Shown here: one piece after another, positions 1 to 64,000 of the stretch
Layout of the letters: each line of letters starts with the position of its first letter
Position numbering within the stretch: position 1 is the stretch's first letter
Assembly: GCF_001281385.1 (NCBI RefSeq)
Contig: NZ_CP006911.1
Coordinates: 744,001 to 808,000, forward strand
DNA length: 64,000 nucleotides
Direction: 5' to 3'
Origin: Candidatus Pseudothioglobus singularis PS1
Lineage (GTDB): Bacteria > Pseudomonadota > Gammaproteobacteria > PS1 > Pseudothioglobaceae
Program-made: the position numbers and the translations under genes
The notes under the pieces: generated by a model
What the model saw: the letters and a program-made list of their open reading frames with translations, nothing else
What the model was told of the DNA's origin: nothing
The model's database searches: none

Positions 1-1
1 T

Positions 2-1288
2 AAGTTCTTACTGAGAATAGAAGATACTGATCAAGAGCGATCAACTCAGACTTCTGTAGACGCCATTTTAGATGGAATGGAGTGGCTGGGTCTTGACTAT
101 GACGAAGGCCCAATCTATCAAAGTGATAGAACTGAGCGCTACAATGAGGTCATTAACGAACTCCTTTCAAATGGCAAGGCCTATTATTGTGATTGCTCTA
201 AAGAGCGTTTGGAAAAGATGAGAGAAAATCAGATTGCCAAAAAGGAGAAGCCTAAATACGATGGATGTTGCCGAGATAAAGCCCTAAAGAATGGCGTCAT
301 TCGATTTCTTAACCCTGACGATGGATTAGTAGTATTTCATGATTTTGTAAAGGGTGAGGTGAGAATTTCAAATTCTGAGTTAGACGATTTAATAATCTCA
401 AGGACAGATGGCTCTCCAACCTATAATTTAACTGTTGTGGTTGATGATCATGACATGGAAATTGACTGCGTAATAAGGGGCGATGATCATATCAATAATA
501 CTCCTAAACAGATTAATCTTTATAAAGCTATGGGATGGCCTTTGCCCGAGTTTGCCCACGTTCCAATGATCCTTGGCTCAGATGGCTCTCGTTTATCAAA
601 AAGACATGGAGCACTTAACCTTCTTGCATATAGGGATGAAGGCTTTTTACCTGAAGCGTTATTAAATTATATTGTGAGGCTTGGCTGGTCAAACGGAGAC
701 CAAGAAATTTTTTCAGTAGAAGAGATGATTGATCTTTTTGAACTAAAAAATATAAATAATTCTCCAGCTAGCTTCAATCAAGAAAAATTAGAGTGGATTA
801 ATCAGTCCTATATTAAGTCCACTGAAATCAATAATCTGGTTGAAAATCTTAAATGGCATCTCAATAATTTAAATATTAATCTAGATAATGGCCCTAATAT
901 TTATGAGTTGGCTGAGTCTCTAAGAGAAAGGTCAGGGTCACTAGTTGATATGGCACAGAGCTGCGTCATGTTTTATTGTGATTTTGATGCGTTTGATTCA
1001 GTTCAGGCAAATAAGGTATTCAATACTAATTCTAAGCCAATTTTAGAGGATCTAGTTGCCAATCTCAATTCAATTAATAGCTGGACTGCTGAGAACATTC
1101 ATTCAGTAATAAAGATTATTTGTGAAGGGCATGATATAGGTTTTGGTAAGGTTGGTCAGCCTTTCAGGTTGGCACTAACTGGTAATGGTAAGTCTGGAAG
1201 TATTGATATAAGCGCTCAATTTGTTGGCAAAGAAAGAACCTTGGCCAGATTAGAAAAAGCTATTGATTGGATTAATAGCAATAGTTAG
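2..1288 (+). CDS. gltX: Glutamyl-tRNA synthetase, 5'-truncated by window edge
   Basis: Class I aminoacyl-tRNA synthetase that charges tRNA-Glu in the cytoplasm. The frame is open from base 2, upstream of the first ATG at 77, and reads KFLLRIEDTDQERS, the conserved catalytic-domain segment after the HIGH motif. The N-terminal HIGH region therefore lies outside the window and the ATG at 77 is internal. The KMSKS-type loop is visible as SRLSKRHGA, followed by the helical anticodon-binding domain ending in LARLEKAIDWI. About 428 residues are present, against about 470 in the E. coli enzyme. Whether it is a discriminating GluRS (GltX1) or a paralogue cannot be settled from this fragment. Family assignment is secure. 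Confidence 0.96.
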   Translation, partial: KFLLRIEDTDQERSTQTSVDAILDGMEWLGLDYDEGPIYQSDRTERYNEVINELLSNGKAYYCDCSKERLEKMRENQIAKKEKPKYDGCCRDKALKNGVIRFLNPDDGLVVFHDFVKGEVRISNSELDDLIISRTDGSPTYNLTVVVDDHDMEIDCVIRGDDHINNTPKQINLYKAMGWPLPEFAHVPMILGSDGSRLSKRHGALNLLAYRDEGFLPEALLNYIVRLGWSNGDQEIFSVEEMIDLFELKNINNSPASFNQEKLEWINQSYIKSTEINNLVENLKWHLNNLNINLDNGPNIYELAESLRERSGSLVDMAQSCVMFYCDFDAFDSVQANKVFNTNSKPILEDLVANLNSINSWTAENIHSVIKIICEGHDIGFGKVGQPFRLALTGNGKSGSIDISAQFVGKERTLARLEKAIDWINSNS

Positions 1289-1315
1289 AAAATACTATTT
1301 CATATAAAAGAGTAA

Positions 1316-2254
1316 ATGCTTTCAAACTTCTTTCAAATCTTTCTATTGGTCTCGCCAGTCTTCCTTTTAATTATCCTTGGCAATTTTCTGAGAAGGATTA
1401 AAGTACCTGATGTATCTTTTTGGGAGATTAACGATAAGTTATGTTATTGGGTTCTCATTCCGGCATTATTATTCCACTATATATCTCAAATTAATTTATC
1501 TTCCGAAATGCTTTATAGCTATTCTATAATCATTTATGTAGGATTTTTTATTGCAATATTGACTGTTCTTATTCTAGGCAAATTGCTTGGATACCCTCCA
1601 GAAAGATGGACATCAATACTTCAAGGAGCAGTCAGACAAAATGCTTTTATTGCTTTAGCAATTACTGGAAGTCTTTTTGGAGATGAAGGTTTAAAAATAG
1701 CCTCAATATTTATGCTTATCTATGTTCCTAGCATTAATATTATTATAGTAACAACTATGGTAATGAATTTTGGCCAATCAAAAAAAAATACATCAAATAA
1801 TGAATTTAAAACTGTATTTGTCGAGTTAAGCAAAAATCCTTTTATCCTTTCAATGATTGCAGGTCTAATATTTTCAATAATTCAATCAGAAAAATTAAAA
1901 GTAATTATCGATACTTCTGGTTTGCTTGGTTCTGCAGCTCTTCCAATAATGTTATTAACTATTGGCGCTAAGATTAAGGTACGTGATTTGGCTTTAACTA
2001 TTACTCCAATCTTAATATCCAATTTTCTCAAATTATTAGCTTTGCCATTGATTGCTTTTTGTGTAGCTAATTATTTAGGGCTCAGTGAGATTGAAGTGGT
2101 AGTTGCAGTTATTTTTGCGGCCGTGCCGACAGCTGTTAGTTCTCATACACTTGCTAGACAGTTTGGAGCAGACGATCAATTAATGACTAGCATAATAACC
2201 ACGCAAGTTGTTTTGTCTTTCATCACGATACCGATATTACTTGCATTTATTTAA
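1316..2254 (+). CDS. AEC (auxin efflux carrier) family permease
   Basis: A very hydrophobic 312-residue protein with about ten predicted membrane segments in two halves of five, separated by a polar linker near residues 150-170 (NFGQSKKNTSNNEFK). The C-terminal half has AALPIMLLTIGAKI and FAAVPTAVSSHTLARQFGADD, typical of the AEC/MDL family of inner-membrane carriers for organic anions such as malate or malonate. The substrate is not predictable. It follows gltX by 27 bases. A TATAAA hexamer lies 7 bases before the ATG and there is no clear ribosome binding site, so it may have its own, nearly leaderless transcript. Confidence 0.85.
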   Translation: MLSNFFQIFLLVSPVFLLIILGNFLRRIKVPDVSFWEINDKLCYWVLIPALLFHYISQINLSSEMLYSYSIIIYVGFFIAILTVLILGKLLGYPPERWTSILQGAVRQNAFIALAITGSLFGDEGLKIASIFMLIYVPSINIIIVTTMVMNFGQSKKNTSNNEFKTVFVELSKNPFILSMIAGLIFSIIQSEKLKVIIDTSGLLGSAALPIMLLTIGAKIKVRDLALTITPILISNFLKLLALPLIAFCVANYLGLSEIEVVVAVIFAAVPTAVSSHTLARQFGADDQLMTSIITTQVVLSFITIPILLAFI

Positions 2255-2309
2255 TAAAAAATTGCCACAATTAATCTTTTTTTAAATAAACAGAATTACC
2301 TGAAAGAAG

Positions 2310-2318
2310 TGTTATAAT
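2310..2318 (+). promoter_or_regulatory. Extended -10 promoter candidate for trxA
   Basis: TG-T-TATAAT, a full extended -10 element, lies about 50 bases upstream of the trxA start in the 114-base gap after the AEC permease. No good -35 box sits 16-18 bases upstream, which extended -10 promoters tolerate. It predicts a trxA leader of about 45 nt. Sequence match only; no transcript evidence. Confidence 0.5.
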
Positions 2319-2368
2319 GTAACTTATAGGTTATTTCAACTCTATTTATACATTCCATTTTTTAGTAC

Positions 2369-2695
2369 ATGAACGACAAAATTATCGTAGTTAGTGACGC
2401 CTCTTTTGAAGAAGATGTTGTAAATTCTTCACAACCCGTATTGGTAGACTTTTGGGCAGAGTGGTGTGGTCCGTGTAAGGCTCTTGCCCCAATCCTTGAT
2501 GAAATCGCAGATGAATATGAAGGGAAAATTACAATCGCTAAAGTAAATGTTGATGAAAATGTTCAATTACCCCCCAAATATGGCATAAGAGGAATTCCTA
2601 CTATGCTTTTATTTAAAGATGGAGCTGTTCAGGCCACAAAGGTTGGCGCTCTCTCAAAGCCGAATCTAAACGCTTTCTTGGATTCAAATATTTAA
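2369..2695 (+). CDS. trxA: Thioredoxin 1
   Basis: Cytoplasmic protein-disulfide reductase that donates electrons to ribonucleotide reductase, PAPS reductase and other targets. The 108-residue protein is the usual length and carries the canonical active site WAEWCGPCK with redox cysteines 33 and 36. The cis-proline loop is RGIPT and the C-terminal part is [14 protein letters not shown]. It sits directly upstream of rho, the common gammaproteobacterial order trxA-rho. An extended -10 lies upstream. No Shine-Dalgarno sequence is evident before the ATG (TTTTTTAGTAC). No oddities. Confidence 0.97.
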
Positions 2696-2749
2696 TAATT
2701 AAACCAATTTCCTAAACAAATAATATAAAACTTAAATTAAATACTCTTT

Positions 2750-2778
2750 AAACAAACATTTATTTCTATTGTTTGTTT
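2750..2778 (+). promoter_or_regulatory. Perfect 9-bp inverted repeat in the trxA-rho leader
   Basis: AAACAAACA (2750-2758) and TGTTTGTTT (2770-2778) form a perfect 9-bp stem with an 11-nt loop, 43 bases before the rho start codon. A small GGCA-TTA-TGCC palindrome follows at about 2784-2794. There is no U-tract directly after the first stem, so it is not a standard terminator. Rho is autoregulated by leader attenuation in other gammaproteobacteria, and this structure could take part. That link is inference. Confidence 0.4.
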
Positions 2779-2821
2779 CCTATGGCATTATGCCAATTCT
2801 TAAAAAAACTTATAAATCTAT

Positions 2822-4084
2822 ATGAAACTATCAGAACTTAAAATTAAAACGCCTGCCGAACTTCTTGAACTTGCTCAATCTCTTGGTATTGAGAATATTT
2901 CTAGAGCAAAAAAACAAACTCTCATCTTCGCAATTCTTAAACATAAGGCTGATAACGAAGAGGAGGTTCTGGGAGATGGTGTTTTAGATATCTTACAAGA
3001 GGGTTATGGCTTCTTAAGATCTTCAAATGATTCATATGTTTCTGGCCCTGATGACATTTATGTCTCACCCAATCAAATTAGACGATTTAATCTCTCGACT
3101 GGTGATGTTGTTACTGGAAAAATTAGAGCCCCAAAGAAAGGTGAAAAATATTTTGCGCTTGTAAAGGTTTCAGAAGTAAATGAAGATTCACCTGAAAATA
3201 TTAGAAATCGGATCCCATTTTCTTCCCTTACACCACTTCATCCAAATCAAAGACTTGGACTTGAGCTAGGAAATGGTGGTACAGAAGATATTACAGCAAG
3301 AGTCATTGATCTTGTTGCACCATTTGGAAAAGGACAAAGAGGGCTATTAGTTGCCCCACCTAAGGCAGGTAAGACAATGATTATGCAAAATATCGCTTCT
3401 TCAATAGCAGTTAACCATCCTGAATGTGAATTAATTGTATTGTTGATCGATGAAAGACCTGAAGAAGTAACTGAAATGGAGCGAACAGTTCGAGGTGAGG
3501 TTATTTCTTCAACTTTTGATGAACCAGCCAAAAGACATGTTCAGGTTGCAGAGATTGTTATTGAAAAGGCAAAAAGAAGAGCTGAGCAAGGTAAAGACGT
3601 CATTATTCTGCTTGATTCAATAACTCGTCTTGCGAGGGCATACAATACAGTTGCTCCATCCTCAGGGAAGGTCCTAACTGGCGGAGTTGATGCTAATGCA
3701 CTCCAAAGGCCAAAGCGTTTTTTTGGAGCAGCTCGTAATATTGAAAATGGTGGTAGTATTACTATAATTGCAACAGCTTTAGTTGATACTGGATCTAAGA
3801 TGGATGAAGTCATTTATCAGGAGTTTAAAGGTACCGGCAATATGGAGCTTCATCTTGAAAGAAGATTGTCTGAAAAACGCATCTTCCCTGCTATAAACAT
3901 TAATGCCTCTGGTACAAGGCGTGAGGAGCTTATCACAGATGAACAAGAACTCCAAAAAATGTGGATTTTAAGAAAAATTCTTCATCCAATGGATACTGTC
4001 GAAGCTGCTGAGTTTTTAATTGAAAGACTAAGATTCACCAAGACTAATGATGAGTTTTTCGATTCGATGAAACAAAAGAAGTAA
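2822..4084 (+). CDS. rho: Transcription termination factor Rho
   Basis: Hexameric RNA-dependent ATPase/helicase that releases RNA polymerase at Rho-dependent terminators. The 420 residues match the usual length of about 419. The order is an N-terminal helical Rho_N domain ([14 protein letters not shown]), the cold-shock-like primary RNA-binding site (GYGFLRS, residues 61-67), then the ATPase with Walker A APPKAGKT (178-185), a Walker B-like [14 protein letters not shown], and the Q/R-loop region [21 protein letters not shown]. The C-terminus is [15 protein letters not shown]. It follows trxA with a structured leader between them and is followed by lptF. No truncation or insertion. Confidence 0.98.
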
Positions 4085-4123
4085 AGGCTCGCTTATCAGC
4101 AAGGGTAATTTATAATTAACTTT

Positions 4124-5290
4124 ATGCTGTATAAAATCTTTAATATTCCAAATACAATAATTTCAAGATATCTACTGAAAAATTTAATCATTTTTCTTTT
4201 ATCTATTTTTTTTATTGTTGGGCTTATCGTTTTTGGTAATCAATTTGTCTTAACAGTTCAAGAAAGTGTTGAGCATGGTATTCCTTTTCAGGAACTTATG
4301 CCAATTGTTGGTTTTAATATGCTACGCGATATACCCGTCATATTTTCACTTTCTCTTTTCTTAGCAATTATAATTTCTATATCTCAAATGTATAAAAGCT
4401 CAGAAGCAGTTGTTATGAATTCTTTTGGTATGGGGGATAAAGCATTTATATATTATATTCAGCCAATAGTTATCTTCTCTTTTATTGTAGTTTTTTTTCT
4501 TACTATTTATGCTGTTCCATGGGCAAAACAGCAAAAGAGTTATGCGGAGGATGAAACTGTTAATGCTTCTGAGTTTTCTTTTATTACTGAAGGAAAGTTT
4601 GAAAATTTTAAAAATGGTGAGATTATTTTTTATGCTTCAGAATCATCAGGTATTGATAATGCAGGTGAGCAAAATATGGAAGAAGTCTTTATCTATGTGT
4701 CAAGTAAAGAGAGTCCAGTTATTGTTTTAGCTTCTGAAGCTACAAAGTATACTGACTCTAAAAATCAAAGTATTTATTTAAGACTTAAAGATGGCGTTAG
4801 ATATGAAGGACTTCCTGGCAATCTAAATGTAAACATATTAGATTTTGATCAATATGATTTAGAGATAGTTTCTGGTGAAGTTCAAAAGTCGCTCTCTAAT
4901 TTTTCTGAAGTTGAAGAAAAAACTTCAATCAATTTGTTAACTGATGATAGTTTGCTAGCAAATGCTGAGATGCAGTGGCGCTTTTCACAGCCAATATCAA
5001 TTTTAATTTTATCTATTATTGGAGTTCTTTTGGGCAAAGCCTCTCCAAGAAATGGCAAGGGCATTAATTTGTTAATTGGTGTTTTAATTTTTATGATTTA
5101 TAACAATGGATTATTGGTAGCCAAAACTTCAATTGAAAATGGAGAATTAAATCCTATGGTAGGCTTATGGTCAGTTCATTTATTGTTTATTTTATTTTTC
5201 CTTTTTTTGTATCACTTAAGAGAAGGAAAATTATTATATTTTATTGATAAAATACTTATTTTATTTAAACCAGAGAAAAAAAATGTCTAG
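4124..5290 (+). CDS. lptF: LPS export ABC transporter permease LptF
   Basis: YjgP/YjgQ-family inner-membrane permease that, with LptG and the ATPase LptB, extracts lipopolysaccharide and feeds the Lpt bridge to LptD. The 388 residues show an N-terminal block ([18 protein letters not shown] and following), a large periplasmic beta-jellyroll in the middle ([21 protein letters not shown] onwards), then the C-terminal membrane block with [14 protein letters not shown]. The family pair lptF-lptG is usually adjacent, but only one member is here. I call it LptF because of the N-terminal layout and [16 protein letters not shown], but LptG cannot be fully excluded. TATAAT lies 7 bases before the ATG and there is no ribosome binding site. 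The 3' end overlaps queF by 8 bases. Confidence 0.85.
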
Positions 5291-5669
5291 TTCACCAAGT
5301 AAAATATTAGAAGTCTTTGACAATCCCAATTCTGAAAGAGATTTCGTAATTCGAATTGATTCATCAGAATTTACATGTTTATGTCCATTAACAGGCCAGC
5401 CTGATTTTGCTGATATTCATATTGAGTATATTGCAGATAAATTTTGTGTTGAGCTAAAAGCATTAAAGAATTATTTCTGGTCGTATAGAAATGAAGGGGC
5501 TTTTCATGAGGCTGTAACAAATAAGATTTTAGATGATTTAGTTGAGGTTATGGATCCTCGTTTTATAAGACTAAAAGCTGTCTTTAATGTTAGAGGTGGG
5601 GTCTATACAAATGTTGAATGCGAACATAGAAAAGAAGGTTGGTCTCCAAGAGAAGTTGTTAGTATATGA
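5283..5669 (+). CDS. queF: NADPH-dependent 7-cyano-7-deazaguanine reductase (short QueF)
   Basis: Reduces preQ0 to preQ1 in queuosine biosynthesis. The start at 5283 ([12 protein letters not shown]) is preferred over an upstream in-frame start at 5244, which would lie deep inside lptF. The 128-residue protein has the QueF motif [16 protein letters not shown] with the catalytic thioimide-forming cysteine at 34 and aspartate at 41, and the NADPH-binding element AFHEAVTN. It is the short, single-domain (B. subtilis-like) form, unlike the two-domain E. coli enzyme of about 280 residues. It overlaps lptF by 8 bases and shares an ATGA with pcnB, so the three genes are probably translationally coupled. 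Confidence 0.93.
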
Positions 5670-6805
5670 GTCCAATTCGTCAAAAGGTTAAATTTGACAA
5701 AAAATTATTAGATCAAGATGCTTTAAAGATCTTAAAAAAATTAAATAAATCAGACCATGAGACTTATTTAGTAGGGGGTTGTATAAGAGATATTCTTCTT
5801 GGACACAAACCTAAGGACTTTGATATAGCAACTAGTGCAACACCAGAACAAATTCATAAACTTTTTAAACGCTCTAGAATTATTGGAAGGCGTTTTAAGT
5901 TAGTTCATATTATGTTTTCAGCAAGAAAATTCATTGAAGTTGCAACTTTTCGTGCTGGTAAAGTCCAAACTTCAAATGATGGTTTGGTGCTTAGAGATAA
6001 TTATTATGGTGCCCTAGAAGACGATGTTTTTCGAAGAGACTTTACTGTAAATGGTCTTTATTATGATATTAAAAAATCTGAAATTATCGATTATGTGGGT
6101 GGGCTTGATGATCTAAAAGCTTTAAAAATTAAAATGATTGGTGACCCCTCAGAGCGTTTTGAGGAAGATCCAGTTAGGATGATTCGAGCAGTTCGTTTTC
6201 AGGCAAAATTGAATGCGAATATTGAATCTCAGCTTATTGAAGCAATTCAAGCAAACTCTCAGTTACTTGTAAAAATCCCTCCAGCAAGACTTTATGAGGA
6301 GGTTATTAAGCTTTTTCATAATGAAAATTCGATTGAAATATTCCATGAGCTTGATCGACTGGGTCTTTTAAGACATCTTTTTTCACAAACTAAAGAAAAC
6401 CCATTTGTTGATTCCTCTTTAATCAATACCTCTGAAAGAATCAGGAATGGCAACAGTGTTACACCTGCTTTTTTATTTGCAGTTTTCCTGTGGTCTGCAG
6501 TGAATAAAAGGTTTAATCAAATAAGTAAAAAAAACAAATCTCGAATTGAGTTAATGCTTCAGGCTTCTGAAGATGTCATTAAGAAACAAACACAGCAAGT
6601 GATGATGCCTAGATGGCTCTCATCTCGAGTCAAGGACATATGGTTAATGCAATATCAGTTAGAGAACTATAATCCAAAAAAATCAAAAGCACTTATTAGA
6701 AACCCTCGTTTTAGGATGGCTTATGATTTTCTTGTGTTAAGATCTGAAAGTATTGATAAAGATTTAAGAGCTAAAGCAGAGTATTGGACCAATATTCAAA
6801 AATGA
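5666..6805 (+). CDS. pcnB: Poly(A) polymerase I
   Basis: Class II nucleotidyltransferase that adds 3' poly(A) tails to RNA and targets it for decay. The N-terminal catalytic head has [13 protein letters not shown] (GG at 37-38) and the metal-binding DFDIAT (Asp 51 and 53). The poly(A) polymerase signature [13 protein letters not shown] separates it from tRNA CCA-adding enzymes. At 379 residues it is shorter than the E. coli protein (about 465) and lacks the basic C-terminal tail. Its start codon overlaps the queF stop (ATGA) and its stop overlaps the next start in the same way. Confidence 0.9.
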
Positions 6806-7617
6806 AATCTGTATTAATTACAGGCTGTTCAAGTGGCATTGGTCTTTGTATAGCAAAAGGACTTAAAGATAAAGGTTATCGAGTCTTTGCTTCAGCAAGA
6901 TCTCCTGATGATGTCAAAAACCTTCAAAATCTTGGTTTTGAGTCTCTTCTTTTAGATTTAGCTTCATCAGAGTCAATAAATGATGCAGTAATTAAACTTT
7001 TTGAAATGACTGATAATGTTTATGCACTAATCAATAATGGGGCTTATGGTCAAGCTGGCGCCCTTGAGGATATTTCGAGAGATACTCTAGAAAAACAGTT
7101 TCAATCTAATGTTTTTGGTTGGCATGAGCTTACAAACTTAGTCCTTCCTGGGATGAGAAATATTAATTCGGGTAGAATTATCTACATAAGCTCTGTACTG
7201 GGTTTTGTGGCAATGCCTTCAAGGGGTGCATATGTTGCATCAAAGTTTGCTATTGAAGGGCTTGTTGGCACATTACGATTAGAGCTGAGAGATACAAATA
7301 TCAAGCTTTCTTCAATACAACCAGGTCCAATAGAATCAAAATTTAGAGAGAACGCTTATTTGGCATTCAAGAAAAATATTGATATTTCTAAAAGTCATTA
7401 CCAGACTCAATACAAAGTAATGATAAAGAGGCTTAAGTCAGGCCAAAATGTTAAATTCACTCTGCCTCCTGAGGCAGTTTTAAAGTGTGCAATACATGCA
7501 TTAGAGTCCAGCAATCCAAAAAATTACTATCGAGTCACCTTTCCAACAAAACTTTTTTCTTTGTTAGGTAAAATATTCCCTAGTAAATGGATGGATAATA
7601 TCTTAAATCAATCATAA
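6802..7617 (+). CDS. Short-chain dehydrogenase/reductase (classical SDR)
   Basis: NAD(P)-dependent Rossmann-fold oxidoreductase of unknown substrate. Motifs: cofactor loop TGCSSGIG near the N-terminus, NNGAYG in the NNAG position, catalytic serine in YISSVLG, and YVASK for the catalytic Tyr and Lys. The ATG at 6802 is chosen because it overlaps the pcnB stop (ATGA) and gives [12 protein letters not shown] at 6784 would add six residues inside pcnB. The protein is 271 residues long. The C-terminal part (YYRVTFPTKLFSLLGKIFP) resembles short-chain enzymes acting on lipophilic substrates, but that is weak. It sits 13 bases before xseB. Confidence 0.85.
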   Translation: MKSVLITGCSSGIGLCIAKGLKDKGYRVFASARSPDDVKNLQNLGFESLLLDLASSESINDAVIKLFEMTDNVYALINNGAYGQAGALEDISRDTLEKQFQSNVFGWHELTNLVLPGMRNINSGRIIYISSVLGFVAMPSRGAYVASKFAIEGLVGTLRLELRDTNIKLSSIQPGPIESKFRENAYLAFKKNIDISKSHYQTQYKVMIKRLKSGQNVKFTLPPEAVLKCAIHALESSNPKNYYRVTFPTKLFSLLGKIFPSKWMDNILNQS

Positions 7618-7630
7618 GCGAGAGACTCTA

Positions 7631-7858
7631 ATGGCGGCTGAAAAATTCAATTTCAATAAAGGCTTGTTAAAGCTTGAGGAAATCATTAGCAAAATGGAGT
7701 CGGGTGATTTAAGCCTAGAGGAGTCGCTTAAATACTTTGAAGAGGGGGTTAAAATCCATAGGCAATGCCATACTGCGCTTACGGATGCTGAGCAGCGTAT
7801 TAGTGTTTTAAGTGAAAGCGATAACTACAACGAAGAAAAGTCTTTTGAAGATTCATGA
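7631..7858 (+). CDS. xseB: Exodeoxyribonuclease VII small subunit
   Basis: Small helical subunit of the XseA/XseB nuclease, which degrades single-stranded DNA into short oligonucleotides. The 75 residues are the normal length and contain the family segment LEEIISKMESGDLSLEESLKYFEEGVKIHRQCHTAL (positions about 16-51). The large subunit xseA is not in this window. It is followed by ispA with overlapping ends, the conserved gammaproteobacterial pairing xseB-ispA. No oddities apart from the acidic tail NYNEEKSFEDS. Confidence 0.92.
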   Translation: MAAEKFNFNKGLLKLEEIISKMESGDLSLEESLKYFEEGVKIHRQCHTALTDAEQRISVLSESDNYNEEKSFEDS

Positions 7859-8720
7859 CCAGTATAGGGAGAGAGTTAACTCCTGTTTGGACAGTTTTTT
7901 AGGCTCTATTCCTTCAAGTCCTAACTCTGATATAGAGCTTAGGGATGTTATGAAGTATAGCGTTTTAGCTGGAGGAAAGAGGTTTAGGCCAATCTTAACC
8001 TATACAGTAGCTAGTTTATATGACTCAGAAATAGAAAAAGCTGACTCATGCGCTAGTGCAATTGAATTAATTCATATTTACTCTCTAATCCATGATGACT
8101 TACCTGCAATGGATAACGATGACATAAGACACAATCAGCTTTCCAATCACAAGGTTTTTGGCGAGGCTCAAGCTATTCTTGCTGGCGATGGTCTCCAGGC
8201 TTTGGCATTTAGTTTAATTTCAAATGACCCTCTTATTAATGCTGATACAAAAATAAAGCTTTTAGAGTTAATGGCTAAATCATCCTATGCTATGGCAGAG
8301 GGGCAATCAATTGATTTATCTGTTGTCTCCAAAAAAGTTGATCTCAATATTCTTAATAAAATGCATCAAAAGAAAACTGGCGCATTACTAAATTGTTCTA
8401 TTAAATTTGGTGCATTATTACATAATGCAAGTGAAAATGATTTATCAATACTAGAGTCTTTCGCAAGTCATTTAGGGCTTGCCTATCAGATTCAAGATGA
8501 TGTTTTAGATGTAACTACTTCTGACGAAGTATTGGGTAAGCGTCAAAACTCAGATGCAGTAAAAAACAAACCTTCCTACCCTTCAATAATTGGCCTGAAT
8601 GAGTCCATCAAAACTTTTGAAAATCTATACCAAAATGCTCAAGAAGAATTGTCTCATTTGAGCGTTGATTGTGGGCCATTAAGCTTGCTTACAACAAGAC
8701 TCATGAATAGGTCATATTAA
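7812..8720 (+). CDS. ispA: Farnesyl diphosphate synthase
   Basis: Condenses isopentenyl and allylic diphosphates to geranyl and farnesyl diphosphate, feeding quinone and undecaprenyl synthesis. Both aspartate-rich magnesium-binding motifs are present: DDLPAMDNDD (about residues 95-104) and DDVLD. The substrate-binding GGKRFRP is also visible. The start is uncertain. GTG 7812 overlaps xseB by 47 bases. TTG at 7845 gives MKIHDQYRERVN and a 14-base overlap, and fits the usual N-terminus about equally well. The dxs gene often found next is absent. Instead ispA converges on fabH and their stop codons overlap. Confidence 0.92.
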   Translation: MKAITTTKKSLLKIHDQYRERVNSCLDSFLGSIPSSPNSDIELRDVMKYSVLAGGKRFRPILTYTVASLYDSEIEKADSCASAIELIHIYSLIHDDLPAMDNDDIRHNQLSNHKVFGEAQAILAGDGLQALAFSLISNDPLINADTKIKLLELMAKSSYAMAEGQSIDLSVVSKKVDLNILNKMHQKKTGALLNCSIKFGALLHNASENDLSILESFASHLGLAYQIQDDVLDVTTSDEVLGKRQNSDAVKNKPSYPSIIGLNESIKTFENLYQNAQEELSHLSVDCGPLSLLTTRLMNRSY

Positions 8721-9661
8721 TACTCTAAGAGTACACTTCCCCAGCTAAAGCCGCCACCAATTCCTTCAAATAGCAGTGTATCTCCTTTTTTTATTCTTCC
8801 ATCACGAACCCCAACGTCAAGTGCAAGAGGTATAGACGCTGCTGAGGTATTGCCATGTTTATCAAGGGTTTGAATCACCTTTTCCATTGGTAGTTTGATT
8901 CTTTTTGCAACAGCCTTGATGATTCGAATATTTGCCTGATGCGGAACCATCCAAGTCAAGTCTTCTGAGCTCATATTGCATTCATTGAGGGTCTCTTCTG
9001 CAAGGTCTGAAAGTCTATTAACAGCAATTTTAAAAACTTCATTACCTTCCATCTGGATTGTTCCAAGCTCATCAATACCATTATTATTTACGTGAAGAGA
9101 AGAAAGGTAGCTACCATCACTAAAAAGCTTTGAATGTTTAATACCTGTTGTGTTATCTGCACTTAAAACTACTGCTCCAGCCCCATCAGCAAATAAAATA
9201 GCCGTTGATCGATCAGACCAATCAACAATTTTTGACATCGTTTCACTGCCAACTACTAAAATATTTTTAGCACTTCCATTTTCAATATATTGCTGTGCGG
9301 TTGTTAAAGCGAAGACAAAGCCTGCACATACTGCTTGAAGATCAAAGGCTGGGCATGAGGCCCCAAGTCGATTTTGAAGCATTGTTGCAGTTGCAGGAAA
9401 AATTTTGTCTGGCGTTGTTGTTGAAAGAATAATAAGATCAATTTCTTCTGGCTCAATCTTCGCCATTGAAAGGGCTTTAATGCTTGCTTCAAGGGCAAGA
9501 TCACAAGTATTTTGGCCAGTTACAATCCTTCTTTCCTTGATACCTGTTCTTGCAGTAATCCACTCGTCAGAGGTGTCAAGGGTTTTTTCAAGATCAAAAT
9601 TAGTGACAACTTTTGTAGGTAAATAACTTCCAGTTCCAGTAATTCTTGCATATTTTTTCAT
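8717..9661 (-). CDS. fabH: 3-oxoacyl-ACP synthase III (KAS III)
   Basis: Starts fatty-acid chains by condensing acetyl-CoA with malonyl-ACP. The catalytic triad is visible: Cys112 in LQAVCAGF, His241 in VPHQANIR and Asn271 in HGNTSAAS. The 314 residues match the family length of about 317. It is the last gene of the minus-strand block yceD-rpmF-plsX-fabH. In E. coli this block continues into fabD-fabG-acpP, but here it ends against the convergent ispA, so the rest of the fatty-acid genes lie elsewhere. Spacing to plsX is 10 bases, consistent with an operon. Confidence 0.97.
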   Translation of the reverse strand: MKKYARITGTGSYLPTKVVTNFDLEKTLDTSDEWITARTGIKERRIVTGQNTCDLALEASIKALSMAKIEPEEIDLIILSTTTPDKIFPATATMLQNRLGASCPAFDLQAVCAGFVFALTTAQQYIENGSAKNILVVGSETMSKIVDWSDRSTAILFADGAGAVVLSADNTTGIKHSKLFSDGSYLSSLHVNNNGIDELGTIQMEGNEVFKIAVNRLSDLAEETLNECNMSSEDLTWMVPHQANIRIIKAVAKRIKLPMEKVIQTLDKHGNTSAASIPLALDVGVRDGRIKKGDTLLFEGIGGGFSWGSVLLEY

Positions 9662-9671
9662 GATCTAATAA

Positions 9672-10694
9672 TTATTTATGCTCTTCTAATTCTCGCGTTA
9701 ATTGCGTTGAGATTTTATCTGTTATTTTAGCATGAGCCTCTAGATAGGCTTCTTTTATTGCTTGGAGAAATGAATCAATGTCTGCATTACCATGACTCTT
9801 AACAACTACACCTTTTAACCCAAGTAGGCTTGCACCATTATATTTTCCAGGATCAACTTTGGATTTAAAGTCTCTCATAACTGGCTGTGCTATTAGAGCG
9901 ACAAGTTTGGTAAAAAGGTTTTTATTGAATGACTTCTTGATGAAATAGGAGAACATTTTTGCAACTCCTTCACTTGCCTTGAGTGCAATATTTCCCTCAA
10001 AGCCATCACAGACTATGACATCTATATTTCCTTTGTAAATATCATCACCCTCAACAAATCCAATATAGTTAAGGGATGAATTTTTTAAGAGTTCTGAAGT
10101 TTCTTGACTTTTTTCATTTCCTTTTAATTCCTCAGAGCCAACATTTAAAAGTCCTACTGAAGGATTTTCTATATTTTCAGTATTTTGAACTGCTATGGAG
10201 CCCATGATTGCAAATTGAAGAAGGGTGCTAGGTCTTGAGTCAATATTGGCACCTAAGTCTAGAACATGGGTTGGTCCAGTTAGAGTCGGAACGGCTGACA
10301 TAATAGCAGGCCTATCAACCCCTTCAATAGTTTTAAGTACAAACCGTGCAATGGACATGAGTGCGCCTGTATTGCCAGCACTTACGCAAGCATCAGCATC
10401 ACCATTTTTAACTAGGTTAATAGCAATCCTCATTGAGGAGTCTTTTTTGTGTCTTAGAGCCACAGAGGGAGAATCACTCATATTGATAACCTCTGAGGCA
10501 TGAGTGACATCAATACGATCAGCAAAATTTGAATAAGAAGAATTTTTATTCAGCTCATTCTTAATCCCAGCCTCATCACCTACAAAATTGATTAAAAGAT
10601 CATCATAGGTCTTTAAGGCACTAATACCAGCATTGATAGTGACTGAAAATCCAAAATCACCACCTGAGGCATCTATTGATACCCTTATAGACAT
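9672..10694 (-). CDS. plsX: Phosphate acyltransferase PlsX
   Basis: Makes acyl-phosphate from acyl-ACP, the acyl donor for PlsY in phospholipid synthesis, as a peripheral inner-membrane enzyme. Family features: N-terminal RVSIDASGGDFG, the segment SVALRHKKDSSMRIA, NTGALMS, the conserved LDLGANID and DVIVCDGFEGNIALK. Length 340 is typical. It lies between rpmF (7 bases) and fabH (10 bases) in the conserved gene order. The asparagine-rich insert region (FNKNLFTKLVALI) is within normal family variation. Confidence 0.96.
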   Translation of the reverse strand: MSIRVSIDASGGDFGFSVTINAGISALKTYDDLLINFVGDEAGIKNELNKNSSYSNFADRIDVTHASEVINMSDSPSVALRHKKDSSMRIAINLVKNGDADACVSAGNTGALMSIARFVLKTIEGVDRPAIMSAVPTLTGPTHVLDLGANIDSRPSTLLQFAIMGSIAVQNTENIENPSVGLLNVGSEELKGNEKSQETSELLKNSSLNYIGFVEGDDIYKGNIDVIVCDGFEGNIALKASEGVAKMFSYFIKKSFNKNLFTKLVALIAQPVMRDFKSKVDPGKYNGASLLGLKGVVVKSHGNADIDSFLQAIKEAYLEAHAKITDKISTQLTRELEEHK

Positions 10695-10701
10695 GGATTG
10701 T

Positions 10702-10902
10702 TTAGGCTTCTACTTCTTCGATATCATCAGCAGCAGATTTAATTACCTGCTTCCCACGATAATATCCATCAGCGGTAATATGATGTCTAAGGTGAGTTTC
10801 GCCTGTTTCTGGATCTTCAGACAATGCAGGATTTTTTAACGCATTGTGAGAGCGACGCATCCCTCTTTTAGAAGGTGTCTTTCTGCTTTTTTGAACTGCC
10901 AT
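10702..10902 (-). CDS. rpmF: 50S ribosomal protein L32
   Basis: Small ribosomal protein of the large subunit. The N-terminus [19 protein letters not shown] and the central [18 protein letters not shown] are diagnostic. It has 66 residues, slightly longer than the E. coli protein (57) because of an acidic tail [11 protein letters not shown]. The zinc-binding cysteines of some L32 proteins are absent, as usual for gammaproteobacteria. A strong Shine-Dalgarno AAGGAG precedes the start on the minus strand, as expected for a highly expressed gene. It is 3 bases after yceD. Confidence 0.97.
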
Positions 10903-10905
10903 TTT

Positions 10906-11430
10906 TTACTCCTTGCCAAAATCGGCTATTTTAATATTTTTTAGAACATCGAAAGGATTTTCATGAACCTTTTCAACCTTTATTTCTGATTCAACTTTTA
11001 AACTGCAATCAAACTTATGAGATGGTGCCATTGGAAGCGACAAAAGAAGCTCATCAGATATTAAATCCAATGTATTTATTTCTTCATCCTCTCCCAAAAC
11101 ATATACCTCGTAAACTTTATCTAGTCCTTCTGCTTGGCTTTCATATCTTACAAAGGCAAGATTAAAAAACACCTTTAAATCTAAATTTAGGGCGTCTAAG
11201 CAGCGCTGACAATCTAAAACTATCTTAGAATTAATTATCCCCTTAACGCAAGGGGTTTTTCCATTTTCTAAATGAAAAGATAAATTCACTTTTAAATTGT
11301 CTTCATTATTCCTTGCTAGATCTGAAACTCTAGGCACGTTTGCAATTTTATATTCACCGTGCAAATTAACTTCTTTTTTAGCAAAGTTAAATACTTTTAT
11401 AGTTTTTGGAAGCTGCGTACTCTTTTCCAT
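10906..11430 (-). CDS. yceD: YceD/DUF177 family protein (23S rRNA accumulation protein)
   Basis: DUF177-family protein. The E. coli and plant members are linked to 23S rRNA accumulation. The conserved element LDCQRCLDAL (Cys-x2-Cys) and the downstream ELLLSLPMAPSH are visible in a 174-residue protein. It heads the conserved cluster yceD-rpmF-plsX-fabH and lies 47 bases downstream of rlmB, so the ribosome and lipid genes are probably on one transcript. The molecular function is unproven; the assignment rests on family motif and synteny. Confidence 0.85.
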   Translation of the reverse strand: MEKSTQLPKTIKVFNFAKKEVNLHGEYKIANVPRVSDLARNNEDNLKVNLSFHLENGKTPCVKGIINSKIVLDCQRCLDALNLDLKVFFNLAFVRYESQAEGLDKVYEVYVLGEDEEINTLDLISDELLLSLPMAPSHKFDCSLKVESEIKVEKVHENPFDVLKNIKIADFGKE

Positions 11431-11477
11431 TATCTAATTTCTAAAGCCGAAAATTATACCCAAAATTTTTATGTATG

Positions 11478-12224
11478 TTAAGTGGATTCTCTTTGTCTTT
11501 TACTCTCGAAAAGAGCAATACCTGTGGCAACAGAGACGTTAAGGCTTTCAATAGTTCCAGACATAGGTATTGTAACAATTTGATCACAGTTTTCTTTAAT
11601 TAATCTTCTTATACCTTTGCCTTCTGCGCCCATTACTATCGCAGTTGCATCAGTTAAATTTACATCATAGATAGTTGATTTAGATGAACCATCTAAACCA
11701 ATAACCCATATTCCTCTTTTTTGAAACTCTTTGATTGTTCGTGATAGGTTTGTGACATGAAAAATTTTAAGGCTATTTACAGCTCCAGCGGAGGTTTTAT
11801 GAACTACCGCATTAATAGGTGCAGACCCATCTTTATTAATGACCACATAATCAACACCAGCAGCGTTAGCACTTCTTAGGCAGGCACCCAAGTTTCTTGG
11901 ATCTTGAATTGAATCTAAAACTAATATTAAAGGCTTTAATGAATTTTCACTAATAGATTTAAAAAGTAATTCTTCAGTCAGAACTGGAGGAAGTATTACC
12001 TCAGAAATAACTCCCTGATGAACTTCGCCTTTTGCAATACGATTCAAATCATTTTTATCAGTCATTGAAAATGCTATTTTCTGAATTGTTAGTATTTTGA
12101 CTAAATCACTGACTCTTTTATCTTTCCTATTATTTAGAATTGAAACTTTGATAATCAATTCAGGATTAGTTATAAGCAAGCTTTCAATGCTATGAAAGCC
12201 AAATAAATTAATAGATTTGGACAT
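11478..12224 (-). CDS. rlmB: 23S rRNA (guanosine-2'-O)-methyltransferase RlmB
   Basis: SpoU/TrmH-type SPOUT methyltransferase that modifies G2251 of 23S rRNA. The 248-residue protein has the N-terminal substrate-binding domain (NLFGFHSIESLL) and the three SPOUT motifs: LDSIQDPRNLGACLRSANAAG, VMGAEGKGIRRL and the knot-forming IPMSGTIESLNVSVATGIALFE. It lies between surA (12 bases downstream) and yceD (47 bases away). In E. coli rlmB follows rnr; here rnr is about 8 kb away in another operon. TrmH is less likely because of the RlmB-type N-terminal extension. Confidence 0.92.
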   Translation of the reverse strand: MSKSINLFGFHSIESLLITNPELIIKVSILNNRKDKRVSDLVKILTIQKIAFSMTDKNDLNRIAKGEVHQGVISEVILPPVLTEELLFKSISENSLKPLILVLDSIQDPRNLGACLRSANAAGVDYVVINKDGSAPINAVVHKTSAGAVNSLKIFHVTNLSRTIKEFQKRGIWVIGLDGSSKSTIYDVNLTDATAIVMGAEGKGIRRLIKENCDQIVTIPMSGTIESLNVSVATGIALFESKRQREST

Positions 12225-12236
12225 TAAAATTATGTT

Positions 12237-13115
12237 TTAAAGTAATTTGTCATAATAAATTTCTATATTGGCTTCTTCTCTGAGATTTGTTAGCCAATCT
12301 GAATAATACATTTCAGCATGCTCATAGATCGCTCTTTCTTTGCATTCTTTAAGTTTACTACTAATAAAACGTTCATCAACCTTTGTTGCAATTGCAAGTC
12401 CAAAATCAGTCATATAAATTTCTGAAACTTCTTTAATGCCAAGTGAATCTAGCATCTTTAGAGTTGGACCTTCGACTCTAAGCCAGTCTGTAATGCCACC
12501 ATTATAATAACTTGGATGCTGTGAGTGGAGTTTTGCAAAGGCTTCAAATGAAGCTCCTTTTTCAATATGACCTGCAAGCTTGCTCAGAAAATCTTTTATC
12601 AATAGGTTTTTTTTGGCTAAGTCAATGTTTTGATTATCTATTTCAGAAATAATTATTTGAGCAATCTTAATTTGTTTTTCATCTTTAATAACTTTCTTAT
12701 CTGGGCATAACGTAAGAATTTGCTCTTCAGAAATCTTTAACTCTTTAGTAATAAATCTTTGTAAATTTAAAATCGATAAATTCTCTAAAACTTTTTTCTC
12801 AATTGAAGAAAAATTCTCAAAACCCATTAATTCTTTCAAAGAGAGATTATTACTTTGAGCAATATTATTTAATATGTTTTCAATATCTCTCTTAGTTGGA
12901 GTTAATTTCAGTTCAGTAGCTTTTTGTATTTGAAGTTTATTGTCAATGTGATTATTAATAATCTTTATTTTTTCTTGCTTGGAGCTTGCTTTATCCAAAT
13001 GAATTATTAAAGAATTTAATGTAATAGCATTATTGTTAGCTATGGCGATTATTGTGTTTTCTGAAAAAACACTACTTGAACATATAAAAAGGAGCAGAAC
13101 TAAGATTTTTTTCAT
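12237..13115 (-). CDS. surA: SurA-like periplasmic peptidyl-prolyl isomerase (short form)
   Basis: Periplasmic chaperone and parvulin-type isomerase for outer-membrane proteins. A signal peptide is visible (MKKILVLLLFICSSSVFS), then an N-terminal chaperone helix region, one parvulin domain (IAQIIISEID onwards, with GASFEAFAKLHSQHPS and GGITDWLRVEGPT), and a C-terminal helix. It has 292 residues against 428 in E. coli and only one isomerase domain. It overlaps the end of lptD by one base (TAATG), the classic lptD-surA pair, which supports the surA call. LptD is itself a known SurA client. Confidence 0.85.
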   Translation of the reverse strand: MKKILVLLLFICSSSVFSENTIIAIANNNAITLNSLIIHLDKASSKQEKIKIINNHIDNKLQIQKATELKLTPTKRDIENILNNIAQSNNLSLKELMGFENFSSIEKKVLENLSILNLQRFITKELKISEEQILTLCPDKKVIKDEKQIKIAQIIISEIDNQNIDLAKKNLLIKDFLSKLAGHIEKGASFEAFAKLHSQHPSYYNGGITDWLRVEGPTLKMLDSLGIKEVSEIYMTDFGLAIATKVDERFISSKLKECKERAIYEHAEMYYSDWLTNLREEANIEIYYDKLL

Positions 13116-15367
13116 TATCTTAGATTAGCTGTATACCCCTGAATTTTATTTTCTATTTTATCTTTAAGAGGAGATGAAGTTGACCCTAGACCAGTTAGAA
13201 CTAGCTCCATTCCAGTGCTGTAGTTGTGGCCACCTGAGGAGTTATCTTCTTTGAAATGAGCTAATCTAAATGCCCAGCAACAGGATTCATAAGCTATTCC
13301 AGTTGTTTCAGCATTGGTTACGCCAGTAGAAGTGGTTTTATCAATACCTCCAAAGACATGAATTGAGTCAGTTAGAGGATAAGCTCCATAAAATTTTTCT
13401 GTTTCTTTTGTGCCGTCATCAATAAAACTTAAAGAAACAAATTGTCTAGAGGAAGGGCTGTAGCTAATTGTATTTTCCTTTTTAACTACTTTAGACTTAT
13501 CTGGATTGAATTGAGCTGCTGAACTAATATTGAATTTATTTAACGACATGTCAATTGAAGCGGCAATATCTGAGTATGATTTTCTTGTTTCGTAGTTAGT
13601 ATTTGATATATTACTTACTACTTCATCATCGGTATAGTAGGTTTGTGCAATTTTCAAACTTAATAAATCTTTGTCGTCTTCCAAAGCACCAACTTTACGA
13701 TAAGTTGATTCAAGACTCAATGTAATGTCATTAGCATTAGTTATTCTATCAAGACCAGTATATCTTTCTCCAGATGTAAGATCAGAAAAACTAATGATGT
13801 CATCATATTTATCAGTACTATCAAATAGTGGAATATTACCTTGTACTTTTTTTGCCCTATAGTTATAAGTAATTAATGGGCTAATTCGATGGTTAACTTG
13901 ATAACTAAAAAGGTTAGTTTCATTAATGACAGTAAAGTCAATATTCAATCCAGAGCCTAAAATAGTTCTATTAATATTTGGGCTATTTTTTAAAGAATAA
14001 TTAGTAATAGCAATATTAGCACGCGGTGTAATTTTTGGATACTGAATATTGAGTTCTCTAGAAATGCCAAATTTTCCATGAGTTCTTGTTCCTGAGTCTT
14101 TAGTGGCAGTTTCATGTGCAAAACGCGTACTAACTAAATCAACCTGTATAGGTATTTTTTGATCTGCATTAAGCGTTTTAGACATTGAACCCTCTAATGC
14201 TCTTGTATATTCTGGAGTTCCAGCATTAACAATTTGTTCATTTTCAGTTAATACTGCTAATGAAAAGTTATTCTCTTTATCTTCATAAGTATATTTTAAT
14301 GATGACTTAAGAGTTTTTAAATCAGTATCTGTTTTAGAGATTTCTCTAAAATACTTTGCATCAGATACGCGATGAAATTGAGCACTTAAATGAATATTGT
14401 CAGATAAATCCAATTCTTCAGAAAAATTGACAAGCCATCTTTTTAAACCTGTAATTTTATCTTCGGGTAAATATTTTGCTTCAATTGAATAGATAGAGTC
14501 TTGATGATCGGCAGAAATTTTTGGTGCAATGAGTTGACGGTATTTGCCTTCATAGATAAATCGTCGACTAGACATATAAGTCAGTGCAACTAATAAATCT
14601 CGATCAGGGGATAAATTGAAGTAGTAGGGAACCCGAAGACTATAAGCATCATCATTTTGACCAGGCTCGTTATAAGTTGAGTATTCTGGAGTTAAAAATC
14701 CTGAGCCACGACCAGCAAGAACCCAGCTATACTTGGGTGTATAGAATATCGGCACCCCATAAAACTTGATTGTTGCATTATCAGCAACACCTCTATTTTT
14801 TTTAAGATTTAATTCTATTTGATCTGCATCAATTTGCCAATCATTTTGATCTACTGGGCATAGGCTGTAAGTTGTGTTAGTTAATAGAACGCTGGTTGGC
14901 GTTTTTTCAATAACTTCTGTATAGCCATTTGCACCCCCAAGACCAACTGAATAATCTTGATAATTTGCGTTAGTAGCAACAGCAATAAGTTCATCATCTT
15001 TCCTTGATGAAGAGAGAGTAGCGCTAGTTATAAGATAAGATTCGTCTTGAAACCTTACATTTCCTTCAGCTAAGAGTGAGCGGTCAGCTGAAGATACTTC
15101 CACTTCATTAGCTGACAGATATAAGTTTTCTGAATTTACCTCTACATTTCCTGAAAGAAGATACTTTTCTTCAATAATTTCACTTTTGTCTGCCTCAATA
15201 TCAAGTGCACCAGTATTTTCTGAAAATTGCTCTAGCGGAAAAAGTGTCTGGTATTGAGGACAATTATCACAAACTGATTGAGTTGGAGCACAATTAAGGT
15301 TTACTCCTTCTGCATTAATACATAAATGAGCTAACATCAAAAAAACAAAAATTAAGGGCTTCTTCAT
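13115..15367 (-). CDS. lptD: LPS-assembly protein LptD
   Basis: Outer-membrane beta-barrel that, with the lipoprotein LptE, inserts lipopolysaccharide into the outer leaflet. It has a signal peptide (MKKPLIFVFLMLAHLCINA), an N-terminal OstA/LptA-like domain (ALDIEADKSEIIEEKYLLSGNVEV) and a long barrel. The disulfide cysteines that define LptD are present: CAPTQSVCDNC near the N-terminus, YSLCPVD before the barrel, and the adjacent Cys pair in YESCCWAFRL near the C-terminus. The 750 residues are close to the E. coli length (784). It heads a minus-strand operon with surA and rlmB, and hflK is divergent. Confidence 0.95.
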   Translation of the reverse strand: MKKPLIFVFLMLAHLCINAEGVNLNCAPTQSVCDNCPQYQTLFPLEQFSENTGALDIEADKSEIIEEKYLLSGNVEVNSENLYLSANEVEVSSADRSLLAEGNVRFQDESYLITSATLSSSRKDDELIAVATNANYQDYSVGLGGANGYTEVIEKTPTSVLLTNTTYSLCPVDQNDWQIDADQIELNLKKNRGVADNATIKFYGVPIFYTPKYSWVLAGRGSGFLTPEYSTYNEPGQNDDAYSLRVPYYFNLSPDRDLLVALTYMSSRRFIYEGKYRQLIAPKISADHQDSIYSIEAKYLPEDKITGLKRWLVNFSEELDLSDNIHLSAQFHRVSDAKYFREISKTDTDLKTLKSSLKYTYEDKENNFSLAVLTENEQIVNAGTPEYTRALEGSMSKTLNADQKIPIQVDLVSTRFAHETATKDSGTRTHGKFGISRELNIQYPKITPRANIAITNYSLKNSPNINRTILGSGLNIDFTVINETNLFSYQVNHRISPLITYNYRAKKVQGNIPLFDSTDKYDDIISFSDLTSGERYTGLDRITNANDITLSLESTYRKVGALEDDKDLLSLKIAQTYYTDDEVVSNISNTNYETRKSYSDIAASIDMSLNKFNISSAAQFNPDKSKVVKKENTISYSPSSRQFVSLSFIDDGTKETEKFYGAYPLTDSIHVFGGIDKTTSTGVTNAETTGIAYESCCWAFRLAHFKEDNSSGGHNYSTGMELVLTGLGSTSSPLKDKIENKIQGYTANLR

Positions 15368-15625
15368 AAAGTTAGCGTCTATTGAAAATGTTATTTTATC
15401 ATTATATATAATTCGAAACTACATGAGATTTTCAAACTTTATTGCAGTCTAAATTTATCTTTTTGAAACCTTTATTAGGTAAAATAAATTTTTGGTTTTA
15501 ATAAGAGATTAATAAATTTTTGTTTAACACATTAAAGTACTTGTTTTTTTCATCTTTGACCATATCTTTACATTAACTTAATTATTTAAGGAAACTGCGT
15601 GAATAATAATAAAAAAGGAGCCTCA
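15368..15625. promoter_or_regulatory. Divergent lptD/hflK intergenic region (258 bases)
   Basis: Very AT-rich region between the divergent lptD and hflK genes. On the minus strand a TATAAT (plus-strand 15401-15406) lies about 34 bases before the lptD start. On the plus strand a TTGACC at about 15556 could serve as a -35 for hflK, but no good -10 follows at 17 bases. No convincing hairpin, small RNA or short ORF was seen. Confidence 0.4.
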
Positions 15626-16768
15626 ATGGCTTGGAATGATAACAATAATCAAACTCCTCCTGAGCTTGATGAGGTTATTAAAGACTTTAAAAACAAATTT
15701 AATAGTGCTTTTGGCGGAAAATCTTCTGGGAGCTCATCAGGTAATTCTGGTGCTAGCAAAGCTGCAAAGGGAAGCTTTAAGTACATCATAATTCTTGCAT
15801 TTATACTTTGGATGGCAACTGGAATTTATATTGTTGATCCTGCTGAGAGAGGCGTGGTATTGCGTTTTGGTGCTTTTCAGACTTCAGCTACTCAAGGACC
15901 TCACTGGCACATTCCTTATCCAGTGGAATCGGTATACAAGATAAATGTTGAACAGATTCGTTCTGCAGAAATCGGCTTTAGAAATGTTCAAAATTCCTAC
16001 AGTGGTGGTGTAAGTTCAGAATCACTCATGCTTACCAAAGATGAAAATATGGTTGATGTTAAGTTAGCGGTCCAATATAAGGTTGCAGATGCTCAGGCAT
16101 TCTTATTTAATGTATTTCAACCTGAATTGACACTTAGTCATGTGGTTCAAAGCGTTATCAGGCAGGTTGTGGGTGACAATACAATGGATTATGTTTTAAC
16201 AACTGGACGAGAGCAGGTTGCTCAAGAAGTTAAAGTGGCTTCACAAGCCCTGTTAAACGAATACAATACTGGACTTATGATTACTGCTGTTACTATGCAG
16301 GATGCTCAGCCCCCAATTCAACTTAAAGCAGCATTTGATGACGTTGTAAAGGCAAGGGAAGATGAGCAGAGATACATAAACGAAGCGAGGGCTTATGCAA
16401 ATGATATTGTTCCTAAAGCTCGTGGTGCTAGCCAAAGACTTCTCGCAGAAGCAGAGGCTTACAAGTCTGAAGTGGTCTCAAAGTCTGAAGGTGAGGCTTA
16501 TCGCTTCAACCAAATACTCACTGAATATACGAAAGCTCCTGATGTTACTAGAGAGCGTTTATATAGAGAGACACTTGAAGATGTCTTTAGTTCTACAAAT
16601 AAAGTGATTGTTGATTCTAGTTCAAATTCAATGATGTATTTGCCAATTGATAAACTTATTAACTCTTCAAGAACACCTAAATCTTCTTCTACAGGCAATT
16701 CTTTCCAGCAAACACCATCTGGAAGCTCAAATGATCAAGGTGTTTTACGTTCAAGGGAGAATAGATAA
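15626..16768 (+). CDS. hflK: Membrane protease regulator HflK
   Basis: SPFH/prohibitin-family inner-membrane protein that forms the cage-like HflKC complex around FtsH and modulates its proteolysis. The ATG at 15626 is chosen: it gives MAWNDNNNQTPPELDE, the family N-terminus, and has AAGGAG 5 bases upstream. A GTG at 15599 is a worse choice. A Gly/Ser-rich stretch and one membrane segment (YIIILAFILWMATGIYIV) precede the SPFH domain (DPAERGVVLRFG onwards) and a long helical region ending in a Ser/Thr-rich tail. The 380 residues are normal. Its stop overlaps the hflC start (TAATG). Confidence 0.95.
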   Translation: MAWNDNNNQTPPELDEVIKDFKNKFNSAFGGKSSGSSSGNSGASKAAKGSFKYIIILAFILWMATGIYIVDPAERGVVLRFGAFQTSATQGPHWHIPYPVESVYKINVEQIRSAEIGFRNVQNSYSGGVSSESLMLTKDENMVDVKLAVQYKVADAQAFLFNVFQPELTLSHVVQSVIRQVVGDNTMDYVLTTGREQVAQEVKVASQALLNEYNTGLMITAVTMQDAQPPIQLKAAFDDVVKAREDEQRYINEARAYANDIVPKARGASQRLLAEAEAYKSEVVSKSEGEAYRFNQILTEYTKAPDVTRERLYRETLEDVFSSTNKVIVDSSSNSMMYLPIDKLINSSRTPKSSSTGNSFQQTPSGSSNDQGVLRSRENR

Positions 16769-17625
16769 TGAAAAAATTAATTATTATAGCAATTGCATTA
16801 TTGGTAATTCTTCTTTCATCGAGTCTTTATACGGTTAATGAAACTCAAGTGGCAATTAAATTGAGACTGGGTGAAATTGTCTCTGTTGAAAATAAACCTG
16901 GACTGAAGTTTAAGACACCATTTGTCAACAATGTTGTCTCGTTTGATAAACGTATTCAAACTCTAGATTCCGCAGCAGAATCATTCTTAACCGTTGAAAA
17001 GAAAAACGTTGTTGTGGATTCTTATGTGAAATGGCGTATTGTCGATACGGAGAAGTTTTATATTTCAACGGGTGGTGCAATGGCTTCAGCAAACCTAAGG
17101 CTTGCTCAAAACAACCAGGATGCACTAAGAACTGAGTTTTCAAAGCGAACTATTATTGAGGTAGTCTCAGACGAGCGTGAAGCTATTATGGCAACTGTAA
17201 AAACAAAGCTTAAAACGATCGCTGAAGATGAATTTGGTATTGAAGTTATAGACGTTCGTATTAAACGAATTGAGCTTGCTCAGGAAGTTAGAAACTCGGT
17301 CTATAGTCGAATGGAAACAGAGAGAAAAAGTATTGCTAATAAATTCCGTTCAGAGGGCGCTGAGGAGGCTGAAAAAATTCAAGCCTTTGCAGACAAGGAA
17401 AGAACAATCATCTTAGCCAACGCTTATCGTGACTCTGAAAAGATTCGTGGTGAGGGTGATGCTATCTCTGCGAGTAATTATGCAGAGGCATATAGCCAAG
17501 ATGTGGATTTCTACTCTTTCTATCGCTCACTTGAGTCTTATAAGAAATCGTTTAGTGATCAGGGAGATATCCTTGTTCTTAATCCAGATTCTGAGTTCTT
17601 CCGTTACTTCAACCCATCTAAATAA
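16768..17625 (+). CDS. hflC: Membrane protease regulator HflC
   Basis: Partner of HflK in the FtsH-modulating complex. It begins with a membrane anchor (MKKLIIIAIALLVILLSSSLYTV), followed by the SPFH domain (NETQVAIKLRLGEIV, PFVNNVVSFDKRIQTLD), then the alanine/glutamate-rich helix (FRSEGAEEAEKIQAFADKE) and the C-terminal FYSFYRSLESYKKSF with VLNPDSEFFRYF. Length 285 is close to the E. coli protein (334, which has a longer insert). Translationally coupled to hflK by a one-base overlap. Confidence 0.95.
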   Translation: MKKLIIIAIALLVILLSSSLYTVNETQVAIKLRLGEIVSVENKPGLKFKTPFVNNVVSFDKRIQTLDSAAESFLTVEKKNVVVDSYVKWRIVDTEKFYISTGGAMASANLRLAQNNQDALRTEFSKRTIIEVVSDEREAIMATVKTKLKTIAEDEFGIEVIDVRIKRIELAQEVRNSVYSRMETERKSIANKFRSEGAEEAEKIQAFADKERTIILANAYRDSEKIRGEGDAISASNYAEAYSQDVDFYSFYRSLESYKKSFSDQGDILVLNPDSEFFRYFNPSK

Positions 17626-17633
17626 TTCGGGCT

Positions 17634-20079
<2,446 letters not shown>

Positions 20080-20118
20080 TCTTCAAATATCCTAAGCTTG
20101 CTTTATACTTAGCACATT

Positions 20119-22233
20119 ATGTCAGACCCTCACTATCATCGTGAAGCGGAAAAATATGAAAGCCCGATTCCATCTCGAGAACATATTTTAAGTTTTATTC
20201 AAGAAAAACCCAAAAGTAAACGTCAGCTTTTTGAACTCCTGTCTCTTGAGGATGACCAAAAAAAAGCCTTTGAAAGACGATTAAGGGCAATGGTCAGGGA
20301 TAAGCAGTTAAGTTGCAACAAAAGTGGCGTTTATCGCCCTTTTTCTAACAGAGGCCTTCTATCTGGAACCGTCATAGCTAACCCTAAGGGATTTGGTTTT
20401 GTCGCATTGGACAAAGGGGGCAAAGATTTGAGGCTTTCAAGTCAACAAATGAAGTTGGCATTTCATGGGGACAAGGTCAAGGTGCGTCTTCTCAATCGAA
20501 AACTCGATGCAGAAATTGTTGAAGTTACAGAGACGGTTAGTACACTCGTTGGAAGACTTCATATTGATCATCAAAGAAGTTATGTTATTGTCGATGATAA
20601 GCGTATCAAACACGAAATACAGATTGTGAAGCTTTTAGAGGGATGTAAAGATAACCAAGTCGTTGTGATAGAAGTATTAACCTCTCCAACCCTCGAAAAA
20701 AATGCCACAGGAAAAGTTACTTCAATCCTTGGAAATTATTTAGATGAAGGTGTCGAGGTTGACTCTGCTATTCATCGCCACCAAATTCCATCTACTTTTG
20801 GAGAAAAAGCTCTACAAGAGTCAGCAAATCTTCCAACTAAAGTAATGCCAAAGGATAAAAAAAATCGAGTTGATATTACAAATTTAGAGCTGGTCACAAT
20901 TGATGGCGAAGATTCAAGAGACTTTGATGATGCTGTTTATGCTATTCCATCAGAGAATGGATGGAAATTAATTGTTGCTATCGCAGATGTATCTCATTAT
21001 GTTAAAGAAGGTACTGAGCTTGATAGCGAGTCTTTAGAGAGAGGAAACTCTGTTTATTTCCCCCACAGGGTTGTCCCTATGCTGCCTGAGGCGATCTCTA
21101 ATGGACTATGCTCTCTTAACCCAAAAGTCGAAAGGCTATGTATGGCCTGTGAAATGGAGATTGATTCCTTAGGATCACTTTTGAATTATAAGTTTTACCC
21201 AGCAGTCATGCTATCCCATGCCCGTTTAACCTATACAGAGGTTAATGAGATGCTAGAGAATAAGGAGAGTCCACTCAGAAAGAAATACAGCAGAATTAAA
21301 GAAAATGTGGACTATTTGTATGGACTTTACCAAACCCTCAGGATTTCAAGGCAAAAAAGAGGTGTCATGGATTTTGATAGAATTGAAAGCCAAATTCTAT
21401 TTGATGACAAAGGAAAAATTGAAAACATTGTTGCCCGCAAAAGGAATGATGCCCACAAGTTAATTGAAGAATGTATGTTGATGGCTAATCAGGCAGCTGC
21501 GAAATATCTTCAAACTGAAAATGAAGACTTTTTGTATCGCGTTCATCCAAAGCCAACCCCTGAAAAGGTAGAAATTACTAGGCAATTTTTAACTGCAATT
21601 GATCTTAGGCTGGATGGAGGGCTTGAGCCAGACACCAGTGACTTTGCCAAATTACTTAAAAAGGCGGTAGGCAGAGAAGATGAGAATATTATTAAAACTG
21701 TCGTCTTAAGAACCATGAAACAGGCAACCTATACCCCCAAGAACGAAGGTCATTTTGGTTTAGCTTTTGAAGATTATGCTCATTTCACATCGCCAATTCG
21801 TCGCTACCCAGATCTTCTAGTTCATAGGGCTATTAAAAGGTCTTTATCAAATAAAAAACGTGAGCAATCTCAAAGAATGGCTGAAATGGGTACTCATCTT
21901 TCGATGACTGAGAGAAGGGCAGATGATGCTTCACGTGATGTTGAACAGTGGCTTAAGTGTGAATATATGAGAGATAAAGTGGGAGACAGCTTTAGCGGCG
22001 TCATTTCTGGTGTTGCTGGATTTGGACTATTTGTAGAGCTTTCAGATATTTTTGTTGAGGGCCTAGTGAGTGTTCGCGATTTAAAGGAAGACTACTTTAA
22101 TTTTGACGACGTTCATCATCAACTTAAGGGCCAAAGAGGCGGAAAAATTTATCGTTTAGGTGATACGATTAAAGTTAAAGTGGCCTCAGTCAATCTTGAT
22201 GATAGGAAGATTGAATTCATTCCAGTTCATTAA
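20119..22233 (+). CDS. rnr: Ribonuclease R
   Basis: Processive 3'-5' exoribonuclease of the RNB family that degrades structured RNA. Order: an N-terminal winged helix (PIPSREHILSFIQEKPKSKRQLFELL), two cold-shock domains (GTVIANPKGFGFVAL is the first), the RNB catalytic domain with the metal-binding aspartates in DGEDSRDFDDAV and the FTSPIRRYPDLLVHR motif, and a C-terminal S1 domain (GDSFSGVISGVAGFGLFVEL). It stops straight after S1 at 704 residues. The Lys-rich tail of the 813-residue E. coli enzyme is missing. It follows purA. No ribosome binding site is visible before the ATG. Confidence 0.95.
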   Translation: MSDPHYHREAEKYESPIPSREHILSFIQEKPKSKRQLFELLSLEDDQKKAFERRLRAMVRDKQLSCNKSGVYRPFSNRGLLSGTVIANPKGFGFVALDKGGKDLRLSSQQMKLAFHGDKVKVRLLNRKLDAEIVEVTETVSTLVGRLHIDHQRSYVIVDDKRIKHEIQIVKLLEGCKDNQVVVIEVLTSPTLEKNATGKVTSILGNYLDEGVEVDSAIHRHQIPSTFGEKALQESANLPTKVMPKDKKNRVDITNLELVTIDGEDSRDFDDAVYAIPSENGWKLIVAIADVSHYVKEGTELDSESLERGNSVYFPHRVVPMLPEAISNGLCSLNPKVERLCMACEMEIDSLGSLLNYKFYPAVMLSHARLTYTEVNEMLENKESPLRKKYSRIKENVDYLYGLYQTLRISRQKRGVMDFDRIESQILFDDKGKIENIVARKRNDAHKLIEECMLMANQAAAKYLQTENEDFLYRVHPKPTPEKVEITRQFLTAIDLRLDGGLEPDTSDFAKLLKKAVGREDENIIKTVVLRTMKQATYTPKNEGHFGLAFEDYAHFTSPIRRYPDLLVHRAIKRSLSNKKREQSQRMAEMGTHLSMTERRADDASRDVEQWLKCEYMRDKVGDSFSGVISGVAGFGLFVELSDIFVEGLVSVRDLKEDYFNFDDVHHQLKGQRGGKIYRLGDTIKVKVASVNLDDRKIEFIPVH

Positions 22234-22245
22234 TCATTTTCAAAG

Positions 22246-23910
22246 TTATTCAGTTATTGCGCCTCGAGAAGCCGATTGAGCAAGCTTTGCATATTTAGCA
22301 AGAACACCTTTTGTGTACCTTGGTTTGGGCTGCTTCCAATTTGAAAGTCTTTGACTGATAATGGACTCGTCCACGATGAGTTCAAGACGATTATTTTCAG
22401 CATCAATTAGAATTTCATCGCCATCCTCTATAACAGCAAGAGTGCCACCTGTATATGCCTCAGGTGTAATATGCCCAACTACAAATCCGTGAGTTCCCCC
22501 TGAAAATCTTCCATCAGTAATGAGCGCAACTTTTCCGCCGAGACCTTTCCCCATAACAGCTGAAGTAGGAGCTAACATTTCTCTCATGCCTGGACCTCCT
22601 TTAGGCCCCTCGTATCGAATAACAATCACATCACCTTCAACAATTTGATCTTTCAGGACAGCTTGAAGGGCGTCCTCCTCACATCCAAATGTTTTAGCAT
22701 TACCTCTAAAAGTTAAACCTTCTTTGCCAGTGATTTTAGCAACAGCACCTTCAGTTGCAAGATTGCCCCTTAGAATTCTTAAGTGAGAATCCTTTTTGAT
22801 GGGCTTATCTAAAGGCATAATAATTTCTTGGTCAGCATCATACGACTGAACATTCTGTAAGTTTTCAGCTAAAGTTTTACCAGTTACTGTCATGCATTCT
22901 CCATGAAGCATACCCGCGTCTAAAAGCATTTTCATTAACGGCAATGTTCCACCAATTTGAACCAGTTCACTCATCATGTATTTGCCCGATGGCTTAAGAT
23001 CTGCTAGAACAGGGACATTGGCACCAATTCGCGTAAAATCATCGATGGTAAGGTCAACATTAATAGCATCCGCCATGGCGATTAAATGGAGCACAGCATT
23101 CGTTGATCCACCAAGTGTAATAATGAGAGTGATGGCGTTTTCAAAGGCTTTCTTGGTCATAATGTCACTCGGCTTTATATCTTTCTCTAATAGATTTAAT
23201 ACAGCCTCACCAGCCCTAGAGCAATCTATATTTTTGTCATCAGATATTGCATCCTGAGAGGACGAATTTGGAAGACTCATTCCAAGTGCCTCTATTGCAG
23301 AGGCCATAGTATTAGCTGTGTACATTCCGCCACATGAGCCTGGGCCAGGAATGGCAGTGGACTCAATCTGTTCAAGTTCTATATCATTAATATCATTATT
23401 CGCTCTTTTACCAACAGCCTCAAAAACACTCACAATATCAGTATGATTAGCACCAGGCTGAATGGTTCCGCCATAAACAAAAACAGAAGGGCGGTTCAGT
23501 CTAGCAAGCCCCATGAGGCATCCAGGCATATTTTTATCACATCCACCAATTGCAACAACCCCATCAAAGCCTTGACAGGCAGTTACTGTTTCAATTGAAT
23601 CAGCAATCACCTCTCTAGAAACAAGTGAATATTTCATACCTTCCGACCCCATTGAGATGCCATCTGAAATAGTGATTGTATTGAAAACAACAGCTTTTCC
23701 TCCAGCACTATTTACGCCTTTTTCGGCTTCGCTAGCTAAATCATTGATATGCATATTGCATGGCGTAACCATTGACCAGGTTGATGCAATTCCAACTTGT
23801 GGCTTTTTAAAATCTTCTTTTTTAAAGCCAACAGGGTAAAGCATTGCTCTGGATGCAGCTCTCTCATAACCATCAATTACAACTGAGGAATATTTTCTAG
23901 TGTTTGACAT
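22246..23910 (-). CDS. ilvD: Dihydroxy-acid dehydratase
   Basis: Iron-sulfur dehydratase of branched-chain amino acid and pantothenate synthesis (dihydroxy-isovalerate to 2-oxo-isovalerate). Family motifs are [23 protein letters not shown] and the C-terminal [11 protein letters not shown]. The start [14 protein letters not shown] at 23910 matches the usual N-terminus. An upstream in-frame ATG at 23937 would add nine unrelated residues. The protein is 554 residues. It is convergent with rnr (12 bases between stops) and divergent from the GNAT gene, with no other ilv gene nearby. Confidence 0.96.
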
Positions 23911-23984
23911 TGCTTTTAAATTATCAAAAAAATACAAATTTTAGACTAAAATAACCCGCTTCTAATAGCAATTAAGGCTTCAAG

Positions 23985-24407
23985 TTGAGTAAAGCAAGGC
24001 AAATTATCGAATTAATGCAACCTTTTGTTGAAGAAGGTAGATTATTAGAAAGAAGCTATGAAACCATTGACAGTCGTATTGATGACTTTGTTTGCATAGA
24101 GAAAGATAATCACATTATTGCCTGTGCTGGTCTAAAACTATATCAAGATGAGAACGTTGGCGAAATATATGCACTTGTTGTGAATAAGAGTTTTCATAAT
24201 ACAGATACATCAACAAGATTAATGGAGTTACTAATCGATAAAGCTTCTAAGTTAAATCTAAGTTCAATTTTTGCGCTCTCTAAGTATGGCGGCAGATTCT
24301 TCTTTAGGTTTGAGTTTGTTGAGAGTGAATTAAGTTTTCTTCCTGATTCAAGACAAAAGAGTTATGATGACTTAAGAAAATCTATTATTTATTCTAGGCG
24401 AATCTAG
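23985..24407 (+). CDS. Stand-alone GNAT acetyltransferase resembling the ArgA C-terminal domain
   Basis: A 140-residue protein that reads along its whole length like the acetyltransferase half of N-acetylglutamate synthase (ArgA): RQIIELMQPFVEEGRLLERS, IACAGLKLYQDENVGEIYALVV, then a segment ending FLPDSRQKSYDDLRKSIIYSRR, which parallels the ArgA end LLPESKKQLYNYQRRSKVL. The amino-acid-kinase domain of ArgA is absent. The start is TTG at 23985, because an in-frame stop lies only 12 bases upstream and the first ATG is too far into the domain. It could be a minimal N-acetylglutamate synthase for arginine synthesis, or a GNAT with another substrate. The CoA-binding R/QxxGxG/A loop is degenerate (NKSFHNTDTSTRLM), which lowers certainty about activity. 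Confidence 0.7.
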   Translation: MSKARQIIELMQPFVEEGRLLERSYETIDSRIDDFVCIEKDNHIIACAGLKLYQDENVGEIYALVVNKSFHNTDTSTRLMELLIDKASKLNLSSIFALSKYGGRFFFRFEFVESELSFLPDSRQKSYDDLRKSIIYSRRI

Positions 24408-24448
24408 ATTTATTCTAATTTAAATATATATTTTAGTCCTGCTAATTA

Positions 24449-25048
24449 ATGAAACTTAAAGATAGAATCCGTGGATACCTTCCTGTTGTCATAGACGTTG
24501 AAACGTCAGGATTTAATGAGCAAACGGACGCTCTCTTGGAAATTTGTGCAATTATTCTGGGCATGGATGAAGAGGGTTCTTTTTTTGCAAAAACAACTCT
24601 TCATTATCATGTTGAGCCTTTTAAAGGGGCAAATATTGAAGCCTCGGCAATTAAATTTAATGGCATTGATATTGATAATCCCTTTAGGCTTGCTGTTCCT
24701 GAAAAGAAGGCATTGTCAGAAATATTTGATCACATTAATAAGGAGCTAGAAACTGAAGAGTGTTCGAGAGCTATCCTTGTTGGTCACAACGCTTTTTTTG
24801 ATCTTGGGTTTGTAAAGGCGGCTACGCTCAGAGCAAACTTAAAAAGTCCATTTCATCAATTTTCAACGATCGATACGGTCAGTCTTTCTGCCCTTTGTTG
24901 CGGCGAAACAGTTCTCGCTAAAGCGATATCTAAAATGGACATTGAGTGGGATAATAATGAGGCACACTCAGCGCTCTACGATACGCAAAAAACATCAGAG
25001 CTGTTCTGTCAAATATTTAATTCTCATAAGTTTGAACTGAAGGATTAG
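24449..25048 (+). CDS. rnt: Ribonuclease T
   Basis: DEDD-family 3' exoribonuclease that finishes tRNA and 5S/23S rRNA 3' ends. The first exonuclease motif is VVIDVETSGFNEQTDALLEI, the second is in VGHNAFFDLGFV and the third in NNEAHSALYDTQKTSELF, giving the four acidic residues and catalytic His of DEDDh enzymes. RGYLPVVIDVET matches the E. coli N-terminus. The 199 residues are slightly shorter than E. coli RNase T (215). Its stop overlaps by 4 bases the stop of the convergent hypothetical gene on the other strand. Confidence 0.93.
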   Translation: MKLKDRIRGYLPVVIDVETSGFNEQTDALLEICAIILGMDEEGSFFAKTTLHYHVEPFKGANIEASAIKFNGIDIDNPFRLAVPEKKALSEIFDHINKELETEECSRAILVGHNAFFDLGFVKAATLRANLKSPFHQFSTIDTVSLSALCCGETVLAKAISKMDIEWDNNEAHSALYDTQKTSELFCQIFNSHKFELKD

Positions 25049-25557
25049 TCTTCAATTTTTCTTAAATATTTGTAATCCATAGCCCACTTGATAAACTCTT
25101 CTTTATTGATAGAGTTACTTTGGAATCTTTCCCTTAAAAGGTGATTCTCTACCCTTTGAAAAAAAATTAGATTTAATAAGCTTTTTTTCATATTGGTTAC
25201 ATCATTCAGTTTAGTTTTGAATAAATCAGAATCTAGCTTTTTAGCATGAATAGGATTAATGCCCAAAAGGATCAAAAGGCATTCATTAAAACTTAACTTG
25301 GTTTTATTAATTAAAAAGTCATGCCAATTTGTTCTAGTAGCTAATTGATCTTTAGACGGGTTTATCGCTTTAAAGTCAAGGATTTGTTCGTTTAGCAAAG
25401 TTTCGATGAATTCAAGGTTATCACTTTGATCTGACTGGTTGGTCGTTTTAAGAATGGATTCTCTTAATCTGGTAACTTCAAACTTGATGTTTTCAGCAGT
25501 TCTATTATGGAAAATTTTATAGGTTGTTTCAGGCATATTTTTATACTCTTTAATCAC
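25045..25557 (-). CDS. Hypothetical protein of 170 residues
   Basis: I do not recognise the family. The protein is polar and probably mostly helical, with many Asn, Lys and Leu residues, no signal peptide and no membrane segment. Recognisable stretches are FEVTRLRESILKTTNQSDQS, NWHDFLINKTKLSFNECLLI and NKEEFIKWAMDYKYLRKIED. There are no cysteines or obvious catalytic motifs. It begins 2 bases after the end of plsC on the same strand and is probably cotranscribed with it, and it converges on rnt with overlapping stops. A second in-frame ATG (MPETTYK) at 25536 is an equally good start. Confidence 0.6.
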   Translation of the reverse strand: MIKEYKNMPETTYKIFHNRTAENIKFEVTRLRESILKTTNQSDQSDNLEFIETLLNEQILDFKAINPSKDQLATRTNWHDFLINKTKLSFNECLLILLGINPIHAKKLDSDLFKTKLNDVTNMKKSLLNLIFFQRVENHLLRERFQSNSINKEEFIKWAMDYKYLRKIED

Positions 25558-25559
25558 GA

Positions 25560-26264
25560 TTATTTAAATTTATTTTCTTGTACTAAGGTCCACTTCCTAA
25601 TTTGATCTGTAACCTCTGAAGTCTTTAAATTAGAATTGGGTATTGCCTCACCAATAACGACGGTAATTACTCCAGGTTTTTTTAAAAAGCTGCCCTTAGG
25701 CCAAAGCCTTCCAGCATTATGATACACGGGCGTAATGCTATGTCCTGTTTTCTTTGCTATCGCACTGCCACCATTTTGGTAGGCTCCTAATTCACCATAA
25801 GGCTGCCTGGTTCCTTCAGGATAGATAACTACTGAGATGCCTTTGTTTAGTCGATCAGCCCCTTGATTTATGACTTTTTTAATTGCGTTTAGTTTGTCAC
25901 CACGATTAATAATGATTGGTTTTAGTAGCGCAAGACTCCATCCGAATACAGGAAGCCATAAAAGTTCACGTTTTAAGACCCAAGTATGGGCTGGGAAGAT
26001 TGTTTGAAAAGCTAACGTTTCCCAGGTAGATTGGTGGTTAGAGACTATGATGGACGAAGATTTAATTATATTTTCTTGACCAATGACTTTAGTTTTAATA
26101 TTCACAGTTATTTTTAACCACCATATACAAAATATAGCCCATTGAGATAGAAATTTTTGACGAGTTGGGTAGCTTGAAAAAACGAGTAAAAAACCAATCA
26201 AAGTGATCAAAATTAAACTAATAATTGAACCAACAAAGTACAATAGTGATCTTAAAAGTATCAT
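25560..26264 (-). CDS. plsC: 1-acyl-sn-glycerol-3-phosphate acyltransferase
   Basis: Membrane-bound acyltransferase that converts lysophosphatidic acid to phosphatidic acid. It has one or two N-terminal membrane segments (LLYFVGSIISLILITLIGFLL), then the catalytic NHQSTWET block. This is an NHX4E variant of the usual NHX4D, with the acidic residue as Glu. The substrate-binding YPEGTRQPYG and PVYHNAGRLWP follow. The 234 residues are typical. It is divergent from rmuC and followed by a hypothetical gene at 2 bases. Because lysophospholipid acyltransferases form a large family, the exact acceptor is inferred. Confidence 0.9.
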   Translation of the reverse strand: MILLRSLLYFVGSIISLILITLIGFLLVFSSYPTRQKFLSQWAIFCIWWLKITVNIKTKVIGQENIIKSSSIIVSNHQSTWETLAFQTIFPAHTWVLKRELLWLPVFGWSLALLKPIIINRGDKLNAIKKVINQGADRLNKGISVVIYPEGTRQPYGELGAYQNGGSAIAKKTGHSITPVYHNAGRLWPKGSFLKKPGVITVVIGEAIPNSNLKTSEVTDQIRKWTLVQENKFK

Positions 26265-26344
26265 GGCTTATAGATATCTAAGCGTTATAATTCTATATAA
26301 AATTTTACTAAGTTTACAACACACCGGTATGCCTATTTTATGAT

Positions 26345-26353
26345 TGCTATAAA
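26345..26353 (+). promoter_or_regulatory. Extended -10 promoter candidate for rmuC
   Basis: TG-C-TATAAA in the 122-base divergent gap between plsC and rmuC, 33 bases before the rmuC ATG. No clear -35 was seen. The rmuC start has no Shine-Dalgarno sequence (TCTAACCTT before ATG). A TATAAT further upstream, near 26286, is a second possibility. Confidence 0.35.
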
Positions 26354-26386
26354 ACACCCATTAATAATGGATTCAAATCTAACCTT

Positions 26387-27526
26387 ATGAATATTATCAT
26401 TGGCATAGTTTCTTTACTCGTGGGAGCTGCATTTAGCTACTATGTACTGAATAAGAAATTGTTTTCCATCTCTCAAAAAAATATTCAGCTCGAGACAAAG
26501 CTGGATGAAAAAGAAAAGAATTATGCTGAAAAAATTCAGCTAGTCGATCATCTAAAGAGTCAAGTAAATAGTGAGTTTAAGACTATCGCCTCAGAAATTT
26601 TGAAGACAGACCGTGACAAGCTTAAGGTCGATAATTCCGACTTATTGACGCCGCTTCAAACTCAGCTTAAAAGTTTTAGAGATAGGATTGAGACAATTAC
26701 AAAGGAGCAGGTTGAGGAGAGAACGACCTTAAAAGAGCAAATTAAGTCTCTTCATGTTGCAAACCTTGAAACACAGCAGTCGGCAAAGAATTTAACAGAT
26801 GCGCTCACTTATGACAATAAGATTCAGGGTGACTGGGGAGAAGAGATATTAAGCTCTCTTTTATCAAGTTATGGATTCCAAGAGGGGGTTGAGTTTGATC
26901 TTCAAAAGCAATATAAAAATGAAATGGGTGAAAAATTTAAGCCTGATGTTATTCTTCATTTGCCAGAGGGAAAGGATGTTGTTATTGACTCTAAGGTGTC
27001 GCTTAAAGATTATGTCGACTATGTCGCAGACCAATCAAATGAGTTAGCTTTAAAGAAACATATTGCCTCGATTGAAAACCAAATAAAAAACATTAGTATC
27101 AAAGAGTATGAGAACCTTGAGGGTGTGAGGAGTCTAGACTTTATTTTTGTTTTTATTCCTATTGAGGGGGCTCTTCTTCTTGCGCTTCAACATAAACATA
27201 GTTTGTTTGATGATGCCCTCAAGAAGAACATTATGCTCGTTTCACCGTCCATGCTGAGTATGAGTCTAAAAACTGTTAACTTTATGTGGCAAACAGATAA
27301 ACAAAATAAAAATGCTGATGAGATTGCACGACAGGCTGCTGGAATGTATGACAAGCTCGCCCTTTTTACTGACGATCTAGATAAGATTGAGAATCAACTT
27401 GAAAAAACCAAGGAAGGCTTTTCAAGTGCTAGGAATAAGTTGTCAACAGGCAAGGGTAATTTGATTAGCAGGGCAGAAAGACTTAAAGCGCTTGGGGTTA
27501 AATCAAATAAGGAAATTAGTGAATGA
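26387..27526 (+). CDS. rmuC: DNA recombination protein RmuC
   Basis: RmuC-family protein. Members limit inversion of short inverted repeats and carry a restriction-endonuclease-like fold. It has an N-terminal membrane anchor (MNIIIGIVSLLVGAAFSYYVL), a long coiled coil (about residues 25-140, ending QQSAKNLTDAL), then the conserved nuclease-like core GDWGEEILSSLLSSYGF, KPDVILHLPEGKDVVIDSKVSLKDY and the DFIFVFIPIEGAL segment. The 379 residues are shorter than in E. coli (475). Its stop overlaps the start of the next gene (ATGA). Confidence 0.92.
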   Translation: MNIIIGIVSLLVGAAFSYYVLNKKLFSISQKNIQLETKLDEKEKNYAEKIQLVDHLKSQVNSEFKTIASEILKTDRDKLKVDNSDLLTPLQTQLKSFRDRIETITKEQVEERTTLKEQIKSLHVANLETQQSAKNLTDALTYDNKIQGDWGEEILSSLLSSYGFQEGVEFDLQKQYKNEMGEKFKPDVILHLPEGKDVVIDSKVSLKDYVDYVADQSNELALKKHIASIENQIKNISIKEYENLEGVRSLDFIFVFIPIEGALLLALQHKHSLFDDALKKNIMLVSPSMLSMSLKTVNFMWQTDKQNKNADEIARQAAGMYDKLALFTDDLDKIENQLEKTKEGFSSARNKLSTGKGNLISRAERLKALGVKSNKEISE

Positions 27527-28272
27527 TAGTTGCCAAAGAGCACAATATAAAAAAAGATGAATTTGAGGGGAAAGTCGTTCTAGTAACGGGTGCAAATAGG
27601 GGTTTTGGGCTTGCCATAACCATGGACCTTGCTAGAGCTGGCGCCACCGTCATTATGCTAGGAAGGGATTTAGGTTCACTTGAGCATGCTTATGACGCTG
27701 TTGTTGATTCTGGCCTGAAAGAGCCAATTCTTTACCCTCTGGATTTAGAAGGTGCAACACCTGAAAATTATCAAGAGCTTCAAGATAACCTTCTTAACGA
27801 GTTTGGGAAGTTAGATGGACTGGTCCATAACGCTTCAATATTGGGTACTCAGATGCCGATCGAGCAGTATGATATTAAATTATGGTATTCAACAATCCAG
27901 ATTAATCTAAATGCTCCATTCATGCTGACCCAGTTCCTGATTCCTGCTCTATCAAAATCGGATGATGCCAGGATTATTTTTTTATCTTCAACAGTCGGCA
28001 GGAAGGCAAGGGCTTATTGGGGTGCCTACAGCGTTAGTAAGTTTGGGATTGAAGGTTTTGCAAAAACTCTCTCAGAGGAGCTTGAAAAAACCCAAATTAG
28101 TGTAAACACGGTCAACCCTGGAAAATTGAGAACTGAGATGAGAAGGACAGCATACCCTGCTGAAGACTCCTCAACAGTTCCTTTGCCAGAAGAAAAAAGT
28201 CAAGCAATTGTCCACTTATTGTCTAGCTCAAGTCCAAAAATAAATGGTGAACAGTTAACAATCTCAGATTAA
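27523..28272 (+). CDS. yciK: SDR-family oxidoreductase, YciK type
   Basis: Classical short-chain dehydrogenase with the cofactor loop TGANRGFGLA, HNASILG in the NNAG position, catalytic FLSSTVG and YSVSKFGIEG (Tyr-x3-Lys), and VNTVNPGKLRTEMR after the active site. The length (249), the motif HNASILGTQMPIEQYD and the C-terminal part resemble the gammaproteobacterial YciK group, whose substrate is unknown. Translationally coupled to rmuC through ATGA and convergent with suhB, with one base between the ends. Confidence 0.8.
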   Translation: MIVAKEHNIKKDEFEGKVVLVTGANRGFGLAITMDLARAGATVIMLGRDLGSLEHAYDAVVDSGLKEPILYPLDLEGATPENYQELQDNLLNEFGKLDGLVHNASILGTQMPIEQYDIKLWYSTIQINLNAPFMLTQFLIPALSKSDDARIIFLSSTVGRKARAYWGAYSVSKFGIEGFAKTLSEELEKTQISVNTVNPGKLRTEMRRTAYPAEDSSTVPLPEEKSQAIVHLLSSSSPKINGEQLTISD

Positions 28273-28273
28273 T

Positions 28274-29074
28274 TTACCTCTGAAGGTCGCTCGTAAGGTG
28301 TGGATGAATTTTCTTGAGAATTTCTTTATAGGCATCTGCATTTCCAGCGACAACGTTCCCAGTTTCCATGTATTTATCTCTTCCAGAAAAATCTCCTATA
28401 AATCCTCCAGCCTCTTTAACAAGTAGAGCGCCAGCTGCCATGTCCCAAGAGTTAAGCCCAATCTCCCAATGGCCATCAAGTCTGCCAGCAGCTACATAAG
28501 CTAAATCTAAAGCAGCAGCTCCCGCTCTTCGAATGTCAGAGACGTGAGGCAAAATTGCCTTAAATGTGTCAAGATAACAATCTAAATGCTGCGGATTTTT
28601 GAATGGGAAGCCAGTTCCAATGAGAGTATCCTCTAATCCTTTTGATATGGTCACCCTAATTCTTTCATTATTGAGATAAGCGCCTTCTCCTTTAGAGGCT
28701 GTAAAGAGCTCTTCCTTGAATGGGTCATAGATGACAGCGTGTGAAGTCACTCCTTTTTCAAGAAGCGCTATAGAGACAGCATACTGCGGAAAGCCATGCA
28801 GGTAATTGGTGGTTCCATCTAAAGGGTCAATAATCCAAAGAAAATCATCGTCACCAAGAGTTTTACCACTCTCTTCAGCCAAAATAGAATGTTTTGGAAA
28901 GGCCTTTTTAATCTCGTTTATAATGGCTTTTTCGGCCGTTTTATCAACCTCTGAAACAAAGTCATTAATAGACTTGTTTTCGATGGTAAGTATGTCGACC
29001 TGATTGTGATACCTTAAAATAACATCACCAGCTGCTCTGGCAGCTCTAACTGCAATATTGACGGTAGGATGCAT
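28274..29074 (-). CDS. suhB: Inositol-1-monophosphatase family protein SuhB
   Basis: Magnesium-dependent phosphatase. In E. coli the protein also acts in rRNA antitermination complexes. The metal-binding signatures are complete: the acidic pair in ILAEESG, DPLDGTTNYLHGFPQY, and the C-terminal WDMAAGALLVKEAGG. The 266 residues match the E. coli protein (267). Its start MHPTVNIAVRAARAAGD is canonical and lies only 5 bases from an ATG of the divergent trmJ, or 38 bases from the preferred trmJ start, so the promoters of both genes must lie inside or beside the opposite gene. Confidence 0.95.
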   Translation of the reverse strand: MHPTVNIAVRAARAAGDVILRYHNQVDILTIENKSINDFVSEVDKTAEKAIINEIKKAFPKHSILAEESGKTLGDDDFLWIIDPLDGTTNYLHGFPQYAVSIALLEKGVTSHAVIYDPFKEELFTASKGEGAYLNNERIRVTISKGLEDTLIGTGFPFKNPQHLDCYLDTFKAILPHVSDIRRAGAAALDLAYVAAGRLDGHWEIGLNSWDMAAGALLVKEAGGFIGDFSGRDKYMETGNVVAGNADAYKEILKKIHPHLTSDLQR

Positions 29075-29112
29075 GGTAAATGAGTGAAATAAATAAAGAG
29101 AGGAATTATACC

Positions 29113-29838
29113 TTGACGAGTTTTGATAAAGTAAGGATTGTCATGGTGAATACGACTGAACCGGGGAATATTGGCGCTGCTGCTAGAGCCATGAAAAATA
29201 TGATGCTCTCTGAGTTATATCTTGTTGCGCCATCTAATTTTCCATCAGCAGTTGCAACTGCTAGGGCAAGTGGTGCGGACGACGTATTATCAAGCGCAAC
29301 AGTTTGCTCTTCACTCGAAGAGGCTTTGGTGGGGGTTAATCTCGTAATTGGTGCAAGTGCACGTCAAAGAAATATTAAATGGAGGCAGCTGGATGTTATT
29401 GAGACATGCAGTGAAATACAATCGATCGCTTCCAAAGAAAACCAGAAAGTTGCTGTTGTTTTTGGAACTGAAAATTCTGGTCTTACTAATGAAGAGCTAG
29501 ATTTATGTTCCACTTTAATGACAATTCCTGGAAATCCTGAGTATTTCTCACTAAATGTAGCATCCGCAATTCAAGTATTTGCCTATCAGAATTATGTAAG
29601 CACTCTAGAGGGTGGGTTTGAAAATACTCCTGGAGAATTAGCAAACTTTGATGACTTAAACAGCTTTTATAAGCATCTTGAGCAAGCACTTGAGCATATT
29701 GATTACTTTGATGCAAAGAAACCACAGAGTTTGTTAATGAGGCGCTTAAGGAGACTTTTTGGAAGAAGTATGCCTGAAAAAGAGGAAGTTGCAATTTTAA
29801 GGGGTATTCTTAATAAAATTAACCCATATAACCCATAA
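29113..29838 (+). CDS. trmJ: tRNA (cytidine/uridine-2'-O-)-methyltransferase TrmJ
   Basis: SPOUT-class enzyme that methylates the 2'-OH of position 32 in tRNA anticodon loops. Motifs are VRIVMVNTTEPGNIGAAARAMKNM, VFGTENSGLTNEEL and the knot segment IPGNPEYFSLNVASAIQVFAYQ. The C-terminal RRLRRLFGRSMPEKEEVAILRGIL is the TrmJ-specific region. I prefer TTG at 29113 because GAGAGGA lies 8 bases upstream and it gives the short N-terminus of the family. The ATG at 29080 has no ribosome binding site and would add 11 residues. A strong hairpin terminator follows. Confidence 0.9.
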   Translation: MTSFDKVRIVMVNTTEPGNIGAAARAMKNMMLSELYLVAPSNFPSAVATARASGADDVLSSATVCSSLEEALVGVNLVIGASARQRNIKWRQLDVIETCSEIQSIASKENQKVAVVFGTENSGLTNEELDLCSTLMTIPGNPEYFSLNVASAIQVFAYQNYVSTLEGGFENTPGELANFDDLNSFYKHLEQALEHIDYFDAKKPQSLLMRRLRRLFGRSMPEKEEVAILRGILNKINPYNP

Positions 29839-29842
29839 ATGA

Positions 29843-29866
29843 AAAAAGCCCGAAAACGGGCTTTTT
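29843..29866. terminator. Bidirectional rho-independent terminator between trmJ and htpG
   Basis: A perfect 10-bp stem (AAAAAGCCCG / CGGGCTTTTT) with an AAAA loop, flanked by A-runs on one side and T-runs on the other, so it works on both strands. It lies between the converging trmJ and htpG genes and is the clearest intrinsic terminator in the window. Confidence 0.93.
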
Positions 29867-29884
29867 CGTTAACATCGCCTTTGC

Positions 29885-31741
29885 TTAACCAAGCATCAGT
29901 TTGTTCATCCTTTTGACAAACTCTGCAGGCTCTTTGATTTGACCACCTTCACTGAGAACAGCTTGGTCAAATAGAACTTTTACAACATCCTCGTCTACTT
30001 TTGTTTTTAGCTTCATAACCAAAGGGTGGGTAGGATTGATTTCAAGAATAGGTTTTGTATCTGGGACATCTTGACCAAGGGACTTCATTATTCTTTCCAT
30101 ATTACCACCTAGTTCATTTTCATCGGCAACCAGACAAGAGGGTGATTCACTCAAACGACTTGAAACTTTAACTTCTTTAACTTGATTATCAAGAATTTCT
30201 TGTGCTTTAGAGATAACTTTTTCATAGTCTTTAACAGTTTTCTCTTTTTTCTTCTTATCTTCTTTTGAATCAAGGTCTTCAAGGTCTCCCTTTGCAATTG
30301 ACTTCAGAGAGAGTTCTTCAAATTCACCAAAATTTGCCACCAACCACTCATCAACTCTGTCTGAGAGCAATAAAACTTCAATATCCTTTTGCTTAAAAAT
30401 TTCAAGGTGAGGTGAGCCTTTAGCTGCATCATAATTATCAGCCGTGACATAGTATATATTTTTTTGATCTTTATTCATTCGACCAATATAGTCTTTAAGG
30501 GAGACTGTTTGATCAGAGGAGTCAGTTGATGTTGATGCAAATCTTAAAAGGTTAGAAATTTTATCTTTATTCGCAAAGTCCTCAACCACACCTTCCTTAA
30601 TAACCATTCCAAATTCTTTCCAGAATGTTGCATAATCTTCCGGTTTGTTTTTAGACATTTTGTCGAGTTCAGAAAGAATACGCTTAACAGAGGCTTTCTT
30701 GATTGTATCAACAACCTTACTACCTTGAAGTATCTCTCTTGAAACATTTAATGAAAGATCAGCAGTGTCAATTACGCCTTTGATAAACCTAAGGTACTGA
30801 GGAAGCAACTCTTCATTACCCTCCATGATAAAAACTCTCTTAGCATAAAGCTTAACACCACCTTTTCTTTTAGGTTCCCACATATCAAAGGGCGCTTTTT
30901 TGGGTATAAAGAGTAGTGATGAGTAGTCTAGTTTTCCCTCCACTCTGTTATGAATTTGCGTCAATGGACCCTCAAAGTCATAGGTTAAAGATTTATAGAA
31001 TTCATCGTAATCATTTTGAGATAATTCTTTTTTATCTTTCATCCAGAAAGCTGTCGCTTTATTTATTGTTTCATAGACAATTTCACTCTCATCTTCTTCT
31101 GAGGCCTTAACCATCATTATTGGAACGGTAATGTGATCTGAGTATTTAGAAACAATGCCACGTAGACGATAATCATCAACGAATTCTTTTTCAGCTTTCT
31201 TAACATCAAGAATGATGGTAGTGCCATAATTTTCAATATCAACGGTTTCAATTGAGTATTCACCTTTACCTTTGGAAACCCACTTAGTTCCGTTCGCTTT
31301 ATCATCACCAGCTTTTCTGCTGAGAAGTGTTACAGTATTTGAAACAATAAAAGCGGAATAGAATCCAACACCGAATTGTCCGATCAGATTAGAATCTTGT
31401 GTTTGATTTTTATCAAGACTTTCAAGATATTTTCTAGTTCCAGAATTAGCTATAGTACCAATATTTTCCATGACTTCATCTTGTGTCATTCCGATACCGT
31501 TATCTCTAATGCTAATTGTTCCTGCGTCTTTATCGATGTCAATATAGATGCTGGGCTCTTCTTTTCCCTCTAGAAGTGATTCATTAGATAGAGACTCAAA
31601 CTTGAGCTTATCAATCGCATCCGATGCGTTAGATACTAATTCTCTGAGAAAGATCTCTTTATTAGAATAAAGAGAGTGAATCATCAAATGTAAGAGTTGT
31701 GATACTTCCGTTTGAAATTCATGTGTTTGTTTTTGACTCAT
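29885..31741 (-). CDS. htpG: Chaperone protein HtpG (bacterial Hsp90)
   Basis: ATP-dependent dimeric chaperone. The N-terminal GHKL ATPase shows FLRELVSNASDAIDKLKFE, the ATP-lid elements DNGIGMTQDEV and IGQFGVGFYSAFIV, then the middle domain (TQIHNRVEGKLDYSSLLFIP, LYAKRVFIMEG, SLNVSREILQ) and the C-terminal dimerisation domain (LGQDVPDTKPILEINPTHPLV). The 618 residues match E. coli (624). A good Shine-Dalgarno (AGGGGA) precedes the start on the minus strand. Divergent from xerC, and its 3' end faces the shared terminator. Confidence 0.97.
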   Translation of the reverse strand: MSQKQTHEFQTEVSQLLHLMIHSLYSNKEIFLRELVSNASDAIDKLKFESLSNESLLEGKEEPSIYIDIDKDAGTISIRDNGIGMTQDEVMENIGTIANSGTRKYLESLDKNQTQDSNLIGQFGVGFYSAFIVSNTVTLLSRKAGDDKANGTKWVSKGKGEYSIETVDIENYGTTIILDVKKAEKEFVDDYRLRGIVSKYSDHITVPIMMVKASEEDESEIVYETINKATAFWMKDKKELSQNDYDEFYKSLTYDFEGPLTQIHNRVEGKLDYSSLLFIPKKAPFDMWEPKRKGGVKLYAKRVFIMEGNEELLPQYLRFIKGVIDTADLSLNVSREILQGSKVVDTIKKASVKRILSELDKMSKNKPEDYATFWKEFGMVIKEGVVEDFANKDKISNLLRFASTSTDSSDQTVSLKDYIGRMNKDQKNIYYVTADNYDAAKGSPHLEIFKQKDIEVLLLSDRVDEWLVANFGEFEELSLKSIAKGDLEDLDSKEDKKKKEKTVKDYEKVISKAQEILDNQVKEVKVSSRLSESPSCLVADENELGGNMERIMKSLGQDVPDTKPILEINPTHPLVMKLKTKVDEDVVKVLFDQAVLSEGGQIKEPAEFVKRMNKLMLG

Positions 31742-31779
31742 TCAAAATCCCCTATCGTTTTAACTTAAAATATAAAGAT

Positions 31780-32694
31780 ATGGTCAGTCACGAAAAAAAC
31801 AAGTCAGATCAAGAAATATTAATTGATCAAATTGAAGCATTTGCTGAGTACCTAGAGGTAGAAAAAAATTATGCTTTAAATACCATTTCTTCCTACAAGA
31901 GGGATTTGTTGAAGTTTCGTTCTTTCTTGAATGGCCGAAGCATATCAGAATGGAGTGAAATTGATTCAGACGTCTTAAATATTTTTGTCATGGAGCTTAG
32001 GCATGGTAATGCTTCTGGCAAGTCATTAAAAAGATACTTATCATCAATAAGAGTTTTTTTTAATTACTTGATTGCCAATAATATTCTCCAAAAAAATCCT
32101 GCTCAGTCTATTCAAACTCCAAGGCTTGAACGCTCATTACCGAAAACCATTAACTTCGATGATTTAACAAACATGATGACGTTAAATACTTCTAGCTACA
32201 AAGAGTTGCGCTCAGTCTTAATGATAGAGCTTTTATATTCTTGCGGTTTACGCGTATCTGAACTAGTAGGAATTAATCTTACAGACTTCGATCTGAATGA
32301 GGGTTTTGTTAAAGTCATGGGTAAGGGCGCAAAAGCAAGATTTTCTCCAGTAGGAGAGACAACTATTGGTGTCCTTAACAGATATCTAGAAAAGAGACCT
32401 AGTTGCAATTCAGATGCATTATTTTTAAATCAAAAGAATATAAGGATTTCTTCAAGAACAGTTCAGAATGTTGTTAAGAAAAGAGCTTTAGAGGTGGGAG
32501 TATCAATCAATGTTCATCCACATATGCTTCGACATGCAGCAGCTACACATTTTTTGCAGTCAAGCCATGACTTAAGGTCTGTTCAAGAGTTTTTGGGACA
32601 CAAAAGTATTAAAAGCACCCAAGTCTATACGCACCTTGATTTTTTAGAATTGTCTAAAGTTTATGATGAATTTCATCCAAGGGCAAAAAAATGA
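31780..32694 (+). CDS. xerC: Tyrosine recombinase XerC
   Basis: Site-specific recombinase that with XerD resolves chromosome dimers at dif. The ATG at 31780 gives MVSHEKNKSDQEIL and a 304-residue protein; an earlier in-frame start would lie inside htpG. The catalytic residues are all present: Arg158 in CGLRVSELVG, Lys182 region KVMGKGAKAR, His248 and Arg251 in HPHMLRHAA, His274 in LGHKSIKSTQ and the nucleophile Tyr283 in VYTHLDF. The C-terminal LSKVYDEFHPRAKK is typical of XerC, not XerD. Its stop overlaps the tsaC start (ATGA). Chromosomal housekeeping; no sign of an integrative element. Confidence 0.92.
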   Translation: MVSHEKNKSDQEILIDQIEAFAEYLEVEKNYALNTISSYKRDLLKFRSFLNGRSISEWSEIDSDVLNIFVMELRHGNASGKSLKRYLSSIRVFFNYLIANNILQKNPAQSIQTPRLERSLPKTINFDDLTNMMTLNTSSYKELRSVLMIELLYSCGLRVSELVGINLTDFDLNEGFVKVMGKGAKARFSPVGETTIGVLNRYLEKRPSCNSDALFLNQKNIRISSRTVQNVVKKRALEVGVSINVHPHMLRHAAATHFLQSSHDLRSVQEFLGHKSIKSTQVYTHLDFLELSKVYDEFHPRAKK

Positions 32695-33242
32695 TAATTA
32701 ACTCTAAAATAAAGCTTGCCTTGCATCATTTAAAGATTGGAGTTATTGCTCATCCTACAGATACGATTTATGGTCTAGGGTGTCTCGCAAATAATCCTGG
32801 CGCTATTCAAACTATCGTAAATCTAAAAAAAAGAGATATTAAAAAAGGATTCATTCTTTTAGCCTCAAACATTAGTTTTTTGATGCCTTATATTGATTCA
32901 AATATGAATAGCAAGCTTCTAAAAAAACTAGCTAAACCAACAGAGACTCCGACTACATACTTGGTTCCAAAGTCAGAGGAATTATCACCTCTACTCAATG
33001 GGGATAATGAACTCTTAGCTGTTCGCATAACCTCTGACCCACTTATTACTTACTTTTGTGAAAATACTGGCTCAGCATTAATTTCAACAAGCGCCAATCT
33101 TCAGGGTAGAAAGGTTGCTTCAAGCACGCTAGAGTTAAAAAGGTACTTTGGTAATGACCTTGCATTCGAGCTTCCTCCTAATATGTATAATTCAGAGCCT
33201 TCAAAAATTATTAATTTGATTACTGGTGAGCGATTAAGATGA
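32691..33242 (+). CDS. tsaC: L-threonylcarbamoyladenylate synthase (TsaC/YrdC)
   Basis: Makes threonylcarbamoyl-AMP for the t6A modification of ANN-decoding tRNAs. The Sua5/YciO/YrdC fold shows the substrate loop AHPTDTIYGLGCLANN, KKRDIKKGFILLAS (the KRxxxKP-like region), TPTTYLVPKSEELSPLL, LAVRITSDPLITYFC and ALISTSANLQGRKV. The 183 residues match the short TsaC form. Translationally coupled to xerC, and followed by hemF after 37 bases. In E. coli the same neighbourhood (yrdC near hemF-type genes) is seen, which supports orthology. Confidence 0.92.
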   Translation: MIINSKIKLALHHLKIGVIAHPTDTIYGLGCLANNPGAIQTIVNLKKRDIKKGFILLASNISFLMPYIDSNMNSKLLKKLAKPTETPTTYLVPKSEELSPLLNGDNELLAVRITSDPLITYFCENTGSALISTSANLQGRKVASSTLELKRYFGNDLAFELPPNMYNSEPSKIINLITGERLR

Positions 33243-33279
33243 GTTTATCTGAATTTTTATTGATTAAAATTTAATGTAA

Positions 33280-34179
33280 ATGATTGAACAAGTTAAAAAA
33301 TACTTACTTAATCTTCAGGTTGACATATGTGAGGAGTTTGGAAAATTAGATTCAATCTCTAATTTTGATACCGATATATGGAAAAGGGACGATGGAAGAG
33401 GGAGTGGGATAACACGGGTTATTTCAGATGGGAGCTTATTTGAGAAAGGTGGGGTGAATTACTCTATTATATCCGGCGATAAAATGCCGAAATCAGCAAC
33501 AGCTCTTAGGCCAGATTTAGAAGGCAGAAATTTCACTGCACTAGGTCTTTCTTTGGTTCTCCACCCAGATAATCCTTACATTCCAACAACGCATGCTAAC
33601 CTAAGGTTTTTCATTGCTGAGGAGGTGGGTAAGGATCCAATTTGGTGGTTTGGAGGAGGTTTTGATTTAACTCCTTATTATGGATTTGATGAAGACGCAA
33701 TTCACTGGCATCAAACTGCAAAAAATGCCTGTCTGCCATTTGGTGATAATACATACCGTAATTATAAAAAGTGGTGTGATGATTACTTTTACTTAAGCCA
33801 TAGAGATGAGCAGCGAGGCATTGGTGGTCTATTCTTTGACGATTTAAATGAAGGCAGTTTTGAAAAATGCTTTGAATTTCTTCAAAGTGTTGGGAATCAT
33901 TTCATCAAGGCCTACCTTCCAATTGTTGAAAAAAGAATGAATTTTCCTTTTACTCCTAAAGAGAAAGAGTTTCAGCTTTTTAGGCGAGGGCGCTATGTTG
34001 AATTTAATCTAATTCAAGATAGAGGAACACTATTTGGGCTTCAAAGTGGAGGAAGAACTGAGTCTATTCTGATGTCATTACCTCCAACAGTAAAGTGGAC
34101 TTACAAATACAAAATTGAATCAAAAAGCGCAGAAGACAAACTAACTAATTATTTTTTGAAACCAAAAGATTGGATTTGA
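33280..34179 (+). CDS. hemF: Oxygen-dependent coproporphyrinogen-III oxidase
   Basis: Aerobic heme-biosynthesis enzyme that converts coproporphyrinogen III to protoporphyrinogen IX. Signature segments are [74 protein letters not shown] and [16 protein letters not shown] with the conserved [17 protein letters not shown]. The 299 residues match E. coli HemF. Its presence implies that the cell can make heme with oxygen; an anaerobic HemN is not in this window. The ATG follows AAAATTTAATGTAA with no clear ribosome binding site. Confidence 0.97.
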
Positions 34180-34211
34180 TACAGATCAACTAGACTTGAG
34201 TTAATTTCTAT

Positions 34212-34239
34212 TTTAAAGTTTTAAAAACTAGGATATAAT
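34212..34239 (+). promoter_or_regulatory. Sigma-70-type promoter for glnA
   Basis: TTTAAA (34212-34217) and a perfect TATAAT (34234-34239) are separated by 16 bases. Transcription would begin near 34246 and leave a leader of about 110 nt before the glnA ATG. I saw no sigma-54 (-24/-12, GG..GC) element, although glnA is commonly NtrC-regulated in other gammaproteobacteria. Confidence 0.55.
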
Positions 34240-34244
34240 CCACG

Positions 34245-34326
34245 CTTGAATTATCTTATGTTGATTTCAAGTAAGTCAACATTCGTTTGCAACGACGCAG
34301 ACTTCTGACAATGCCTGTCATTTTTT
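34245..34326 (+). promoter_or_regulatory. Structured glnA leader with possible attenuator
   Basis: Three consecutive hairpins lie between the predicted transcription start and the ATG. The first is an 8-bp stem GTTGATTT/AAGTCAAC (34260-34280, one G-U pair, 5-nt loop). It competes with an overlapping CTTGAA/TTCAAG stem (34245-34250 with 34266-34271). The second is TCGTT-TGC-AACGA (34283-34295). The third is TGACA-ATGCC-TGTCA (34306-34320), directly followed by six T (34321-34326), like a weak intrinsic terminator. It does not obviously match the known glutamine riboswitch (glnA RNA) consensus. A regulatory role is inferred. Confidence 0.4.
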
Positions 34327-34355
34327 AAATTTACTATTTTATAGGGAGTATAGCT

Positions 34356-35762
34356 ATGTCTGCAAAAGATGTAATGAAGACAATCGAAGAACAGAATGTT
34401 AAGTTTATAGATTTTCGTTTTACAGATACAAAAGGTAAGGAACAACATGTAAGTGTTCCTGCACACACAATTGATGCTGAAAAACTTGGAGAAGGTCAAA
34501 TGTTTGACGGCTCTTCAATTTCAGGCTGGAAAGATATTAACGAGTCTGACATGATTTTAATGCCAGATTGTGATACAGCGATTATTGATCCTTTCACTGA
34601 AGAGGTGACACTTAACATTCGATGCAATATTATTGAACCTTCAGATATGAAGGGTTATGTTAAAGATCCTCGTTCTATAGCTCATAGAGCCGAAGCCTAT
34701 TTAAAAGATTCAGGCGTTGGTGATACAGCTTATTTTGGTAACGAGCCTGAGTTTTTTGTTTTTGACAGTGTCAAATGGGATACAGGTTTTGGAATGGGTA
34801 CAGCTTTCTATGAGATCAGTTCGGAAGAAGCGGCTTGGTCTTCAAAGATTGATTTAGAAGGTGGTAACAAAGGTCACCGTCCTAGAGTGAAAGGGGGTTA
34901 TTTTCCAGTCCCACCAGTTGATTCATTGCATGACCTTCGTTCTCAAATGTGTTTAGCAATTGAAGAAATGGGTGTCACCACAGAAGTTCATCACCATGAA
35001 GTTGGTACAGCTGGTCAATGTGAAATAGGTGCATTATTTAATACATTGGTTAAAAAAGCTGATGAAACACAAATTCTTAAATATTGTGTACACAACGTTG
35101 CTCACCTTTACGGTAAGACTGCAACGTTTATGCCAAAACCAATTGCAGTTGATAATGGTAATGGTATGCATGTTCACATGTCGATTGCGAAAGATGGTAA
35201 GAATTTATTTGATGGAGATGGATACGGAAACTTAAGTGAAACTGCTCTTTATTATATTGGTGGTATTATCAAACATGCAAGAGCATTGAATGCTTTTACA
35301 AACCCATCAACTAACTCATATAAACGTTTAGTTCCAGGGTTTGAAGCGCCAGAAATGCTTGCTTATTCTGCTAAGAACCGTTCAGCAGCAATAAGAATTC
35401 CATTTGTTACAAATCCTAAAGGAAGACGTATCGAGGTTCGCTTCCCCGACTCAACAGCAAATCCATATCTTGCTTTTGCGGCTTTATTGATGGCAGGCCT
35501 TGATGGTATCAAGAATAAGATTCATCCTGGTGAGCCAGCTGACCAAGATTTATATGAAGAGTATGATGCTTCGATACCAAAAGTAAGCTCAATGCTTCAT
35601 ATCGCTTTGGAAGAACTTGATAATGATCGTGAATTCCTTAAGCAGGGTGGTGTATTTACTGATGAAGTTATTGATTCATTTATTAATCTCAAAATGGAAG
35701 AGGTGACTGCTATGAGGGCATCTCCTCAGCCACTTGAATTTGATTTATATTACAGTTGTTAA
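34356..35762 (+). CDS. glnA: Glutamine synthetase, type I (GSI-beta)
   Basis: Dodecameric ATP-dependent glutamine synthetase, the main ammonium-assimilation enzyme. Family signatures are FDGSSISGW, the ATP-binding [26 protein letters not shown] and the metal-site Glu residues in NEPEFFVFD. The adenylylation tyrosine is kept at about residue 400 in QDLYEEYD, although the usual NLYDLPP context is altered (no PP). This suggests control by GlnE is retained but the recognition loop differs. The 468 residues match E. coli (469). It has a good ribosome binding site (GGGAG) and is monocistronic, with its own promoter and terminator. ntrB/ntrC are not adjacent. Confidence 0.98.
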
Positions 35763-35780
35763 TTAGATCAATATCTTGAA

Positions 35781-35807
35781 AAAAAAGCCGCTCCTTGCGG
35801 CTTTTTT
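35781..35807 (+). terminator. Rho-independent terminator of glnA
   Basis: An 11-bp stem AAAAAAGCCGC / GCGGCTTTTTT with a TCCTT loop, starting 18 bases after the glnA stop codon and ending in a T-run. A clear intrinsic terminator, possibly active in both directions. Confidence 0.93.
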
Positions 35808-35872
35808 ATTATCTAAAAAGCTGGTTGGTATCCGGTAAAATTTAATTTATTCAAAATTAATATAAACACAAA

Positions 35873-36856
35873 ATGATTAAAGCAAGAAATGATTGGAAAT
35901 TGGACGAAATTAAAGCCCTATTTGAGATTCCTTTTAATGATCTTCTTTTTAAAGCACATTCTATACATAGAGAGAACTTTGATCCAAATCAAGTTCAAGT
36001 GAGCTCTCTGCTTAATATTAAAACGGGCGCATGCCCCGAAGACTGTTCTTATTGCTCCCAAAGCTCAAAATATGACACAGGCCTTGAGCGAGAAAAATTA
36101 ATGGAAATTGATGAGGTATTACAGCAAGCTCAAAATGCAAAGAATAAGGGGGCGACAAGATTCTGTATGGGTGCTGCTGCCTGGAGAAACCCAACAGACA
36201 AGAGTCTTGATAAAGTCATACCAATGATTCAAGGTGTAAAGGCTATGGGAATGGAGACATGTGTTACCTTAGGTATGCTATCTCCAAAACAAGCCTCCAC
36301 TCTAAAAGAGGCAGGCCTTGATTACTATAATCATAATATTGACACATCAAAAGAAAACTACCCTAATGTTATTACGAGTAGAACTTTTCAAGACAGACTG
36401 GACACTCTAGCTGCGGTTAAAGATGCCAATATTAGCGTTTGTAGCGGTGGAATTCTAGGAATGGGAGAAACTGAAACGGATCGGGCTTCTATGCTTCAAT
36501 CTTTAGCTAATCTTGAACAACATCCGGATAGTGTTCCAATAAATCTTCTTGTTCCTATTCCAGGAACTCCATTTGAAAATATTAAACCACCAAGTGAAAG
36601 TGAGTTTGTTCGAACAATTGCTGTAGCAAGAATTTTAATGCCTAAGTCAGTTGTTAGACTTTCAGCTGGAAGGCTCGATATGGGAGAGGGTATGCAGGCG
36701 TTATGTTTTTTTGCTGGCGCAAACTCAATCTTCTATGGTGAGCAGTTATTAACAACAGATAACCCAACGGTCGCAAATGACAAACTCCTTTTTAGCCGTC
36801 TTGGAATTAATGGAGAAGATTATCAGCAATCTGTTGCTCAGGAGTTGACACTTTAA
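35873..36856 (+). CDS. bioB: Biotin synthase
   Basis: Radical-SAM enzyme that inserts sulfur into dethiobiotin. The 4Fe-4S SAM cluster motif is [11 protein letters not shown] (Cys54, 58, 61). The auxiliary 2Fe-2S ligands and substrate region appear in [34 protein letters not shown] and RLSAGR (arginine ligand). The 327 residues are typical. The other bio genes are not adjacent. TATAAA lies 6 bases before the ATG and there is no ribosome binding site. Its last 50 bases overlap the convergent murG, an unusually long overlap. Confidence 0.97.
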
Positions 36857-37832
36857 GTGATTCTAATTTTTTAGCCATCTCATGAAGCTTGTCTTTACTG
36901 AGAGCCTCTAACTCTCTGTCGATTGCTTCGGGATTAAGATTTTCTTCTTCTAAAAGAATACCGGCTTCATTTTTAGAAAGAATCTCAGCATTAATTTTTT
37001 GATGATTGTCTATGGCATAAGGAAATGGAATGAGTATAGCTAGTGAATTGGAAGCAATCAATTCAGAAATTGTCATAGCTCCAGCTCTAGAAATTACTAA
37101 GTCTGCCCAAGCATAAGCTTCTGCCATATTTTCTATAAATGGCTCAATTTTTGCTCCATAATGCTGTGATTTTTTATACAATACTCTTACCTCTTCCAGA
37201 TGATTTTCTCCAGTCTGATGCCAAATGTTTACACATGTTTTAATCTTAGGAATGGTTTGATTGATTTTTTTGGCACCCAAAGAGCCGCCCAGAACGAGTA
37301 AGTTTTTAACTGATTTAGGCCTATTTTTAGGGATTGGATTAAACAGTATTGGATTTCCAGTCGTAATTGCGCCTGCACTCTCAGGAAAAGTATCTTCAAA
37401 AGCTTGAAAGCATTTGCAAGCAAGTCTGCTCAAAAGTCTGTTTGTTGTTCCAGGAACACTGTTTTGTTCATGAATAAATAAAGGTACAAAAAACAATTTA
37501 GAAATTAAACCACCAATTCCTGAGGCATATCCTCCCATTCCAATGACAATGTTTGGCCTATACTTAATAAAAATAATAACAGTTTGAAAAAACCCACAGC
37601 CTAGAAGAAAAAAAGCTTTCAGAATAACTAGTAAATTTTTACCTCTAAGGCCACTACTGGAGACTCCATGGAATTTATAGCCGTGCCTAGGAACTAATCT
37701 ACTTTCCATAGCATTCTTGCCACCAAGCCATTCTACAACTGCACCTCTCTCTTTAAGTTCTTTTGCAATAGCTAGTGCAGGAAAAATATGACCACCGGTA
37801 CCACCAGCCATAATGAGAATTTTTTTAGACAT
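36807..37832 (-). CDS. murG: UDP-GlcNAc:undecaprenyl-PP-MurNAc-pentapeptide GlcNAc transferase
   Basis: Peripheral membrane glycosyltransferase (GT28) that makes lipid II from lipid I. Conserved elements are [83 protein letters not shown] and [13 protein letters not shown] with [16 protein letters not shown]. The 341 residues are typical. The gene follows ftsW with an 8-base overlap. The remaining dcw genes (murC, murD, mraY, ftsQ/A/Z) are absent on both sides, so the cluster is split in this genome. Confidence 0.97.
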
Positions 37833-38970
37833 AATTTATTTGTTTTGAATACTTTGTTCTATTTTCCATATCAACTCGAACAATAATCGCCAGTGAAATA
37901 ATTGCAAAAATCATAGAAGTGCCTCCATAACTTAACAAAGGCAATGTAAAGCCTTTAGGAGGCAAAAGACCTAAATTCATTCCAATGTTTACTGTTATTT
38001 GCATTGCAAACCAAGTACAAATTCCAAAGACAACATAAGAGCTATATTGACGCCCTTTTTGAAGAGCAACTTTAGCAATAGAGAATCCTTTTAAGAGAAT
38101 AAAAAGGAATGATAGTAAAACAAATAACATTCCCACAAAGCCTAACTCCTCCCCAATAACTGCAAAAATCATATCAGTATGCCTTTCTGGAAGAAGAGCA
38201 TATTTTTGAATACCTGCGCCAATCCCAGTTCCAAACCAGTCTCCTCTTGCAATCCCAATTAAGGCTTGTTGAGTTTGGTGTACCTTAGGATCTGTACTTC
38301 CCCAAAAATCATCAACCCAAAAGGATGTCAACCGAGCCATTCGATTTGGATTAAATGCAATAAAAATACCAACAAAAATAAATAAAAGAGATGTGACAAT
38401 ACTTAGTTGCTTTAGATAAACCCCTGCAGCGTAAAGCATTGACATTGCAGTTAAGGATATTATCAGAGTAGCACCAAAGTCTGTTTCAAGCATTAATAGA
38501 ATATCAGCTAGACCAATAATTACTAGTGTTTTTACAAAGCCCTTCCATGGTTTTCTAATGTCTTTTTCTTGGCGGATTAGAAAACCCGCCATAAAAAGTA
38601 TCATGGATAGTTTCATCAGTTCTGAGGGCTGAAATTTAAAAAATACTAGGTTAATCCACCTCGTTGAACCGTTTACTGTATGACCTATGGGTGGAGGAAA
38701 AAAAACAACTGCAAGAAGAAACAAGGATAGTATAAATAAAGGAATAGAATACTTTTGAAGGACTGAAATGGGTGTATTTAGAACAATGAATCCAGCAAAT
38801 AAACCAGCACAAATAAAGAAGGTTTGCTTAAAAAAATAAGAATAACTTGAAAAATATGCCAATGAGGCGGAGAAGGACATAATCCAACCAAATATTAACA
38901 AAGCCAAGATTGTGAACAATAATGACTTGTCAGGCATTTGTCTTGTTCGCATTTTCGGATTTAATCTCAT
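37825..38970 (-). CDS. ftsW: Peptidoglycan glycosyltransferase FtsW
   Basis: SEDS-family integral membrane polymerase for septal peptidoglycan, working with FtsI. It has about ten membrane segments. Family motifs are the catalytic-loop region FGWIMSFSASLAYF, STRWINLVFFKFQPSELMKL, LLMLETDFGATLIIS, LIGIARGDWFGTGIGAGIQKYALLPERHTDMIFAVIGEELG and GLTLPLLSYGGTS-like GFTLPLLSYGGTSMIF. The ATG at 38970 is chosen over a TTG at 38976. Adjacency to murG favours FtsW over its paralogue RodA. Coupled to murG by an 8-base overlap and divergent from ybiT. Confidence 0.95.
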   Translation of the reverse strand: MRLNPKMRTRQMPDKSLLFTILALLIFGWIMSFSASLAYFSSYSYFFKQTFFICAGLFAGFIVLNTPISVLQKYSIPLFILSLFLLAVVFFPPPIGHTVNGSTRWINLVFFKFQPSELMKLSMILFMAGFLIRQEKDIRKPWKGFVKTLVIIGLADILLMLETDFGATLIISLTAMSMLYAAGVYLKQLSIVTSLLFIFVGIFIAFNPNRMARLTSFWVDDFWGSTDPKVHQTQQALIGIARGDWFGTGIGAGIQKYALLPERHTDMIFAVIGEELGFVGMLFVLLSFLFILLKGFSIAKVALQKGRQYSSYVVFGICTWFAMQITVNIGMNLGLLPPKGFTLPLLSYGGTSMIFAIISLAIIVRVDMENRTKYSKQINYV

Positions 38971-39094
38971 AAGCAAATATATTTTATACTTTTATTTATT
39001 GAAAAGTTCTACTAGATATTGATGTGTTTAATTGTTGAGCTATTTTTGAGTCTATATGGGATAATCTTGTCTTTTTATAATTTTTATTTAAACA

Positions 39095-40681
39095 ATGATT
39101 TCTACTGCTAACATCACCATGCAGTTTGGTGAAAAGCCTTTATTTGAGAATATTTCAGTCAAATTTCAAGCTGGTAATAGATACGGCTTAATCGGCGCAA
39201 ATGGTTGTGGAAAATCAACCTTAATGAAAATATTGACTAGAGAATTAAAGCCCACTCATGGCTCTGTTTTAGTTGGAGAAGGCCAAAGACTTGGTGTTCT
39301 ATCTCAGGATCAGTTTGCTTTTGAGAAGTATCGTGTTGTAGATACTGTAATCATGGGTCACAAAGAGCTATGGAAGATAAAAGAGGAAAGAGACAGGATA
39401 TATGGTCTACCTGAAATGAGTGAGGAAGATGGAATAAAGGTAGCTGAATTAGAAATGGAATTTGCTGAAATGGATGGTTATTCAGCAGAATCATCAGCTA
39501 GTGAGTTACTTCTAGGTCTTGATATACCTTTAGATCAGCACTATGGGTTAATGAGTGAAATTGCTCCTGGCTGGAAGCTTCGAGTTCTTTTAGCGCAAGC
39601 TCTGTTTTCAGATCCAGAAATTCTTTTATTAGACGAGCCTACCAATAACCTTGACATAAACTCTATCAGATGGCTTGAAGGAGTTTTAAGTGCAAGAAAA
39701 TCAACTATGGTTATTATTTCGCATGATCGTCATTTTTTAAATGGTGTTTGTACTCATATGGCTGACCTAGATTATGGTGCCCTAAATGTATTCCCAGGAA
39801 GTTATGATGATTTTATGGTTGCCGCAACTGCAATTCAAGAAAGGATGCGCTCCGATAATGCTAAAAAGGAAGAAAAAATTAAAGATTTAAAACATTTTGT
39901 GTCGCGATTTTCTGCGAATGCTTCTAAATCGAAGCAGGCGACATCCCGTCTTAAACAGCTAAATAAGATTGAATTAGATGATATTAAGCCTTCTTCAAGA
40001 GTTAGTCCATATATTATTTTTAATCAAAACAAAGAATTATTTAGAAATGTACTAGAAGTTCAAGGTTTGAATAAAAGCTTTGATGATGAGCAAGTTTTAA
40101 AAGATATTAATATTATGATTGAAACTGGTGAACGGGTTGCAATTATTGGACAAAATGGTATTGGAAAGAGTACTTTACTTAAAACCATATTTGGTGAAAT
40201 TGAGCCCGATGGTGGAATTACAAAATGGAGTGAAAATTCAAATATTGGATATTATGCTCAAGACCATAATGAAGAATTTGAGAAGGATATGAATGTTTTA
40301 GATTGGATGACACAATTTAAAAACGAAAAAGATGATATTCAAGTTATGCGATCTGTCCTTGGAAAAATGCTTTTTGGAAAGGAAGATGTAAAAAAATCTG
40401 TCAAATCTTTGTCAGGCGGTGAAAAAGGAAGAATGATTTTTGGAAGACTTATGTTGCAAAAGCCAAATATATTGTTAATGGATGAGCCAACAAACCACTT
40501 GGATATGGAATCTATTGAGGCCCTAAATTTGGCATTGGACAATTACAAAGGGACTCTAGTATTTGTCAGTCATGACAGGGAGTTTGTTTCTTCTTTATCA
40601 ACTAAAGTAATCGAGCTTAAAGATGATGGAGCTCACTACTATTCAGGAAATTATGAAGATTACTTGTTGACTCAGGTGTGA
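39095..40681 (+). CDS. ybiT: ABC-F family ATPase YbiT
   Basis: Soluble translation-associated ABC-F protein with two ATP-binding cassettes and no membrane domain. The first cassette has [10 protein letters not shown] (Walker A) and [12 protein letters not shown]; the second has [20 protein letters not shown] and [12 protein letters not shown]. The linker between cassettes (about residues 240-310, [19 protein letters not shown]) is the tRNA-interacting motif. Segments such as [32 protein letters not shown] and [23 protein letters not shown] are specific to YbiT, not EttA, Uup or YheS. The 528 residues match E. coli (530). TATAAT lies 13 bases before the ATG with no ribosome binding site. Confidence 0.93.
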
Positions 40682-40799
40682 ATTAAATTAATGCGTGCAT
40701 AGAAATCTATTAATTACTGTATCTATTAATTGATGGTTAAATAGTTGTTAGAAATATATTAAATATAAATATACTTAAACTTATAAAAATATTTGTCAA

Positions 40800-41393
40800 A
40801 TGTTTACAGGGATTATTCAAGCTATAGGAAGTATTCAAGAGTTTCATTCTTCTGATAATGGCGCTAATTTGAAAATTAATTCAAATACCCTTGATATAAG
40901 TGATTCTAAGATTGGAGATAGTATTGCTGTTAATGGGGTATGTTTAACAGTCACCGAAATTTCAGGTGAATGGTTTTCTGCAGATGTTTCAAACGAAACG
41001 ATAAATTGCACAACTTTTTCAGATTTATCGCAAGGTGATGATGTTAATCTTGAAAAATCTCTTAGACTGAATCAAGGGATTGATGGACACTTGGTAAGTG
41101 GTCATATTGATGGAGTTGGTTTAATTCAATCCATTAATAAAGATGGAGATAGTTTTCGCTTCAAGATTTTGGTTGAGGGTGATATTATTAAATATATTGC
41201 TAAAAAAGGCTCAATATGTATCAATGGAGTAAGCCTTACTGTCAATAGCGTAAAGGATAATATTTTTGATGTTAATATAGTTCCCCATACTTTTTCAGTA
41301 ACTACGCTAAGAGATCTTTCTACTGAGTCAAATGTAAATTTAGAGATTGATCTAATTGCTAGATATGTTGAAAAACTTAAAAATTACAGATAA
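40800..41393 (+). CDS. ribE: Riboflavin synthase alpha subunit
   Basis: Dismutates two 6,7-dimethyl-8-ribityllumazine molecules into riboflavin and pyrimidinedione. The duplicated lumazine-binding domains are clear: MFTGIIQAIGSIQEF with GDSIAVNGVCLTVT, then a second copy LEKSLRLNQGIDGHLVSGHIDGVG with GSICINGVSLTVNSV. The 197 residues are typical. First gene of a ribE-ribB-ribH-nusB run. The 118 bases upstream contain no FMN riboswitch signature. A TATAAA lies 12 bases before the ATG and no ribosome binding site is visible. Confidence 0.96.
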   Translation: MFTGIIQAIGSIQEFHSSDNGANLKINSNTLDISDSKIGDSIAVNGVCLTVTEISGEWFSADVSNETINCTTFSDLSQGDDVNLEKSLRLNQGIDGHLVSGHIDGVGLIQSINKDGDSFRFKILVEGDIIKYIAKKGSICINGVSLTVNSVKDNIFDVNIVPHTFSVTTLRDLSTESNVNLEIDLIARYVEKLKNYR

Positions 41394-41406
41394 AGATTAG
41401 ACAATT

Positions 41407-42483
41407 ATGAATGCTTCAATAAAGGAACTTATAGAAGATTATAAGCAAGGAAGAATGATAATTCTTATGGACGATGAGAATCGTGAAAATGAGGGTGATT
41501 TATTAATTGCATCTGAAAAAGTTACAAAAGAAGATATTAACTTCATGGCGACGCATGGACGAGGTTTAATTTGTCTTACTTTGACTCAGCAGCGTTGTCA
41601 ACAACTAAACTTGCCTTTAATGGTGTCTCAAAATAGTGATCTTCATTCTACAAACTTTACAGTATCTATTGAGGCTGCATCAGGTGTCACTACAGGAATT
41701 TCAGCTGCAGATAGAGCTAAAACAATTTTAGATGCTGTTGCTAAAGATGCTAAGCCAATAGATATAGTTCAGCCTGGCCATGTTTTTCCTTTAATGGCCC
41801 AACAAGGTGGTGTTTTAATTCGCGCTGGCCACACTGAGGCGGGCTGTGACTTAGCTCGTTTAGCAGGATTTGAAGCTTCATCAGTGATTGTGGAAATATT
41901 AAATGATGATGGCTCAATGGCTAGAAGCGATGATTTGTATAAGTTTGGGAAAAAGCATGGTATTAAGGTAGGCCATATTGCTGATTTAATTCATTACAGA
42001 GTTGAAAATGAAAAAACAGTTGAAAGAATAAGCCAAAGGCCTTTTAAAACAAAGTATGGTCAATTTGAACTTTTTTCATATTTAGATACAATCCATAACG
42101 ATATTCATATTGCTCTTGTAAAGGGAAAAATTAATGAAACAACTGAGCCATATGTCAGGGTCCATATGGAAAATATCTTTAAAGATGTTTTACAAGAAAA
42201 TAATCGAGGTTTTAGTATCAATAGTGCATTAGACATGATTTCAGAGGTTGAAAATGGTGTCTTCTTACTTTTACGTAAACAAGATAATCAGGCTATCCTT
42301 GAAAATATAGATAACCAGGACTATAGAAGTAATGATGATGGAAAAACTTTTGGAATCGGTGCGCAAATTCTTTCTGACTTAGGTGTTACGAATATGAAGT
42401 CACTAGGAAAGCCAAGAAAATGGCCAGGTCTAGAGGGTTTTGGTATCACAATAACTGAGTACGTAAATATTAAGGAGAAGTAA
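41407..42483 (+). CDS. ribB: 3,4-dihydroxy-2-butanone-4-phosphate synthase with degenerate GTP cyclohydrolase II domain (RibBX type)
   Basis: The N-terminal domain (about residues 1-200) is a full DHBP synthase: [12 protein letters not shown] (metal-binding acidic loop), [42 protein letters not shown] and [16 protein letters not shown]. It converts ribulose-5-phosphate to the C4 unit of riboflavin. The C-terminal domain (about 205-358) has the GTP cyclohydrolase II fold, but the zinc-binding Cys cluster (GxxCxxxxCxC) and catalytic residues are missing: the region reads [19 protein letters not shown]. So GCHII activity is probably lost and a separate ribA is expected elsewhere. It sits 13 bases after ribE and overlaps ribH (TAATG). 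Confidence 0.93.
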
Positions 42484-42941
42484 TGAAGACTATTGAGGGT
42501 GATTTATCTATTAACAATAAGAAAGTGGCTTTAGTCGCAGGTCGATTTAATTCTTTTATAGTTGAGCATTTAATTAGTGGGGCCAAAGAGGCTTTACTTA
42601 AGAGTGGAACTAAAGAGTCAGATATTGATCTTATTTATGTTCCAGGTGCTTTTGAAATCCCACTTGCCCTTAAAAAAGCCTCAAGTACTGGTAAATATGA
42701 TGCCATCGTAGCTTTAGGTGCAGTAATTAGGGGCGGGACTCCTCACTTTGAATTCGTTGCCGGAGAGTGCGTAAGAGGTATATCCAAAATTTCACTAGAG
42801 AATGAAATACCAATTGCCTTTGGTGTGCTCACTGTTGACACAGTTGAGCAGGCTATAGAGCGCTCTGGAACTTCTGAAAATAAAGGCGCTGAGGCTGCAG
42901 AAAGTATTATTAGAATGATCAATTTACTAGAAAAACTGTGA
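42483..42941 (+). CDS. ribH: 6,7-dimethyl-8-ribityllumazine synthase
   Basis: Penultimate riboflavin enzyme, forming capsid-like or pentameric assemblies. Family motifs are [71 protein letters not shown] and the C-terminal [16 protein letters not shown]. The 152 residues match E. coli (156). The start codon overlaps the ribB stop (TAATG) and its own stop overlaps the GTG start of nusB. The order ribE-ribB-ribH-nusB is conserved in proteobacteria. Confidence 0.97.
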
Positions 42942-43351
42942 CTCCTAAGCAGCGTTCAAGAGCGAGAGTAGTCCAAGCTTTATATCAGTGGTTGGTTTCT
43001 GGAGATAATATTAATGACATAGAGTTGCAATTCTTAAATCAAAAAGAAGGCAAGATTTCAAAAGCTTTTTTCTCAAATTTATTATTAAATATTCCAAAAA
43101 ATATAACTATTCTTGATGAAATTATTAAGCCATCACTTGATCGTGATATTGATGAACTTGGCCCAACAGAAAAGGCAATTTTATATTTAGGTGTTTATGA
43201 ATTGAAGTTCCAGCCAGAGGTGCCTTACAAAGTAGTTATTAATGAAGCTGTCGAATTATCTAAACTTTATGGTGCAGATGGTTCATATAAGCTTGTTAAT
43301 TCGTCACTTGATAAAATTGCCCCAGAGCTAAGATCACTAGAGATTTCTTAA
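42938..43351 (+). CDS. nusB: Transcription antitermination factor NusB
   Basis: All-helical RNA-binding protein that joins NusE (S10) on boxA RNA for rRNA antitermination. The GTG start at 42938 overlaps the ribH stop and gives [19 protein letters not shown], the arginine-rich boxA-binding N-terminus. The later [18 protein letters not shown] and [34 protein letters not shown] are diagnostic. The 137 residues are normal. Last gene of the riboflavin operon, and a 298-base gap separates it from tauA. Confidence 0.95.
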
Positions 43352-43418
43352 ATTGCTTTATTTGAATAGAGTATTTTTTTTGTAAATTTATACAAAGCGA
43401 AAAAATGAATTTTTTCAA

Positions 43419-43452
43419 ATGGACTACTAAAAAATCTTAAGCTGGTTCTATA
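43419..43452 (+). promoter_or_regulatory. Putative TauR operator upstream of tauA (direct repeat, 23-bp phasing)
   Basis: Half-sites ATGGACTACT (43419-43428) and CTGGTTCTATA (43442-43452) start 23 bases apart. The same arrangement, with an identical CTGGTTCTATA and the same 23-base phasing, occurs between tauR and tpa. From memory, the Rhodobacter capsulatus TauR box is a direct repeat close to CTGGACTTAA, which these half-sites resemble. A -10-like TAAACT lies 41 bases after the start of the second half-site (the tpa promoter has TACAAT at 40), so activation from a site just upstream of -35 is plausible. The rest of the 298-base gap (43352-43649) holds another TACAAT at 43617 and the strong tauA ribosome binding site. 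Confidence 0.6.
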
Positions 43453-43649
43453 GTTCTTTTTTTATTCCCTCTTGAAATAAATTAAACTGATCTTGAAAAA
43501 TTGATTGATTTTATCTTTTTTCATGGTAGTATTTCAGTTCGGCCATAAAAAATTTATCTATTTTTTTAACAGGTTTAACTAATATCCTGGTGAAATTTTT
43601 TTTATGAAAGAAAGGGTACAATAATGTTAATATTAATTTAGGAGAAATA

Positions 43650-44645
43650 ATGAAAAGTATTTATAAAAAACTTGGAGCAACAATTGTCAGTGCTATGGCT
43701 ACAGTCAATGTAATGGCTCTAGATGAGTTAAATGTTGCTTATTTTGAAGAGTGGCCAATGCCTTTTGAGTATGCAAAGCAAATTGGTGCATATGATGAAG
43801 CATTAGGAATGAAAGTTAACTGGAAGGCTTTTGGAACAGGTACAGCAATGTCGGCTGCAATGGCTTCTGGTGATATTCATATCTCTGTGAGTCAAGGTGT
43901 TCCTCCGTTTATCGTGGCAGCTTCAACTGGCCAAGACATTCAAATCGTTGATGTGGCAGTAAGTTATGCAGACAACGACAACTGTGTTGTAGCTTCAGGT
44001 TTAGAAATTGATGCAAGCAATGCTTCAGAATTGGCTGGTAAAAAAGTGTCAGTTCCAATTGGAACAGCTGCTCACTATGGTTTCTTAAAGCAAATGGAGC
44101 ATTTTGGTGTTTCAGTCGATTCGATGCAAGTAGTTGATATGGCTCCACCAGAGGGTGCGGCTGCTTTAGCTCAAGGAAGTATTGATATGTTTTGCGGATG
44201 GGGTGGTTCACTTCGTCGTGCTCTAGATCATGGTAATGTACTTCTAACTGGTGCTGAAAAAACTGCACTAGGTATTTTAGTTTGGGACGTTACATCTGTA
44301 CCAGCAGGATTTGCTGATGAAAATGCAGAAGTTCTTCAAACATTCTTAGGTGTTACTGCAGCGTCTAACGCGATGTGGAACTCAGGAGGTTTTACTTCAT
44401 TGATGCTACCTCATATTGCTAAGGATGCTGGTATGGACGAAGATGCTACAGCAGAAACAATGGCTACTTTTGTATTCCCTTCAGTTGCTAACCAACTTGG
44501 TGATAACTGGCTTGGTGGTTCAGGTGCGGCTTTCCTTAAAGGTGTAGCAGATGTATTCGTTAGTAGCGGAAACATCCCAAGTGCTCGTGGTTCATATGCT
44601 AATGCTATTAATACTGATGGTTTAGAAGGATTGGCAGAACAATAA
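43650..44645 (+). CDS. tauA: Taurine ABC transporter, periplasmic substrate-binding protein
   Basis: Solute-binding protein for taurine or related sulfonates. A signal peptide ending near ATVNVMA precedes the mature protein (LDELNVAYFEEWPMPFEYA). NMT1/SsuA-like features include GTGTAMSAAMASGDIHISVSQGVPPFIVAAS and GKKVSVPIGTAAHYGFLKQ, plus a tryptophan-rich pocket region (FCGWGGSLRRAL, ILVWDVTSVPAGF). The 331 residues are typical for the marine TauA type. A strong ribosome binding site (TAGGAG) lies 6 bases upstream. It is followed after 114 bases, including a terminator-like hairpin, by tauB. Taurine specificity is inferred from the tpa, xsc and tauR neighbours. Confidence 0.93.
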   Translation: MKSIYKKLGATIVSAMATVNVMALDELNVAYFEEWPMPFEYAKQIGAYDEALGMKVNWKAFGTGTAMSAAMASGDIHISVSQGVPPFIVAASTGQDIQIVDVAVSYADNDNCVVASGLEIDASNASELAGKKVSVPIGTAAHYGFLKQMEHFGVSVDSMQVVDMAPPEGAAALAQGSIDMFCGWGGSLRRALDHGNVLLTGAEKTALGILVWDVTSVPAGFADENAEVLQTFLGVTAASNAMWNSGGFTSLMLPHIAKDAGMDEDATAETMATFVFPSVANQLGDNWLGGSGAAFLKGVADVFVSSGNIPSARGSYANAINTDGLEGLAEQ

Positions 44646-44699
44646 AGTACTTTGTTATTAGGCTTAATTAAAGTCTATTAATGATGTATTAGTTATACA

Positions 44700-44732
44700 A
44701 AAGGTGGCGCACTTTTAGTGTGCCACCTTTTT
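44700..44732 (+). terminator. Intercistronic hairpin (leaky terminator) between tauA and tauB
   Basis: A 13-bp stem AAAGGTGGCGCAC / GTGTGCCACCTTT (one G-U pair) with a TTTTA loop, ending in five T. It lies 55 bases after tauA and about 30 bases before tauB. Placed inside an operon, it would reduce read-through so that the binding protein is made in excess of the membrane components, and it may also protect the tauA 3' end. Confidence 0.85.
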
Positions 44733-44759
44733 AATGATTTAAAGAATTCGGAGCTAACT

Positions 44760-45563
44760 TTGAAAGGTTTATCAATTGAAAATATATCGATGCGGTTTGA
44801 TTTGAAGAATGGTTCTTCAGTGCAAGCACTCAAAGACGTATCTTTGGACATTGAAGCAGGACAAATTATTACTGTTCTTGGTCCCTCAGGTTGTGGAAAA
44901 ACAACATTATTAAATATCGTTGCTGGTTTTCTTGCGCCGACGGAAGGAAAAGTCGTTCTTAATGGGCAAACTGTTCAAGGTCCAGGAGCCGAGCGTGGAA
45001 TGGTTTTTCAACAGGGCGCTTTGTTTGAGTGGATGGATGTTCGTGCTAATGTTGCTTTTGGTCCTCGTATGAAAGGAACTCCAAAAGCAGAACAAGATGA
45101 AAAGGTTAAGCGCCTTTTAGAAATTGTTGGATTAGCTGATTTTGAAGATAAAGCTGTTTATGAGTTATCGGGCGGTATGCAACAAAGAGTCGCTTTGGCG
45201 AGATGTCTCGCAAATGATCCTGATGTCATTTTAATGGATGAACCCTTAGGCGCTCTTGACGCACTAACAAGAGAAAAAATGCAGGGTTTGGTTTTAAAAC
45301 TTTGGAAGGAAACAGGAAAAACAATTTTATTAATTACTCACTCAGTTGAAGAGGCTGTCCTTTTGGGCGAAAGACTTTTGGTTCTTGCTCCAAGACCAGG
45401 AAGAATACATAAAGAATACAAGTTGCCGTTTGCTGAAATGGGAGTCAATATGGACTTGAGAGAGGTTAAAAAATCTGAAGGCTATTCTGAAACTCGAGAT
45501 GAGATCCTCTCTATTATTTGGGAGATGGAAGAAGAAATTATGGGCAGGGCGGACGAAAACTAA
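44760..45563 (+). CDS. tauB: Taurine ABC transporter, ATP-binding protein
   Basis: ATPase of the sulfonate importer (NrtD/SsuB/TauB family). Motifs: Walker A GPSGCGKTT, Q-loop VFQQGALFEW, signature LSGGMQQR, Walker B VILMDEPLGALD and the H-loop LLITHSVEEAVLLG. I choose TTG at 44760 (MKGLSIENISMRFD) because GGAG lies 6 bases upstream. The GTG at 44718 is inside the terminator-like hairpin and gives an unnatural N-terminus. The protein is 267 residues. Its stop overlaps the tauC start (TAATG). Confidence 0.93.
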   Translation: MKGLSIENISMRFDLKNGSSVQALKDVSLDIEAGQIITVLGPSGCGKTTLLNIVAGFLAPTEGKVVLNGQTVQGPGAERGMVFQQGALFEWMDVRANVAFGPRMKGTPKAEQDEKVKRLLEIVGLADFEDKAVYELSGGMQQRVALARCLANDPDVILMDEPLGALDALTREKMQGLVLKLWKETGKTILLITHSVEEAVLLGERLLVLAPRPGRIHKEYKLPFAEMGVNMDLREVKKSEGYSETRDEILSIIWEMEEEIMGRADEN

Positions 45564-46831
45564 TGACTATTTTAATTATTTATATTTTAATTTTCATAGC
45601 TGCTTTTTACTTAGTAAAGATAGTCAGTTCAATGAGAGCTGTAAAAGATGATTTTACAAGTTTAAAGACTGTTACATTTGGTGACGAAAGTGCAGTATCA
45701 CCCAATAGAGCTGCATCTATTATTTCAGTTATTGCAATTTTTGCAATTTGGGCTGCGTTTACTGGCTCTAAATATATTCCAGTTCATGTTCCTGGGCCAT
45801 TTATTGGTGAACTTTCGTTTGAGTACACTGCAATAAATGCATTAGGACAAACTGATGATGCTGAAGTTACAGTTACAGTTTATGATGTTCAGTCTGGAGA
45901 TATTCCAGATAAGCTAGAAGTTGATCCTGGCTCAGGTTTTGCTCTAAACGATACTGCCCAGATTATTACTTACAGAAGTGGTTTAGTAAAAGTCCAAAAA
46001 AATGATGTTGGCGGCAAAGAAAAAGGTTACAAAGTGATTGCTATTAATGGCCAAGAGATATCACCAAGTACTGAGCTTTTTATTGACAATGCCCGAATCT
46101 ATATGACTGCAAAGGGCACCTTGAGTGTAAAACCTGAACAAGGATGGCAGATGCAGCCTGTTTGGCTTCCTGCTCCAGAAGCTGTCGGCTCAAGATTGTT
46201 AAAAGTTTATAATGAAGGTTTTAAAAACTTCACACTTTTTGAGCATCTAGGTTGGTCCTTGCTTAGGGTTGTTGTTGGCTTTGTGGCTGGAGCTATTGTT
46301 GGAATTCCTTTAGGTTACGCAATGGGACTTTCTGGATGGTTTCGTGGTTGGTTTGATCCGATAGTTGAATTTATGAGACCAGTGCCTCCATTAGCTTTAA
46401 TTCCATTGGTCATCATCTGGTTTGGAATTGGTGAACAAGGAAAGATTATTTTGCTATTCCTTGCTTCGCTTTGGATAATGACAATTTCTGCTAGAGCAGG
46501 CGTATCTGGTGTAAAAATTTCTAAAATACATGCCGCATACTCCTTAGGCGCCTCTAAGTGGCAGATTATGAGATTAGTTATTGTTCCAAATAGTTTGCCA
46601 GAGATATTTACTGGCGCCCGAGTGTCTATGGGTGTCTGCTGGGGAACTGTTGTTGCGGCAGAGCTTGTTGCCGCTCAAAAGGGTGCTGGCATGATGATTA
46701 TTAATGCCTCTAAGTTTCAGATGACTGATCTAGTTATTATGGGAATTGTACTCATTGGCGTAATTGGATATGCAATTGACATATTAATGCGTATTTCAGA
46801 AAATTATCTTGTCCCATGGAAAGGTAAATAG
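45563..46831 (+). CDS. tauC: Taurine ABC transporter permease with extra extramembrane domain
   Basis: Binding-protein-dependent permease of the SsuC/TauC family. The ATG at 45563 overlaps the tauB stop. The C-terminal 220 residues are a normal TauC: WLPAPEAVGSRLL, LLRVVVGFVAGAIVGIPLGYAMG, PVPPLALIPLVIIWFGIGEQGK and the EAA-loop AAYSLGASKWQIMRLVIVPNSLPEIFTG. The N-terminus is unusual: two membrane segments (about residues 2-21 and 50-68), then some 130 residues (70-198) of mostly beta-rich sequence (FEYTAINALGQTDDAEVTVTV and following) before the canonical start. Total 422 residues against about 275 for E. coli TauC. The extra domain, probably periplasmic, may contact TauA or substrate. Confidence 0.9.
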   Translation: MTILIIYILIFIAAFYLVKIVSSMRAVKDDFTSLKTVTFGDESAVSPNRAASIISVIAIFAIWAAFTGSKYIPVHVPGPFIGELSFEYTAINALGQTDDAEVTVTVYDVQSGDIPDKLEVDPGSGFALNDTAQIITYRSGLVKVQKNDVGGKEKGYKVIAINGQEISPSTELFIDNARIYMTAKGTLSVKPEQGWQMQPVWLPAPEAVGSRLLKVYNEGFKNFTLFEHLGWSLLRVVVGFVAGAIVGIPLGYAMGLSGWFRGWFDPIVEFMRPVPPLALIPLVIIWFGIGEQGKIILLFLASLWIMTISARAGVSGVKISKIHAAYSLGASKWQIMRLVIVPNSLPEIFTGARVSMGVCWGTVVAAELVAAQKGAGMMIINASKFQMTDLVIMGIVLIGVIGYAIDILMRISENYLVPWKGK

Positions 46832-46870
46832 CTTTTTATAATTTCTTACTTTTTTTTACTGGAATAAATA

Positions 46871-49339
46871 ATGTCGCAAATATTACCCAAACAAGCACAA
46901 GCTGTCATTATCGGAGGAGGAGTTGTTGGATGTTCAGTGGCCTATCACCTCGCTAAACTTGGCTATACAGATGTTGTGCTTCTAGAACGTAAAAAATTGA
47001 CCTCTGGTACCACGTGGCATGCGGCGGGACTTGTTGGTCAAATGCGTTCTTCTCTCAATTTAACTCAAATGGTTAAGTATTCAGGCAATCTTTATGAAAC
47101 TTTAGAGGCTGAAACTGGTATGGCAACTGGCTACAGACGGACTGGCTCTGTGAGCCTCGCTACTAATCAAGAAAGGCTTACTGAATATAAGCGAAATGCC
47201 TCGCTTGCAAAAGTGCATGGTGTAGATGTTCAAATTTTAACGACTGATGAGTTAAGAGATAAAGTCAATTTCTTTAATCTTGATGATGTAGTTGGTGGTG
47301 CGTGGATTCCAAAAGATGGAAAAGCTGATCCAGCAAATGTTGCAATGGCTTTAGCCAAAGGTGCAAAAAATAAAGGCGTTAAAATTTTTGAGGATGTAAA
47401 AGTTACTGGAATTCTTAAAGAGAATGGAAAAGCAACTGGTGTTCAAACCGAGTTTGGGGAAATTCAATCTGAAGTCGTTGTTAATTGCGGCGGAATGTGG
47501 GCTAGAGAAGTTGGAAAAATGGCTGGTGTTTCAGTTCCACTTCATGCATGTGAGCACTTTTATTTTCTAACTTCAGCAGTTCCAGGGTTAGGAGATATGC
47601 CTGTAGTAAGAGTCCCTGATGAGTCAGCATACTACAAAGAAGATGCTGGAAAAATTCTGGTTGGTTTATTTGAGCCTAATGCAAAACCTTGGGCTCAAAA
47701 TGGAATCCCTGATGATTTTTGTTTTGATCAAATTCAGGATGATTTAGATCACTGTATGCCTTATCTTGAGTTAGCAATGAATAGGGTTCCAGTAATGGAA
47801 AGCCTTGGCATTGAAACTCTTTTTAATGGACCTGAAAGCTTTACTCCAGATGATAATTTCCAAATTGGAGAGTCTCCAGAGTTAGGCAACTTTTATGTAG
47901 CAGCAGGATTTAACTCAATAGGTATTCAGGCTGCTGGTGGAGCTGGAAAGTATCTTGCAGAGTGGATTATTGCAAAAGAGCCTCCTTGTGACTTATGGGA
48001 TGTTGATATCAGAAGAAATCAATCCTTTCAAAGCAATAAAACTTATTTAGCCAACAGAGTAACTGAGACTCTGGGTTACCTTTATGAAAATCATTTTCCA
48101 TACCACCAGTACGAGACTGCAAGAGGACTAAGAAAAACACCTCTTTATGATTTCTTTAAAGAACGAGGTGCTTGTTTTGGAGAGGTTGCAGGTTGGGAGA
48201 GGCCTAATTGGTTTGTTCCTAAAGAAATGATTGGAAAAGTTGAGCCAAAGTATGAATATTCTTGGGGCAGGCAAAATTGGTTTGAATTTCACAAGCTTGA
48301 GCAACTAGCTATTAGAGAAACGGTTGGTATGTATGAAATGTCTTCATACGCCAAAATTAGGGTTAAGGGTTCAGACGCGATGGATTTCCTTCAGCTTGTC
48401 TGTGCGAATGATGTTAATGTTGAGCCAGGTAAAATGGTTTACACACAGTGGCTAAATGACAAAGGCGGTATTGAAGCGGATGTAACTGTAACCCGATTAG
48501 AATCTGATGATTACCTTATAGTGAGCGGAACAGTGTGCCTTAATAGAGATATGCATTGGCTTCAAAAAAATATGCCGAAAGACGCTAACTGCTCATTGTT
48601 TGATTCAACAAGTTCGGAGGGGTGTATTGCAATTATGGGGCCAAATTCGAGAGATTTACTCCAATCCCTTACAGATGCTGATATGAGTAACGAAAGTTTC
48701 CCATTTGCAAATGTTCGAAATATTGAGATAGGTATGGCAAATGTAAGAGCACATAGAATTACTTATGTAGGTGAATTAGGATGGGAGCTATACTTTCCAA
48801 TTGAATTTTCAAGCTATGTTGCTGAGTTAATAGATGAAAAAGGCATAGAGTTCTCTCTCAGGCAGATTGGAATGCATACGGTTGATAGCTGTAGAATTGA
48901 AAAAGCGTATAGACATTTTGGCCATGATATTACTGATGAAGACCATGTCATTAATGCAGGCCTTGGATTTGCAGTAAAGCTTGATAAAAAACCTTCTAAA
49001 TATGGAAATTTTATTGGCTACGACTCAGTTCAATCAAAAAAAACTGCTGGGTATGATATGCGAGTCATGCAATTTTTATTAAATAATTCAGATCTAATGC
49101 TTTACCATAATGAGCCTATCCTAAAAAATGGGGAAATTGTCGGTCATTTAACTAGCGGAACATATAGCCATACTCTGGGAAGTGCTGTCGGTCTTGGTTA
49201 TATACCCTGTAAACCTAATGAAAGCCAAGAGGATATCTTGAGCGCTGATTACTCCATCGAGGTAGAGGGTGTTATTGAGAAGTGTAAGGTTTCTCTGAAG
49301 CCAATGTATGATCCACTAAATGAGAAAATTAGAATCTAA
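46871..49339 (+). CDS. Dimethylglycine/sarcosine dehydrogenase-like FAD and folate enzyme
   Basis: An 822-residue member of the DMGDH/SarDH family. Order: DAO-type FAD domain with AVIIGGGVVGCS (about 11-22) and the flavin-linking-histidine motif TWHAAGL (His50), then the FAO_M region ending near residue 425, then the GcvT-like folate-binding domain (LGYIPCK and LGWELYFP regions in the C-terminal half). Family enzymes oxidatively remove N-methyl groups and pass the carbon to tetrahydrofolate. It follows tauC by 39 bases on the same strand, so it is in the tau operon. This context suggests that an N-methylated taurine or glycine betaine derivative is the substrate. The substrate itself is inferred. 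Confidence 0.88.
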   Translation: MSQILPKQAQAVIIGGGVVGCSVAYHLAKLGYTDVVLLERKKLTSGTTWHAAGLVGQMRSSLNLTQMVKYSGNLYETLEAETGMATGYRRTGSVSLATNQERLTEYKRNASLAKVHGVDVQILTTDELRDKVNFFNLDDVVGGAWIPKDGKADPANVAMALAKGAKNKGVKIFEDVKVTGILKENGKATGVQTEFGEIQSEVVVNCGGMWAREVGKMAGVSVPLHACEHFYFLTSAVPGLGDMPVVRVPDESAYYKEDAGKILVGLFEPNAKPWAQNGIPDDFCFDQIQDDLDHCMPYLELAMNRVPVMESLGIETLFNGPESFTPDDNFQIGESPELGNFYVAAGFNSIGIQAAGGAGKYLAEWIIAKEPPCDLWDVDIRRNQSFQSNKTYLANRVTETLGYLYENHFPYHQYETARGLRKTPLYDFFKERGACFGEVAGWERPNWFVPKEMIGKVEPKYEYSWGRQNWFEFHKLEQLAIRETVGMYEMSSYAKIRVKGSDAMDFLQLVCANDVNVEPGKMVYTQWLNDKGGIEADVTVTRLESDDYLIVSGTVCLNRDMHWLQKNMPKDANCSLFDSTSSEGCIAIMGPNSRDLLQSLTDADMSNESFPFANVRNIEIGMANVRAHRITYVGELGWELYFPIEFSSYVAELIDEKGIEFSLRQIGMHTVDSCRIEKAYRHFGHDITDEDHVINAGLGFAVKLDKKPSKYGNFIGYDSVQSKKTAGYDMRVMQFLLNNSDLMLYHNEPILKNGEIVGHLTSGTYSHTLGSAVGLGYIPCKPNESQEDILSADYSIEVEGVIEKCKVSLKPMYDPLNEKIRI

Positions 49340-49342
49340 TAG

Positions 49343-50098
49343 TTAGTTTTGTATAAATACGCCTATTAATGTTGCTACTCCAACGATTCCAAGTGCTATC
49401 AAAGAGGAGTTTCTATAGTATTTATTCCCAGAAACATTAAAAAACCTTGTGCCTAAATATGTAGAAAAGACATAGATTGGGGCAGTTATTGCGCCTGTCA
49501 AGAGAATATTTTTTGTAAATAGGCCAAAAAAGTAAAGACTAATAATAGCGCTTATTACTAGACCAGAGGTTATAACCAAAATATTTGCACGTGTAACCTC
49601 ATCACTGTCATTCTTAGATAATAGAACAGTTACATATGGTGGACCTCCCATCCCTGTTGATCCTTGCATTAATCCACTGATAAAACCTCCTAAGGTGAGA
49701 ACATGACTAGTTATTGAAGATTTGATTCGCCAACCACTGCCAATCAGAATAACGAATAATATTAAGAAGGAAGACATCAAGGTTTTTATGATTTGTTCGT
49801 CTACTGAAACTAAAAAAATCATTCCAAAAGGGATACTTAACATCATGGTTATCATCATAGGAGTTATCTCCTTTAGATTAGATTTTTTAACACCAATAAA
49901 AGTCAAGTATATAGTTGCAGGGATTTCGATGACAATATTGAAAACCATCGCAAAGACTGGTGAGTAGAAATAGGATAGAATTGGGATCATTAGCAACCCT
50001 GATCCAAAACCAATGAACCCTCTTAAAAAACCAGAAAGAACAACAACTATAACAATTAAAAAATAATTATCAGGAACAAAGTTAAAGAAATCTTCCAT
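49343..50098 (-). CDS. tauE: TauE/SafE family sulfite exporter
   Basis: Integral membrane exporter (251 residues, about eight membrane segments) of the TauE/SafE family. The family halves are visible: GFLRGFIGFGSGLLMIPIL at the N-terminus and GGFISGLMQGSTGMGGPPYVTVLLS in the second half. Members export sulfite or sulfoacetate. Sulfite is released by Xsc, so the context supports sulfite. It is 3' of tauR by 5 bases on the minus strand, giving a tauR-tauE unit divergent from tpa. Its end converges on the DMGDH-like gene with 3 bases between stops. Confidence 0.88.
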   Translation of the reverse strand: MEDFFNFVPDNYFLIVIVVVLSGFLRGFIGFGSGLLMIPILSYFYSPVFAMVFNIVIEIPATIYLTFIGVKKSNLKEITPMMITMMLSIPFGMIFLVSVDEQIIKTLMSSFLILFVILIGSGWRIKSSITSHVLTLGGFISGLMQGSTGMGGPPYVTVLLSKNDSDEVTRANILVITSGLVISAIISLYFFGLFTKNILLTGAITAPIYVFSTYLGTRFFNVSGNKYYRNSSLIALGIVGVATLIGVFIQN

Positions 50099-50103
50099 TA
50101 AAT

Positions 50104-51588
50104 TTAGTGAGATTTAGGAATCAAAGATTTAATTTCTTTGATGATAATATCCATACCCTTGTTTATCTTGTTTGTATCTATAGCGGAATACCCAAGGTGT
50201 AAAAAGTTTGAAGGAGGGTTTTTCTCATTAAATAGTGTATTTCCAGATCTTACTGAAACACCTTTTTTTAATAGTCTCTTGCAAAGTATATCGCTATCAA
50301 CTGATTCAGGAATTTCAACCCAAAAAGTTGAGCCTCCAAGAGTTGGTGCACAAGACAATAGTGGCTCTTGATGAATTTTTTCATTAATTAGCCCCCATCG
50401 TTCTTTATTTGTTTTTTGTATTTTGGTAAACATATTATGGTAATGACCTAATCCAATAAATAGAGCAACAGACCTTTGATTATTTGCAGGTATGTGTCTT
50501 ATCATGAGACGCCTTAGAGCTTTAGCCTCTTTTATGAAGCTCTCTGGTGCTACCATATATCCAAGCCTTAGGCCTGGCGCAAATGCTTTAGAGAAGCTGC
50601 CAACATAGATGACATTATTATCTTTATCAAGACTTTTTAATGAAGGATGAGGTTTTTTTTGAAAGTTAATTTCAGCTTCATAATCATCCTCAATAATAAC
50701 CATTTGATTTTCTTTGGCAATTGATAGAAGTTCATTTCGTCTGTCCATGCTCATAGTGACACCGGTTGGATATTGATGACTTGGAGTGGTAAAAATAATA
50801 TCAGTTTTAGGGTCGATATCTTTGATGACAATTCCATCCTTATCAATACTAATTGGGAAAATATTGTCAGTTTTTGAGCTAAATATATTTCTGACATCTG
50901 GATATCCTGGGTTTTCCATACCCACAACAGTGCCTTGCTTGGTAAGTAAGCTGGCGATTATATATATCGCATTCTGACTTCCTGATGTAATTAGAATTTG
51001 ATCTTTATTTGCCCAAATACCTCTCTTTGGAAGTACCTTAGATTGAATCTGTTTAATTAAAGAGGGGTCATCATTATCGACATGATCTATATTCCATTTT
51101 TGAATTTCAGGAAGTGTCGATGAATGCCTGACTACTTCTCTCCATTCATAGTAAGGAATTAGGCTTTTATCAATTTGACCAATAGTAAATGAATAGGGCA
51201 GATTTTGCCAGTTCTCTGGATTATGAATATTTGTTTGGGTCGATGGTTTTTTTGTGATTAACTTATCATGCCATATAGGTGATTCAACATTACTTGACTG
51301 TTCGCTGTCATTTGAATTGTAGCTCTCATAAAACTGCTCATTTACATAATACCCTCTCCTTTCTTGAGGAGTAATATAGCCATCAAACTCTAACTCTTTG
51401 TAGGCAGCAATGACTGTATTTCTAGCAACTTTAAGAGCACTTGCTAGATTTCTGGATGATGGGAGGGGTTCATTTGGACCAATTAAACCATTTGTAATTG
51501 CATCAATCAACTGCTGGCGAATTTGAAGTTGAAGGGTCCGAGGCTTGTCATGCCTAAGAGAAAAAAACTGGTTCCACATTTCATCCAT
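50104..51588 (-). CDS. tauR: TauR-type MocR/GntR transcriptional regulator
   Basis: A 494-residue fusion of an N-terminal GntR winged helix (LRQQLIDAITNGLIGPNEPLPSSRNLASALKVARNTVIAAYKELEFDGYI, about 25-75) and a fold-type-I aminotransferase domain, the MocR layout. The PLP-lysine context is VGSFSKAFAPGLRLGYM, with DDYEAEINF before it. TauR of other bacteria activates taurine genes with PLP and taurine as effectors. Divergent from tpa, with tauE 5 bases downstream. The gap between tauR and tpa holds the putative operator pair. Confidence 0.92.
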   Translation of the reverse strand: MDEMWNQFFSLRHDKPRTLQLQIRQQLIDAITNGLIGPNEPLPSSRNLASALKVARNTVIAAYKELEFDGYITPQERRGYYVNEQFYESYNSNDSEQSSNVESPIWHDKLITKKPSTQTNIHNPENWQNLPYSFTIGQIDKSLIPYYEWREVVRHSSTLPEIQKWNIDHVDNDDPSLIKQIQSKVLPKRGIWANKDQILITSGSQNAIYIIASLLTKQGTVVGMENPGYPDVRNIFSSKTDNIFPISIDKDGIVIKDIDPKTDIIFTTPSHQYPTGVTMSMDRRNELLSIAKENQMVIIEDDYEAEINFQKKPHPSLKSLDKDNNVIYVGSFSKAFAPGLRLGYMVAPESFIKEAKALRRLMIRHIPANNQRSVALFIGLGHYHNMFTKIQKTNKERWGLINEKIHQEPLLSCAPTLGGSTFWVEIPESVDSDILCKRLLKKGVSVRSGNTLFNEKNPPSNFLHLGYSAIDTNKINKGMDIIIKEIKSLIPKSH

Positions 51589-51592
51589 TATT

Positions 51593-51647
51593 CTGGCCTA
51601 TTAATTGTAAGTTTCCTGGTTCTATATATATATTAAATCAGGACCAG
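51593..51647. promoter_or_regulatory. Putative TauR operators in the tauR-tpa gap
   Basis: Half-sites CTGGCCTATT (51593-51602) and CTGGTTCTATA (51616-51626) start 23 bases apart, as upstream of tauA. A third half-site in the opposite orientation (TCAGGACCAG, 51638-51647) pairs with the second as an imperfect inverted repeat. A -10-like TACAAT (51656-51661) lies before tpa. The tpa start follows a very strong ribosome binding site (AGGAGGG). Operator identity is inferred from recurrence and resemblance to the known TauR box. Confidence 0.6.
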
Positions 51648-51703
51648 TTATATTTTACAATTCGTTTCTTGAAAAATGCACTGAATTTGAACGAGGAGGG
51701 AGT

Positions 51704-53065
51704 ATGTCAAATACTACAGTTGTAGATAATGCTAAAGATCACGTCTGGCACCATTTAACCCAACATAAAGCTTTTGAAGAGAACGATCCTTTAGTGATGA
51801 CTGAAGCAAAAGGTATGATCATAACAGATTCTAAGGGTGATGAATATCTAGACGCCACCTCTGGAGGTGTTTGGACCGTTAACCTCGGCTATGGAAGAGA
51901 TGACATGGTTAAGACAGTCTCGGATCAACTTTCAAAAATACCATACTTTGCTGGTGCCTTTGGAAATGAGCCAGCGTCTCATTATGCTCAAGAAATAACA
52001 TCTCTTATGCCTGGAATGAATCGTGTTTATTATTCAAACTCAGGCTCTGAGGCGAATGAAAAGGGTTACAAAATGGTCCGTCAGTTAGCACATTTTGATA
52101 ATGATGGAAAAAAACATAAAATTATTTTTCGTGATCGTGACTATCATGGCACCACTATTGGGGCTATGAGTTCATCGGCTCAAATTCAAAGAAAGAAACA
52201 GTATGGGCCTTTTGCGCCAGGTTTTGTAGAAATGCCTAATTGTTGTTGCTATCGTTGTCCGTTTGGTAAAAAGTATGGGGAATGCAATATTGAATGTGCA
52301 ACAGTTCTTGAAGATATTATTTTGAAAGAAGACCCTGATACTGTTGGTTCAGTTGTGCTTGAGCCTATTACTGCTGGTGGCGGCGTGATTCCTCCAGTTC
52401 CAGAGTATTTCCCAATTATTCAGTCGATCTGTAAAAAATATGACGTTTTGCTTCACATTGATGAGGTAGTTTGCGGACTTGGTAGAACGGGAAAATGGTT
52501 TGGTTATCAGCACTTTGATGTGCAGCCTGACATTGTCACAACTGCAAAAGGTTTGGCGGCGGGTTATGCTGCAATATCTGTAACTATTACATCTGAGGAA
52601 ATTTTTCAAAGATTTAAGCAAGATCATACTAATCCGGATAGTTACTTTAGAGATATTTCTACTTTCGGTGGCTGTACTGCTGGTCCAGCAGCAGCGCTTG
52701 AGGTGGTGAATATTATCAAAAAAGAAAATCTCCTTGAAAACGTAACAAACATGGGTAACTATCTTAAGGATAAGTTGAACGCTCTTCAAGATAAGTATGA
52801 AATTATTGGAGATGTTAGAGGAAAAGGATTGTTTTGTGGTGTTGAGCTAGTCAAAGATAGGCAAACTAAAGAGCCAGTTCATGAAAGCGTTGCAATGGCT
52901 ATTGCGGGGCATTGTTTAAAAAATAAAGTAATGATTGGAAGAACCAATCGTAGTTTTGAATTTAATAACAATGTACTGCTTTTTAGCCCTTCTTTCATAT
53001 GTTCTAAAAATGAAATTGATCTAATTGTAAATGCTGTTGATAATGCAATTTCAGCAAATACATAA
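51704..53065 (+). CDS. tpa: Taurine-pyruvate aminotransferase
   Basis: Class-III PLP aminotransferase that converts taurine plus pyruvate to sulfoacetaldehyde plus alanine. Motifs are GSEANEKGYKMV, HIDEVVCGLGRTG and the PLP lysine in TTAKGLAAGY (Lys282). A cysteine-rich stretch NCCCYRCPFGKKYGECNIEC (Cys180-182, 185, 194, 198) is present, a CYRCPFG-type motif also seen in other class-III aminotransferases. The 453 residues fit Tpa. First gene of tpa-ald-xsc, with a strong Shine-Dalgarno. Assignment to taurine rests on xsc, ald and tauABC beside it. Confidence 0.93.
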   Translation: MSNTTVVDNAKDHVWHHLTQHKAFEENDPLVMTEAKGMIITDSKGDEYLDATSGGVWTVNLGYGRDDMVKTVSDQLSKIPYFAGAFGNEPASHYAQEITSLMPGMNRVYYSNSGSEANEKGYKMVRQLAHFDNDGKKHKIIFRDRDYHGTTIGAMSSSAQIQRKKQYGPFAPGFVEMPNCCCYRCPFGKKYGECNIECATVLEDIILKEDPDTVGSVVLEPITAGGGVIPPVPEYFPIIQSICKKYDVLLHIDEVVCGLGRTGKWFGYQHFDVQPDIVTTAKGLAAGYAAISVTITSEEIFQRFKQDHTNPDSYFRDISTFGGCTAGPAAALEVVNIIKKENLLENVTNMGNYLKDKLNALQDKYEIIGDVRGKGLFCGVELVKDRQTKEPVHESVAMAIAGHCLKNKVMIGRTNRSFEFNNNVLLFSPSFICSKNEIDLIVNAVDNAISANT

Positions 53066-53099
53066 ATAACTTTATAAATAAATTTATAGGAGAATTACT

Positions 53100-54218
53100 A
53101 TGATTATTGGTGTTCCAAAAGAAATTAAAAACCATGAGTACAGAGTAGGATTAACGCCTAGAAGTGTTAAGGAGTTTATTAATCATGGCCACAAAGTTTT
53201 AGTTCAAACCAATGCAGGTGTTGGAATTGGTGCAAGCGATGATGAATATTTAGATACTGGGGCTGAAATCATATCTACTGCGAAGGAAGTTTTTGATAAA
53301 GCGGAAATGATTGTAAAGGTAAAAGAGCCACAAGCAGAAGAAATTGCAATGCTTAGAGAAGGTCAAATTCTATACACTTATCTTCATCTTGCTCCAGATC
53401 CAGAGCAAACTAAGGGTTTGGTAGAAAGTGGTGCAATTTGTATAGCCTATGAAACAGTCACATCTCCAAGAGGGGGCCTTCCATTATTAGCGCCGATGTC
53501 AAAGGTTGCTGGAAGAATGGCAGTCCAAGCTGGCGCCCACTTTTTAGAGCATCCAAATGGTGGCATGGGTGCACTACTTGGTGGTGTTCCAGGGGTTGAT
53601 CCACTTAATGTTGTGATACTAGGTGGTGGTGTTGTTGGTGCACACGCAGCCCATATGGCTGTTGGAATGGGAGCTGATGTTTGGGTACTGGACAACAATC
53701 CTGATACTCTGGAGCAGCATTGGCAGCAGTTTGGAAGAAGCACAAATACTGTCTTCTCTACAAAAAGCTCAGTTGAAGAGTATGTGCTTCAGGCAGACCT
53801 GGTTATTGGTGGTGTTTTAATCCCAGGTGCTGAGGCACCAAAATTAGTTTCTAAAGAGATGATTAAGGCAATGAAGCCTGGATCTGTGATTGTTGATGTT
53901 GCAATTGACCAAGGTGGTTGCTTTGAAACTTCGAAAGCAACAACACATGCTGAGCCAACTTATATTATTGATGATGTGGTTCATTATTGTGTGGCAAATA
54001 TGCCTGGAGGCGTTCCAAAGACATCTACTTATGCCCTGAACAATGTAACATTGCCGTTTGGGCTGAGTATTGCAAATAAAGGTGTTAAGCAAGCTTTATT
54101 AGATGATGAACATTTGAGAGCAGGATTGAATGTCCACAGCGGACAAGTAACCTGTCTTGAGGTGGCTCAAGATTTGGGATATGATTATGTCCCAGCGCTT
54201 GATATGCTCAATAAATAA
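53100..54218 (+). CDS. ald: Alanine dehydrogenase
   Basis: NAD-dependent oxidative deamination of L-alanine to pyruvate and ammonium. Here it regenerates the pyruvate used by Tpa and releases taurine nitrogen. Features are the N-terminal MIIGVPKEIKNHEYRVGLTP, the substrate Lys and catalytic His region (LYTYLHLAPD), the NAD loop VVILGGGVVGAHAAHMAVGMGADV, and VDVAIDQGGCFETSKATTHAEPTY. The 372 residues match the family. It lies 34 bases after tpa and 24 before xsc, with the ribosome binding site ATAGGAG. Confidence 0.97.
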   Translation: MIIGVPKEIKNHEYRVGLTPRSVKEFINHGHKVLVQTNAGVGIGASDDEYLDTGAEIISTAKEVFDKAEMIVKVKEPQAEEIAMLREGQILYTYLHLAPDPEQTKGLVESGAICIAYETVTSPRGGLPLLAPMSKVAGRMAVQAGAHFLEHPNGGMGALLGGVPGVDPLNVVILGGGVVGAHAAHMAVGMGADVWVLDNNPDTLEQHWQQFGRSTNTVFSTKSSVEEYVLQADLVIGGVLIPGAEAPKLVSKEMIKAMKPGSVIVDVAIDQGGCFETSKATTHAEPTYIIDDVVHYCVANMPGGVPKTSTYALNNVTLPFGLSIANKGVKQALLDDEHLRAGLNVHSGQVTCLEVAQDLGYDYVPALDMLNK

Positions 54219-54242
54219 ATAATATAAATAGGAGAGAAAGAA

Positions 54243-56015
54243 ATGGCAAAGATGACCTCAAGTGAGGCTTTCGTTGAAACAATGGTCGCTAATGATGTAA
54301 CTGATATCTTCGGCATCATGGGCTCAGCTTTTATGGATGCAATGGATATTTTTGAACCAGCAGGTATCAGATTTATTCCAGTAGTTCATGAACAAGGCGC
54401 TGCGCATATGGCAGATGGGTACTCAAGAGTTAGTGGTAGACATGGTGTAGTGATTGGTCAGAATGGTCCTGGTATCTCCAACTGCGTAACAGCTATTGCT
54501 GCTGCTTACTGGGCTCATAGTCCTGTTGTTATTGTGACTCCTGAAGCTGGAACTATGGGTATGGGCCTTGGAGGCTTTCAAGAAGCTAATCAGCTTCCTA
54601 TGTTCCAAGAGTTTACTAAGTACCAAGGTCATGTTGTTAATCCGATGAGGATGGCTGAATTTACGGGTCGTTGCTTTGATAGAGCTATGAGCGAAATGGC
54701 TCCTACTCAGCTAAACATTCCAAGAGATTACTTTTATGCAGATGGTGAGTTTACAATTCCTACTCCAAGAAGAATTGATAGAGGATCTGGAGGCGAGGAT
54801 ACTTTAAACGAAGCTGTTGCTTTAATTGCAAAGGCTAAGTTTCCAGTTATTGTTTCAGGTGGTGGTGTTGTTATGGCGGATGGCGTTCAGGAATGTGCTG
54901 CATTAGCAGAACGTCTTGGTGCACCGGTCGTTAATAGTTATCTTCACAATGATTCTTTCCCCGCGAGTCACGATTTATGGTGTGGTCCACTAGGTTATCA
55001 AGGCTCAAAAGCAGCTATGAAGTTAATCTCAAAAGCAGACGTGGTTATTGCTCTAGGGACTCGCCTTGGTCCTTTTGGTACGCTACCTCAGCACGGGATG
55101 GATTATTGGCCTAAAGATGCTCAAATTATTCAAATTGATGCTGATCACAAAATGTTAGGTTTAGTAAAACCTATCAATGTTGGTATCTGTGGTGATGCAA
55201 AAGCTGTAGCTGAAGTTCTATGTCAAAAACTAAAATTAGAAACGTTGAGCTGTGATTCAACTAAGTCTGAAAGAGCCTCAACAATTGCTGAGGAAAAATC
55301 AGCTTGGGAGCTCGAGCTTGATGAGTGGATTCATGAAACTGACTCTTATAGTATGGATATGATTGCTAACAAAGAAGAAGGATGGCTTCATCCAAGACAA
55401 GTCCTACGCGAACTTGAAAAAGCTATGCCTGAGGATGTCATGGTCTCTACTGATATTGGAAATATCAATTCTGTAGCAAACAGCTACCTTAGATTTGAAA
55501 AGCCACGTAGTTTTTTTGCAGCGATGAGTTTTGGAAACTGTGGTTATGCCTTTCCAACAATTATTGGAGCCAAAGCAGCCGCTCAACACAGGCCCGCTGT
55601 TTCTTATGCAGGTGATGGTGCTTGGGCAATGAGCATGGTTGAAACTATGACTTGTGTGCGTCATGACATTCCAGTGACTGCAGTTGTTTTTCATAATCGT
55701 CATTGGGGCGCTGAAAAGAAAAATCAAGTAGATTTTTATGACAGACGTTTTATTGCTGCTGAGCTTACTGATCAGCACTTTGTTAATATTGCAGAATCAA
55801 TGGGTGCTGAAGGAATACGAGTTGATAAACTTGAAGATGTAGGTCCAGCTCTTAAAAAAGCGATAGATATGCAAATGAATGAAAGAAAGACAACAATAAT
55901 TGAAATTATGTGCTCAAGGGAGCTTGGAGATCCGTTCAGAAAAGACGCATTAAGCAAGCCAGTTAGATTCCTTGACAAGTATAAAGATTTTGGTGAAAAA
56001 TCTCCTCATCGATAA
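54243..56015 (+). CDS. xsc: Sulfoacetaldehyde acetyltransferase
   Basis: Thiamine-diphosphate enzyme that cleaves sulfoacetaldehyde with phosphate to acetyl phosphate and sulfite, the C-S bond-breaking step. N-terminal domain with VHEQGAAHMADGYSRVSGRHGVVIGQNGPGISN, a central domain, and a C-terminal TPP domain with SYAGDGAWAMSMVETMTCVRH and VVFHNRHWGAEKKNQVDFY (the GDG...N motif). The 590 residues match Xsc (about 595), and the sequence is specific enough to exclude acetolactate synthase. No pta follows; the acetyl phosphate must be handled elsewhere. A long hairpin terminator follows. Confidence 0.96.
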   Translation: MAKMTSSEAFVETMVANDVTDIFGIMGSAFMDAMDIFEPAGIRFIPVVHEQGAAHMADGYSRVSGRHGVVIGQNGPGISNCVTAIAAAYWAHSPVVIVTPEAGTMGMGLGGFQEANQLPMFQEFTKYQGHVVNPMRMAEFTGRCFDRAMSEMAPTQLNIPRDYFYADGEFTIPTPRRIDRGSGGEDTLNEAVALIAKAKFPVIVSGGGVVMADGVQECAALAERLGAPVVNSYLHNDSFPASHDLWCGPLGYQGSKAAMKLISKADVVIALGTRLGPFGTLPQHGMDYWPKDAQIIQIDADHKMLGLVKPINVGICGDAKAVAEVLCQKLKLETLSCDSTKSERASTIAEEKSAWELELDEWIHETDSYSMDMIANKEEGWLHPRQVLRELEKAMPEDVMVSTDIGNINSVANSYLRFEKPRSFFAAMSFGNCGYAFPTIIGAKAAAQHRPAVSYAGDGAWAMSMVETMTCVRHDIPVTAVVFHNRHWGAEKKNQVDFYDRRFIAAELTDQHFVNIAESMGAEGIRVDKLEDVGPALKKAIDMQMNERKTTIIEIMCSRELGDPFRKDALSKPVRFLDKYKDFGEKSPHR

Positions 56016-56029
56016 GTCTTAACTATCAA

Positions 56030-56076
56030 TCCCTCAGAGTGGTATATTATTGCGCTCTGAGGGAATAAATTTTTTT
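56030..56076 (+). terminator. Rho-independent terminator after xsc
   Basis: A perfect 10-bp stem TCCCTCAGAG (56030-56039) / CTCTGAGGGA (56055-56064) with a 15-nt loop, followed by ATAAA and seven T (56070-56076). It ends the tpa-ald-xsc transcript. The next start codon (56080) follows the T-run immediately, and the loop holds TATATT and TATTAT hexamers. Confidence 0.85.
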
Positions 56077-56079
56077 ACA

Positions 56080-56631
56080 ATGAATGAAAATTCGATAACA
56101 CCATCTGATGTTTTAGATTATTGGTTTTCAGAAAAAAGCAAACAATTCTGGTTTGCTTCAACCCCCCAAGTAGACAACGAAATCAAAGTACGTTTTGAAA
56201 GCGTTTGGGAAAAAGCAGCGGAAGGAGAATATAGTCAGTGGAGAGAAACAGCTGATGGCTCTGTTGCTCTTATAGTAATTTTGGATCAGCTACCTCTAAA
56301 CATGTTCAGATCAGATCCAAAAGGCTTTCAAACAGAGAGTATGGCAGTTGAAGTAGCTTTAAATGCAATCAATAATGGGTTTGATGAGGAGCTCAATGAT
56401 GAAAAGCTATTATTTCTGTTTATGCCATTGATGCATAGTGAAAATATTGATCATCAAAATTTACAAGTTTATTTGTTTGATAAGTACAACTTTAACCTTG
56501 AGTTTTCAAAGCATCACAGAGATCTCGTTAAAAAATTTGGTCGCTTCCCACATAGAAATGAAATTTTAGGGCGCATGAGTACCATGGAGGAGCTTGACTA
56601 TCTTCTCTCTGATAACGCATTTAAAGGTTAG
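56080..56631 (+). CDS. DUF924 family protein
   Basis: A 183-residue member of the DUF924 family, a helical fold of unknown biochemical role. Diagnostic are VLDYWFSEKSKQFWF, VALIVILDQLPLNMFR, FLFMPLMHSENIDHQ, HHRDLVKKFGRFPHRNEILGR and the C-terminal EELDYLL. The ATG at 56080 is preferred because it starts the family sequence; an earlier start at 56050 would run through the terminator stem. It is not obviously linked to taurine. It follows the xsc terminator directly and converges on glcG with 10 bases between stops. Confidence 0.85.
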   Translation: MNENSITPSDVLDYWFSEKSKQFWFASTPQVDNEIKVRFESVWEKAAEGEYSQWRETADGSVALIVILDQLPLNMFRSDPKGFQTESMAVEVALNAINNGFDEELNDEKLLFLFMPLMHSENIDHQNLQVYLFDKYNFNLEFSKHHRDLVKKFGRFPHRNEILGRMSTMEELDYLLSDNAFKG

Positions 56632-56641
56632 GACTTAGTAT

Positions 56642-57064
56642 TTATTTAACAGAAAGTATTGCGTCAATCCCTGCTTGAGAAACCACTATATCTTGGTCAG
56701 AGCTGCCAGAACTGCAACCAATCCCACCAACAATCTGACCATCAACAAAAAGAGGCAGGCCACCACCAACTACACAAAAACGACCTTGATGTGAGGTTTG
56801 AATGCCAAATGCTGGCCCATGATTAATAACAGATTTACCATAATCTAAGGTCGCCTTTCTAGCTGCCGCTGCAGTAAATGCCTTATCGATAGAAACATTA
56901 ATGCTTGTAATTTTTGCATTATCCATTCTTGTAAATAACATGAGGTGGCCACCATCGTCCACAATAGCGATATCCATGTCTATACCTAGTTCAATTGCTT
57001 TATTAATCGCACCGTCCATCATTTTCTTTGTGTCTTCAAGTGTAAGTTTTAGTACTTGTTTCAT
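56642..57064 (-). CDS. glcG: GlcG/HbpS-like heme-binding family protein
   Basis: A 140-residue DUF336/GlcG-family protein, similar to the product next to malate synthase in E. coli glycolate operons and to heme-sensing HbpS. Characteristic stretches are AIELGIDMDIAIVDDGGHLMLFTRMDNA, SIDKAFTAAAARKAT, GGGLPLFVDGQIVGGIGCSSGSSDQD and the C-terminal AGIDAIL. The function of GlcG is not established. It is downstream of glcB on the same strand with a 261-base gap that contains inverted repeats, so it may have its own promoter. Association with glcB is the conserved clue. Confidence 0.85.
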   Translation of the reverse strand: MKQVLKLTLEDTKKMMDGAINKAIELGIDMDIAIVDDGGHLMLFTRMDNAKITSINVSIDKAFTAAAARKATLDYGKSVINHGPAFGIQTSHQGRFCVVGGGLPLFVDGQIVGGIGCSSGSSDQDIVVSQAGIDAILSVK

Positions 57065-57075
57065 AATATAACTCG

Positions 57076-57108
57076 CAGAGCAGCTACTTTATTTCGCTGC
57101 AACCTCTG
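57076..57108 (-). other. Hairpin next to the glcG start
   Basis: On the minus strand, GCAGC/GCTGC (5 bp, 11-nt loop) extended by CAGA/TCTG with a four-base bulge forms a stem 12 bases upstream of the glcG start codon. No ribosome binding site is visible beside it. It could be a translation-control element or a chance structure. Confidence 0.3.
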
Positions 57109-57215
57109 TTTAACTTGCTCATAGATAATATGACACATAATCACCCCTTTATATTGATCACTTTCTTAATAATATAGCTACATTTTCAATGAGTAGATTT
57201 AGTAATTGTCAAAGG

Positions 57216-57232
57216 TGATTTAGGTCAAATCA
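57216..57232. promoter_or_regulatory. 17-bp palindrome TGATTT-N5-AAATCA upstream of glcG
   Basis: A perfect 6-bp inverted repeat with a 5-bp spacer, about 150 bases upstream of the glcG start, in the 261-base gap between glcG and glcB. On the minus strand a TTGACA lies just downstream of it (plus-strand about 57207-57212). Candidate operator of a dimeric regulator; regulator unknown. The rest of the gap is AT-rich and shows no gene. Confidence 0.35.
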
Positions 57233-57268
57233 ACTGACACATCTATTGCGGTTTTATATTTACTTTTA

Positions 57269-57300
57269 AGGTAGCGTTCCATTGGTGATAAGAGCTACCT
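57269..57300 (-). terminator. Inverted repeat after glcB
   Basis: AGGTAGC (57269-57275) and GCTACCT (57294-57300) form a 7-bp stem with an 18-nt loop, starting about 26 bases after the glcB stop on the minus strand. It is followed by TTAAAAG and not a U-run, so it is a weak terminator or an mRNA-stabilising stem. Confidence 0.35.
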
Positions 57301-57325
57301 GTTTCCAAGAAAATTGACTATCTAT

Positions 57326-59476
57326 CTACTTTGCCTGCTTAGCTTCAAGAAATTTACGTCTGAACCTTATTAATATATCTTCTGTGTATCCATTTGCCTG
57401 ATCTGCACCTTCAAATGCAAGCGCTATTGAGGCTTTATAAGCAAAACTATCAAAGTTTGGCGCCAATGCAAGATAGTTAGGGTCATGTTTATTTTGATCA
57501 TCAACAATAACAGCCATATCTTGAAATGCTTTATTTACCTGATCTTTTGTACATATTTTATGATGAAGCCAATTTGCCATATGTTGTGAAGAAATTCTTA
57601 GTGTAGCTCGGTCTTCCATTAGACCAATATGATTGATATCTTGAACTTTTGAGCAACCAATCCCCTGGTTAATCCATTTAACGACATACCCTAAGATGCT
57701 CTGCGCATTGTTATTGATTTCCTTAATAATTTTCTCTTCAGATAATTGATCAGCTAACTTCAAAAATGGAATTTTATACAGGTCGTCCTGGTTTGGTTTT
57801 TGGTGCTTAGATAAGAGCTCTTGTTGCTGTCTAAATACATTAAAACGATGATAATGAGTAGCATGTAAAGTTGCTGCTGTTGGTGAAGGAACCCATGAAC
57901 AGCTTGCTCCAGCCTCTAAATGGACCATTTTGTTATCTAGCATTTGACGCATTTGGTCGGGCTGAGCCCACATACCTTTTCCAATTTGTGCTCTTTTATA
58001 AAGACCAGATTCAAGGCCTGAACTGACATTATTTTCTTCATAGGCAGAAAACCATGCCTCTTCCTTGATGAGGTTTTTACAGCGTATCGCTCCCGCCATC
58101 ATAGAAGTATGTATTTCATCACCCGTTCTATCAAGAAATCCGGTATTAATAAAAATGATGCGATTTCTAGCTTCGTAAATACAGGCTTTTAGGTTTAGAG
58201 TTGTTCTTCTTTCTTCATCCATAACCCCAATCTTAAGAGTGTTTTCCTTAATTGACAGTGCTTTCTCAACTGCTGAAAATAAATCCATAGTGAATTTAAC
58301 TTCTTTAGGGCCATGAAGCTTGGGTTTGACAATATAGATACTACCTTTTTTGGAATTCATTTTGAGTTTTAAATCATGAAGGGCAATCAGTGAAGTAACC
58401 ATTGCATCCAAAATACCTTCTGGGATTGGTGATCCATCATTATTCGTAACCATTTCAGTTGTCATGTGGATGCCTACATTTCGAACAAGCGTTAAACTTG
58501 TTCCAGGAAGCTTACAGATAGCTCCATGACTATCAGTATAGGTCTTATCGTTATTCAATGATCTCGTAATAGTTTCGCCACCCTTTACAAAAGAGGCGCT
58601 TAATTCACGCTTCATGAGTCCAAGATAGTTTCGATATGCATGAATTTTTTCTTCGTCTGAGACAGTGGATGCAGAATCCTCAAAGTCAACGATTGTAGTC
58701 ACAGCAGACTCCAATATGACATCAAAGATCCCACTCTTATGAAGGCTCCTTTCTTGGTCACATACAATCTCAATATGAAGATTATTGTTCTTTAATAATA
58801 TATTTCCATTTTCAGTAAGCCCAATATATTGACTAGGGTTTATTAAGGTTGCTACTTCACCGTCATTCAAATTAAAAATTAAAGTTCCCTTATACTTAAC
58901 TTGAGTTGTAATTTGTCGATATGAAGCGCCCTTAAGGGGTGCAATTTCATCGAGAAAATCACAAGCAAGTTCTGCTGTTCGATTAACCCTTTGAAGATTA
59001 TGCGCAAATGAGGTACTCATGCTACCCTTATTAGGTATGACATTGGTTCCATAAAGTGAGTCAAAGAGACTACCCCATCTTGCATTTACAGCATTTAGGA
59101 CAAATCTTTGATTGGTAATAGGGACAACGAGTTGAGGTCCTGCAACTTGAGAAATTTCATCATCAACCTCTTCTACTTCAATAGAGAATTCATCTGGCTT
59201 TTCAGCGACATAACCAATACTCTCCAAAAATTCTTTGTATTTCTGAGGGTCGATACGTTTATTTTGAAGATGCCACTCATCTATTTGTGATTGCAATTCA
59301 TCACGTTTATCTAAGAGTAATTGGTTAGACTCTTGAAGTTCACTCAAAATTTTCGAAAGCGATTCGAAGAAATCAGTTGCAGTGATTTCTAATCCATCAC
59401 ATACTTCGTTATCAATAAAGTCAAAGAAGATTTTATCAACTTTAATATCTTGAATTATTTGTTGGCCAGCGCTCAT
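57326..59476 (-). CDS. glcB: Malate synthase G
   Basis: Condenses glyoxylate with acetyl-CoA to malate, the second reaction of the glyoxylate shunt. The 716 residues match the G isoform (E. coli GlcB 723), not the shorter A isoform. Family sequences include ALNAVNARWGSLFDSLYGTNVIP, NDGSPIPEGILDAMVTSLIALHDLK, IYIVKPKLHGPKEV, the loop LKIGVMDEERRTTLNLKACI, FINTGFLDRTGDEIHTSM and the C-terminal ILIRFRRKFLEAK. Its start overlaps the rraA stop (ATGA), so it is coupled to the aceA-aceK-rraA genes upstream. This places both shunt enzymes in one operon. Confidence 0.97.
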   Translation of the reverse strand: MSAGQQIIQDIKVDKIFFDFIDNEVCDGLEITATDFFESLSKILSELQESNQLLLDKRDELQSQIDEWHLQNKRIDPQKYKEFLESIGYVAEKPDEFSIEVEEVDDEISQVAGPQLVVPITNQRFVLNAVNARWGSLFDSLYGTNVIPNKGSMSTSFAHNLQRVNRTAELACDFLDEIAPLKGASYRQITTQVKYKGTLIFNLNDGEVATLINPSQYIGLTENGNILLKNNNLHIEIVCDQERSLHKSGIFDVILESAVTTIVDFEDSASTVSDEEKIHAYRNYLGLMKRELSASFVKGGETITRSLNNDKTYTDSHGAICKLPGTSLTLVRNVGIHMTTEMVTNNDGSPIPEGILDAMVTSLIALHDLKLKMNSKKGSIYIVKPKLHGPKEVKFTMDLFSAVEKALSIKENTLKIGVMDEERRTTLNLKACIYEARNRIIFINTGFLDRTGDEIHTSMMAGAIRCKNLIKEEAWFSAYEENNVSSGLESGLYKRAQIGKGMWAQPDQMRQMLDNKMVHLEAGASCSWVPSPTAATLHATHYHRFNVFRQQQELLSKHQKPNQDDLYKIPFLKLADQLSEEKIIKEINNNAQSILGYVVKWINQGIGCSKVQDINHIGLMEDRATLRISSQHMANWLHHKICTKDQVNKAFQDMAVIVDDQNKHDPNYLALAPNFDSFAYKASIALAFEGADQANGYTEDILIRFRRKFLEAKQAK

Positions 59477-59952
59477 GAATTTACCTTATTTTCAATTACA
59501 ATTACACCATCTTCATCAGCATAAAGATAATGATTTGGGATAAATTTTACATTTGAAAAGTCAACAGTTAAATTTCTTTTTCCATTTCCTTTTTTAATAC
59601 TTTTTCGAGGGCAAACGCCTAGAGCTCTTATGCCAATAGCCATGGAATTAATCATTACAGAATCCCTAATTGATCCATTTACAACAATCCCCTCCCACTC
59701 ATTTTTAATTGCGTCTGATGCTCTTTTATCCCCGAGCATTGCACACCTCAAAGATTCACCAGCATCGACAACTAAAACGCAGCCTTTGCCATTCATTTTT
59801 AAAGCTTCTTCAACGAGAGAATTATCTTCAAAGCATTTGATAGTAACAATGCGACCTGAAAAAGCAGTTTTACCTCCATAGCTCTTAAATATGGGATCTA
59901 AGTATTGAACATGGGGATGCAGCTGATCTGAAATATCACAGGTTGACTTCAT
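59473..59952 (-). CDS. rraA: RraA family protein
   Basis: A 159-residue protein of the RraA/HMG-CHA aldolase family. E. coli RraA inhibits RNase E, and other members are aldolases or oxaloacetate decarboxylases. Family sequences are LDPIFKSYGGKTAFSGRIVTIKCFEDNS, NEWEGIVVNGSIRDS and HYLYADEDGVIV. The metal-binding pair Arg96-Asp97 (IRD), needed by the aldolases and replaced in E. coli RraA, is present. It is exactly between aceK and glcB, one base from the aceK start region and overlapping glcB by ATGA. So a metabolic role with glyoxylate or oxaloacetate is possible. RNase E regulation remains the alternative. Confidence 0.85.
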   Translation of the reverse strand: MKSTCDISDQLHPHVQYLDPIFKSYGGKTAFSGRIVTIKCFEDNSLVEEALKMNGKGCVLVVDAGESLRCAMLGDKRASDAIKNEWEGIVVNGSIRDSVMINSMAIGIRALGVCPRKSIKKGNGKRNLTVDFSNVKFIPNHYLYADEDGVIVIENKVNS

Positions 59953-61746
59953 TTAGTTGTCCTTATAAATTTCACACATACGCTTTTCAGAACCATAGGG
60001 GTAATAATCCATCACACCATTTTGTTTGATTTTTTCTTGAATTGAAACCCAATAGTCAGCATCTAGTAATTTTTTATACTTTTTATTGAATACTTCCTTC
60101 ATGTAAGGATTTGGCAGCATAAAGTATTTAAATTCTTCAGGAAATACATCATTCTGACCAACGTAATACCAGGGCTCAGAGGCCATCTCTTGTTCATATG
60201 TTTTAGCTTTAGGTATTTTTTTAAAGATAGGAGTGCTCATTAATGTAATTTCATCATAATCATAAAACACGACTCTATTCTGGCGGGTTACACCAAAATT
60301 TTTGGTTAGCATGTCTCCAGGGAAAATATTTGAATTAATTAGCTCGTCAATAGCCTTTCCATAGTCATTAATAATGTGATTTTGTTGTTTTTTATTTGCA
60401 GTTTCAAGATACATATTTAGAGGCGTCATTTTATTTTCAATGTACATATGTTTGATTATGAGCAGGTCATTCTCTATCTCAATATTGGAGCTCGCCTTTT
60501 TTTCTAATTCTTTAAGTAAAGCATCATCGATATCTTTCAATGGAAAGGCAACATTTGAAAATTCCCAGGTATCAGCTAGCCTTCCAATTCTGACATGATT
60601 TTTCACGAAATAGTATCTATCTTTGACCATTTCTTTTGTGCCCATCTTAGGCGGTGCAAATTGATCATTGATTACTTTAAAAACATAAGGATACATAGGA
60701 AAAGTGAAAACCGACATGACCATCCCTTTAATGCCCGGAGCAATAATTAATTTTTCACTAGTGATTTTTGAGTATTTAAGGAAATGCCTATATAAAAGCG
60801 TTTTACCTTGTTTGTGAAGGCCAATTGCGCTATAGAGGACAGCCCTTGTTTTTCCCGGCAGAAGTTCTTTTAGATACTCTACAATGGCAGAAGGGTAATC
60901 AGTAGTTATAAAAAAATAGGATCTAGAAAAGCTAAAAATAATAGATATTGATCCAATATCAGTCAGCAAACTGTCAACATACAGCCCTTTATTTTCATCA
61001 TTCAATAGTGCGATAAGAACAGGAACATCAGGATGGAGCTGGGTGACAATTTTTCCCACAATATAGGCACATTTTCCTCTGATAAAGGGAGTGCTGATAA
61101 ATTGAAGCTCAAATACCTCAGAATGAAGTCTTGGCATTTGTTTGATAAGTTGCTCTTGAAGCCTTTCGATGTCTTGATCAAGATTCCCAAATTTACATCT
61201 AAATTTATAGTTATTAAGGACTGAAGTCAAAGTCTCTTTAAGTTGACCATCATCAACAAAATAGCTGTCAATAACTGGCTCATCCATGTCGATATAGTTA
61301 AGAGAGACGCAGGGCTTAGTAAATATATATTGATTATTGTAAAAGCTTCTTGAAAATATCCTGCAAAAGACTGAGTTGTAAAAGGTTTCTGCAAGCTCAG
61401 GCTGCTTATGTGCTGTGATGAGTTCAATATAAACATGCTTAGTGTTTTTCCAAAAATCTGAATTAAACTTATCCATCTTCTGAGTCTCATTGAATTCAGC
61501 TTTTGCACCATAAAGGGTTTGTTTTTTTAACTCAGAGGATAGATTTTTACAAAAAACATCAACCTGCTCATCATAGAAATTAAGTCTCAGCTTAGAGTCA
61601 TTCTCAATTTTTTCCCATTCTTTTTCCTCAAAACATCTTTTTGCTTCAATGGATGCACTTTTAATGTTTTGATAATGATGCTCGAATCCCAACAAAATCT
61701 TCTTGGCAATTGAGAGTGAGATTTTTTGAGATGAGCTGCTTAGCAT
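59953..61746 (-). CDS. aceK: Isocitrate dehydrogenase kinase/phosphatase
   Basis: Bifunctional regulator that phosphorylates or dephosphorylates isocitrate dehydrogenase to divert isocitrate into the glyoxylate shunt. Family features are the ATP-binding AIGLHKQGKTLLYRHF, APGIKGMVMSVFTFPMYPYVFKVI, the catalytic region RLADTWEFSNVAFPL and NFGVTRQNRVVFYDYDEI. The 597 residues match E. coli AceK (578). It follows aceA by 67 bases holding a strong hairpin and is separated from rraA by no gap. Presence of AceK implies that isocitrate dehydrogenase of this cell is under kinase control. Confidence 0.96.
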   Translation of the reverse strand: MLSSSSQKISLSIAKKILLGFEHHYQNIKSASIEAKRCFEEKEWEKIENDSKLRLNFYDEQVDVFCKNLSSELKKQTLYGAKAEFNETQKMDKFNSDFWKNTKHVYIELITAHKQPELAETFYNSVFCRIFSRSFYNNQYIFTKPCVSLNYIDMDEPVIDSYFVDDGQLKETLTSVLNNYKFRCKFGNLDQDIERLQEQLIKQMPRLHSEVFELQFISTPFIRGKCAYIVGKIVTQLHPDVPVLIALLNDENKGLYVDSLLTDIGSISIIFSFSRSYFFITTDYPSAIVEYLKELLPGKTRAVLYSAIGLHKQGKTLLYRHFLKYSKITSEKLIIAPGIKGMVMSVFTFPMYPYVFKVINDQFAPPKMGTKEMVKDRYYFVKNHVRIGRLADTWEFSNVAFPLKDIDDALLKELEKKASSNIEIENDLLIIKHMYIENKMTPLNMYLETANKKQQNHIINDYGKAIDELINSNIFPGDMLTKNFGVTRQNRVVFYDYDEITLMSTPIFKKIPKAKTYEQEMASEPWYYVGQNDVFPEEFKYFMLPNPYMKEVFNKKYKKLLDADYWVSIQEKIKQNGVMDYYPYGSEKRMCEIYKDN

Positions 61747-61768
61747 TTTAAGTTCGTTATATGTAGAA

Positions 61769-61788
61769 GCCCTTCAAATATGAAGGGC
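61769..61788 (-). other. Intercistronic hairpin between aceA and aceK
   Basis: A perfect 8-bp stem GCCCTTCA / TGAAGGGC with a 4-nt loop, in the 67-base gap between aceA (upstream on the minus strand) and aceK. The minus-strand sequence after the stem is TTCTACAT, not a U-run, so it fits an mRNA-processing or stabilising hairpin better than a terminator. E. coli also makes far less AceK than AceA through intercistronic structure, so the same use is plausible. Confidence 0.7.
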
Positions 61789-61813
61789 ATCATAGAATTA
61801 TTACTGATAAGAC

Positions 61814-63121
61814 TTAACTAAACTGCTCTTCCTCAGTTGAGCCTTTCAGTGCAGTTACTGATGATTCTCCACCCTGAATAACAGTTGTGACGTCATCAAA
61901 ATAACCTGCTCCAACTTCTTGCTGATGAGATGCAAAGGTGTACCCTTTCTTTGCAGCATTAAACTCTGGCTCTTGAACCTTTTCAACATAGTGTTTCATG
62001 CCTTCGCCTTTTGCATATTCATAAGCAAGGTCAAACATGTTATACCACATATTGTGTATGCCAGCCAAAGTGATAAATTGATACTTATAACCCATCTCAG
62101 AAATCTTTTCCTGAAAAGAGGCAATTTGACTATCATTTAAATTCTTTTTCCAGTTGAACGATGGAGAGCAATTGTAGGCTAGTAGTTGGCCGGGATTTTC
62201 TGCAAGAACTGCTTCTGCAAACTCGCGCGCAAATCCAAGATCAGGTTTGCCCGTTTCACACCATACCAAGTCAGCATAAGGGGCATAAGCAACTCCTCTT
62301 GAGATGGATTGTTCAAGGCCATTTTTAACAACATAAAAACCCTCAGCAGTTCTCTTTCCAGTAATAAAGGCAGCATCATGTGGATCAACATCTGAAGTAA
62401 GAAGATTTGCTGCTTCTGCATCAGTCCTGGCAAGCAGAAGTGTAGGAACACCCATAACATCTGAGGCCAAGCGAGCAGAAATCAGTTTTTGAACTGCTTC
62501 TTGTGTTGGCACTAAAACTTTACCACCCATATGTCCGCACTTCTTAACTGCAGCCAGCTGATCTTCGAAGTGAGCTCCAGCGGCACCATTAGCAATCATA
62601 TTCTTCATTAACTCAAATGAATTCAATACGCCGCCAAATCCAGCCTCTGCGTCGGCAACGATTGGTAAAAAGAAATCAATATATTTATCATCACTAGGGT
62701 CGATACCTTGGGACCACTGAATTTCATCTGCTCTTTTAAATGTATTGTTAATTCTTCTTACCATTGTAGGCACAGAGTCATAAGCGTAGAGTGATTGGTC
62801 CGGGTACATTGTTTCAGAGGTATTTCCATCAGCAGCAACTTGCCACCCAGAAAGATAAATTGCCTCAATGCCAGCCTTTGCCTGCTGCATTGCTTGACCT
62901 GCAGTGATTGCTCCCATGCAGTTGACATAGCCTTTTTTGGATGAGCCATTAACCAGATCCCAAAGCTTTTCAGCCCCTCTTCTAGCATAAGTACATTCAG
63001 GCTGAACTGATCCACGAAGCCTTACAACATCTTCAGCAGAATAAGTTCTTTTGACGTTGGACCATCTGGGGTTATCCTGCCAGTCTTTCTCTAATGCTTT
63101 AATTTGCTCTTTTCTGTTCAC
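61814..63121 (-). CDS. aceA: Isocitrate lyase
   Basis: Cleaves isocitrate to glyoxylate and succinate, the first shunt enzyme. The signature KKCGHMGGK carries the catalytic cysteine, which is residue 195 when GTG 63121 is used as start, exactly the E. coli numbering. That start has AAGGAGA 5 bases upstream. An ATG at 63142 would add seven residues and lies beyond the ribosome binding site. Most of the sequence reads like E. coli AceA ([51 protein letters not shown]). Length 435 matches E. coli (434). First gene of the aceA-aceK-rraA-glcB block, divergent from the IclR regulator. Confidence 0.97.
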
Positions 63122-63333
63122 CTTTCTCTCCTTAGTTATCACTATTTTATGAAATAGATTCTTTTAAAATATTATGTGTTATGTCAGTTTTTAGACAGAT
63201 ATCATGTTTAACATATCAGGCCTAAAGTATTGATAAAACTACTAATTGCATAGCTTTTCATAATACCAATATTACATCTAGAAAGTTTATTTTTTTCACT
63301 ATATAATATATATTTTTCATAATATGAAATTAA
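63122..63333. promoter_or_regulatory. Divergent aceA/iclR-type promoter region
   Basis: A 212-base gap between divergent genes. It contains the odd palindrome ATGTTTAACAT (63204-63214, 5-bp arms around one central base) within a GATAT..ATATC frame (63198-63217). An AT-rich run with ATATAATATATAT before the regulator gene is near 63300. The E. coli IclR box (TGGAAAT-N-ATTTCCA) was not found. Operator and promoter calls are tentative. Confidence 0.35.
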
Positions 63334-64000
63334 ATGAAGCCAAGATCGATTGATAAGAACTACAATGCCATAGAAAAATGCTTACAAATACTATCTATGT
63401 ATTCTCTAGACAAGACTCAATTTTCTATCAAGGAGATTTGCACTCAATTAAACTTTAACGTTTCAACTGCATATCGAATTCTGTGTACTCTTGAGGAGTA
63501 TGGCTATGTATCTCGCTTAAAAAATAAAGACTATGTCATTGGGACTCAGGCACTCTATTTGAGTGCAATATACACTCAAAGTAATCATCTTGAGCAAATC
63601 AGACCTATTGTTGATCGAATAAGGGATATATCTGGTGAAACATCATCCTTTTTTGTAGAAGAGGATGACAATCGTATTTGTTTGTATAGGGCTCATTCTC
63701 GTGATGAAATTAGACATAATATTGAGCAAGGATCTCGATTAGAGCTCAATAGAGGAGCATCAGGACGAATCATTTTGGCTTATGGCAGGAGACAAAAAGA
63801 TAAAAAAGGGTTTTATAAAGATATTCGTGACCAAGGTTACTACCTATCAATTAATGAACACAATGCATCTCTATTTGCTTTAGCAGTACCGGTGTTATCG
63901 AACAGTGATAAATTTGTGGGTGCGATTGTAGTTTCAGGGCCGATAAGTCGCTTTGATGATCAACAAAAAATATCATTATTAAAGCTTTTGAATGATCAAC
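63334..64000 (+). CDS. IclR-family transcriptional regulator, 3'-truncated by window edge
   Basis: The open frame runs from ATG 63334 to the window end with no stop (222 residues seen). It starts MKPRSIDKNYNAIEKCLQIL, has an IclR winged helix (FSIKEICTQLNFNVSTAYRILCTLEEYGYVSR, about 30-61) and the IclR effector-binding domain (IRPIVDRIRDISGETSSFFVEED, LELNRGASGRIILAYG, FALAVPVL with VGAIVVSGP). Divergent from aceA, the position of a shunt regulator; E. coli IclR itself represses aceBAK. Effector and regulon are inferred. Confidence 0.88.
   Translation, partial: MKPRSIDKNYNAIEKCLQILSMYSLDKTQFSIKEICTQLNFNVSTAYRILCTLEEYGYVSRLKNKDYVIGTQALYLSAIYTQSNHLEQIRPIVDRIRDISGETSSFFVEEDDNRICLYRAHSRDEIRHNIEQGSRLELNRGASGRIILAYGRRQKDKKGFYKDIRDQGYYLSINEHNASLFALAVPVLSNSDKFVGAIVVSGPISRFDDQQKISLLKLLNDQ

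Follow-up and report, generated by a model that had tools for sequence, protein, structure and literature searches.

Candidatus Pseudothioglobus singularis PS1 carries, among its genes for taurine uptake and dissimilation, a gene for a dimethylglycine dehydrogenase (DMGDH)-type protein, predicted to be an FAD- and folate-dependent N-demethylase. The linkage of this gene to tauC is not due to chance, and two exact operator copies, which precede tauABC-DMGDH and tpa-ald-xsc respectively, are a new observation here. Our preferred interpretation (probability roughly 0.5) is that a demethylase of the glycine-betaine pathway was captured by the taurine regulon and may now act on N-methyltaurine and/or N,N-dimethyltaurine, passing the one-carbon (C1) unit to folate. 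Overall, a role in taurine use is better supported than any single substrate. If the interpretation is true, this marine lineage would exploit a C1 unit and a C2 sulfonate jointly, and finding a demethylase in the taurine-importer operon of a cultured ocean bacterium suggests the use of methylated taurines made by seaweeds. Because one member of the lineage has been cultured and sequenced in full, the idea is directly testable.

The window (the whole 64-kb stretch of DNA that was analysed, positions 744001–808000 of the 1,714,148-base genome, a single contig) contains, in order, tauA, tauB, tauC and the DMGDH-type gene on the forward strand, tauE and tauR on the reverse strand, and tpa, ald and xsc on the forward strand. 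The transporter genes are named from their best NCBIfam matches, all three of which fall below the model cut-offs: a taurine-type solute-binding protein (tauA, 43650–44645; top match TIGR01729, with E. coli TauA, 6ssy, as top PDB match), an ABC ATPase (tauB, 44718–45563; top match the taurine ATPase model PRK11248), and a permease (tauC, 45563–46831; top match TauC PRK10160, with PF00528 at residues 247–413 of 422). A stretch of about 110 residues or longer separates the N-terminus of TauC from its permease domain, a long form seen again in the alphaproteobacterial taurine clusters L081, L251 and L266.

Directly beyond the DMGDH-type gene (49343–56015) lies a predicted downstream taurine pathway that was absent from the sequence-only reading of this DNA and that strengthens the case for a taurine operon. 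It consists of a sulfite exporter (tauE, 49343–50098, reverse; PF01925, with no NCBIfam match), a MocR-type regulator (tauR, 50104–51588, reverse; GntR and Aminotran_1_2 domains), a class-III aminotransferase resembling taurine:pyruvate aminotransferase (tpa, 51704–53065; PF00202), alanine dehydrogenase (ald, 53100–54218; TIGR00518, above cut-off), and sulfoacetaldehyde acetyltransferase (xsc, 54243–56015; TIGR03457, 1018 bits against a cut-off of 676). The Tpa-like protein passed no NCBIfam cut-off among the 25 models shown, its function being assigned from the cluster. Among the models shown for the regulator, only PdxR was passed (376 against 320 bits) and no taurine model, so the name TauR rests on its place and on the operators described below. 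The presence of tpa, ald and xsc together with tauABC and a MocR-type regulator is the pattern by which taurine dissimilation is recognised, and the cluster agrees in its genes, in the type of its regulator and in the structure of its operators with the TauR regulon and taurine dissimilation clusters described in the text of PMC5320631.

The DMGDH-type gene (46871–49339, forward strand) starts 39 bases after the end of tauC at 46831 and is an intact open reading frame of 822 residues, uninterrupted over its full length. Its Pfam domains (DAO 11–365, FAO_M 370–422, GCV_T 425–701, GCV_T_C 732–814) follow the layout of the DMGDH/sarcosine dehydrogenase family, in which DAO with FAO_M is followed by GcvT and GcvT_C. 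Reading frame and domains thus bear out the earlier description of a DMGDH-like protein with FAD and folate domains lying just 3' of tauC on the same strand. In the PDB the protein comes closest to mammalian DMGDH (E values near 1e-138 to 1e-139; 468 bits against 4pab), and the match to human DMGDH reaches 465 bits (E 5e-138). Mammalian DMGDH (4pab, 4p9s, 5l46) and the dimethylglycine oxidase of Arthrobacter (1pj5) are homologous to the window protein over its full length and share its four domains, the WHAAG motif and an aligned His/Tyr pair, though only the window protein is encoded in a taurine operon. In the alignment, TTWHAAGL pairs with the corresponding stretch of rat DMGDH, and the histidine of the motif (H50), by which covalent flavinylation is predicted in this family, is present and aligned. 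We take H50 to be the residue carrying covalent FAD and the aligned pair H229/Y254 to be catalytic, as in dimethylglycine oxidase; all three are kept in at least 98% of 126 rows from the window group and its sister clade. The window group has its motifs at H229 (HFY), Y254 (YYKED) and N348 (GFNSIG) in common with the sister family, and they are unlike those of the four PS1 paralogues discussed below and of rat DMGDH, whose pocket region reads HQY, YYLRQE and GFGYG. Estimates of dN/dS are about 0.03–0.05 for three pairs, all at saturated dS, and no value was obtained for another two; by these estimates the gene is under purifying selection.

Across 58 genomes (PS1 itself, its relatives and the class), a near full-length orthologue with at least 73% identity occurs in 22; 21 of these belong to the genus, which has 29 members in the set, and one to the wider family. 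A taurine gene adjoins the intact orthologue in all 22 genomes, and in 20 of them tauC stands immediately 5'; the gap between tauC and DMGDH is 31–42 bases in all 20 loci measured, one of which is the broken copy of G014. The sequence-only reading had made its proposal depend on conservation of the tauC linkage, and within the lineage this linkage is conserved. In G014 (locus L054, from an assembly with 6% contamination) the orthologue is broken after about 420 residues and followed by other genes. Two loci, L044 and L048, have DMGDH without tauABC, still beside tauR, tpa, ald and xsc. As the last codons of tauC persist upstream of the intact DMGDH gene in the alignment of L044, we infer that this locus lost the transporter and kept the enzyme. 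At L043 no tauR intervenes, and tauABC-DMGDH-tpa-ald-xsc form one run on one strand. Among the 29 genus genomes, many of them incomplete, DMGDH (broken copy included) and xsc were found together in 19, with neither in 5, DMGDH alone in 3 and xsc alone in 2 (Fisher p = 0.008, kinship and incomplete genomes ignored); two of the three cases of DMGDH alone, L050 (G019) and L034 (G020), end at a contig edge before xsc. Locus L062, a duplicate of a G009 contig, was left out of the tree and counts.

In Rhodobacter capsulatus, TauR is described as binding direct repeats of CTGGACYTAA (PMC5320631). Putative direct-repeat operators of the CTGG type are present in the PS1 genome as well, where upstream-region alignments revealed paired boxes before tpa and before tauA that agree in box type and repeat structure with the description in that text. 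One predicted operator, with two CTGG-type boxes about 23 bases apart, lies 5' of tauA (43420–43452, forward strand), and another lies in the tauR-tpa interval (51594–51626, forward strand). Both match TGGMCTAYTA-N12-CTGGTTCTATA exactly and are the only two matches in the window at up to three mismatches (0.01 expected); a near-identical pattern gave three sites in the whole genome at the same threshold, compared to one for the reversed control pattern. Because these copies stand before tauABC-DMGDH and before tpa-ald-xsc, the DMGDH-type gene is probably a member of the taurine (TauR) regulon, and we infer that it is co-transcribed with tauABC under TauR. Promoter-like sites occur at chance level (25 against 27.2), one of them just 5' of DMGDH (46776–46804), and terminator-like sites number 1 against 5.6 in shuffled sequences. 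By position and with up to three mismatches, 9 of the 21 gene-bearing genomes of the genus, counting G014 with its broken copy, have the tauA-side site (besides the window genome G009, G010, G012, G014, G016, G019, G020 and G021); for several other genus genomes the tpa site alone passes, and one site of G006 lies on a separate contig with no assignable position. On our preferred interpretation, the N-demethylase has become a fixed member of the TauR regulon in this SUP05-clade lineage.

A search of the window with 12 betaine-related query proteins (two MttB, BHMT-like, SoxA, SoxB, BADH-like, two glycine-betaine transporters, FolD, PurU, EtfA and EtfB) found no glycine-betaine gene, matching only the DMGDH-type protein itself and the permease domain of TauC, in keeping with the earlier statement that none lie nearby. 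Elsewhere in the PS1 genome the DMGDH type is represented by at least four more paralogues of near full length (matches to about 1e-31), of which two lie directly beside MttB-family genes, one lies near a sarcosine-oxidase alpha-subunit gene and one has no recognised neighbour of this kind. The two paralogues tested against human DMGDH scored 589 and 617 bits, both higher than the window protein. Loci L056 and L057 of this genome hold DMGDH-type paralogues that each adjoin an MttB-family gene.

The relatives of the window protein give a different setting. On a FastTree phylogeny of 207 rows (no bootstrap), the window group, taurine-linked in 22 of 22 tips, is the sister of a 104-tip clade (local support 100). 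Around these 104 tips, an XRE-cupin regulator recurs at 49 loci, an MttB-family methyltransferase at 36 and a homocysteine S-methyltransferase family protein at 30, together with a second DMGDH-like gene and, at 22 loci, a betaine-aldehyde-dehydrogenase-like gene that falls below the model cut-off; neighbour clusters were named from one representative each, and those resembling wrong-frame reading frames were left unnamed. Among six plasmid records, three have ETF, FolD, PurU, MttB-family or betaine-transporter genes nearby, one has a sarcosine oxidase about 7 kb away and two have neither. This neighbourhood is broadly like the setting of glycine-betaine demethylation, as proposed in the texts of PMC3160333 and PMC4744692 for SAR11 and Ruegeria pomeroyi. 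The mostly alphaproteobacterial relatives in betaine clusters (52–60% identity) have the same catalytic residues as the PS1 group, and other neighbours and another regulator. Since its sister family stands among betaine-demethylation genes, the window enzyme most likely descends from a betaine-pathway demethylase.

This descent bears on the main alternative, in which the protein would still be a dimethylglycine or sarcosine dehydrogenase of betaine catabolism, placed under TauR control and acting on a betaine-derived substrate and not on methyltaurine; the reason for such control would be that taurine and glycine betaine come from the same dying cells. The neighbours of the sister family and the catalytic residues that it has in common with the PS1 group point this way. 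We consider it less likely than the preferred interpretation: the window lacks the betaine genes searched for, other DMGDH-type genes of the genome lie near sarcosine oxidase (one) or next to MttB-family genes (two), and the place in the operon is constant across the genus and persists in the absence of tauABC. The HFY, YYKED and GFNSIG motifs also differ from mammalian DMGDH, though the sister family has them too.

Within the 104-tip clade, eight tips carry a taurine label and lie in several places, and over the whole tree, where the label is also found on some outgroup rows, it changes at least 13 times, so taurine linkage arose or was lost repeatedly. At the 31 positions fixed differently between the PS1 group and the sister clade, the eight taurine-labelled relatives have the residue of the PS1 group in 6 of 248 cells, and thus no specificity change common to independent taurine-linked members was found.

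Taurine linkage is rare outside the lineage. The best 80 loci listed in a genome scan comprised one from the same lineage, with the rest mostly alphaproteobacterial (52–60% identity). Fetched flanks contained xsc in 6 of 79 of the best loci listed, compared to about 0.45 expected (assuming one xsc and 4 Mb per genome, kinship ignored); four of these have xsc with tauAB or tauABC (Pararhizobium L074, Ahrensia L081, Pseudovibrio L097 and Roseibium L106) and two have xsc only (L065 and L073). In a random draw of 289 alphaproteobacterial genomes, 74 had a strong homologue, 32 had xsc and 24, counting the centre genome, had both, a co-occurrence that may reflect only lifestyle and ancestry and is weak support. 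A taurine gene (of the Xsc, TauA, TauC or Tpa type) was near 2 of the 80 loci fetched from the 90 places listed, and with 24 of 34 xsc places examined a DMGDH-family gene was near 1 of 23, the linked locus of the chosen centre being left out; gene calls are crude in GC-rich loci. On these two counts, alphaproteobacterial taurine linkage was rejected as proof of function. A random draw of 274 gammaproteobacterial genomes gave matches at E 1e-150 in 23, the window's own among them, and of 18 loci fetched two had xsc or tpa nearby, while another two had just a TauR-like gene. Of 21 taurine-linked or xsc loci scanned for pairs of CTGGACYTAA, 2 had sites (L106 and L266), as did 0 of 151 others. Roseibium L106 has such sites before tpa, tauR and xsc, with none before its DMGDH genes; as the sites occur only in L106 and L266, the scan is silent on the DMGDH genes of the other linked alphaproteobacteria, in which it found no site. 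Though a minority of the wider family near taurine genes could fit neutral hitch-hiking, in which DMGDH would stand in the operon by accident and with no metabolic tie to taurine, the near-fixed spacing, operators, purifying selection and retention without tauABC make this very improbable.

Compared to E. coli TauA, the TauA group has Asp in place of Glu106 and Ala in place of Thr132 (one row of the alignment, L049, was a TauB and was disregarded), and both residues are among the E. coli positions named in the text of PMC6906117. The PS1 pocket motifs are those of L251 and L266, taurine clusters with no DMGDH, and the pocket was rejected as a sign of methyl specificity since plain taurine clusters have the same motifs. 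The lack of some E. coli pocket residues may indicate a broader specificity, in which case the enzyme could demethylate another N-methylated zwitterion or sulfonate imported by TauABC, such as N-methylated hypotaurine or beta-alanine. This seems unlikely, as plain tpa-xsc clusters have the same type of TauA and the product would not enter tpa-xsc.

For the use of methylated taurines, gene order and its conservation, domains, catalytic residues, paired operators and purifying selection are the sequence-based elements, around which the following pathway may be envisaged. TauABC would import N-methyltaurine and/or N,N-dimethyltaurine; the FAD domain would oxidise an N-methyl group to an iminium, with electrons passing on, probably to ETF, and the folate domain would take the carbon as 5,10-methylene-THF. 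From the taurine produced, Tpa/Ald and then Xsc would yield acetyl phosphate, along with sulfite that TauE would export. A different bacterial N-methyltaurine route, from the work of Weinitschke et al. in 2006, reportedly proceeds with no demethylation and releases methylamine, as is said of N-methyltaurine dissimilation in Alcaligenes faecalis and Paracoccus versutus. Both that route and the one proposed for PS1 would reach sulfoacetaldehyde and Xsc, whereas the latter would begin with demethylation and retain the methyl carbon.

Methylated taurine is favoured as the substrate because the place in the operon is fixed and that in the regulon probable, the gene is kept without tauABC, other DMGDH-type paralogues are present and algal methyltaurines exist, with mono-, di- and trimethyltaurine occurring naturally in the red alga Galaxaura rugosa (PMC10538540). 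Against it stand the unchanged catalytic residues, the 6 of 248 cells, the L106 sites that do not precede DMGDH and the plain type of TauA, and also the rarity of the linkage in other lineages, the restriction of the tauA-side operator to 9 of 21 genomes, the PdxR match of the regulator and the existence of a methylamine-releasing route for N-methyltaurine. The demethylation of methylated taurines put forward in the sequence-only reading is thus upheld as to operon and regulon place, domains and lineage linkage, while the betaine context of the sister family weighs on the substrate, leaving the interpretation plausible at about even odds. Somewhat short of even is the broader proposal that a TauR-controlled, folate-coupled N-demethylase, evolved by capture of a betaine enzyme, would let SUP05-clade heterotrophs use algal N-methyl- and N,N-dimethyltaurine as a source of carbon, nitrogen, sulfur and C1 units. 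Marine prokaryotes reportedly draw much of their carbon and energy from taurine (PMC6647121), and the related Ca. T. autotrophicus proved unable to use it (PMC6509183). A literature search, with most subscription journals outside its scope, found no publication that deals with bacterial N-methyltaurine demethylation, with an enzyme of the DMGDH type acting on methylated taurines or with the PS1 operon, and the main text of PMC5320631, regulon tables apart, contains no words starting with 'dmg' or 'methyltaurine'. Such a route could possibly, though with slightly less than even confidence, be an undescribed taurine counterpart of glycine-betaine demethylation.

Several further features were observed around the cluster and its relatives. 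A third TauR-type operator lies outside the window (G000:C1:261360-261392, reverse strand); near-identical strings recur outside the taurine cluster in many genus members and also in G003, where neither xsc nor DMGDH was found. As targets of the third site, Pta, a YeiH/TauZ-type exporter and an NMT1-type binding protein were ruled out, and a Na:Ala symporter, another candidate, had no match in the genome. A choline/ethanolamine-kinase-like gene repeatedly pairs with a distinct DMGDH-like clade about 44% identical to the window protein (L048:10639-13961, L220-L223 and L225). In two members of the genus (L041:2944-4290 and L038:7393-8739) the tpa slot is filled by a class-III aminotransferase about 26% identical to the window Tpa. 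Adjoining the PS1 taurine cluster are glyoxylate-shunt genes for the assimilation of acetyl-CoA (malate synthase, aceK and isocitrate lyase) and an RraA-like gene (57326–63142).
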